Positions 1 to 33,446 of a stretch of DNA of 33,446 nt are shown piece after piece. The number at the start of each line of letters is the position of its first letter. The stretch's first letter is position 1. The stretch is from the IMG/VR virus record IMGVR_UViG_3300047556_000036, positions 1 through 33,446 of that record; one strand, given 5' to 3'. The notes below the pieces were generated by a model. That model was not told where the DNA came from and searched no databases. It was given only the letters and a program-made list of their open reading frames with translations. The position numbers and the translations under genes were made by a program. The stretch comes from a virus.

Positions 1-1020
1 CTCTGATGCCTCGTGCTTTTCAGCGGCCTCTTCCTTTACTGGCTCGCCCTCAGCCTTAGCCTCTTCCTTTACTTCTTCCTTCTTTTCTGCTGGATTCTCG
101 ACCTTCTCACCAGCAGCGATTAGCTCCTCTGCGATCTTGTCGAATAGAGCAGCGCCAGCAGCGATGTCATCCTCGTAAACATGAGCTAGCTTAGTTAGAT
201 ACTCGGGATGGTCTGGACCGATCTGAGCAGCGGCTAGCTTAGCTTCTAGAACTGGGTCTTCTACACCTTCTTCTGGTAGAGCGGCCTCTGGGGCAACTGG
301 GGCAACTGGAGCAGCTTCTACGGGTGGTAGACCTGCATCAGCTGCTGGGGCTGGAGCGGCACCTTCTTGGCCGACCATAGCAACCGCTTCCTGAATCTCT
401 TCTGGGCTGATCGCACCAGCCTGCACGGCTTCCTGTAGGATCTGCTCTGCTTCCTCATCGCTGATCTGACCTGACTGTAGCTGTTCCATGAGAACATCTG
501 ATGCCTGGTCGGCTAGCTGGTCATCCGGCATACCCTCTGCAGCAGTCTTGACCTTGGGGTCTGCTGATGCGCGGGCTGCCTTAACTAGAAACTTACCAAG
601 TGGGTCAATTAGTGAGTCAGCTAGAGCACTGAGGTCTGAGGCTAGCTTACGAGCAGCTGCTACCTTAACTCCGACATTCTCGGTGTCGCCTGGCTTCTCT
701 TCGCTCTTGACCTTGAACTCTTCGGACTTACCGCCCTCTTGGCCGTCAGTGGCAACAGCCTTAGCGCCATCAGTGGCAACTTCAAGGGTCTTGCCTTCCT
801 TGTTGTCCTTGGCACCACCGTCAACTGAGTTGTCCTGCATCTTGCCGGACTCCTTCTTGTTGTCAGCGGCCTGTTCGCCGGTGGTTGAGGGGGAGGTGCC
901 GTCTTCGGCGCCGTCAAGCTTAGCGCTGATGCCGGCAGTCTTCTTGAGGACTTCCGCCTTCTTTTCACTGGCACGCTTAATCATGGCGTCCAGGTCAGCT
1001 GCGATCTTCTTGGTGCTCAT
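1..1020 (-). CDS. Acidic Ala/Pro/Glu-rich protein, scaffold- or head-core-like (partial, C-terminus beyond window)
   Basis: The frame opens with ATG at 1020-1018 and stays open for 340 codons to the left edge, so the C-terminus is missing. The product is strongly acidic and low in complexity: a Lys/Asp/Glu-rich N-terminal half, a KPGDTENVGVK motif (DNA 664-696), a helical stretch, then a Pro/Ala/Val linker and a Glu/Lys-rich tail. Composition and position directly after the protease-like gene fit a scaffolding or prohead core protein; the major capsid gene would then be expected just outside the window. The N-terminus has a leader ending in K-R-A-S-E (residues 15-19), a candidate prohead protease site. 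AGGAAA lies upstream of the start. The role is inferred from composition and order, not from a family match. Confidence 0.7.
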   Translation of the reverse strand, partial: MSTKKIAADLDAMIKRASEKKAEVLKKTAGISAKLDGAEDGTSPSTTGEQAADNKKESGKMQDNSVDGGAKDNKEGKTLEVATDGAKAVATDGQEGGKSEEFKVKSEEKPGDTENVGVKVAAARKLASDLSALADSLIDPLGKFLVKAARASADPKVKTAAEGMPDDQLADQASDVLMEQLQSGQISDEEAEQILQEAVQAGAISPEEIQEAVAMVGQEGAAPAPAADAGLPPVEAAPVAPVAPEAALPEEGVEDPVLEAKLAAAQIGPDHPEYLTKLAHVYEDDIAAGAALFDKIAEELIAAGEKVENPAEKKEEVKEEAKAEGEPVKEEAAEKHEASE

Positions 1021-1077
1021 ATGGTTATGTTTCCTATAGGTGTGTATAAGTTATTCGAGGTTTAAAGTGATGCAATA

Positions 1078-2373
1078 TTAAAATGTCGAAGCGACCGATC
1101 CAAAGATTTTTGGATTATCACGGTGCCTGTGTGCGAATGCTACTTTGTAGTGCTTATAAAGCATTGCAAGTCCATGCCCTTCCACAGTACTAGCCGCTAC
1201 CTTCATAGTTGGTGGCTTGATAATGGTGACTGACATAACTCGTTTTCTAACAGGTTCTTCCGACATCTGGCAGTTCTGGCAGAGGTCGTTTACCACGCCT
1301 TCATCAAGAGGTATATGTTCCTCCGTTGGCGGCTCCTTGAGTAGGTCCACTTCTGTATGATCGTTTAGTATATCGTCAATACCTTCGTGAACCTTATCAG
1401 CTGATTCAGCTAGCTCGGGATTATCGGCCCCTATAACGCTGGCGAAATCTTTAGGGCAGAGCATGAATCCACGTTTTGTCAAGTTTGCTAAGACCTGACT
1501 AGTACCGTAAGCCTTGCAAGCACTGGCTAGCTTCTTAATAGTGTCTTCGTGAACACAATTAGGAGTAGCTGCCTTACGCACTGAAAGAGGTACTTGCTTG
1601 ATTATCTCAGCTATCGCTTGTTTTGTAGCTACTTTTGTAAAGCTTGGATAAACTAGGCCTGCTTCCTTAGCCAGTTCGTGGCCGCCTATAACTCTATTAG
1701 CTGATGCAACCTTTTTGAGTGTATAAGCAATACGATCAGCTGGCTTCCAAACTAAAGAGATGTCAAAATACTTGGGATTAGGGTTCTTCATGTAAACGAC
1801 TGAGCCGTCTTTAAGAACCTCGCCTAGATTGTTTTTAATATGCTCGCAATGGTCACTAGCTTCCGGAGCCTTGTGCCCACAGACGCTACAGACATCATAC
1901 TCTTGGCTAGAACCCATGCTTAGTGGTACGTCCTTACCACTATTTAAAGCGTTAACTTCCTTCTCACATTTCTTATTGTCTAGAGCTAGTAGAAGCTCAA
2001 TACGGTCCATTAAGTCGTTGTGAGAAGTAGCTAGTACGTCACCAACTGATAAAGACGGGTCGTTATGCTTGTGGTGTTTGAAAACAGTGCCAATATCTTT
2101 AAACGTCTTATGTGCTGTTACATTATCCTTACGGCTAAAGGCGTCACAATTACGGTTGGCGCCATATCTTTCCTCATCGCCTAAAGCTATAACGTGAATT
2201 ACAGTCTTTCCAGGCATTGGCTTAACTTCAGAGATTGCCTTAGCTAAACCGGACTGACTAGCCGTTTTAGTCATCCAGTTGCTGTCTACACCTTTACGAT
2301 GAATAGGTACTAGACTTGTGGATGGATCTCCAAAGTCGTACGAGTCGGTTGTAATAAGCTTTACAATACTCAT
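1078..2373 (-). CDS. Prohead maturation protease-like protein with Cys/His cluster
   Basis: 431 residues. The N-terminal 200 residues resemble the serine-type prohead proteases of large phages: a beta-rich start (IHVIALGDEERYGANRN), a His-rich segment KHHKHNDP (residues 99-106) that could supply the catalytic His, a predicted long helix, and a VPLSMGSS segment (149-156) with a candidate nucleophile Ser152. Right after it comes a metal-site-like cluster, C162-x2-C165 with C176-E-H178. Such a protease would digest scaffold and trim head proteins during capsid maturation. The C-terminal half is helical with repeated K-x-A motifs. The gene lies between structural-type genes and the scaffold-like gene, as in portal-protease-scaffold modules. 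It starts at ATG 2373, with the previous stop overlapping as TAATG. The family call is by motif only. Confidence 0.62.
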   Translation of the reverse strand: MSIVKLITTDSYDFGDPSTSLVPIHRKGVDSNWMTKTASQSGLAKAISEVKPMPGKTVIHVIALGDEERYGANRNCDAFSRKDNVTAHKTFKDIGTVFKHHKHNDPSLSVGDVLATSHNDLMDRIELLLALDNKKCEKEVNALNSGKDVPLSMGSSQEYDVCSVCGHKAPEASDHCEHIKNNLGEVLKDGSVVYMKNPNPKYFDISLVWKPADRIAYTLKKVASANRVIGGHELAKEAGLVYPSFTKVATKQAIAEIIKQVPLSVRKAATPNCVHEDTIKKLASACKAYGTSQVLANLTKRGFMLCPKDFASVIGADNPELAESADKVHEGIDDILNDHTEVDLLKEPPTEEHIPLDEGVVNDLCQNCQMSEEPVRKRVMSVTIIKPPTMKVAASTVEGHGLAMLYKHYKVAFAHRHRDNPKIFGSVASTF

Positions 2374-3371
2374 TACTCGCCCTTACCTAGCAGCGCGTTT
2401 ATACCTAAGCCTATACCACTAGTGATTGGTACGGCTAGGGCCGCCCTTCCAAGCCCAGATCTAACTGTACCGCCTCTGCTAGCCTCTGCTATGGCTCTAC
2501 GCAGTTCTGTGACAGGCATTACCTCGCCTGGCTTTACTGTAGCTAGAGTGCGTATGTGGGCTAGCTCGGCGGGCGTCTTGCCTGTTTTCTTCTCTTCTTC
2601 CATCAGGCTTTCATACCTGCCTAGCTGGTGTTTTAGCACGTCTACAGTATTTACATCCTTACCTACTAACCACCTGGGCTTATAGTCTGGAATGGACTTC
2701 TGTTCTACTAGCTCGGATAGGGCATGTGACTTACTGCCTGGCACCTGCTTGCTAGCCGGCGTGCCTGACTCACGGAGCGCGGTGGCTATCTCTCTAAAAT
2801 GCCTATTCCTTTCGGCTTCGTCCGGGATAGCGCTTCTAGCCTCAACAGCTGCCTCTGTTGGCTTACCTGTCCTATACGGAGCTATGTCGTACCATTTCCT
2901 GGCCTTAGTAGCCTCCAAATTCTCGGCTAAACCCACCCTGGTCTCGGGTGTATTGCCTCCTAAGAAAGTCCTTAGTTTGTCAGTAGCTGAGCCAATAGCT
3001 GAATTTGGGTTAGCGTTTCTAGGACCGGCTACGCCAGCGTATGGATGTAGTCTAGTTGCCAGCGGCGCTAGTCCACCAGCCAGAGCGGCTGCGCCGGCGT
3101 ATGGGAACGTATCCTCTCTAAACTTTTGTAGGGCTGTTCTTTCGTCCGTGTCTGGCTTACCAGCTATTAAATTGCCAATGGACTCCTTATTCTTATTAAC
3201 GTAGTACAGACCAGCACCAACAGCTGCAGCACCACCACCAAGGGCGGCCAGTGTCAGCCAAAACTTCTTGCGCCTCTCCTTGTCTGGAGCGGGCATATCC
3301 TCAGAGTCTTCGTCGGCCTTCTTAATTAAGAAGTCGTAAACTATCTTATCAGCAGCCTGCTTAGCAAACAT
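2373..3371 (-). CDS. Putative head-associated membrane-seeking protein
   Basis: 332 residues, no family recognised. A short leader ends in LIKKADED (residues 15-22), an A-x-E motif shared with several neighbours. A basic patch (KERRKK) then precedes a hydrophobic Ala/Gly segment at about residues 38-58 that could span a membrane. Two further Ala/Gly-rich hydrophobic stretches follow, one near residue 90 and one near the C-terminus. The middle is charged and helical. Phage ejection proteins and internal head proteins can have such Gly-zipper helices, so a packaged protein that enters the host envelope is possible, but this is inference. Start ATG 3371 has GGAGG a few bases upstream and overlaps the preceding stop as TAATG. 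Confidence 0.7.
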   Translation of the reverse strand: MFAKQAADKIVYDFLIKKADEDSEDMPAPDKERRKKFWLTLAALGGGAAAVGAGLYYVNKNKESIGNLIAGKPDTDERTALQKFREDTFPYAGAAALAGGLAPLATRLHPYAGVAGPRNANPNSAIGSATDKLRTFLGGNTPETRVGLAENLEATKARKWYDIAPYRTGKPTEAAVEARSAIPDEAERNRHFREIATALRESGTPASKQVPGSKSHALSELVEQKSIPDYKPRWLVGKDVNTVDVLKHQLGRYESLMEEEKKTGKTPAELAHIRTLATVKPGEVMPVTELRRAIAEASRGGTVRSGLGRAALAVPITSGIGLGINALLGKGE

Positions 3372-4687
3372 TAGGCCTCCACGCCCTGATTCTTTGAGTG
3401 AGCCTGTGACGCACGAATCATTAGATCAAGCGGGACAGCACCCTTAGAAGCCAGATCCTGCCTAACGAAAGCGGCTACCTCTGCATCGCCAAACCTTGGA
3501 TTAACTGACATAGCCTTGTTATACGCTTCAACAATGTCAGGCAAGTCGTGCTTACCTATATAGTTGTCAGCTAAAAGCTTTTCTACTGACGCTCTTGACT
3601 GGCTGTTAGCTATGGACTGTCTAGAACTCTGGTCTAGAGCGGCCTCTGATGTTGGAACGTCTACAGTTAGGTCGCCAGTAGCGCCAAATACATCCTTAGC
3701 TTCACCGCTCATGTCAACTATGTCGGCTAGGCTATCCTGAGTACCCTTTAGCGCTGAACCGATAGCAGAGCCGACTGCAAGAGGTGCTACAACTTTGCTA
3801 GCTAGGCTGCCACCTTCATCGTTTGCCAGTTTCTTATGTAGCTGGGCTACCTTAGTAAGATTTAGCTCTTTTACAGCTAGCCAGTCTGAGGAGTCCTGTA
3901 AAGATTTATTGGCGGTCTTTACAAGATCGACAAGCTTAGCCATGTCACGGTTGATAAAGATCCTTCCGCTAGCTACCTTGGCATGTCTAGGAGTTGTAAT
4001 ACCAGCCAGTTCGTAGATAGCATCTACAATAAGTGGCTCAACCTCTAAGTTTTGTGCAACCTTTTCAAACTCTGCCCAGCTTGGGGCATCTAGTCTAGTA
4101 AATGCCGAAGCTATTTTGTCTAGGCAAGCATAGGCCACATCTCTAGCCTTAGTAGCCTCTTCCGAAGCCATCTCGGCTGCTACTTTCCACTGGCCAGCTT
4201 CGTGGTAGGGGTTCTTGTCGTTGCAAACTGGTAGCGAAGCTGATTTGACGGCCCATGCTTCTCTTATGATATCTAGATCGTCTGAAGCTGCCTTACGATA
4301 ATTACGCTTCTCTACATAGGTCTCTTCAGCCGAAGCTATCTTCTTAGCTATCTCAACTGCATCAGGTTGGTCCTGTTTGTCGTCTGAGGAGTCTGCTAGA
4401 GTGTCGATGTCGGCCTTTGAGCGAGCGCCAATTACTGACTCGGCATTGGTAAGCGGGAACGGCTTGTCTTTGTCTGGCGCATCAGCCGTCTGTAGATGTG
4501 CTAGCTGCTTGGAATTGTTAACAGCTGCGGAGACAAGGGTTACCTCCTTGTCAGTCATGCAGCAGTCTGCTGCAACTTTCTTAAGGGCTGCATCAGGATG
4601 GACCCCAATGTTCATCATCTCTATGCAATCTTCGCCAGCTTTCATAAGCTGGTCGTGGCGCTTATCAGACATGAACTCAAGTGTCAT
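3371..4687 (-). CDS. Hypothetical helical virion-type protein
   Basis: 438 residues, mostly alpha-helical and rich in Ala, Lys and Asp; no family recognised. The N-terminus contains L-M-K-A-G-E-D (residues 14-20), matching the leader/A-x-E pattern of neighbouring genes. K-V-A or K-x-A motifs recur through the protein, and one short Ala/Val-rich hydrophobic stretch occurs near residue 300 (VVAPLAVGSAIGSAL). The start at 4687 has AGGA seven bases upstream; a second in-frame ATG five codons later is less well placed. The first bases overlap the end of the preceding gene by 11 bp. A structural or packaged role is inferred from its place between polymerase and protease genes. Confidence 0.7.
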   Translation of the reverse strand: MTLEFMSDKRHDQLMKAGEDCIEMMNIGVHPDAALKKVAADCCMTDKEVTLVSAAVNNSKQLAHLQTADAPDKDKPFPLTNAESVIGARSKADIDTLADSSDDKQDQPDAVEIAKKIASAEETYVEKRNYRKAASDDLDIIREAWAVKSASLPVCNDKNPYHEAGQWKVAAEMASEEATKARDVAYACLDKIASAFTRLDAPSWAEFEKVAQNLEVEPLIVDAIYELAGITTPRHAKVASGRIFINRDMAKLVDLVKTANKSLQDSSDWLAVKELNLTKVAQLHKKLANDEGGSLASKVVAPLAVGSAIGSALKGTQDSLADIVDMSGEAKDVFGATGDLTVDVPTSEAALDQSSRQSIANSQSRASVEKLLADNYIGKHDLPDIVEAYNKAMSVNPRFGDAEVAAFVRQDLASKGAVPLDLMIRASQAHSKNQGVEA

Positions 4688-5456
4688 TGGTTATTCCTAT
4701 TACCTGGGCTTCTTTAATCGGTTGATCTAGTGTAGCATTAGTCTTTGGTTGGGCAACAGTTAGGCCTATACCCGACGTGAAAGACTCAATAGCTTTAACA
4801 TAGTCGTCAGAACCTGAACTACCATCGTCCTTATCATCCTTACCAATATCTAAAGTAATCTTTACAAACTCGTGAGCTAGGTCGCCTCTGGTAGCGGCTG
4901 TTAGTGCTATCTCAGCTGTGTTCTTCATGAGGGTGTCATTAACCATCTTACGCATGGCAAGCACGTTTAAGTCCGACATCCCACCGCTGCTTAACATTTC
5001 CTTTACAACGTCAAGTTTACATAGCCAGGCTATCCTGTGCGCTAATCCAAGTGTATCACTTGGGTGTGCCCCCTTGTGTGGAAAGCCCTGAAATAGCATG
5101 GAGCAGACAGTGCCTGGCTTTCTACCTCTTATATCAAAGAAAGCTGACACGTAGGCTTCAATATCTTGGTCATCAATCTCGATAAATTCTTTAATGTCCT
5201 CGTTTGCTCCGCCAGCTACTATAAGACTTTCTAGAATTAAACGCTGATGAAAGGACTCATGAAATAACGAGTGGGCTGACAAATACGCCGAGTCCTCGAA
5301 CCCAAAACCTCTGTCAAAAGCTCTCTTAAACTTGAACAAACGCTTAACTCCCTCGTCTTCTTTTTTAAGACGGGGGAGTACCTGCGAGTCTACATACTCT
5401 GATAGCTCAACAACACGCACCCAACGCCAGTCAGGGCGTGTGGGTGCAATCGCCAT
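4677..5456 (-). CDS. Hypothetical protein, 259 aa
   Basis: No family recognised. The protein is helical, with an aromatic N-terminus (RPDWRWVRVVELSEYV) and a central region holding AYVSAFFDIRGRKPG, whose spacing suggests a helix-turn-helix-like or packing motif, but this is not diagnostic. The C-terminal third has an acidic, Ser/Gly-rich linker (KDDKDDGSSGSDD) before a short tail. It has no signal peptide or membrane segment and lacks the N-terminal A-x-E leader seen in neighbours. Its ATG at 5456 overlaps the preceding stop by one base (TAATG). It could be a virion component or a transcription-related factor; the sequence does not decide. Confidence 0.65.
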   Translation of the reverse strand: MAIAPTRPDWRWVRVVELSEYVDSQVLPRLKKEDEGVKRLFKFKRAFDRGFGFEDSAYLSAHSLFHESFHQRLILESLIVAGGANEDIKEFIEIDDQDIEAYVSAFFDIRGRKPGTVCSMLFQGFPHKGAHPSDTLGLAHRIAWLCKLDVVKEMLSSGGMSDLNVLAMRKMVNDTLMKNTAEIALTAATRGDLAHEFVKITLDIGKDDKDDGSSGSDDYVKAIESFTSGIGLTVAQPKTNATLDQPIKEAQVIGITNDT

Positions 5457-5875
5457 TACTTAGCCTCTAGCTTCTTGCAAGCGATCTCGTAGATAGCCTG
5501 ATATTCAGACTTGTCTAGGCCCGCATCGTGGGCGCGTTTGGCGAAACCAAGTTCAAAGGCGTTAATACGGTCGATCTTTTCGATCTCGGCGGCCTTCTTG
5601 GTTAGTTCTGCATGTGCTGTCTTGGGAATCATGTTGTGTACCTTATGGTTAGATGTTTTAACTTGGTTTCTGTCGATTTCAATAACGTTAGCTAGCTTTT
5701 CCGCTGTTACTGACTTCTGATCTTTCTTTGGTAAAGTCTTCTTAAGCTTGTCAAGTATCTCCTGGATATCATTAACTGAGCTTTCTACTACATCCTTGGA
5801 GTCTGTCTCCTGGATATCCTTTACGTGATGCTGAGCTAGCACCATCTGATCCCTAGCTATATCTGTTTTGTTCAT
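5456..5875 (-). CDS. Hypothetical small helical protein, 139 aa
   Basis: No family recognised. It is almost entirely charged and helical, with a likely coiled-coil segment around residues 18-60 (acidic and basic residues alternating around Val/Ile/Leu). The C-terminus (FAKRAHDAGLDKSEYQAIYEIA) looks like a short helical bundle. No membrane segment. The start ATG overlaps the TGA of the preceding 56-residue gene (ATGA at 5875-5872), so the two are probably translationally coupled. Size and charge would suit a small head or neck component, but that is a guess. Confidence 0.62.
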   Translation of the reverse strand: MNKTDIARDQMVLAQHHVKDIQETDSKDVVESSVNDIQEILDKLKKTLPKKDQKSVTAEKLANVIEIDRNQVKTSNHKVHNMIPKTAHAELTKKAAEIEKIDRINAFELGFAKRAHDAGLDKSEYQAIYEIACKKLEAK

Positions 5876-6042
5876 TTCTCGCCAAATAGTTTCTTAAAGA
5901 CCTTATCGGCTGAAGGAGTCAGGTTTAGATTTATCTTGCCCTTGAAAGCTGATTGCGGAATGCCCTTGGGCTTTTCTCCAGGACGCCATGGAGCCGCGTC
6001 CTGGGCAACTTTACGAGTTAGAACTTCGGAGGTTTTAATCAT
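5872..6042 (-). CDS. Small hypothetical protein, 56 aa
   Basis: A short frame fills the otherwise empty gap between the 738- and 139-residue genes. It starts at ATG 6042-6040, preceded by GAGGAA at proper spacing, and ends with TGA overlapping the next start (ATGA). The product begins MIKTSEVLTRKVAQDAAPW and is basic with a Pro/Gly-rich middle. Its N-terminal K-V-A-Q-D resembles the K-x-A-x-E leader motif of other genes, with Asp for Glu. Good ribosome site, exact gap filling and coupled stop argue that it is real. No function can be assigned. Confidence 0.6.
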   Translation of the reverse strand: MIKTSEVLTRKVAQDAAPWRPGEKPKGIPQSAFKGKINLNLTPSADKVFKKLFGEK

Positions 6043-6043
6043 A

Positions 6044-8260
6044 TTATTCCTCTACCTGTGACTGGATACCTAGACCGTAATGATCTGGATCGCCGGATAG
6101 GCTGCGCTTCTTAGCGAAGGTAACTAGGTCGCCTAGGTTGCTAAAAGTTGATTTGAGATTGTCAAGGAACTCGGCTAGGTCGTTCTTGCCGTAGCGCTTC
6201 TCGAACTCTGGGTAGTGCCAGTAAGCTAGGAAGAGGATACGGCCTAGACGGTCCATGCCGGCAATAACAGTGGGTAGGAACCTATCAACTATTTCGCCTG
6301 GGTCACTTGACTTGATTAGTGAGCCTAAAACAGACGCATCGAACACGTCCTTCTGACCAGTCTGCATAGCTTTGGTAACCTTGGAAAGTGGACTAGACTC
6401 TTCCTCACCTAGGCCGTTACCTTCGTGGCCGCCACCACCAAACGGACTATTATAGGTATAGAAGTCACGGTTATCTTCCGGAGTTACTTTGTTAGTAAGC
6501 TGGAGAGGCACCTGGCTCTTATGAAAGGCTGACATTTCGTTGCCGTAGCTCTCGTCCATACCTTCATCAGGATAATCGACAAACTGCATAGCTTTCTTAA
6601 CGAAATAAGAGTCGATATGTGGTCTTGCGTTGTCGATGATTATAGCCGCGTCTTCTTCACTTAGACCTTTAGCCTTCATGAGGTAGTTATAGCAGGCAGC
6701 CTTATGCATGGCATGTGTCTTATCGCCATCACGTAGGGTAATGAGGTGGTCGTTCTTCCAAACCTGGATCTCTTCAGCAGTCTTGCGAAGCTCTGAGCGA
6801 ATAGTGTTGTAATCGCCAAAGTCGGCGGAGGCTAGCTCCTTGCCGTAGGTGTTGTCCTTCTCTTCGGCCGTGTACTCGCCTCTCTCAACCATCTTAAAGT
6901 GGCTAAGTGTTATAGCTACATGATGCTTGTCATTTACAACAAGCTTACCACGTAGGAACACCGGCTTAGGATTAATGCCGCCAACAACAACTGTCTCGAT
7001 CCTATCTACTGGGTCAAGCCTTGTCTGCCTTGAACCAGCTGGATTCTTAATATAGCCGAAATGTTCGTAATAAGGCCAGTCCTTACCTGGGAAGTTTAAA
7101 GCAACTGGAGCGCCTGAGCAGCCTATCCAGGCTTTTGAAGCGGTGAAGACTGTAGTATCGTCAAGGCCGTTCATCTTTTCGCGTAGAGAGACTGCACCAG
7201 TGGCTACACCGTCTGCATTGGCAAATATAACTATATCGCCTGGCTTGCACTCGCTAGGCTTATGACCGACTTTCTCAAGCTCCTTAGCATATTCAACATC
7301 TGAGTACTGCCTGACAACGTGTACGACCTGCGGTTCAATTTTGCAGAAGTTCTTATCGTCTAAACGATATACAAATACCGAGGACTTCTGGTCAGTGCCT
7401 AGCATAACTAGACAGGCCTGCACAGACCCGTCAGCGAAAAGAACGTCGTACATACCACCACGTGCTGGATTCTCTAGAACCTGCTTAGTCTCTGTGGTAT
7501 ATAGGATTGACTTAGAAACCTCTGGACGCTTATCAATAGCAGCTACGCCACCAGAGATAAGCTGTTCGCGTTGCTTATCGCTAAGATCCTTTGCATTCTC
7601 GTCAGTTATAGAAGTAATAATTACTACTTTAGGCTTAGCGTCTGCTGCAACCTTTACAATTTCCTTATCTGCGTCTACGAAGTCTGCATAGTTATAAAAG
7701 ACTTCTACAGCGTCACGAAGCTTTACATTCCTATCGAGGTCTGCCCTGAATGCGTTTGCGATCTTGGCAGATTTGAGAAGACTAGGGAGATCTTCTACAT
7801 CATCGTTCCTAAAAGCTTTCATGCCTTCCACAGCGGCTGAAGCTACCTTAAGATTTACGCCGCCATGTGAGCTTGGGAGGATACGAAGACGGGCATAGTT
7901 AGGCACTCTTACGCCTAGCTCACCCTGGCTACGGGTCTCTGGTTGACCAACCGAAACCTGCTGCTTGTTGATTAGTGAGTTAACCCACTCTTCAGTTAAT
8001 GGTAGGAACAGGTCTGAGTCGACTGAGTAGACACTCTCTAGCCCACGAATTTCACCATTAAGGAAGAACACTGGGCAGTAGTACACCTTCTCGTCAATCT
8101 CAAAACCAAACAAGCCTATAGCTCTCTTACCTTCTTCCTCAGACTTAATCATCTGGAAACCAAGGAGATAATCGAGAAGGCCCGACGCTTTGTCTCGCAG
8201 ACTAGCATATGCCAGGTCTGCAAAGGTCTTCTCAAGCATGGTGTTATTGGTCTCTGGCAT
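6044..8260 (-). CDS. Large hypothetical virion-type protein, 738 aa
   Basis: No family recognised with certainty. The N-terminal 110 residues form a hydrophobic domain (LLDYLLGFQMI, then VYYCPVFFLNGEIRG) that is distinctive enough for a homology search. The middle is a beta-rich region (about residues 200-450) with IVIFANADG-like strands, and the C-terminal part is helical and ends in a charged tail. K-x-A motifs are frequent (KVASAAVEG, KIANAF, KTAEEI). There is no signal peptide. It lies just downstream of the beta' C-terminal gene and upstream of small genes leading to the protease, so a packaged or structural protein is likely. The start at 8260 has only a weak ribosome site (ACGAG). Confidence 0.72.
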   Translation of the reverse strand: MPETNNTMLEKTFADLAYASLRDKASGLLDYLLGFQMIKSEEEGKRAIGLFGFEIDEKVYYCPVFFLNGEIRGLESVYSVDSDLFLPLTEEWVNSLINKQQVSVGQPETRSQGELGVRVPNYARLRILPSSHGGVNLKVASAAVEGMKAFRNDDVEDLPSLLKSAKIANAFRADLDRNVKLRDAVEVFYNYADFVDADKEIVKVAADAKPKVVIITSITDENAKDLSDKQREQLISGGVAAIDKRPEVSKSILYTTETKQVLENPARGGMYDVLFADGSVQACLVMLGTDQKSSVFVYRLDDKNFCKIEPQVVHVVRQYSDVEYAKELEKVGHKPSECKPGDIVIFANADGVATGAVSLREKMNGLDDTTVFTASKAWIGCSGAPVALNFPGKDWPYYEHFGYIKNPAGSRQTRLDPVDRIETVVVGGINPKPVFLRGKLVVNDKHHVAITLSHFKMVERGEYTAEEKDNTYGKELASADFGDYNTIRSELRKTAEEIQVWKNDHLITLRDGDKTHAMHKAACYNYLMKAKGLSEEDAAIIIDNARPHIDSYFVKKAMQFVDYPDEGMDESYGNEMSAFHKSQVPLQLTNKVTPEDNRDFYTYNSPFGGGGHEGNGLGEEESSPLSKVTKAMQTGQKDVFDASVLGSLIKSSDPGEIVDRFLPTVIAGMDRLGRILFLAYWHYPEFEKRYGKNDLAEFLDNLKSTFSNLGDLVTFAKKRSLSGDPDHYGLGIQSQVEE

Positions 8261-8288
8261 ATGTATACTCGTTGTAAGATCTTAATTG

Positions 8289-10181
8289 TTATTTTAGCTT
8301 TGGAAAGGACTTAACACTACCGTACTTACCTAGACTGGTCAACTTCTGGCCTAACACAGACGGCTTGGCTATGGCTGGGGCGTAAGACGTGGAATCCGTG
8401 TCTGACTCTGCCCCCCTATGAAGCGCCTTGTCAAACGCTGACGAAGTGTAAAAACCTACTAGCCTTGTGCGCCAGTCTGGGTCATGGTATACAGACTGGA
8501 TAGACCTTATCATGTGCGGCTGGAAGTCTGGCTCTACTGGATGGGCGTAGACGTTATCAATTTTCCAGTCCTGCAGCTTCTTGGCTACCTTCTTATTAAT
8601 CCTTGTGCCCGGTGTAAAGTGTAGAACAGGCTCTTCTAGATAATGCCCTATAAGCTTATTAGGGTTGTCTAACTTAGCATCTTTTCTAGGTTTATAACTG
8701 TAGCTGAGCTTATTAAACGGTACTATGTCTCCGTATATGTTATCATCAATGCCATCTGGATTTGTCACTTCTGCCCAGTTTAGTAATCCTGTTACGACTG
8801 GTTCTAAGTTGCGACGATTGGCGCTTACGCCTGAGTTCTCTAGACCCTCTCTAAGATAGCCTATATACGCACGACGAGCTTCACCCATTCCACGAAGCTT
8901 GACAAGTTGTGATGGATGCGGTACGCCATCTGTCAAGTCGTCGCCAGCCTCTACGTGATCACCAACCTTTACAGTCGGTGCCAGTGAAGAGTGTGCATAA
9001 TACTTCTTATTTCCTACGTGAATGTAGTTACCGCCTTGTGGCGCTGCCTCAATCTTGTCAACGACTCCGTCTTCCTCGCTTAACGGGCCGGCCTCCTCAA
9101 ACTCCTCTGGGGCGTCTAAAAGCCTATTAAGATATTCAATGCCTGACCTAGATGCCTTAGCTTTAGCGCCTAACGAGTGTTTTGCTGATAATTGACCCTG
9201 AGACAGTTTCTCGCCAATGGCCTGTGCGGCCTTAAGTCCTATATTGTCGCCTATAGTAGACAGACCGGCCCTGTCGCGCTTACCAGCGGCATAGGAGCTT
9301 ATGCCTCCATCAGGTGACGGTTCGGTAATAGTAGAATGTATAAGAATCTCTTCAGCACCTGCGTCTTTAATATCGCTTAATACCTTGGAAGTTATTACAG
9401 TCCCTGCTTTATAATTACCGATATCGCTAGCTAGTACAGCGCCTATATTGTCCTTATCATCAGCTGGGACAACTAAGCCAACTGGAAGTCTTGTTGGCTC
9501 TGGAGCGTCTCTTGACACTACTAGCCTATGGGCAGCGTTAGACAGACGCTTAGTCATATACCCAGCATCTCCTACGCCAAGCTTTACGGCTACTGCGCCT
9601 TTACGCTGGCTAAACGTGGACGCGAAATACTCGGCTGGGGTGTATCCCTCTGCGTAAGAGTGCCAGATAGGGATTGGCATTAGTCTGTCATGCTGATCTT
9701 GTGAGAGTAAATCAGCGCCTCTCATTGATCCTAGATCACCCTTTTTGCCTCTAGCTCCGCTCTCCAGCTGCATAACGTAGGGCGAGTTTTCTTCCTTAGA
9801 CTCTTTATAAACTGCATCCTGTAGTTTAGACATTAGTGGGAGCAGGGTGCCTGTTATGGCTTCTTCCCTTGCCTTGTCGTCTAATGCGTCGTCGTTTATG
9901 ATAGCGGATACTTGTTTCTTGGCTTCAGATAGCAAAGCTTCCTTAACTTTAGACTTTCTAAGCGCCGAGAGACTAACAGACGCTCCCTCAGTCCAAGCCG
10001 CCGTCCTTCCAATATCTGATAACTTAGACAGTATGTCTGCGTATTGTTCGGGGTACTTCTCTGCTACAACCTGGAATAGCTTCCCTATTTCGGCCTTATT
10101 AAAGCTATGCCTAGACTTCCTAAGCTCCTCAGGAAGTGCCTCGTTAATGAGGATGGTGCCTATGTTTGTAACTTCACTCAT
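8289..10181 (-). CDS. RNA polymerase beta' subunit, C-terminal part (split)
   Basis: 630 residues matching the second half of bacterial beta'. Landmarks in order: an N-terminal helical region; SGARGKKGD (141-149), equal to the conserved SGARG element; a bridge helix of the form GY-x-PAEYFAST-x5-GA...AGYMTKRL (about 178-212) followed by AHRLVVSRD; and a trigger-loop region GDNIGLKAAQAIGE (311-324) with a retained His at 335. The zinc-binding Cys cluster that precedes the trigger loop in bacterial beta' is absent. It supplies the moving catalytic parts of the polymerase, so it must assemble with the beta-beta' N-terminal gene at 12757-18438. Starts at ATG 10181, overlapping the preceding gene by 8 bp. 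Identity is firm from motif order; transcriptional specificity is unknown. Confidence 0.9.
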   Translation of the reverse strand: MSEVTNIGTILINEALPEELRKSRHSFNKAEIGKLFQVVAEKYPEQYADILSKLSDIGRTAAWTEGASVSLSALRKSKVKEALLSEAKKQVSAIINDDALDDKAREEAITGTLLPLMSKLQDAVYKESKEENSPYVMQLESGARGKKGDLGSMRGADLLSQDQHDRLMPIPIWHSYAEGYTPAEYFASTFSQRKGAVAVKLGVGDAGYMTKRLSNAAHRLVVSRDAPEPTRLPVGLVVPADDKDNIGAVLASDIGNYKAGTVITSKVLSDIKDAGAEEILIHSTITEPSPDGGISSYAAGKRDRAGLSTIGDNIGLKAAQAIGEKLSQGQLSAKHSLGAKAKASRSGIEYLNRLLDAPEEFEEAGPLSEEDGVVDKIEAAPQGGNYIHVGNKKYYAHSSLAPTVKVGDHVEAGDDLTDGVPHPSQLVKLRGMGEARRAYIGYLREGLENSGVSANRRNLEPVVTGLLNWAEVTNPDGIDDNIYGDIVPFNKLSYSYKPRKDAKLDNPNKLIGHYLEEPVLHFTPGTRINKKVAKKLQDWKIDNVYAHPVEPDFQPHMIRSIQSVYHDPDWRTRLVGFYTSSAFDKALHRGAESDTDSTSYAPAIAKPSVLGQKLTSLGKYGSVKSFPKLK

Positions 10182-10383
10182 CTTTGTTCTTTACGTCTAT
10201 AGTCTTTATACCGTTATCGACACAAACCTTATGAAAAGCTTGCTCGCTAGCTGAGGCATAAACTATAAAGCCAGCCTTCTCAAAAGCTAGTGCCACTGGC
10301 TCGCCCTCATCGGTATGTATAACCACTTGCGAGGCAGGCAGAGTATACACCTTACCAGACCCGTGAATGATCTTTACAAACAT
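10174..10383 (-). CDS. Hypothetical small protein, 69 aa
   Basis: A compact, probably beta-rich protein (VKIIHGSGKVYTLPASQVVI) ending in a Lys/Asp tail. No family recognised. It sits between the 576-residue gene and the beta' C-terminal gene, overlapping the latter's start by 8 bp, so the two are probably translated together. It might be a small accessory of the polymerase or a virion component; nothing in the sequence decides this. Start ATG at 10383. Confidence 0.6.
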   Translation of the reverse strand: MFVKIIHGSGKVYTLPASQVVIHTDEGEPVALAFEKAGFIVYASASEQAFHKVCVDNGIKTIDVKNKDE

Positions 10384-10384
10384 G

Positions 10385-12115
10385 TTAAACCTTAAACTTA
10401 GGTATCTGCTGACTTTGTGTGGGCGTTAAAGGCTGTAACGGCTGCTGTGGCTGATTAAAGCTTACACCAGGGGCCTGGTCCTGTAGGCCGGGCACGTCTG
10501 TAAACCTAGGCTTAAAGTCTTCGGAGTCCCTGTTAATTCCTAAAGTGGACATGTTACCAAGCGTGCTAGGCGACATACCTCTGCTACCCAGTAGCTTAGC
10601 CATTCGTGTGTTGCCTGCGTAGGATTTGTTATCAACAAACTCTTTAAACTTCTCTGGAGATGACCTAGCTAGTGTTAACAGCTTTGTAGCGTCTTTATTC
10701 CTATATACCTTAGCTTTATGCATCTCGTTAGCCAGCTGTAAGCCTTCCATAGCAGTATCAGTTACTAGTGCTGGGTCCATATCCTCAGTACTTAGATATC
10801 TTGACGCTCTCCTAGCTGCCGGATTCTTTGAAAGATCTCTTACGAATTTAGCTACCGCGTCTGGGCCTCTGGCTATAACGTTTTGTACTAACTTTTTGTT
10901 CTTAGACGCTGCATAGGCTAACAGCCCACCAGACTGACCACCTCTGCCTAGGGCAGCATAGTGCTGTATGGAGTCGCCTATAATCTTTTCTGCCTTTTCT
11001 GGATTGTCGGCATAGCGCTGTAACAGGGCGCTGTTCTTAGCTATAAGTTTACCTAACACTAGAGGCGACATACCAACCCTGGAAGCTGATTCAGCAACTG
11101 ACTGCAGTATATCAGTGCTAAGACCAGTCCCCTCTGCCATCTGCCTAATAGCACCGAACTCGTTCATTGCTGCGGATGGGTCGATCATTACGCGCTTAGC
11201 TAGATTTCCACTAGAAGCCATTCTAAGAGCCTTACCCATAGCATTAGGATCATTAGCGTTTATTAGGCCAGACCCCATAGCTGCCTGTGCTGCTCTTGAT
11301 AGGTTTATAGCATGGTCAACCGTAGCATTCGGGCCATATACCTCTACTGCTCTTGCCATTGCATGCGAAATCATTTCTGGAGCGGCGTTTGGCGGGAACC
11401 TACCTTCCCCCTGCGCCTTATAGAAATCGCCATAAATTCTGTCGATAACCTGCTTGCTGTGACCGCCTCTGTTGAGCAGTAGCGCCGCCCTCTGTAGGCC
11501 TGAGTCGTCTATCAGCATCTGCGGTACAAACTGTTTTATCATACCAGTTAATTCTGGCATGATTGGACTGAACTGCTTTACAATTTGGCCTATAGTACTT
11601 GGATCTGCATTAGCTATTCTAAAACCCTTAGGGATGCCTACCTTGTCTCCGTACTCAGCTATCAGGCCGTCCAGAACCTTAGCTACTGGCGAGTCTATAA
11701 TAGCCTTACCAATAGCTGGAGTAACATAACCGCCAGCGTAGCGCTGGGCGTTCATTCTAGCCTGTACTCTACCAGGATCGCCAGTTCCTGGACCCATCTG
11801 TCTTAACTTGGTTAGTTCCTGCCAATGTGGGGCTATGTTCTTCTGCCAAAAGTCTGTCTTGCCAAATAGCAGTGGGGCATACTGCGCAGTTAGGCCGGCA
11901 ACCGCACCACCAGTTTCGCCGCCAACCATCTGTCCAACAGGCACGGCTGCCTGCATGAGGTTGCCTACGCCCTGCTGGTCTACGCCGGCATAGCCACCAG
12001 GTGACAGCCAGCTTTGATAGCTAGCTGCACCTGGCTGTACTGGCTGAGGTAGAAATGGAACAGCCTGGTCTCCCTCGGCTGCCACCTTCAGTAGATACTG
12101 GCTGCCAAGTCTCAT
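10385..12115 (-). CDS. Putative internal virion protein, Ala/Gly/Pro-rich, 576 aa
   Basis: The N-terminus is a short hydrophobic/basic leader ending in LLKVAAEGD (residues 8-16), nearly the same as LIKKAAEGD in the 313-residue gene and a good prohead protease site (A-A-E). Next come a Gln/Pro/Gly-rich segment, a Gly/Ala hydrophobic stretch (VGGETGGAVAGLTAQYAPLLFG), and a long helical region from about residue 140 to 500. The tail is Gln/Pro-rich. No enzymatic motif is visible. A packaged internal or tape-measure-like protein is plausible. It starts at ATG 12115, overlapping the stop of the preceding gene by one base, inside the polymerase block. Confidence 0.7.
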   Translation of the reverse strand: MRLGSQYLLKVAAEGDQAVPFLPQPVQPGAASYQSWLSPGGYAGVDQQGVGNLMQAAVPVGQMVGGETGGAVAGLTAQYAPLLFGKTDFWQKNIAPHWQELTKLRQMGPGTGDPGRVQARMNAQRYAGGYVTPAIGKAIIDSPVAKVLDGLIAEYGDKVGIPKGFRIANADPSTIGQIVKQFSPIMPELTGMIKQFVPQMLIDDSGLQRAALLLNRGGHSKQVIDRIYGDFYKAQGEGRFPPNAAPEMISHAMARAVEVYGPNATVDHAINLSRAAQAAMGSGLINANDPNAMGKALRMASSGNLAKRVMIDPSAAMNEFGAIRQMAEGTGLSTDILQSVAESASRVGMSPLVLGKLIAKNSALLQRYADNPEKAEKIIGDSIQHYAALGRGGQSGGLLAYAASKNKKLVQNVIARGPDAVAKFVRDLSKNPAARRASRYLSTEDMDPALVTDTAMEGLQLANEMHKAKVYRNKDATKLLTLARSSPEKFKEFVDNKSYAGNTRMAKLLGSRGMSPSTLGNMSTLGINRDSEDFKPRFTDVPGLQDQAPGVSFNQPQQPLQPLTPTQSQQIPKFKV

Positions 12116-12705
12116 TAGGCTAGAGGACCCTTGATGCTTGATGGATCAAACCCAGGCATACCAGTTACTGGGCCAGGTTGCCCAGCTGGTGCCGCTGCGT
12201 CCGCACTCTCAGGCTTTTTAGCCTTGCCAACCATCTCAAGTGTCTGGCGCACAATGTCCATGGTACGCTTGGTAATCTTGTCAACTACCTGCTCATCCTC
12301 AGCAGTTAGACCGGCTGAAGATGGCGCTGCGGGCGCCGGCGCTGCTAGGCTTGCTAGCATAGCTGGGTCCATAGGAGGCATACCACCCATAGCTGGATCA
12401 ACTGGAGGCGCAGCACCGGCCATAGCAGGGTCCATGGGAGGAGCCCCGCCAGCCATCGCAGGATCCATAGGCATGCCAGCAGCTGCGGGATCGGCCATCA
12501 TAGCTGGGTCCATAGGCGCTCCACCGGCCATAGCAGGATCCATGGGCATGCCGCCCATCGCCGGATCGCCGCCCATCATAGCCGGATCAACGGGTGCTCC
12601 ACCTGGGCCAGGCGCCTGCTGCGCGTGCTTGCCTAGTGGCACAAAAGCAGTCTTAGTTAGGTGTTCGGCTAGTGCGCGCTTGAAAAGTCTGGCTGCTTGA
12701 GTCAT
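12115..12705 (-). CDS. DPAM-repeat low-complexity protein, 196 aa
   Basis: The N-terminus (RLFKRALAEHL) carries an A-x-E-like leader (L-A-E at 12-14). Residues 40-116 hold eight D-P-A-M units plus one D-P-A-A, separated by Gly/Ala/Pro/Met. The C-terminal part has a predicted helix (about residues 135-165) and a Pro/Gly-rich tail. Such repeats suggest a flexible or extended protein rather than an enzyme. It lies directly downstream of the polymerase fusion gene with a 51-bp gap, and AAGGA stands upstream of ATG 12705. A role as an internal head protein or assembly linker is inference only. Confidence 0.65.
   Translation of the reverse strand: MTQAARLFKRALAEHLTKTAFVPLGKHAQQAPGPGGAPVDPAMMGGDPAMGGMPMDPAMAGGAPMDPAMMADPAAAGMPMDPAMAGGAPPMDPAMAGAAPPVDPAMGGMPPMDPAMLASLAAPAPAAPSSAGLTAEDEQVVDKITKRTMDIVRQTLEMVGKAKKPESADAAAPAGQPGPVTGMPGFDPSSIKGPLA
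12358..12588 (-). repeat. Tandem D-P-A-M coding repeat
   Basis: Imperfect tandem repeat within the 196-residue gene. It encodes D-P-A-M at residues 40, 47, 56, 66, 81, 92, 103 and 113 with a D-P-A-A at 72. Unit length varies from 7 to 11 residues, and synonymous codons differ between copies (Asp GAC/GAT, Pro CCA/CCT/CCC/CCG), so the array is not a recent exact duplication. Confidence 0.8.
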
Positions 12706-12756
12706 ATGTGTCCTTAAGGTAGTGTCTTAGTTAGTTTTACAAGCTATGGAGGATAA

Positions 12757-15700
12757 TCAACCTTGGAGTACTCTAATGGGCGTTCTAGCTGATATATCTC
12801 CACGAGCATATGCCCTCTTGGCATCTTGCACAGTCTGGAAAGTCTTTACAGGCTCATTAGTATTAATCTGGCTAGCTAAGTACATACCGGCTATGTAGTC
12901 TTGCATAGGCAGCATATGGGCCTGGAAGTTACCTGAAGAGAATAGGCGCTTAGAGGGCATTAGCTTGTCTTCTAAGTCCTTAATAGCTTCTCTAGTGCTA
13001 GGAACGTGTATGTTAATGGCATCACCATCGTTGTCAGCGCCCAAGCCTGCGTAAGATGTATAGGGTACTCTGATGGCATGGTCATCCGTCAATTTTGGCC
13101 ACCCCGCGAAGTATGCATACTGGTGTAAAGCTGGAGCACGATTATAGGCTACTGGTCTTACCTTTACTTCTTCTAATAAGGCTTTTTTAGCATCCTCCGC
13201 CCTGTTTTGTACTGCTAAGACTGCTTCGCTAGCCGGCTTACCAGCCTGGACAAGCCTGCGTATAATATAAGGCTTGTAGATGTTCCAAGCCATTTCAAAG
13301 GGTACGCCCACTTCGTCCATCTTTAAAGTACCGTCAGCGGTTATAACACCTCTACCAACCTGATCGACCGACTGGCCTATAACGCGTCTCTGATAGTTTG
13401 AGAACTTAGGGGAGTCACCTAGTCCTATAGCATACCTTAGAATACCCTTTACGCCTTGCTCTGCGTGTTCTTTATTGACCGGGTCTTCTGCGCCAGCTAT
13501 GGCTCTAACGGCCTTCAGTAGCGTTAAGTACTCGTCTGCTGTTGATCCTATTTCGTTCTTAGCGTCTAGATAGTTCTGCTTAGCTTCTAACAGGTCATGG
13601 TATAAATAGTTAAAGTCGTGCACCATGTCTGTGTTAGTTCCAGTCATGATAGGCCTGTACTTAGGCGGAATAACTGGAATTTTACTTACCATTAGTTCTT
13701 CTGGCTTAACTTCCATCTTCTTAAGACCAGCCAGATAGTTTAGCTTTCTTACAGCTGCGTCCTTCTGTCCCTGCTTGCCTGTTCTTATAGTTACTTTACA
13801 GGCTTCCATATCCCTGTTGATATCTACACCCTTTAGAGCAGCCTCAATAGCCGCTGGACCTGTATTGCCGTTTAACTGTTCCTGACCAGATAGGACGGAT
13901 AGTAGGGTCTTATTTGTTATGCCTAGAAGCTTCTGAATTGGGTCGATGAATAGTGGATGTGGAATCTTCTCTGGAAGCGTGATCTTGGCATACATGTTGC
14001 CGTCTGCACCGCCTGTCTTACCTATGTCGAATAAGCCATCTTTGATAGGCTCCATCGACTCAAAATCAAAAGTCTTTGAGTTACCTATTTCGTGTCTTGC
14101 TATCTCGTCAACATCTCTGTCTAGAAGCGGCCTGAGCTTCTCCTTTGTACCGTCCTTCTGAACGTGTACACCAGCAGCTGTTAACATGTCTAGAAACTCT
14201 TGGTCCGCTATAGCTCCGTCAGGTAGAACTGGCTCTTCGCCGTTTCTAATAGCCCTCCAGTAGTCGTCGTTCCTCTGCCCCCTAACTAGCTTGGCGTCCT
14301 TTAAGAAGTTAGTAGCCCCTGCTGCGAGTAGAACAGAGTTGTCCATAAGCGAGATTCTCTTACTGCCCTCAAAACCACCCTTGGCTGGGTAGCCTGATGT
14401 GGTGTAAGAACCGGAATCTCTGGCTGACATCTTACCTTCCGCTTTGTGCGTAAGCCTCATGACATAGCCATTGCCTACAAATATACCTGGAATCTTTCTA
14501 CCGTCTCTTGGATCTGTTACAGTCTCTAGCTCTTTAATGCCGTGTTTGGCCGCTTCGTTTAAAGCAAACTCAGCAACGTCTGGGGTACCAAAGGCTTTTA
14601 CTACATACGGTTTGCCTGTCTTGGCTGCCACCTTACCTAGTAACTGTTCAGCTAGCGTACTCGGATTAATTCTTCCGATTACCCCATTTGTGTTTACTAG
14701 AACATCTATTGTGTTACCCTCTTCGTCTATGGGCATCTGGTCATCTGGTCTTACAACAACTACGCCTTTATTACCGTAGCGCATGCAAATCTTGTCAGCG
14801 TGGTCTACGTTGTCTAGGGACTTAACGTATACTCTTATACCATCTTTAGTGTTTACAATGTCTGTCACTATACCATCAGACTTATGATCCCAGGTCTGGC
14901 TTAGGTCTGAGTGAGAAGACTTGGGAGTGTTCATGACGGCACCAACCATACTCTGCGGCTTCTTGCCTATACCGAGTATTAGAGGATCCCCAGCCTTTAC
15001 AGTTTCTCCAACCCTGATGATACCACTATCGTCTAACTTGCTGTACTGGTCATTATTGAACTTGTCGGCGTATATAGCTACGTAATCGTCCTTCTTAGTA
15101 CTGAGCAGATTTTTAGTATCTAGCTCAGACTTATACATAGCTTGAGCACCTAGCTTCTTGGCAGCTGACTCGGAGATTACATAGGCATCTTCAATTGTGT
15201 CACCCTCAGCAGTCATATAGGCTGTCCTGAGATTCCTACCCACAGACATTACACCGTTCTTGTCAGTGTAATTAGACCTAGCTAGTAACTGACCAGCTGC
15301 CACAGACTGGCCAGGCTGCACAAGAGCCTCATTGTGCATGAAAGACTTACGACCAGTGTGGTAGTTGTTATAAAGATCTACAATCTTCTTACCTTCTTTA
15401 GTCGAAATTTCTATAAAGTCTGGTGTGACTCTTGTGACTATACCATCTGCTGGGGCATGCTTAGCTCCTAGGAACTTGGACATGCTGGAGTGTAAGGAAG
15501 TACCATCATCGTCTGCTGTCTGCACGAGAGGAGCTTCAGGCTCAATAAGCGGAACAGCCTGCTGGGTATTGTGTACAAAGATACCGTTTGCGCACATAAA
15601 CACGTTATCGCCCATGTCTATGTCGTATACATACTCGTAGTCGGATTCATCTAACTGCCTAATTGACTTAACCTTGTCCCACTTAACGCCAGAGTTAAGC

Positions 15701-18438
15701 CATGGCACTGACGCGGCTGTTTCGCCAAGCGCTTCTTTTACTGACTGTTTAGTGTGCTGATCTACGTATATTTTATGTCTTGCCGTAGAGCGTCGGCTTG
15801 ACAGCCCCACTATCTGCTGCTTTAGCGAGGCATATATAGGCATCCAGTCTGCTGACTTTTTACCGGACCATGGGGCTGCTGCCCTTATTATTGCGTCTTT
15901 TCTTTCACAGCACAAAGTTGGTACTAAAGATGTGTGTTCAGACCTAACCTCAAAATAATGCTGAGTAGCCACTGCCCCGCCTGGGCCGGTGTTGACTTCG
16001 CGTTCGTCCTGCGTGGTGGCTATACCTAACGAAGTGCATAGGTTGCCTAGCCCAACTATAAGCTCCTTACTCCTGCTTGATCCATTTATGCGAACTCTAT
16101 CTCTACGACGCTGTACACCGCCATCTCCAGCTATGTACCCGGCTAGTAGACCTCTCCTGAATTCCTCTGGAGCAAAGAATACCCAACCAGGTATGCGCTT
16201 GTTATAAGCACCATCGCCAAAGTCCTCTTTAAGCTTTTCGTATAACTGCTTCCAGTATACTCTTACTCTGTCTAGCTTTCCATCTGCTCTACCGGACATT
16301 GGCTTGCAGCCTATACCTATATCGCAAAAGAACTTAGCCACTCTGTCAAGAACGTCTAGGTCACAGTTAGCAAACGTGACATACGTTTTTTCGCCGTTCC
16401 TGTCATTTCCGCAGCCGTATCCCTCTGATAAGTACATTCCATGTATCCAACCAAGCTGGAAGTCCAACTTAAACTCAGCGCCGCTGTGCGAATTATGCTT
16501 GTTTCCACCGTTGACAACCCAGTTATCAGTGAACTCTTTACCTACAGCAGGAATTACACCAGCAATCGGAATAGCAGTGCCTGGAACCATGTCCTGGGTA
16601 TACATTTTCTTCAGGTAACCGTCGTCTCCAATGGTAACAAAGCTATGGTCGGCGGTAGCGTCAACGTACCTTCCACTTGCTAATTCTACCCTGTACATCT
16701 TCTTTACGTTCTTGTGTGGTATAAAACCTACTATGTCCATCCACTCTAACTGACATGTTTTCTTGTTAATGGACAGAGACTTGTCGCCAGGCGTAAATAC
16801 GTAACCTTCAATTGGGCCATAATAAGCTGTGCCGTCTAGTCTGCGAATAAGTACAGCTGTGTCACCAGAAACACTCATGCGTGCACCCATGAGCAGACGA
16901 CCAGACTTTACACCCTCGAACTGTGGTATAAGCAGAGAAGCCTTTGAGAACATTCCATTAGCTGACGGTACTTCATAGTCTACTTCATCTTTGTTCACGT
17001 AGACAATATTATCGTTCTTGATAGCTGGTACACGCTTATCAGGAGTGCTAAGCTCTCCTGGGAATGTTACAACCTTACTAGCTAAATCTCTTGCCGAGAC
17101 TGTTTCAAGCTGACCAGTCCTGATATTCTTTACAGTCGCGTAAAGCTTGTTATCGCTGCCGCGCTTAGCACCTGCGGCTACGCGTAGGTCTAGTCCCATG
17201 TTACTCGATTCTGGTGCTCTTTCAGGGGCTATTACACCAATATAGCTAGCCTGTATACCGCGAGCATCTCTGCTAACACTCTGCTGTGAAGCTATACCGC
17301 CTTCACCAAGTCTTGTCACGCCCTGTCTAAGATCGTAAATGTCTAGAGGGTTATTATCCTCTGGCTGCAATGTAAGGCCAGACCCGTTAAACAGTGTGTC
17401 AATATTCTTGTCAAGCAGTCCAGGCTGTACAGTCCTTAAAGAGCCTTCTCTGGCCGCCTTCCACAGAGCAGTCCTGAGCGCCTTTATCTGGTCCTTCTTA
17501 AGCCTCTCAGCTACTAAATCTTCTGCGGAATGGAAAGACTGATAAGCCTGCGAGTCTCTGTTGTCGCTCTCGGCTCTGTCGTTGGCTACATCTAGCTGCT
17601 TCTTGGTAGCCCTTAATAGGATCTGAGGAGACAGCGTCTTGATTCTCTCACCTAGAGTAAGTTCGCTAGTTTCCTCATCAATTTCTGTCCTGTTAATAAT
17701 ATCTTTAATAACCTGCGGAAGCTGTTCAGGGGGAATATCTAAATCGGATCTGCCTAATTTCTTGGCAACCTTGTCGAGGTCTAGTTCGTCCTTACCAGAC
17801 TCTGCTCGGAAGTTACGGTTAAATAATTCGTCTCCCCAGGCTTCCTTCATCTCCTCGTCAGAGATGCCTAGACTCTTTAGTACTGGATATAGCCTCGTAG
17901 TGGATTGGTCTATCCTCATTTTGAACAGACCAGATTCCGGCTCTAGCTCTACTCTGAAGCCTCTACCAGTGCCTGGCTTAACATTAAAGTGAGTTTCTAC
18001 TCCGCCGTTTTTCTTTTTACGAGTATATGCACCAGGCCTTAATCTTGCCTGGTTCCTTATAACATATGGAATACCATTTCTTATAACTGTACCTCTGCCA
18101 GTAAGATGCGGTACGTTAGCGACTGTCATCCTCTTTTCTTCTATAATATTACCCGCTAAGTCTGACAAACGCATAGTAGCCTTTAGAGGCCTATATAGAC
18201 TTTTGCGCTTTAGTATGGCCTCTTTTTCCTTGGCTATACTGAAATCAGCTGGTCCATCGTAACCAATATCTGCTAGCTCTAGTCTGTGCGTAGCGTTCTG
18301 TAAAGGCTCTCTTTCCGACAAAGCCTTTATAGCATTGTTATAAATATTTTCACGCTCTGAATCAATATCGTCAAAACTACGGAAGGACACTTCCGGCTTT
18401 ACTGGGTCTAGCGGACCTGTTTCAAATGTATCGGCCAA
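12757..18438 (-). CDS. RNA polymerase beta / beta' N-terminal fusion with intein
   Basis: 1893 codons; 1457 residues after removal of the 436-residue intein. The beta part shows the lobe motif HLTGRGTVIRNG (111-122), the fork/rifampicin region (IASQQSVSRDARG, then NMGLDL), GNKGVV (1222-1227) and the C-terminal MRLTHKAEGKMSARDSGSY (1327-1345) with GGFEGSKR. It runs without a break into beta' N-terminal sequence: KDGLF (1466-1470), AKITLPEKIPHPLF (1484-1497), then the active-site barrel NRAPALH (1766-1772) and ADNDGD (1801-1806), whose three Asp bind the catalytic metal (bacterial NADFDGD). The chain ends soon after at MYLAS. No beta' zinc ribbon is visible. The rest of beta' is at 8289-10181. 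Start is TTG at 18438, one base after the preceding stop, with GGTAGG upstream; no in-frame ATG occurs until about residue 89, which would delete conserved sequence. Confidence 0.93.
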   Translation of the reverse strand: MADTFETGPLDPVKPEVSFRSFDDIDSERENIYNNAIKALSEREPLQNATHRLELADIGYDGPADFSIAKEKEAILKRKSLYRPLKATMRLSDLAGNIIEEKRMTVANVPHLTGRGTVIRNGIPYVIRNQARLRPGAYTRKKKNGGVETHFNVKPGTGRGFRVELEPESGLFKMRIDQSTTRLYPVLKSLGISDEEMKEAWGDELFNRNFRAESGKDELDLDKVAKKLGRSDLDIPPEQLPQVIKDIINRTEIDEETSELTLGERIKTLSPQILLRATKKQLDVANDRAESDNRDSQAYQSFHSAEDLVAERLKKDQIKALRTALWKAAREGSLRTVQPGLLDKNIDTLFNGSGLTLQPEDNNPLDIYDLRQGVTRLGEGGIASQQSVSRDARGIQASYIGVIAPERAPESSNMGLDLRVAAGAKRGSDNKLYATVKNIRTGQLETVSARDLASKVVTFPGELSTPDKRVPAIKNDNIVYVNKDEVDYEVPSANGMFSKASLLIPQFEGVKSGRLLMGARMSVSGDTAVLIRRLDGTAYYGPIEGYVFTPGDKSLSINKKTCQLEWMDIVGFIPHKNVKKMYRVELASGRYVDATADHSFVTIGDDGYLKKMYTQDMVPGTAIPIAGVIPAVGKEFTDNWVVNGGNKHNSHSGAEFKLDFQLGWIHGMYLSEGYGCGNDRNGEKTYVTFANCDLDVLDRVAKFFCDIGIGCKPMSGRADGKLDRVRVYWKQLYEKLKEDFGDGAYNKRIPGWVFFAPEEFRRGLLAGYIAGDGGVQRRRDRVRINGSSRSKELIVGLGNLCTSLGIATTQDEREVNTGPGGAVATQHYFEVRSEHTSLVPTLCCERKDAIIRAAAPWSGKKSADWMPIYASLKQQIVGLSSRRSTARHKIYVDQHTKQSVKEALGETAASVPWLNSGVKWDKVKSIRQLDESDYEYVYDIDMGDNVFMCANGIFVHNTQQAVPLIEPEAPLVQTADDDGTSLHSSMSKFLGAKHAPADGIVTRVTPDFIEISTKEGKKIVDLYNNYHTGRKSFMHNEALVQPGQSVAAGQLLARSNYTDKNGVMSVGRNLRTAYMTAEGDTIEDAYVISESAAKKLGAQAMYKSELDTKNLLSTKKDDYVAIYADKFNNDQYSKLDDSGIIRVGETVKAGDPLILGIGKKPQSMVGAVMNTPKSSHSDLSQTWDHKSDGIVTDIVNTKDGIRVYVKSLDNVDHADKICMRYGNKGVVVVRPDDQMPIDEEGNTIDVLVNTNGVIGRINPSTLAEQLLGKVAAKTGKPYVVKAFGTPDVAEFALNEAAKHGIKELETVTDPRDGRKIPGIFVGNGYVMRLTHKAEGKMSARDSGSYTTSGYPAKGGFEGSKRISLMDNSVLLAAGATNFLKDAKLVRGQRNDDYWRAIRNGEEPVLPDGAIADQEFLDMLTAAGVHVQKDGTKEKLRPLLDRDVDEIARHEIGNSKTFDFESMEPIKDGLFDIGKTGGADGNMYAKITLPEKIPHPLFIDPIQKLLGITNKTLLSVLSGQEQLNGNTGPAAIEAALKGVDINRDMEACKVTIRTGKQGQKDAAVRKLNYLAGLKKMEVKPEELMVSKIPVIPPKYRPIMTGTNTDMVHDFNYLYHDLLEAKQNYLDAKNEIGSTADEYLTLLKAVRAIAGAEDPVNKEHAEQGVKGILRYAIGLGDSPKFSNYQRRVIGQSVDQVGRGVITADGTLKMDEVGVPFEMAWNIYKPYIIRRLVQAGKPASEAVLAVQNRAEDAKKALLEEVKVRPVAYNRAPALHQYAYFAGWPKLTDDHAIRVPYTSYAGLGADNDGDAINIHVPSTREAIKDLEDKLMPSKRLFSSGNFQAHMLPMQDYIAGMYLASQINTNEPVKTFQTVQDAKRAYARGDISARTPIRVLQG
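15568..16875 (-). mobile_element. Intein with LAGLIDADG homing endonuclease in RNA polymerase beta
   Basis: Residues 522-957 of the polymerase fusion. The N-terminal splice block is SVSGDTAVL with Ser as residue 1. The block B motif T-x-x-H is T595-A-D-H598. The C-terminal block reads YVYDIDMGDN...CANGIFVHN, ending in the His-Asn pair needed for Asn cyclisation, followed by Thr as the +1 extein residue. Two LAGLIDADG helices are present: LGWIHGMYLSEGYG (662-675, acidic E672) and LLAGYIAGDGGV (764-775, D772), so the endonuclease may be active. Joining the flanks restores GARM-TQQAVP, matching bacterial beta GANMQRQAVP. All splicing residues are in place, so splicing is expected. CTAG tetramers number 5 here against 10-11 in each flanking stretch of equal length (counted by eye), weakly suggesting separate origin. 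Confidence 0.95.
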
Positions 18439-18439
18439 G

Positions 18440-19243
18440 TTAGCCTACCTTTGTAGCGTTAGCTTCCGCCTGATCTGCTGGGGAGCCTGTGCGCTCCTCT
18501 ATAACTACTGGCTCGATGGACGCAACAGGCGTTTCGACTGCCTTATTCTTGAGAAGATTCTTAAGACCCTTAGCCTTAGCTAGGAATCTGCTCTTGGCTG
18601 TAGCGTTGCGATAAGCAGCCACAGCAGCTAATACAGCTGTGCCGCCTATGCCTATTCCAAGACCTCTTAAAATAGGATTATTAGCACCAGTTATATCATT
18701 AACAAACGTACTAGCTTCTTTAACTTCAGCCAACTTATGTAGGGCTGGGGCAAAGTAGATATCCTCAGCGGCCTTCATCATGCCGTGTAGGGCTAATTCG
18801 TCTTCCGATTCTGGGTTATCGTTAAGAACTCTTACGATTTTCTTCTTAGTATCTTCAAGCTCTTTCTTAGCCTTACTCTTACGAATCTTGTCGATTAAAG
18901 CGTCTGTACCATGCCAGGCGCCTAGTAAAGCCGCCGCACCTGCCGCGCCTAGACCAACGTTAGAGATATGCCCAACGTCTAGCGTAGCCTTCTTGATGAC
19001 CTTCTTAACCTTAATACCCTTCCTACGAAGCTCTGCAGCCTCTTCCGGAGTTACTTCTAGACGAGTCTTGCTAACTGGTACAGCCATTTCAGGCATAGAT
19101 ACGGGGCCTGCCTCTGGGTCGTCTCTACGAATTACGTCTAGAACACCCTTACCTATTCTACCAAGAGCGCCAACACCGCCAGCTGTTAGAGCTACGTACG
19201 GTAAAGCCTTTGCAAAACTGTCTAGCGCGGCGGACTTATTCAT
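18440..19243 (-). CDS. Putative membrane-associated virion protein, 267 aa
   Basis: No family recognised. Three hydrophobic Gly/Ala-rich segments are visible: near residues 14-30 (YVALTAGGVGALG), about 95-112 (GLGAAGAAALLGAWHG) and about 190-208 (GIGIGGTAVLAAVAAY), each followed by a basic stretch. K-A-A-E-D occurs in the middle, resembling the putative protease site motif. This layout fits a phage ejection or inner-head protein that inserts in membranes, but no homologue can be named. Its TAA lies one base before the TTG start of the polymerase fusion, so translation of the polymerase may depend on ribosomes leaving this gene. Confidence 0.65.
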   Translation of the reverse strand: MNKSAALDSFAKALPYVALTAGGVGALGRIGKGVLDVIRRDDPEAGPVSMPEMAVPVSKTRLEVTPEEAAELRRKGIKVKKVIKKATLDVGHISNVGLGAAGAAALLGAWHGTDALIDKIRKSKAKKELEDTKKKIVRVLNDNPESEDELALHGMMKAAEDIYFAPALHKLAEVKEASTFVNDITGANNPILRGLGIGIGGTAVLAAVAAYRNATAKSRFLAKAKGLKNLLKNKAVETPVASIEPVVIEERTGSPADQAEANATKVG

Positions 19244-19560
19244 GTTGGAAGCTTATAAGAAAAGTCGGCCCAGCGCAAGTAGGCTATGTATTTACCGTTA
19301 TGAAATTCTACTTTATGGTCTGGTGATATCTTGGCTTGTCCATCAGTTACACGCTGCCAAACGGCTTCATAGTCCAAGCGCTGCTCTTCGTCTGACAAGT
19401 CAAAGGTTCTAACTTGAGCTTTCCATACTTCTTGTACTGCCTTCTCTGGAGAAGCGTCCTTAGGTATTAAGGGTAGCTCACCGGGCGGTACTTCGACTTC
19501 TGGCCTAGGTACGTGCCTGGCAATAGGCATGCCCTTAGGAATTACCATCTTGTTATACAT
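19240..19560 (-). CDS. Hypothetical protein, 106 aa
   Basis: No family recognised. The N-terminal 40 residues are Pro/Val-rich and probably extended (ARHVPRPEVEVPPGELPLIP). The remainder has a helix (about 42-75) and a short beta-rich end with several aromatics (KYIAYLRWADFSYKLP). No membrane helix. The TGA overlaps the next gene's start (ATGA), suggesting coupled translation. The extended N-terminus could bind along another structural protein, but this is speculation. Confidence 0.6.
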   Translation of the reverse strand: MYNKMVIPKGMPIARHVPRPEVEVPPGELPLIPKDASPEKAVQEVWKAQVRTFDLSDEEQRLDYEAVWQRVTDGQAKISPDHKVEFHNGKYIAYLRWADFSYKLPT

Positions 19561-19568
19561 GACAAGGA

Positions 19569-20204
19569 CTATACTGGCTTGTTGCGTTTTGCAAGAATGT
19601 CCTTAAGCGCCTGATTAGTTCTTTTAGCTCTAAGTTTAGTTAGCTCGTGCTCTAGAAGCTGTCTCTCTACCTGCATCCTAGTAATGTCTTCATCGGTCTC
19701 GTCAACAGCGTCAGCTGTGCCAGCTATGGTGCCAGCCGTTGAGCCTGACCTGCGACTTAGATTAGCTGCGCCAACTATAGGGTCGATAAAGATTGACAAG
19801 GGGTTCATAGCGTTCTTTACAAATCCGCGCTCCATAGCCCTCTTCATGAAGCCGTACCTGAAAGCATCTCTACGCTGTCCGATGATTGTGTCTGCAGTGT
19901 CTGATGCTGACTTGCTAAAGCCCATAAGTGCTCCTAGGAATGCCCCTGATTGATTAAGGTTTGACTGGTTTTGATCTTCTAGCCCAAATAGAGAACCCAC
20001 ACCCTTGGACAAGCCGTAACCTAAAGCAGCGCCCATAGCTGTGTTGAGTACTGTGCCGAACGTCTTAGGCTTGTCAGACTTGTAAAGTTCTTTATTAATA
20101 CTGGCGACCTGTGTGAGCTTGTCCCACCAGTTCATATTGCTATCAAATATAGAGTTCTTGGCAGTTGAGACCTGCGCTTGATGGGCTGCGTCCTGTAAAG
20201 TCAT
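19569..20204 (-). CDS. Hypothetical virion-type protein with Gly-zipper segments and coiled coil, 211 aa
   Basis: No family recognised. Two weakly hydrophobic Gly/Ala segments lie near residues 52-70 (LNTAMGAALGYGLSKGVG) and 85-98. A Lys/Arg-rich stretch (RRDAFRYGFMKRAMERGF) follows. The last 50 residues form a strongly predicted coiled coil (MQVERQLLEHELTKLRAKR). No A-x-E leader is obvious. Position among portal-proximal genes suggests a structural or ejected protein. Start ATG at 20204, directly after the preceding stop. Confidence 0.62.
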   Translation of the reverse strand: MTLQDAAHQAQVSTAKNSIFDSNMNWWDKLTQVASINKELYKSDKPKTFGTVLNTAMGAALGYGLSKGVGSLFGLEDQNQSNLNQSGAFLGALMGFSKSASDTADTIIGQRRDAFRYGFMKRAMERGFVKNAMNPLSIFIDPIVGAANLSRRSGSTAGTIAGTADAVDETDEDITRMQVERQLLEHELTKLRAKRTNQALKDILAKRNKPV

Positions 20205-20205
20205 A

Positions 20206-21147
20206 TTAAGCCTTTGGAGCGAACCTTGCTGCTAAGTCTTCACCGCCTATACCCTTCTTACCAGCGAAAGTAGCTTGTGCTTGCTCTCGCATCTTACGCT
20301 CAGCGTACTCTCTGCCGCCTAACTTTACAAACGCCATATAGTCTCTTACGCCTTGAGCTACCTCTGGTGGCTCGTTTAGTAACTCCTTTTCTATATCCTT
20401 AAACCCGTTTGATGCGTACTTTAATATGGCTTGGTGTACTCTGGGATCATCCTTTACGAGCTTCATGCGATTGTAAATATTGGCACCACCCCAAGCCATA
20501 GCTGCTAGGCCGGCTGCTTTTACCCAGTTATTTCCAAACAATAAGGCAACAGCACCTGCTGGTATTAGAAGATTCTTCCAATCCGATTTAGCCCAATTCC
20601 ATATGTCGCCAGCCATGTCCTTATCTTTGGTTAAGGCCTCATTTCCGGCTTCTATGTTCTTAAGAGCTTGCTGATGACCATACGCTATAGTCTGGTCGAT
20701 TTTCGGCCTATGCTCATTGACCCATTGGCGTACCTTGTTATCTCCGCCTATAGCCTTTGGCGCGTTCATTACAGCTGACGTAATGCCTTCTCCTAAGCCT
20801 TTAACTATACTACCATCAGCAACGCTCTTAACTAAAGGTACTACATTTTTATCAGCTAGACTTTTTAGACCGTCAAGTGTCATGAAGCTTTTTAAGCCTG
20901 TTACAGCTGGTTCAACTGGATCATCGTTAGGTGGAACAACCTTATCAACCTGAGCAGCTGGGACAGGAACCGTGTCTACCTTAGGAGCAGCAACAGGGGC
21001 GGCTGGTACGTCTGGCTTAACGGGCTCTACTGGTTTAACCGGTTCTACTGCCTTAGTAGGTAACACAGGTGGCTTAACTTCTAGCTTGGCATCGCCCTCA
21101 GCTGCCTTCTTAATAAGCTTAGCAATTACATGAGAGTATGGACTCAT
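20206..21147 (-). CDS. Putative packaged membrane-seeking protein, 313 aa
   Basis: The leader ends in LIKKAAEGD (residues 11-19), a near match to the 576-residue protein's LLKVAAEGD and a candidate A-x-E cleavage site. A Pro/Val/Lys linker of about 60 residues follows (repeats of PVKPVEP type), then helices and a hydrophobic pair at about residues 195-230 (LLIPAGAVALLFGN and AAGLAAMAWGGANIY). The C-terminal 80 residues are charged and helical. No family recognised. Leader plus flexible linker plus membrane helices fits a head-targeted ejection protein; this is inferred from layout. ATG 21147 overlaps the previous stop as TAATG. Confidence 0.68.
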   Translation of the reverse strand: MSPYSHVIAKLIKKAAEGDAKLEVKPPVLPTKAVEPVKPVEPVKPDVPAAPVAAPKVDTVPVPAAQVDKVVPPNDDPVEPAVTGLKSFMTLDGLKSLADKNVVPLVKSVADGSIVKGLGEGITSAVMNAPKAIGGDNKVRQWVNEHRPKIDQTIAYGHQQALKNIEAGNEALTKDKDMAGDIWNWAKSDWKNLLIPAGAVALLFGNNWVKAAGLAAMAWGGANIYNRMKLVKDDPRVHQAILKYASNGFKDIEKELLNEPPEVAQGVRDYMAFVKLGGREYAERKMREQAQATFAGKKGIGGEDLAARFAPKA

Positions 21148-22316
21148 TACTTCTTACCCCTTATGGCATCTTCGTAGAGTGTTTTGTCTTTTAAGACTCT
21201 CTTTAGGTTTTGCGAGGCGGCTAATCTAGCTGTCTCGTTTATACTCTGTCTAGTATCAGCTAAGGTATCTCCAGCAAACAAGGCTGCGTTAGCTGCGTCA
21301 ACGTCATGAACACCACCACCAAGGGCTGCCGTGGCTAAGTCAGCAGCCACGCCTAGCCTGCCTAGCACTGGAGACTTGTCAATCCTGGAACGCTGCCTTA
21401 GAGCGTTTATAAGCGTCTCATTAGCTATAGCCTGCTTTTCTTCTGGTGATGCTGCATAGTACCTGGCTGTGTTAATACCTTGCGTAAGTAGACCAGTAGC
21501 CGCTGCTGTTAACGGTGTCCTACCTAGTCTACCTGCTACGCCTGGTAGGGCGTTTCCACCCCTTAAAAGTGCTGTACCTGCTCCAACAGCCGTGGGGGCA
21601 GCAAAGTCCACTGCTGTATTAGCTGCGTTAGCTAAGTTTAGCTTTTGTTCGCCTGGAGCAACTGCATCTGCTACAACGTCTCCGGCGGCTGATAAGCCTG
21701 CTCCAAGACCAGCAGCCGAGCCAACCGCCTTGGTGATTGGAACTCTACGAGTCACTGCTCTTCTAGCTATAAGAGAAGGTATAAGCTGTGCTGGTAGCTC
21801 CTTAGCCGTCTCCCACCAACTCTTAGATGGAAGCTCATCCATCACGTTAGTTTTGTTTATATCGGCGTAATACCTGTTTATGGCTGCTTGATCGTCTGAT
21901 AAGGCAGGTGTAAGGCCTTTACGAACTAGCTTGCTCTGAGCGTCTATTACTCTCTGGAAAGGCGCGGGCTCGGCCTTCTCAAACCTAGACCCTATAATAC
22001 TGCCCAGCTGACCACCTAAAATATTAGCGCCAGCTACCCAGGGGTTTCTAGCTGATACACCTGTTGCGACGCCTATATCGCCTAAAACAGACGAAGTAGG
22101 TTTGATAGGTCTGCTGCTGTCACCTGGTAGTGTTGGATAGCTGTAAGGGTCTCCGTCTAGATTAATGTCCTCAGCAATCTTTTCAAAAGCTAGCTTATAA
22201 GCATCCTTGCCAGCTGGTAACTTTTCCCAGGCTGCGAACAGATTCTTAGTCTGAGAAGCCCTAGACGTTGTAGTACCCTTCGCAGGGCCTATAGTCTTTT
22301 CTATCTTAGATGGCAT
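21147..22316 (-). CDS. Hypothetical Ala/Gly-rich virion-type protein, 389 aa
   Basis: No family recognised. The N-terminal 50 residues are basic and helical and end with F-E-K-I-A-E-D (44-50), a later-placed version of the A-E motif of neighbouring genes. Long Ala/Gly/Leu-rich helices cover the middle (AVGSAAGLGAGLSAAGDVV near 200, then AAPTAVGAGTALL), hydrophobic enough to touch membranes but short of clear spanning helices. The C-terminal third is charged and helical. A hairpin (22338-22362) stands just upstream of the start, so this gene may also begin a transcript segment. Start ATG 22316. Confidence 0.68.
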   Translation of the reverse strand: MPSKIEKTIGPAKGTTTSRASQTKNLFAAWEKLPAGKDAYKLAFEKIAEDINLDGDPYSYPTLPGDSSRPIKPTSSVLGDIGVATGVSARNPWVAGANILGGQLGSIIGSRFEKAEPAPFQRVIDAQSKLVRKGLTPALSDDQAAINRYYADINKTNVMDELPSKSWWETAKELPAQLIPSLIARRAVTRRVPITKAVGSAAGLGAGLSAAGDVVADAVAPGEQKLNLANAANTAVDFAAPTAVGAGTALLRGGNALPGVAGRLGRTPLTAAATGLLTQGINTARYYAASPEEKQAIANETLINALRQRSRIDKSPVLGRLGVAADLATAALGGGVHDVDAANAALFAGDTLADTRQSINETARLAASQNLKRVLKDKTLYEDAIRGKK

Positions 22317-22337
22317 TGCTATATCTTAGTAAACTAT

Positions 22338-22362
22338 TAAGGCCAGTCTAGGACTGGCCTTA
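22338..22362 (-). terminator. Perfect 11-bp hairpin between genes (possible terminator)
   Basis: An inverted repeat with arms TAAGGCCAGTC / GACTGGCCTTA and a 3-nt loop sits in the 48-bp gap between the 163- and 389-residue genes, three bases past the former's stop. On the minus strand it is followed by AATAGTTTACT, only mildly U-rich. It could be an intrinsic terminator, an attenuator, or an RNA processing or stability hairpin between co-transcribed genes. The stem is exact; the function is uncertain. Confidence 0.55.
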
Positions 22363-22364
22363 TG

Positions 22365-22856
22365 CTAGTCTTGATTACGAAGCTTTTTATATAAGGCGTA
22401 TAGGCCGGCTATACCGCCTGCAGCCAGCACCCCTGCACCTATAGCTGCTGGGGTATTTCCTCTGCCCACCGCGCCAGCAAAATCCCTTACAGCCAAACCT
22501 GGGTTCTTCAGATACGTTCCAGCATAGTCTTTATTAGACGGGGCTAGATTTTTCCTGTCTGACACAAGCTGCTGTAGAAGCGCCTCATTAGACACAAAAC
22601 CATCTTTGGCATAGGCTGGATTTCTAAGTCCAGACCCCTCTGCTTTAGCCATGCCAGATATAGCCTTAGAGGCTGTCTCTGGGTTCTTCATGGTATCAAG
22701 GTCGCCTACTACCTCTGCTAGATTACGCCCCTTGTATGCTGAGTCGTCTTTCTTAACTAGTTTGTCCTTAGTATCGTCTAGCTCGGCGCCAAAGCCTTCA
22801 AACTTTTGCTCTTGAGCAAACTTAACGAAGGCTACAACCTTGTCGTTAACTGACAT
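22365..22856 (-). CDS. Small tail-anchored protein, 163 aa
   Basis: The N-terminus (MSVNDKVVAFVKFAQEQKFEG) carries A-Q-E at residues 14-16, in line with the leader motif of other packaged candidates. The middle is polar. The C-terminus is a hydrophobic Gly/Ala helix (AAIGAGVLAAGGIAGLYALY) followed by basic KKLRNQD, a tail-anchor layout also seen in the next gene. No family recognised. It begins at ATG 22856, overlapping the preceding stop (TAATG), and ends just before a strong hairpin. Confidence 0.65.
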   Translation of the reverse strand: MSVNDKVVAFVKFAQEQKFEGFGAELDDTKDKLVKKDDSAYKGRNLAEVVGDLDTMKNPETASKAISGMAKAEGSGLRNPAYAKDGFVSNEALLQQLVSDRKNLAPSNKDYAGTYLKNPGLAVRDFAGAVGRGNTPAAIGAGVLAAGGIAGLYALYKKLRNQD

Positions 22857-23326
22857 TAGACCGCTTTCTTCTTACGCTTCATCATACGATATAAAAGCAG
22901 GCCGCCTAGAGCCGCCGCAGCGCCTGTACCAGCCCAGGCACCGCGATGACCGGCCTTCATAGCACCTAGATAGTCGGAACCAAGATCCTTAACGCCCTGG
23001 ACTCCGCTTACGTAGTGCGCCCCAATATTTTCGGCTGGCTTAGCAACTCCAACTGATTCAGGGGTGCCAGCTTGAGCAGCGCCGGCGTTCTGCCTTGTTT
23101 CTGGGCTTACGAAGTCTGGAGCAGTCCCCTGGGTTAGACCCTCTAATACACCGGCAACCTTCTTACCAAAGGCTACAAGCTTGTCTTCGTATCCGGCCTT
23201 CTTGACGCCAACGTTTTCAACGTCACCTGGCTTCTGAGTCTTCTTAATCTTTGACTCGGTTGGCTTTACTTCGCCAGTAGCGCCATCGCACTGCTTAGCC
23301 GGACCTGATGGGAGAGGATTTGCCAT
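22856..23326 (-). CDS. Small tail-anchored protein with KPGDVENVGVK motif, 156 aa
   Basis: Residues 31-41 read KPGDVENVGVK, identical at 10 of 11 positions to a motif in the scaffold-like gene at the left end. A helix with K-x-A spacing follows it (KLVAFGKKVAGVLEGL). The C-terminus is a hydrophobic helix (AWAGTGAAAALGGLLLY) with a basic end RMMKRKKKAV, matching the layout of the 163-residue gene. No family recognised. The shared motif suggests both proteins bind the same partner or carry the same sorting signal. Start ATG 23326 has AGGAAA upstream. Confidence 0.65.
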   Translation of the reverse strand: MANPLPSGPAKQCDGATGEVKPTESKIKKTQKPGDVENVGVKKAGYEDKLVAFGKKVAGVLEGLTQGTAPDFVSPETRQNAGAAQAGTPESVGVAKPAENIGAHYVSGVQGVKDLGSDYLGAMKAGHRGAWAGTGAAAALGGLLLYRMMKRKKKAV

Positions 23327-23360
23327 GATGTTTATTTCCTAAAGGGGTTGTCTAATCTTA

Positions 23361-25190
23361 TTATTGTGGAGGAGCCTGTCCAGCGCTTTGCTGGATCATC
23401 ATCTGTCCGCCTTGCGACCTGGCTTGGCTTCTTAGCTCTTCTAGCTTGGCCTTTACAAGACTATGCAGTTGTTTATTGCCTTCTCTAAGCTGCTTAAGCT
23501 GTGACTTACGTTCAAAGTCCTGCATAGGCAGTATCTGCTGAGCGATCTGAGTAGCCTGTTCGTCCATTTCAGCTAATGAAGTCGGGGTCTCCTGGCCAAC
23601 TCCCGGTATACCTCCCATAGGCATACCACCCTGCGGAGTACCTGGAGCAGCGCCTTGAGCGCCCTGCTGAAGCGCTGAAGGAGTCTGGGAAGCGACCATA
23701 CCGCTAAGGACGCCCATTTCCTCTTCCTGCTTCTGCTTCTCAGCTGCCTGCTGCTGAAGCTTGGCAATGAACTCCTGCTGCTTGATAACCTTCTTAGCTT
23801 CGGAGTAGGCGTCGATGCCAAGAGGCTCGAAGGCAGTCTGTGGCGATAACTGATTACCTGCCATAAGCTGCATAAGCATGGACTTGTAGTTCATGTCATC
23901 AACAACAGTAGTCTTCTGCATGAGAACTGCAGTCTCTTCTAGACCATATACCCTTGCCAGTGTCTTTACAGTCCAGTCTAGGACTTTATTGTACATAGCT
24001 GGTATATGATTCCAATAAGACTCGAACAACCTGAGTGCCATTGGAGCAGCCTGAGCAGACAGCGTACCCTGGTGATACTCTAAAGGCACGCCTAGCTGAT
24101 TAAGATACTCCTGCTGCCTAAACTTTAGCTTGTCTGGTGTAATGAGCGTAGCGCCTTCGCCGCCCATGAACTGGTAGTTAAGCGGGAACGGGGCGGTGTG
24201 ATACGATGTAGGATTCTTGCGCTGCGCACCTATGATCGCCTGAATATTGTCTACAAATTGCTGATTACCCTGAACCTGCATGGGATCTGTACCACCGGCA
24301 GTAGGTGCTGGGCTTATAACCCTCATGCCTAGTGTGTAGTCTAACACACAGGCCTGATCGGCTTTGTTTGTAAGCTGTAGCAACCAACCAGTACGGAAAT
24401 TGCTTATGGCTCTAGGAAGACCCCAACCACGCGAGTAAATACCAGTTATAGGCTGCTCAGATATGTGTAGCACTAGGTCTGGGTTTAGTTTTAGTTTACC
24501 GTTGACTGCGACAGCCTCTAAAACCTCCAAAGGTGTGTCATCAATATGGATTCTAGCTTTGCTGTTGTAGTCTTTACGGTCTTCTTCGCTTATCTTCCAG
24601 TATATGTCCTTGCGTAGACTGTGCTTATTCTGCGCAATCTCAATGTCCATTGGGTTAAAGCGATTATAGGCTACCCTGGTTAGGTCGGAGTCTCTGCGAT
24701 CCTTAATTTCATAGGGAGAAGTATTACCACACTTAGGGCAGGATTCCTTCCTATGCCATATTAAGTTCGGGGCTCTAGCGGAAAATTCTAGTCTATAGTC
24801 AATAGCGGATAAGGGCTGCTCAGTGCCGCAATTCTTACAGATCGCAAATCTCTTAAAAGGTAGATACAGACCAATGATAGCGTTACCGTAACAAAGAAAC
24901 TCTCTAGCTATCTGTAACAATTCAGTCTTATAGTCCATCCCATGTAGGAACAGATCCTTCCAAGAGTTTTCCTCGTCTGGCTCAAGATCTGGAAACTGGA
25001 CAGAGGTTATAAAATGCGAGGCAACCCTTTCCATCGCAGTACGGTATGTGCCGTCCAAATTCCAAATGTATTGACTCCACCAGAGGATCAGCTGGTGGCT
25101 GTCTGGCATGCTTAAAGAAGCATAGTCCAGCCAAGGACTTGGGACGAATGAACCTTCTTTAGAGCCTGGCTGGGATGGATAAAACGCCAT
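23361..25190 (-). CDS. Portal-like protein with zinc-ribbon insertion
   Basis: 609 residues. The core looks like a phage portal: N-terminal helices with SHFITSVQFPDLEP, a long helix entering GNAIIGLYLPF, beta strands, ISNFRTGWLLQLTNKADQ, and the segment LKFRQQEYLNQLGVPLEYHQG that resembles the portal stem region with its preference for a bound particular start point. Two CxxC pairs (C118-C121 and C151-C154) form a likely zinc ribbon inserted in the wing part. The last 120 residues are Gln/Met/Gly/Pro-rich with a coiled-coil segment. The portal forms the ring through which DNA enters and leaves the head. The gene order portal, small genes, polymerase, protease, scaffold supports it. The identification rests on overall pattern, not on a computed match. 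Confidence 0.6.
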   Translation of the reverse strand: MAFYPSQPGSKEGSFVPSPWLDYASLSMPDSHQLILWWSQYIWNLDGTYRTAMERVASHFITSVQFPDLEPDEENSWKDLFLHGMDYKTELLQIAREFLCYGNAIIGLYLPFKRFAICKNCGTEQPLSAIDYRLEFSARAPNLIWHRKESCPKCGNTSPYEIKDRRDSDLTRVAYNRFNPMDIEIAQNKHSLRKDIYWKISEEDRKDYNSKARIHIDDTPLEVLEAVAVNGKLKLNPDLVLHISEQPITGIYSRGWGLPRAISNFRTGWLLQLTNKADQACVLDYTLGMRVISPAPTAGGTDPMQVQGNQQFVDNIQAIIGAQRKNPTSYHTAPFPLNYQFMGGEGATLITPDKLKFRQQEYLNQLGVPLEYHQGTLSAQAAPMALRLFESYWNHIPAMYNKVLDWTVKTLARVYGLEETAVLMQKTTVVDDMNYKSMLMQLMAGNQLSPQTAFEPLGIDAYSEAKKVIKQQEFIAKLQQQAAEKQKQEEEMGVLSGMVASQTPSALQQGAQGAAPGTPQGGMPMGGIPGVGQETPTSLAEMDEQATQIAQQILPMQDFERKSQLKQLREGNKQLHSLVKAKLEELRSQARSQGGQMMIQQSAGQAPPQ

Positions 25191-25244
25191 AGTATTAACC
25201 TAAGTTTGCCTCAGTTATTATGTTAGGCAAGGATGTAGCTAGTC

Positions 25245-25964
25245 TTACTCACCCTTCGTATCCTCAATCATCCTGATAAGTATTACCAAGAAGTAATCAG
25301 CTAAGTCGGCTGTGGCGCCTATGTTAAGACACTTATAGGTCTTTTCACCAACATTGACGGTAATTGGTGAATCTGCCCCACATATCGGCGGCTCAACTAC
25401 GAAGTCCGAGTCCTTGTCGTAAGCTAATATAACAACTGTGTCGCTTACACTAACCTCTCTAACTGAAACAGTCTGTCTACCCATGGCCTCATTTGACAGT
25501 CTAACGCGTACTTTAGTCTTTTCAGGCTGTGTCATCTTAGGAGTTTCCTGTATAGCTGGTCTAGGTGCTGCAACTTGGGGAGGCGGTGTAGCTGGTGCGG
25601 CTTTCTTGTCTACTCTGACTTTCTTGTTTTTTGGGGCGGCTGGCCCCTCATCTCTGATTGGTTCTGTGCCAGATAGGACTGTAGCCTCTCTAACAACCGG
25701 CTGGACTCCAACCCTGTCGAACTGGGCGTCACCGTTTAAAGCTGGATCACGCCTGGCTAGTACTACACCGGCTGCGCCCTCCTGCCTAGTACTGACAAGG
25801 GCTCCCTCGTTAACCATCTTACCGTCTGCTCCTTCCCTCTGTACAACTATGCCAGCTGTGCGAGAGATAACAGAACCCTTGCCGCCTAACTTGTCGTTTT
25901 CAAATTTGTTAGACTGTAAATCGTCATTAGGCCTTAACGCGGCACAATACGTAATATTATCCAT
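25245..25964 (-). CDS. Hypothetical protein with Pro-rich linker and beta-rich C-terminal domain, 239 aa
   Basis: No family recognised. Residues 1-100 are polar and probably beta-rich (GIVVQREGADGKMV, GVVLARRDP). A Lys/Ala/Pro/Gln linker spans about 105-145. The C-terminal domain (about 150-239) is strand-rich (KVRVRLSNEAMGRQTVSV; TVVILAYDKDSDFVV) and ends in a hydrophobic helix. It could be a head decoration or adaptor protein because it precedes the portal-like gene in transcription order, but this is inferred from position only. Start ATG at 25964. Confidence 0.62.
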   Translation of the reverse strand: MDNITYCAALRPNDDLQSNKFENDKLGGKGSVISRTAGIVVQREGADGKMVNEGALVSTRQEGAAGVVLARRDPALNGDAQFDRVGVQPVVREATVLSGTEPIRDEGPAAPKNKKVRVDKKAAPATPPPQVAAPRPAIQETPKMTQPEKTKVRVRLSNEAMGRQTVSVREVSVSDTVVILAYDKDSDFVVEPPICGADSPITVNVGEKTYKCLNIGATADLADYFLVILIRMIEDTKGE

Positions 25965-25967
25965 GGT

Positions 25968-26171
25968 TTACCTAGCAGATTCGCATAGTTTTGATATTGC
26001 ATTATAATCTTCAACAGCTTTTTCTGTATTCTTTATAGCTTTGTTCTTACTTACTATGTAATAGCCGGGCATCTGAAGATTATCTAGTCTGTTATACTGA
26101 ACTCTTGGGCATACGAATAGTTTTGAAAGCACAGTTATACTTAGCGTGCTTATAGGAGTATTTTGTTCCAT
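25968..26171 (-). CDS. Hypothetical small protein, 67 aa
   Basis: A small protein with a hydrophobic N-terminal half (ISTLSITVLSKLFVCPRVQY) and a charged helical end. No family recognised. It fits between two genes with only three bases to the next start, which supports it being real, but the ribosome site is weak (TAGG). The two Cys are not paired in a recognisable metal site. Confidence 0.5.
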   Translation of the reverse strand: MEQNTPISTLSITVLSKLFVCPRVQYNRLDNLQMPGYYIVSKNKAIKNTEKAVEDYNAISKLCESAR

Positions 26172-26201
26172 GGCCTAGACTGTACATACTACTTAGACGA
26201 A

Positions 26202-26468
26202 TCAAGATGAAAAAGTAACTGCAAGATTATAAAAGTAATTGTCGCCTATGCTGGCTGGATCTCTGTATGAGTAGAACTGCTTAGTAGCCTTATGAAACCT
26301 TTGCTGAATTACTTTACAGTCTATTAAGGCTTCACCCTGCTGGTACTGCACTTTAATCGTAGCATCTTTAGAAACTTGACAGGCCTTATCAGGTAGAGAG
26401 TCGTTGTTTACACGGCTGGCCTGTATAGCTTCATCGGGTATTAAAGCTCTTAATACTATCTCACTCAA
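26202..26468 (-). CDS. Hypothetical small protein, 88 aa (TTG start)
   Basis: No family recognised; probably beta-rich (TIKVQYQQGEALIDCKVIQQRF). There is no internal Met, so the start must be an alternative codon; TTG at 26468-26466 overlaps the TGA of the preceding methyltransferase-fold gene (TTGA), which fits coupled translation. The second half (FYSYRDPASIGDNYFYNLAVTF) could be part of a small structural fold such as a tail completion protein, but that is not supported beyond size. Confidence 0.55.
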   Translation of the reverse strand: MSEIVLRALIPDEAIQASRVNNDSLPDKACQVSKDATIKVQYQQGEALIDCKVIQQRFHKATKQFYSYRDPASIGDNYFYNLAVTFSS

Positions 26469-27229
26469 TCAATTCTCACAGGATTAGAAATGAGGTTAAG
26501 CCAGCAAGTCCTAGCGAAGTGCCCGGCCTTACCGGTGACGCCCTCAAATGGTAGATAGCTGTCTAGGACTTGTACGTCTACATCGTCTGAGGTAAGTATC
26601 CAGTTTGCCCCGCCTGAGTATTTAGGAGATACGCCAGGCGGTACGGCTTTAAAGATCCATTTCATTGGCCTTAGATTGTTAAAGTCTCTTAATACTTTAA
26701 CAATCTCTAAACCCTCGCTAGTGTCTATAACATTAACATAAATTGATTCACACTGCCTAGCTAGTAACTTATGGTAGCTATTTACAAGTTGCCCTTTACC
26801 TGTATAGGCGTCTGATAAGCCGAAGTCGAATATACCATCTATATTGTCTAGGTAATTTGTAGCGTCGTCTACGACTATGTTAAGCCTACCTAGGTCTACA
26901 TAGTGCTGCAACAGCGGGAAATGCTCTAAAGCTGTTTCAACCACTACTGGGTCTATTTCGACTACTGTCATATCTACATCTTGAAACTGATCAAGAAGCA
27001 TGATTATGCCTTGACCAGACCCTAGCCCGACGCTTAAGCCTGACCCTTCTGGATGGTTTAGGCCAGCTATTAGCCAGCCATAACTATAGGCAGAGCTTGA
27101 GATAGGCGTTGGCTTATTGTTTTCGTCTAGGAAGGCTGATCCCTGAACTTGAGAATTAATAAGAAGGGAACGAGTACCATTTAGGTCTCGGACAGTAACT
27201 GGACCAAACTTACCCTGTCTTGGTAGCAT
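26465..27229 (-). CDS. Spermidine-synthase-like / SAM-binding Rossmann-fold enzyme
   Basis: 254 residues. A small beta-rich N-terminal domain is followed by a Rossmann fold typical of the spermidine synthase and methyltransferase superfamily: glycine-rich loop VGLGSGQG (67-74), acidic strand end VVEIDP (89-94), DDATNYL (121-127) and DFGLSDAYTGKG (135-146). The order N-terminal strands, GLGSG, EIDP, DDA, D-x-x-x-x-DAY is that of polyamine synthases. It may transfer an aminopropyl group to make polyamines, which help neutralise packaged DNA, or act as a methyltransferase; the catalytic Asp region differs enough that substrate cannot be fixed. It starts at ATG 27229, overlapping the stop of the Nudix fusion (TAATG). 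Confidence 0.72.
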   Translation of the reverse strand: MLPRQGKFGPVTVRDLNGTRSLLINSQVQGSAFLDENNKPTPISSSAYSYGWLIAGLNHPEGSGLSVGLGSGQGIIMLLDQFQDVDMTVVEIDPVVVETALEHFPLLQHYVDLGRLNIVVDDATNYLDNIDGIFDFGLSDAYTGKGQLVNSYHKLLARQCESIYVNVIDTSEGLEIVKVLRDFNNLRPMKWIFKAVPPGVSPKYSGGANWILTSDDVDVQVLDSYLPFEGVTGKAGHFARTCWLNLISNPVRID

Positions 27230-29742
27230 TAGATAGTCGGTAAAGGAAGGTTAGGCTTACGCTTCTTAAGTATCCTTAATATAGCCCTTGCTCTGCTCCT
27301 GTCTAAAGCTTGGTATTGTTTATTTTGCGGTTTTCCCAATGACGCGTAGAGATTTTTCAAAACTTCGTCTGGGTCCATCTCTTCGTAACCTTCCATAGCT
27401 GGAACATCTGCCTGCTGTAGATGGTACTCGTAACCATGCGCACCAGGTTCTGGTATACCTTGATCTGGTACAAACTTTACAGCCTGCTCGTATGGGACAG
27501 GGGTGGCACCCTCGACCTCACCTGGAAGTTCGATTCTACGATCTCCTAAAGCCTTTATAAGTAGCTTGCCATTAGGTGTAAAGGCTAGAGTTTCCTTCTT
27601 AGGTATGAACGTAGCTACGTCAGCTTCCTTAACTAATTCGACATTCTTAGGCTTGTCTAGTTCGCTAATAAGCAATAAACGCTGAGCATTGTTTTGTAAA
27701 GCCCACTCATTTTCTGGCTTCTTCATACACTCAACTAAAAACTCGATAGCCTCAGCGTATGGGATAAACTTAAAGTCTTCGTTATCCTCGTGATTCTCGT
27801 TAGCCTTTTCGCCTGCTTTAGCCGTAAAGAAGTTTGAAGACTCACCGTCATACTCAGGCATTATAGGCTTTTCAGGATTGAATAGGCTGTCTATAGTGCT
27901 TACAAACTTTACACCCTTAATATGCATATCAGCTTCTTCAACTGTCTCGCGCTTTACGGCCTCCTCAGCTGATTCGCCCTCATTGATACCGCCGCCAGGA
28001 AGTAGGAGGTAGCCGTCCTTTTTAATGGCTAATACGCCTGTACCGTTATCGACAATAACCTCTGAGCGCTCTCTTAGCTTCTTAGATTCGGCAATCTTTA
28101 CTTTCTTATTAAGCTGAGCAATCTTCTTAAGCTCTAGCTCGAACTCTTCAACCTCTGCAAGCTTCGTAGGCCTATGCGTCTCATCAATAACTACACCTCC
28201 TCTAACAGCTGACCAGCGCTGTGGAGGGCCACCCATACCACGCATCTTAGGACCATTTGAAGCTACTATGGGTCCTCTGCCGTCAATGGCTTTCTTTATA
28301 AAAGCTTCTAGGGCTGCGCTAAGCTTTTCCATACCTACAACAGGCTTACTAGACATGTCTAGCCTGATATTACCTTGAGAGGCTGGCTTCACAGGAGCAG
28401 CTGGCGTAGTGGGGCCCATCTTGGCCATCTGCTCCTGCTTAGCTGTATCTCTAGCCTTCCACTTGGCTATCAAGTCTTTATTACGCTGTACAGCCTGTTG
28501 AGACTTATTTTGTAGCTGATCAGCCTCTGCTTGTACTGACTGGATCCTAGCATCCCTTTCTTGTACTACCCTGTCCTTATCGGCGTTTACAGCCTCTACA
28601 TGCCTCTGCAGCTGTGGTAGCGGTAAAGTCTTTAAAGACTGAGCAGGATATAGGTCAGCTAGACCAGCCTTCTCAACGGCCATTACTCTCTCCGGCGTGG
28701 GCTGTGCTTGCCTAGCTGGCGCAAGCGGAACAGACGCCCCAGCTGTTAAACCTAGGTTGGCGTCATAGGGGTCGAAGGTATATTGAGTCTTAGCACCTTC
28801 GCTATAGTGACCAGTTGCATAGGGATTATGGCCATACATGTCTAAAGCATATGGCCTAGACCTATACGTCTGATATTGCTGTCTTAGGTTGGCTGCTAAG
28901 TCGTCTACAGACTCGGCAGCCTTTAATAGCTCTGGTGTGTTTTCCACTTCTGCCTCAATAACTGCTTCCTGGGCCTTTGGACTGGGTACGCTTGACAAAC
29001 TCAGTTCGATGTTATCTAAAAGCTTTTTCTTTTTATATTTACTGTAAAGATAGCCAAGGCCTGCTCCAGCTGCTGCTCCTAAACCAGATCCTACAAGTGT
29101 TTGTACAGGCACTGAACCGCCACTAAGACTACCAGAGGTTAAGCCAGCTGCACCACCTAATAAGGCTCCTAACTCTAAACCGCGCCATGGTGCGTACGAG
29201 GCACTCTCATGCTCTTTAGCAGCCTGGTAAGTTTTAGGGTGGCTGGCAACATACTTTACTACTGGGTCGGCTTCCTCTATATCCTTAGACGCTCTATCTT
29301 TTAGTTTCTTTCTTAGTAAGTGACGAGCTAATGTTAGTCCTGCTCCACCAGCAGCGCCTATGCCTGCCATCGTAAGTGCAGTTCCAGTTGTTGATATCGA
29401 ATCAGGCAGTAACTTGCTGCCTAAAAACCCCTTGCCAAGCCCAGTTAGTCCGGCAACGCCTGCACCAAGAGCCGCATTAGCAAGTAATCTGCTCGTTAAG
29501 TTATGTCCTTTCTCCTTCTTCTGACGCTTAAGCTCTTCCCTGGCAGCTAGTAGGTGCTCTACCTTGTCGCTTAGCTCAGTAGGAGCGTCATGCGGTAAAA
29601 TAGCACTTAGCTGTCTAGCCGACTCTGTAACTGGTGCTACAAACGACTCGACTGTGGTGTCAGCTGCGTACTTCGGTAATTTCTTACCTTTAGGAGTGTG
29701 CTTTTCCCATTTTTTAGCCATGTGTGGATGATTAGCGTACAT
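27229..29742 (-). CDS. Membrane/coiled-coil/Nudix hydrolase fusion, 837 aa
   Basis: Two Gly/Ala-zipper membrane regions (about 84-140 and 188-232) are separated and flanked by basic stretches. A Tyr/Pro-rich region (290-340) and a Gln/Lys coiled coil (375-440) follow. From Met471 a second module begins with MEKLSAALEAFIKKAIDG, which looks like the N-terminal leaders of other genes here. It holds a Nudix domain whose box G-x5-E-x7-REUxEE is complete (G584, E590, R598, E599, E602, E603), with D605 in place of the usual Gly. A further domain (715-760, LPGEVEG then PYEQAVKF) resembles a degenerate Nudix core without the box. Nudix enzymes cleave nucleoside diphosphate-linked compounds. Start ATG 29742 has AAAGAG upstream. 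Substrate unknown. Confidence 0.8.
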   Translation of the reverse strand: MYANHPHMAKKWEKHTPKGKKLPKYAADTTVESFVAPVTESARQLSAILPHDAPTELSDKVEHLLAAREELKRQKKEKGHNLTSRLLANAALGAGVAGLTGLGKGFLGSKLLPDSISTTGTALTMAGIGAAGGAGLTLARHLLRKKLKDRASKDIEEADPVVKYVASHPKTYQAAKEHESASYAPWRGLELGALLGGAAGLTSGSLSGGSVPVQTLVGSGLGAAAGAGLGYLYSKYKKKKLLDNIELSLSSVPSPKAQEAVIEAEVENTPELLKAAESVDDLAANLRQQYQTYRSRPYALDMYGHNPYATGHYSEGAKTQYTFDPYDANLGLTAGASVPLAPARQAQPTPERVMAVEKAGLADLYPAQSLKTLPLPQLQRHVEAVNADKDRVVQERDARIQSVQAEADQLQNKSQQAVQRNKDLIAKWKARDTAKQEQMAKMGPTTPAAPVKPASQGNIRLDMSSKPVVGMEKLSAALEAFIKKAIDGRGPIVASNGPKMRGMGGPPQRWSAVRGGVVIDETHRPTKLAEVEEFELELKKIAQLNKKVKIAESKKLRERSEVIVDNGTGVLAIKKDGYLLLPGGGINEGESAEEAVKRETVEEADMHIKGVKFVSTIDSLFNPEKPIMPEYDGESSNFFTAKAGEKANENHEDNEDFKFIPYAEAIEFLVECMKKPENEWALQNNAQRLLLISELDKPKNVELVKEADVATFIPKKETLAFTPNGKLLIKALGDRRIELPGEVEGATPVPYEQAVKFVPDQGIPEPGAHGYEYHLQQADVPAMEGYEEMDPDEVLKNLYASLGKPQNKQYQALDRSRARAILRILKKRKPNLPLPTI

Positions 29743-29828
29743 CCAGGCTCTTTGTTTCTGAGATTTAAACGGAATTTGACACCTCTGTGTTAGACTATCT
29801 TAGTGTTTACGTGGACAATATAAAGCAG

Positions 29829-30155
29829 TTACTCCGTCTGCCTTATCATATCACACTCTGCACCTGTCAAGTTACCTTTACCTGCTGCTTCTATAGCTGC
29901 TAGTTTGATTTTCATGTTTGCGTATAACTGTAGAAGCTTTGTCAAGGTGTTGCAGACTAGATAAGCTATAACGGCATAAAAGCATAGAGCTAGCGTATCT
30001 GGGGTTAAGACACCCTTTGAAAACCATAACACCAGGGCTATTAAAATTACGACAGCCCACAGTCTTGTGCTGGTCATATCGCTGTGGCCTATCTCGTCTG
30101 TTATACTTGCCTTTGGCTTCTTAGTAAATGCTGTGATGGCGTCAGATAAGCTCAT
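29829..30155 (-). CDS. Two-helix membrane protein, holin-like
   Basis: 108 residues. A polar N-terminus precedes two hydrophobic helices (about 32-48 and 53-75) separated by a short turn (SKGVLTPD), then a charged C-terminus. Size and layout match class II holins, small proteins that open the inner membrane at lysis, but many other small phage membrane proteins look the same. It has by far the strongest ribosome site in the window (AAGGAGGT), implying abundant product. Start overlaps the TGA of the endonuclease gene (ATGA). Confidence 0.55.
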   Translation of the reverse strand: MSLSDAITAFTKKPKASITDEIGHSDMTSTRLWAVVILIALVLWFSKGVLTPDTLALCFYAVIAYLVCNTLTKLLQLYANMKIKLAAIEAAGKGNLTGAECDMIRQTE

Positions 30156-31297
30156 GCTACCTCCTTAATGTTAAGCTCTTCCATGATCTTTTGTCTAATT
30201 GTCTCTGCTGACATAGTATAGTCTAGCCTCAGCAAATTGTAACTGTTGTCTTTGGCCCAGGCTGTTTTTATGGAATCTCTAAGTTTACGCTTAGCCAGTC
30301 CGTCTTCACCGCCGAAGAAGTTGACGTTAGTAAAATGCTGAGCACCATCATATTCAATCAGCGTATTAGCGCTAGGTATGTAAAAATCAAATTTAAGTAA
30401 GCTTGTGTGTCTACAGCCAGGGAACTTAACTTGCGTACTAAACGCAATACCAAGCTTACTTAGTATGTTTGACACTAAAAGTTCACCCTTAGACGAACAA
30501 CAAACGGGGCATCCGTAGCCGGCTAAGTGGTCTGACGGTGACTGTAGAAAGTCACCATGTTTGGGGCATGTTATACTTACTTTAATGGGCGACCTAGTAT
30601 AAACTACGTTCGCATATTCATACTTATCACCGTGTTTAGCTTTTGCTTTACTAATAAAACTAGTGGTATCACTAGCAAGGTCGGACGACACCTTATCTAT
30701 TCCACACAGTCTGCACCCGTAACCGCTTAAATGGGAGATAGCTGTTTGTTCAAACATACCATGTTGCTTGCATATTATTTTAACCAACTCGTTGCTGCCT
30801 GTATAATTCACTAAACTATAGTCGTACTTGTCACTGTGTATCTCTGACGCCATGTCTATGAATTTAGCTGTAGTATACGCATGGGCTCTTACTATTGACC
30901 TTCTGCCGCACTTTGGGCACCCATTACCTCGGATATGGTTTGCGGCCACCTGACTGAACTCACCGTGCTCCCTACATATTAATCTTATGGGTAAGCCGTA
31001 GCCACTATACTCAGTCAAGCTATAATCGTATTTATCCCCGTGAACCGCCTTGGCTTTTTCTATAAACTCGTCTGTACTTCGCGTTCTATTATTCTTATTC
31101 TTTGTTATACCACAGATTGAACACCCGCGCCCCTTTAGATGTTGGTGTGGCGTCTGGGTAAATTGCCCGTGAATAGCGCATACAATATATACTGGATCGC
31201 TCATTCTTTTATAGCTAACTAGACTGTAGTTGTATGCGTCTTTATGCACTACCTTTGCTCTAGCTATAAACTCGTCAGTGGTGATCTTTTTTGACAT
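30152..31297 (-). CDS. Free-standing endonuclease with four zinc repeats and PD-(D/E)xK-like domain
   Basis: 381 residues. Four repeats of about 55-68 residues each begin with a helix of form FI-x-KAK-x-HGDKYDYS and hold a metal site C-x2-H...C-x2-C (C40/H43/C59/C62; C108/H111/C127/C130; C176/H179/C195/C198; C244/H247/C263/C266). The C-terminal domain (268-370) has E272, FDFYIP with D304, and IEYDGAQHF with E315 and D317, the layout of Vsr/DUF559-like nucleases used by phage homing endonucleases. It probably cuts at a specific DNA site bound by the zinc repeats and spreads into related phages. Seven CTAG in 1146 bp is sparse for this genome (1 per 52 bp at 2380-3060), which would suit recent gain. 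Start ATG 31297. Confidence 0.85.
   Translation of the reverse strand: MSKKITTDEFIARAKVVHKDAYNYSLVSYKRMSDPVYIVCAIHGQFTQTPHQHLKGRGCSICGITKNKNNRTRSTDEFIEKAKAVHGDKYDYSLTEYSGYGLPIRLICREHGEFSQVAANHIRGNGCPKCGRRSIVRAHAYTTAKFIDMASEIHSDKYDYSLVNYTGSNELVKIICKQHGMFEQTAISHLSGYGCRLCGIDKVSSDLASDTTSFISKAKAKHGDKYEYANVVYTRSPIKVSITCPKHGDFLQSPSDHLAGYGCPVCCSSKGELLVSNILSKLGIAFSTQVKFPGCRHTSLLKFDFYIPSANTLIEYDGAQHFTNVNFFGGEDGLAKRKLRDSIKTAWAKDNSYNLLRLDYTMSAETIRQKIMEELNIKEVA
30159..30166 (-). promoter_or_regulatory. Full Shine-Dalgarno sequence AAGGAGGT
   Basis: AAGGAGGT lies three bases before ATG 30155, inside the end of the endonuclease gene. It is a complete match to the common anti-Shine-Dalgarno sequence; other starts here have only partial matches. 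It marks the holin-like gene for strong translation independent of the upstream gene. Confidence 0.75.
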
Positions 31298-31333
31298 ATC
31301 AGCACATTACCTAAAAACGATATCTGTCAAGCC

Positions 31334-31930
31334 TTAAAACTTAGTACTAAAAGTAAGACCTAGTAGTAACGCTGGGTTGTCGTTGTCAGAGTTTAATGTA
31401 GTACAGTACCAAGCCCCGACTCCCAAGTGGCGCAAAGCCGGCGTAGGTGCGTATTTTGCTGGCATATAAAAGCTTGCGCCAATACCTAAAAAATCCTGTG
31501 TCAATACTGCGTCTGCTGCCATAGTACCGTAAAGCAGTCTTACTGGTGATACCCTTAAGCCGGGCTGTATAGTGTGTGTATTGGCACCGTAAGCTACGGC
31601 AGCAATGGCTCCGTAGTCTAGCTCTGTCCAGTCAACCATGTAGTAGTCTGACTTAAACGAGGCTATAACGTCCTGGTTTAGGTCACTGTCATAAAGTACT
31701 GACCTACCATCCATAACGTATTTACCCAGTACATTATTTGTATTTTTATCTTTAATAGTCAGAGTTCCTACTGCGTCCTTACTTGTCTTATAGAAGTGCA
31801 GGCTTGGTGGATCTTCCTTTATAGGATCCTTCCCCTCTATTGTACCAGCAGGCTGGCCGAGATTATTAAAGAATACTGTAGAAATAACTACAGCCGCTAA
31901 GGCTAGGCCTGCTATCGTGTTCTTATTCAT
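31334..31930 (-). CDS. Exported beta-rich protein with terminal Phe, 198 aa
   Basis: A hydrophobic N-terminal segment (about residues 5-21, after MNKN) acts as signal anchor or signal peptide. The rest looks strand-rich with alternating hydrophobic residues and Gly/Tyr/Ser (GLRVSPVRLLYGT; LGIGASFYMP; LRHLGVGAWYC) and ends in GLTFSTKF. A final Phe after a strand is the usual outer-membrane beta-barrel end signal in Gram-negative bacteria, though the region is short (about 4-6 strands). A phage-encoded periplasmic or outer-membrane protein, for lysis or superinfection exclusion, is possible. No family recognised. Start overlaps the preceding stop (ATGA). Confidence 0.58.
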   Translation of the reverse strand: MNKNTIAGLALAAVVISTVFFNNLGQPAGTIEGKDPIKEDPPSLHFYKTSKDAVGTLTIKDKNTNNVLGKYVMDGRSVLYDSDLNQDVIASFKSDYYMVDWTELDYGAIAAVAYGANTHTIQPGLRVSPVRLLYGTMAADAVLTQDFLGIGASFYMPAKYAPTPALRHLGVGAWYCTTLNSDNDNPALLLGLTFSTKF

Positions 31931-32871
31931 ACCATTGCCGGTATATTAGCATCTGACTTTACACGCTGGTATAACTTAGATTCCTTACCTGTCAAGTCTG
32001 CTAATGTGCCACTAACCAGTATACGTATGCTTTCTAGTGATGGGGTGGTAGTCCACTTATCTGTACATCCACCGGACTGCTTATAATTAACGTAGTCTTT
32101 CATACGTTTAGCCATTTCCTCTGGAATACTTGGATCTTCAATAAGCTGCGTTTCAAGTTTTATACCGCTGTAAGCTAAACCTAACTCAGGGTCTTCAATG
32201 GAGCTAAAGTAAATACTTAGCACACTGTCATACATCATTGAAATACTATTAGCGGCTTCTTCAAACCTAGCGTCTATATCGGCCTGAGACGGCTTATAAT
32301 CACAGCTGTTATAGTGATACACAGGAATAATAAGGTCCCAAGCTGTCAGCCAGATCTGCGGTAGTATATGGCTATACAGTGGGTGATACGGAAACTTAAC
32401 GCTGTCGAATTGGTCTATGCTATCAAAAGAGGCCTTGCCAGTCTGGAACCAAGCTCTGTAGACTTTACCGCTAACTTGGTTCTCTCTTCCTCTAAAGTGA
32501 TTACGGGCAATTGAAGCTCTAGCAATCTTTAATAACTCTTCTCTAGCCCATCTAAACTGATTTCTTATAATCCTCTTACTATCCTCTGGGCTTAGCGTAC
32601 CTGTATTAGCAGCTGAAATAGTCTGGAGTTCTTTAAGCATCAGGCCGAACATCTCGGTCATAGCAGCGTGCCTGTCGTTAGCGCCCTTGTCGTGCTGATC
32701 CATCTTGCTCTCTATCTTACCTAGTCTAGCGTCTAAAGCTTCTACTTCTGATGTTTCCTGCTTCTTAGTCCTATACTGAATTACCATGTATATGATAATT
32801 ACTATAGCTGCTACAGTGGCTACATAGGGTGACGCAGTGCCTAAAACGGTCAGTAAGCTAGAAATGTCCAT
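31927..32871 (-). CDS. Membrane-anchored helical protein, 314 aa
   Basis: An N-terminal transmembrane helix (about residues 15-32, YVATVAAIVIIIYMVIQY) is followed by basic residues and a coiled coil (about 40-70, LDARLGKIESKMDQ), then a helical domain rich in Trp, Tyr and His to the C-terminus. No family recognised. Start chosen: ATG 32871; the frame also extends to TTG 32880 (three codons more), which overlaps a palindrome edge. Neither has a strong ribosome site. With the following exported protein (coupled by ATGA) it may act at the cell envelope, perhaps as one lysis or exclusion unit; this is inference. Confidence 0.6.
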   Translation of the reverse strand: MDISSLLTVLGTASPYVATVAAIVIIIYMVIQYRTKKQETSEVEALDARLGKIESKMDQHDKGANDRHAAMTEMFGLMLKELQTISAANTGTLSPEDSKRIIRNQFRWAREELLKIARASIARNHFRGRENQVSGKVYRAWFQTGKASFDSIDQFDSVKFPYHPLYSHILPQIWLTAWDLIIPVYHYNSCDYKPSQADIDARFEEAANSISMMYDSVLSIYFSSIEDPELGLAYSGIKLETQLIEDPSIPEEMAKRMKDYVNYKQSGGCTDKWTTTPSLESIRILVSGTLADLTGKESKLYQRVKSDANIPAMV

Positions 32872-32880
32872 ATGTGCCAA

Positions 32881-32900
32881 CAGGTTACATATGAAACCTG
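32881..32900. repeat. 20-bp imperfect palindrome, possible operator
   Basis: CAGGTTACATATGAAACCTG is a palindrome except for one mismatched pair (positions 7 and 14); the centre is CATATG. It sits 9 bp upstream of ATG 32871, between the zinc-ribbon gene and the membrane-protein gene. It may be an operator for a dimeric regulator or an RNA hairpin at the start of translation. No second copy was noticed. Confidence 0.4.
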
Positions 32901-32906
32901 AACAGT

Positions 32907-33053
32907 CTAGCCATGCTCGTAGTAAGCTGGCTCAGTCTCATAGGGGCCGAACACAGCTTTACAGTCTTGACATTTAAGGAATCTCTGGTCGTCTATAACA
33001 ATCATCTTAACTTTGCAGTGTGGGCAGTCCTGTGGGTCGATGTTGTTTTCCAT
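32907..33053 (-). CDS. Small zinc-ribbon protein, 48 aa
   Basis: ATG at 33053-33051 opens a 48-residue frame ending in TAG at 32909-32907. It encodes C-P-H-C (residues 10-13) and C-Q-D-C (28-31), a four-Cys zinc ribbon, with a short acidic tail rich in Tyr. Such mini zinc ribbons are common in phages, often as DNA- or RNA-polymerase-binding proteins, but the partner is unknown. A promoter-like element lies upstream at 33101-33129, so this may be the first gene of a transcript. Confidence 0.7.
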   Translation of the reverse strand: MENNIDPQDCPHCKVKMIVIDDQRFLKCQDCKAVFGPYETEPAYYEHG

Positions 33054-33100
33054 AGCTACATCGTACAGATAAAACTGCTAAGGTCTACTTGACGATAATA

Positions 33101-33129
33101 AAGATAGCCAAGACTACATGGCGTGACAA
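33101..33129 (-). promoter_or_regulatory. Sigma70-like promoter candidate
   Basis: On the minus strand TTGTCA and TATCTT are separated by exactly 17 bases, in the 118-bp gap upstream of the zinc-ribbon gene. This is the largest intergenic gap in the window, where a promoter would be most expected. It matches the host housekeeping consensus at 5 of 6 (TTGACA) and 4 of 6 (TATAAT) positions. A phage polymerase could use a different signal, so the call is tentative. Confidence 0.4.
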
Positions 33130-33171
33130 AGTCTAAACTGTAATGACTAAGCCTATAAAGACTTAGAAGAT

Positions 33172-33446
33172 TTAGTTGACTGGTAAAACTTTATAACCAC
33201 TACAAAGTAGTATGGCTCTTACGTCTGCTGGGCACATTGAGCAGGGCGGCAGGGCTGGGAACTTGTCAACTACCTGTAGGCCAGCACACACTATTTCGCT
33301 GCAAAACCAGCGTGTATTATGACTTCTTCTAAAATGAGCAAGCTGACTAACTACTAAACCCCACCAGTCATAGCCTGCTCCGTTTTCCTGGCTGCAAAAG
33401 GCTCGTATCTTATTTTCTTGTTCAGCTGTAAACGGTAGCTCAATAA
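33172..33446 (-). CDS. NlpC/P60-like (YiiX-type) cysteine hydrolase, partial (N-terminus beyond window)
   Basis: The frame runs in from the right edge and encodes the last 90 residues before TAA at 33174-33172. It contains GYDWWGLV (24-31) and RWFCSEIVCAGLQ (45-57). A YDxxGL element followed by FCSE is typical of the permuted papain-like NlpC/P60 family, where the Cys is the nucleophile. The tail holds PPCSMCP, perhaps another Cys pair. Family members cleave peptidoglycan peptides or other amide or ester bonds. The catalytic His expected upstream is outside the window, so activity cannot be judged. The nearby membrane proteins make a lysis role possible. Confidence 0.62.
   Translation of the reverse strand, partial: IELPFTAEQENKIRAFCSQENGAGYDWWGLVVSQLAHFRRSHNTRWFCSEIVCAGLQVVDKFPALPPCSMCPADVRAILLCSGYKVLPVN

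What the first reader, a model, noticed from the sequence alone, without database searches (positions are those of the whole stretch)
8289..18438. Phage RNA polymerase with beta fused to half of beta', and the other half of beta' encoded apart
One gene carries a complete beta-like chain that passes straight into beta' up to the active-site barrel (ADNDGD); bridge helix and trigger loop are in a separate gene 2.5 kb downstream, with three unrelated genes between. In phiKZ-type phages both beta and beta' are split; in Helicobacter and Wolbachia beta and beta' are fully fused. This mixed layout (fused beta-beta' N, separate beta' C) is different from both. The beta' zinc sites are also missing.
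Basis: partly seen in the sequence, partly recalled or inferred. Interest (0 to 1): 0.85.

Follow-up and report, generated by a model that had tools for sequence, protein, structure and literature searches.

The report
Phage RNA polymerase, fused then split
This virus of bacteria carries its own cell-type RNA polymerase whose two big subunits are fused into one chain while the last third is made by a separate gene; the same layout recurs in dozens of related phages, and a cultured relative carries these proteins in its virus particles, so it is a real, widespread and apparently undescribed gene architecture rather than an error.

Summary
ORF 12757-18438(-) encodes a complete beta-like chain running straight into beta' through the active site. 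ORF 8289-10181(-) supplies the bridge helix, trigger loop and rest of beta', 2.6 kb and three genes away. The layout is not a one-off or a frameshift. It recurs in 70 non-redundant phage loci, including cultured Salmonella phage Arash and Vibrio phage D69. A sister clade (37 loci) has beta-beta' fully fused in one ~2070-aa chain. Phages outside both clades and bacteria have unsplit beta'. The best history is therefore: beta-beta' fusion first, then one break of beta' after the catalytic barrel. Catalytic residues are invariant. No alpha homologue was detected in 16 related records, and each had one RNAP. In Arash both pieces are among the five proteins with most spectra in purified virions (PMC10585845), so I read this as a virion-packaged, alpha-less RNAP for early transcription. 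Phage multisubunit RNAPs are known (mReC, phiKZ), but I found no description of this fused/split layout. The beta' zinc ribbon is absent family-wide; the second zinc site was lost in the window's lineage.

The parts
12757..18438 (-). beta-beta'N fusion gene (1893 aa precursor, TTG start; 1457 aa after intein removal)
15568..16875 (-). 436-aa intein (Ser1 ... His-Asn | Thr+1) with LAGLIDADG endonuclease, inserted in beta at the position of E. coli beta ~686 (GARM|TQQAVPL vs GANMQRQAVP)
   Evidence: Pfam Intein_splicing 1.6e-15 and LAGLIDADG_3 1.5e-9; boundaries by alignment with intein-free relatives
14767..14793 (-). beta catalytic lysines (DK...NKG; E. coli K1065/K1073 equivalents), invariant in 40 homologues
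14150..14153 (-). approximate beta/beta' junction (beta ends ...AAGVHVQKDG, beta' begins TKEKLRPLLDRDV...), no linker domain
   Evidence: position +/- about 10 residues, by reading the alignment
12760..14150 (-). beta'N: clamp start (zinc ribbon deleted), clamp helices, catalytic barrel
13021..13038 (-). ADNDGD metal-binding motif of beta'; three Asp invariant in 40 homologues
12115..12705 (-). 196-aa Met-Asp-Pro-Ala repeat protein between the two RNAP genes (homologues in 24 loci)
10385..12115 (-). 576-aa protein between the RNAP genes, no family (one homologue, in closest relative L064)
10174..10383 (-). 69-aa ORF overlapping the start of beta'C
8289..10181 (-). beta'C gene, 630 aa: bridge helix, trigger loop, C-terminal clamp/jaw part
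9156..9230 (-). trigger loop (AAQAIGEKLSQGQLSAKHSLGAKAK), Q328 and H335 (= E. coli Q929, H936) invariant in 46 homologues; bridge helix starts at 9605
6044..8260 (-). 738-aa homologue of Arash virion protein gp218, next to beta'C (homologues in 69 loci)
23361..25190 (-). 609-aa homologue of Arash portal protein gp204
1078..2373 (-). head maturation protease-like protein, homologue of Arash virion protein gp222

Best explanation
The locus encodes a two-chain, alpha-less, cellular-type RNA polymerase of a large tailed phage. Gene 1 is made as a 1893-aa precursor whose intein excises itself to leave a 1457-aa beta-beta'N chain with both catalytic barrels. Gene 2 makes the 630-aa beta'C chain, which docks non-covalently and supplies the bridge helix and trigger loop. 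The genes sit in the late structural cluster, and the assembled enzyme is probably packaged in the virion and injected, with a phage sigma factor in at least some relatives, to transcribe early phage genes. The architecture arose when beta and beta' fused in a phage ancestor (still a single ~2070-aa chain in a sister clade) and beta' was later broken once after the barrel. Shown here: both chains, the intein, conserved catalytic residues, recurrence and phylogenetic grouping. Taken from a paper: virion presence in Arash. Inferred: splicing, assembly, activity, early-gene role.
For: Sequence homology of each part. AlphaFold models: beta'C pLDDT 85.5 with best PDB matches all bacterial beta' chains (E 5e-30); post-intein piece pLDDT 87.1, best matches bacterial beta. 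Active-site Asp x3, beta Lys x2, trigger-loop Gln and His invariant across 40-46 relatives. Same layout in Arash, D69 and many contigs, ORF ends at the same profile position within a few residues. In 119 split loci beta'C lies downstream on the same strand in 118, median gap about 1.7 kb, redundant loci counted. Single RNAP and no RNA_pol_L (alpha) match in 16 related records, while the control finds it in 13 of 14 cellular genomes; sigma region 2 in 7 of 16. Full-fusion sister clade and unsplit outgroups. In Arash virions gp206 (fusion) has the most spectra of any protein (3516, 128 unique peptides) and gp216 (beta'C) 1210 (PMC10585845). Synteny with Arash portal, gp218 and gp222.
Against: No transcription, splicing or assembly has been measured. 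The window motif is GADNDGD rather than NADxDGD and the lineage is fast-evolving. The Arash authors note that the enzymes could be carry-over from abundant intracellular protein. The window is a 33-kb fragment, so a second RNAP, alpha or sigma elsewhere in this genome cannot be excluded. Long branches could distort the tree; IQ-TREE timed out before giving supports.
Confidence: 0.72

Rival explanations
1. The enzyme is a non-virion RNAP made during infection for middle or late genes, and its presence in purified Arash particles is contamination.
For: Arash authors raise this possibility; some relatives encode sigma factors, fitting staged transcription.
Against: Fusion is the top protein by spectra, above major capsid; genes lie among virion-protein genes; one RNAP per related record, so no separate virion RNAP of this type.
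Confidence: 0.22
2. The split is older: an ancestor acquired a cyanobacteria-like or phiKZ-like split beta', fused beta to beta'N, and the fully fused clade later rejoined beta'C.
For: phiKZ and cyanobacterial beta' are also split after the catalytic barrel (PMC7598289); the two clades are sisters, so the tree alone does not order split and rejoin.
Against: Outgroup phages (RHph_Y65, Va2, Carin-5) and bacteria have unsplit beta'; the split here falls about 60 residues before the end of the cyanobacterial gamma chain (gamma residue 552 of 624 aligns 8 profile positions before the fusion's end).
Confidence: 0.15
3. The two genes are one gene interrupted by an undetected split intein or intron and are rejoined by trans-splicing.
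For: Relatives carry a group I intron and what looks like a split intein elsewhere in the same gene.
Against: Fusion ORFs end within a few residues of the conserved profile end and beta'C ORFs start with conserved beta' sequence, leaving no intein halves; no Rfam intron in the window; three genes intervene.
Confidence: 0.03
4. Assembly or frameshift artefact that fused two genes.
For: Single metagenomic contig.
Against: Continuous ORF, and the same fusion in isolates with complete genomes and about 100 contigs.
Confidence: 0.01

Closest known systems
Salmonella phage Arash gp206/gp216 (OQ632216) and Vibrio phages D69, D148, D181
   Same: Same layout and protein family; in Arash also shared neighbours; gp206 1525 aa and gp216 606 aa, 4.8 kb apart; both found in Arash virions
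   Different: Deposited as two 'subunit beta' genes or hypothetical proteins; the passages of the Arash paper read here do not describe a fusion or split; no intein in Arash; D181 has a group I intron in beta; Arash keeps the C-terminal zinc site
mReC, multisubunit RNAP-encoding Caudovirales (Weinheimer and Aylward 2020, PMC7481178)
   Same: Phage beta/beta' alignable with bacteria, forming a clade apart from bacteria; structural-gene neighbourhood
   Different: Paper speaks of beta and beta' subunits and does not mention fusion or split in mReC; its strict NADxDGD filter would miss the window (GADNDGD)
phiKZ/AR9-type virion and non-virion RNAPs
   Same: Phage-encoded, alpha-less, beta' broken after the catalytic barrel, virion form known
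   Different: There beta is split too (4-5 chains), two RNAPs per genome, no sigma; here beta is whole and fused to beta'N, one RNAP
Helicobacter/Wolbachia rpoBC fusion (own knowledge)
   Same: beta C-terminus joined to beta' N-terminus
   Different: There the whole of beta' is in the chain, with alpha and omega; in the window beta' is cut (the phage sister clade is fully fused)
Cyanobacterial rpoC1/rpoC2
   Same: beta' divided between catalytic barrel and bridge helix
   Different: Break lies about 60 residues further on; beta is separate; zinc ribbon present (own knowledge)
Inteins in eukaryotic and viral second-largest RNAP subunits (PMC1635734)
   Same: Inteins at conserved active-site-facing sites of the beta homologue
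   Different: Those are eukaryotic or eukaryotic-virus genes; here a phage, plus many further insertion sites in beta, beta'N and beta'C of relatives

Membership tests
mReC RNAP (Weinheimer and Aylward 2020) | beta and beta' homologues on a tailed-phage contig with structural genes | tested here: met
mReC RNAP (Weinheimer and Aylward 2020) | NADxDGD motif in beta' | tested here: not met
   window reads GADNDGD; relative L003 reads NADFDGD
mReC RNAP (Weinheimer and Aylward 2020) | phylogenetically apart from cellular RNAP | tested here: met
   phage group monophyletic against 25 bacteria, support 0.995; archaea and eukaryotes not included
mReC RNAP (Weinheimer and Aylward 2020) | falls inside the published 97-contig clade | not testable with these tools
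   their sequences are in external files not held here
phiKZ-type jumbo phage RNAP | beta split in two or more genes | tested here: not met
   beta whole and fused
phiKZ-type jumbo phage RNAP | two RNAPs per genome | tested here: inconclusive
   one full beta'C match per record in 16 related records; the window itself is a fragment
Complete rpoBC fusion | whole beta' in the same chain as beta | tested here: not met
   window split; met by sister clade L104 and most of L199-L274
Intein | splicing blocks with nucleophile at position 1, terminal HN and +1 hydroxyl/thiol residue | tested here: met
   Ser1, ADH block B, HN|Thr; Pfam 1.6e-15
Intein | protein splicing activity | not testable with these tools
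   needs expression
Virion RNAP | chains present in mature particles | not testable with these tools
   reported for homologues in Arash (PMC10585845), not for this virus

The most novel reading that the evidence does not exclude
A large clade of tailed phages carries a packaged, alpha-independent RNA polymerase built as one beta-beta' chain, and its genes are such strong targets for self-splicing elements (inteins at many active-site positions, a group I intron, an apparent split intein) that lineages such as the window's were cut permanently in two through a mobile-element intermediate. This would show the intron/intein route proposed for how the split RNAP genes of jumbo phages arose.
Probability: 0.25. 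Interest if true: 0.78.

Novelty: new variant of a known kind. Interest (0 to 1): 0.6.

Why it matters
It adds a third way of dividing the two universal RNAP subunits and ties it to a sister clade with a single-chain enzyme, giving natural two-chain and one-chain RNAPs that appear to work without alpha. That makes testable how the core assembles without its alpha platform and whether fusion replaces it. It also shows phage RNAP genes frequently invaded by inteins and introns, bearing on how split RNAP genes originate, and points to cultured phages (Arash, Vibrio D69/D181) in which this can be tested.

Tried and rejected
Trans-splicing across the gap: no intein halves at either end. RNA intron in the window: no Rfam match. 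Assembly error: rejected by recurrence. Alpha subunit in relatives: none of 16 records. BFVD fold search found no fused homologue; best matches are separate subunits, though BFVD may simply lack these phages. Query with L104 as single protein only found itself; a profile led by it found the fully fused clade. Literature searches for the layout or for phage RNAP inteins returned nothing describing them. IQ-TREE bootstraps timed out; only the FastTree supports can be cited. The beta'C C-terminal extensions in some relatives did not match any window gene.

Full report
Observation. The window is a complete 33,446-base IMG/VR virus record, probably a genome fragment. ORF 12757-18438(-) matches RNA polymerase beta (Rpb2_6, 2.6e-40) followed by beta' (Rpb1_2, 1e-15), and inside it Pfam finds an intein splicing domain (1.6e-15) with a LAGLIDADG domain (1.5e-9). 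Phmmer aligns the end of the fusion with E. coli beta' 174-551 at 3.4e-30; a profile of four relatives aligns the beta part with cyanobacterial beta 32-1063 and the beta' part with B. subtilis beta' 149-539. ORF 8289-10181(-) is beta' from B. subtilis about 589 onwards (matched 614-1093 at 4.3e-26). Three ORFs of 196, 576 and 69 aa lie between.

The intein. Relatives without an insert run from GRLxMxARM straight into xQAxPL where the window reads GRLLMGARM-SVSGDTAV...GIFVHN-TQQAVPL. Removing residues 522-957 gives a 1457-aa extein. The site corresponds to E. coli beta about 686. In Vibrio phage D181 the same gene is broken by a group I intron (Rfam, E 3e-25) with an HNH endonuclease gene, inserted 12 codons upstream of the window's intein site; joining across it restores the uninterrupted D69 reading frame. 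In other relatives large insertions occur at many other sites, including next to the NADFDGD motif and in beta'C; several begin with C or S and end in N before C, S or T, as inteins do, and for L009 Pfam confirms one.

Junctions. Beta runs to its usual C-terminus (FLDMLTAAGVHVQ) and passes directly into beta' (LRPLLDRDV...EPIKDGLFD), with the beta' zinc ribbon deleted (the match to the E. coli termini is from own knowledge of those sequences). No phage locus of 80 has the cysteine pairs of that ribbon (the same test rings in 31 of 46 bacterial loci, so it is not perfect); the second, C-terminal zinc site is present in 35 of 80 and absent in the window and its relatives. The fusion ends within a few residues of the same profile position in nearly all relatives. 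In the fully fused L104 about 20 residues separate the two profile ends, where B. subtilis has about 48.

Distribution. Profile scans of IMG/VR found 28, 414 (80 kept) and 210 (80 kept) relatives. After removing near-identical ones the tree set holds 70 fused/split loci, 37 fully fused loci and 5 three-piece loci. Cultured phages with the fused/split layout are Salmonella phage Arash and Vibrio phage D69; D181, and by its match pattern D148, carry the intron version. Rhizobium phage RHph_Y65 and Vibrio phage Va2 have an unsplit beta' gene; Cobetia phage Carin-5 has unsplit beta' and beta as separate genes in reversed order.

Phylogeny. On concatenated beta C-part, beta'N and beta'C the phages form one clade against bacteria (FastTree support 0.995). 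With the wider set, fully fused (0.997) and split (0.99) loci are sister clades, with RHph_Y65/Va2 outside. An unfinished IQ-TREE run gave the same groups without supports. Because outgroups have unsplit beta', fusion followed by one break is the simplest reading; break then rejoining is not excluded.

Structure and catalysis. AlphaFold gives pLDDT 87.1 for the 936-residue post-intein piece and 85.5 for beta'C. Foldseek finds bacterial beta for the first, over about 560 of its columns, and bacterial beta' for the second (E 5e-30). The beta' part of the fusion is not listed separately among the top 50 fold matches, so its identity rests on sequence. The three catalytic aspartates and two beta lysines are invariant in 40 relatives; trigger-loop Gln and His (E. 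coli Q929, H936 by ungapped alignment) are invariant in 46.

Function. In Arash virions gp206, the fusion, had the highest spectral count of all proteins (3516; 128 unique peptides), gp216 had 1210, and a sigma factor (gp10) and the helicase gp217 next to gp216 were also found; the authors consider early transcription or carry-over (PMC10585845). The window shares with Arash the portal gene upstream and homologues of virion proteins gp218 and gp222 downstream. In 16 related records there is one full beta'C match each, no RNA_pol_L match, and sigma region 2 in seven. I infer a packaged, alpha-less enzyme for early genes.

Comparison. phiKZ-type RNAPs break beta' after the barrel too, at a position said to coincide with cyanobacteria, but they also split beta and come in two copies; intron mobility has been proposed as the cause of their splits (PMC7598289). 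The mReC paper describes phage beta and beta' with 97 contigs and contrasts them with the fused crAssphage enzyme, without mentioning fusion in mReC (PMC7481178). Whether the present clades are the mReC cannot be tested here. No paper found describes the fused/split layout or inteins in phage RNAP genes, but only open-licence PubMed Central papers were searched.

Noticed in passing
L006 13431-14366 (Vibrio phage D181): Group I intron with HNH homing endonuclease gene inside the beta part, 12 codons upstream of the window's intein site; D69 lacks it.
   Followed up: yes
L093 9851-16695: Beta broken at ..KGG.QG|SKR with N- and C-intein-like halves on two ORFs and a 638-aa ORF (no homologue in the loci held) between: looks like a split intein that would need trans-splicing. 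Pfam did not call the halves. L087 is similar with only a 240-nt gap (could be a frameshift).
   Followed up: partly
L104 and about 45 of L199-L274: Complete beta-beta' fusions of about 2020-2800 aa in phage contigs, sister clade to the window's.
   Followed up: partly
L019, L029, L030, L031: Three-piece variant: beta plus the start of beta', then a 387-392 aa beta' catalytic piece in an overlapping ORF, then beta'C.
   Followed up: partly
L008, L045, L046, L049, L070, L087, L093: beta'C carries a C-terminal extension of about 500-750 aa of unknown kind.
   Followed up: no
L013, L017, L024, L073, L106: Intein-like insertions inside beta'C, near bridge helix and trigger loop; L106 has several in one polymerase.
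   Followed up: partly
Arash record positions 7557-7760 and equivalents in two related contigs: Weak second match to beta'C profile positions 221-294 (E about 1e-6) in a small ORF; a possible duplicated fragment.
   Followed up: no
window 30152-31297: 381-aa HNH homing endonuclease gene (phrog_559, 1.6e-88).
   Followed up: no
window 12115-12705: 196-aa protein with repeated Met-Asp-Pro-Ala-Met motifs; homologues in 24 relative loci.
   Followed up: no
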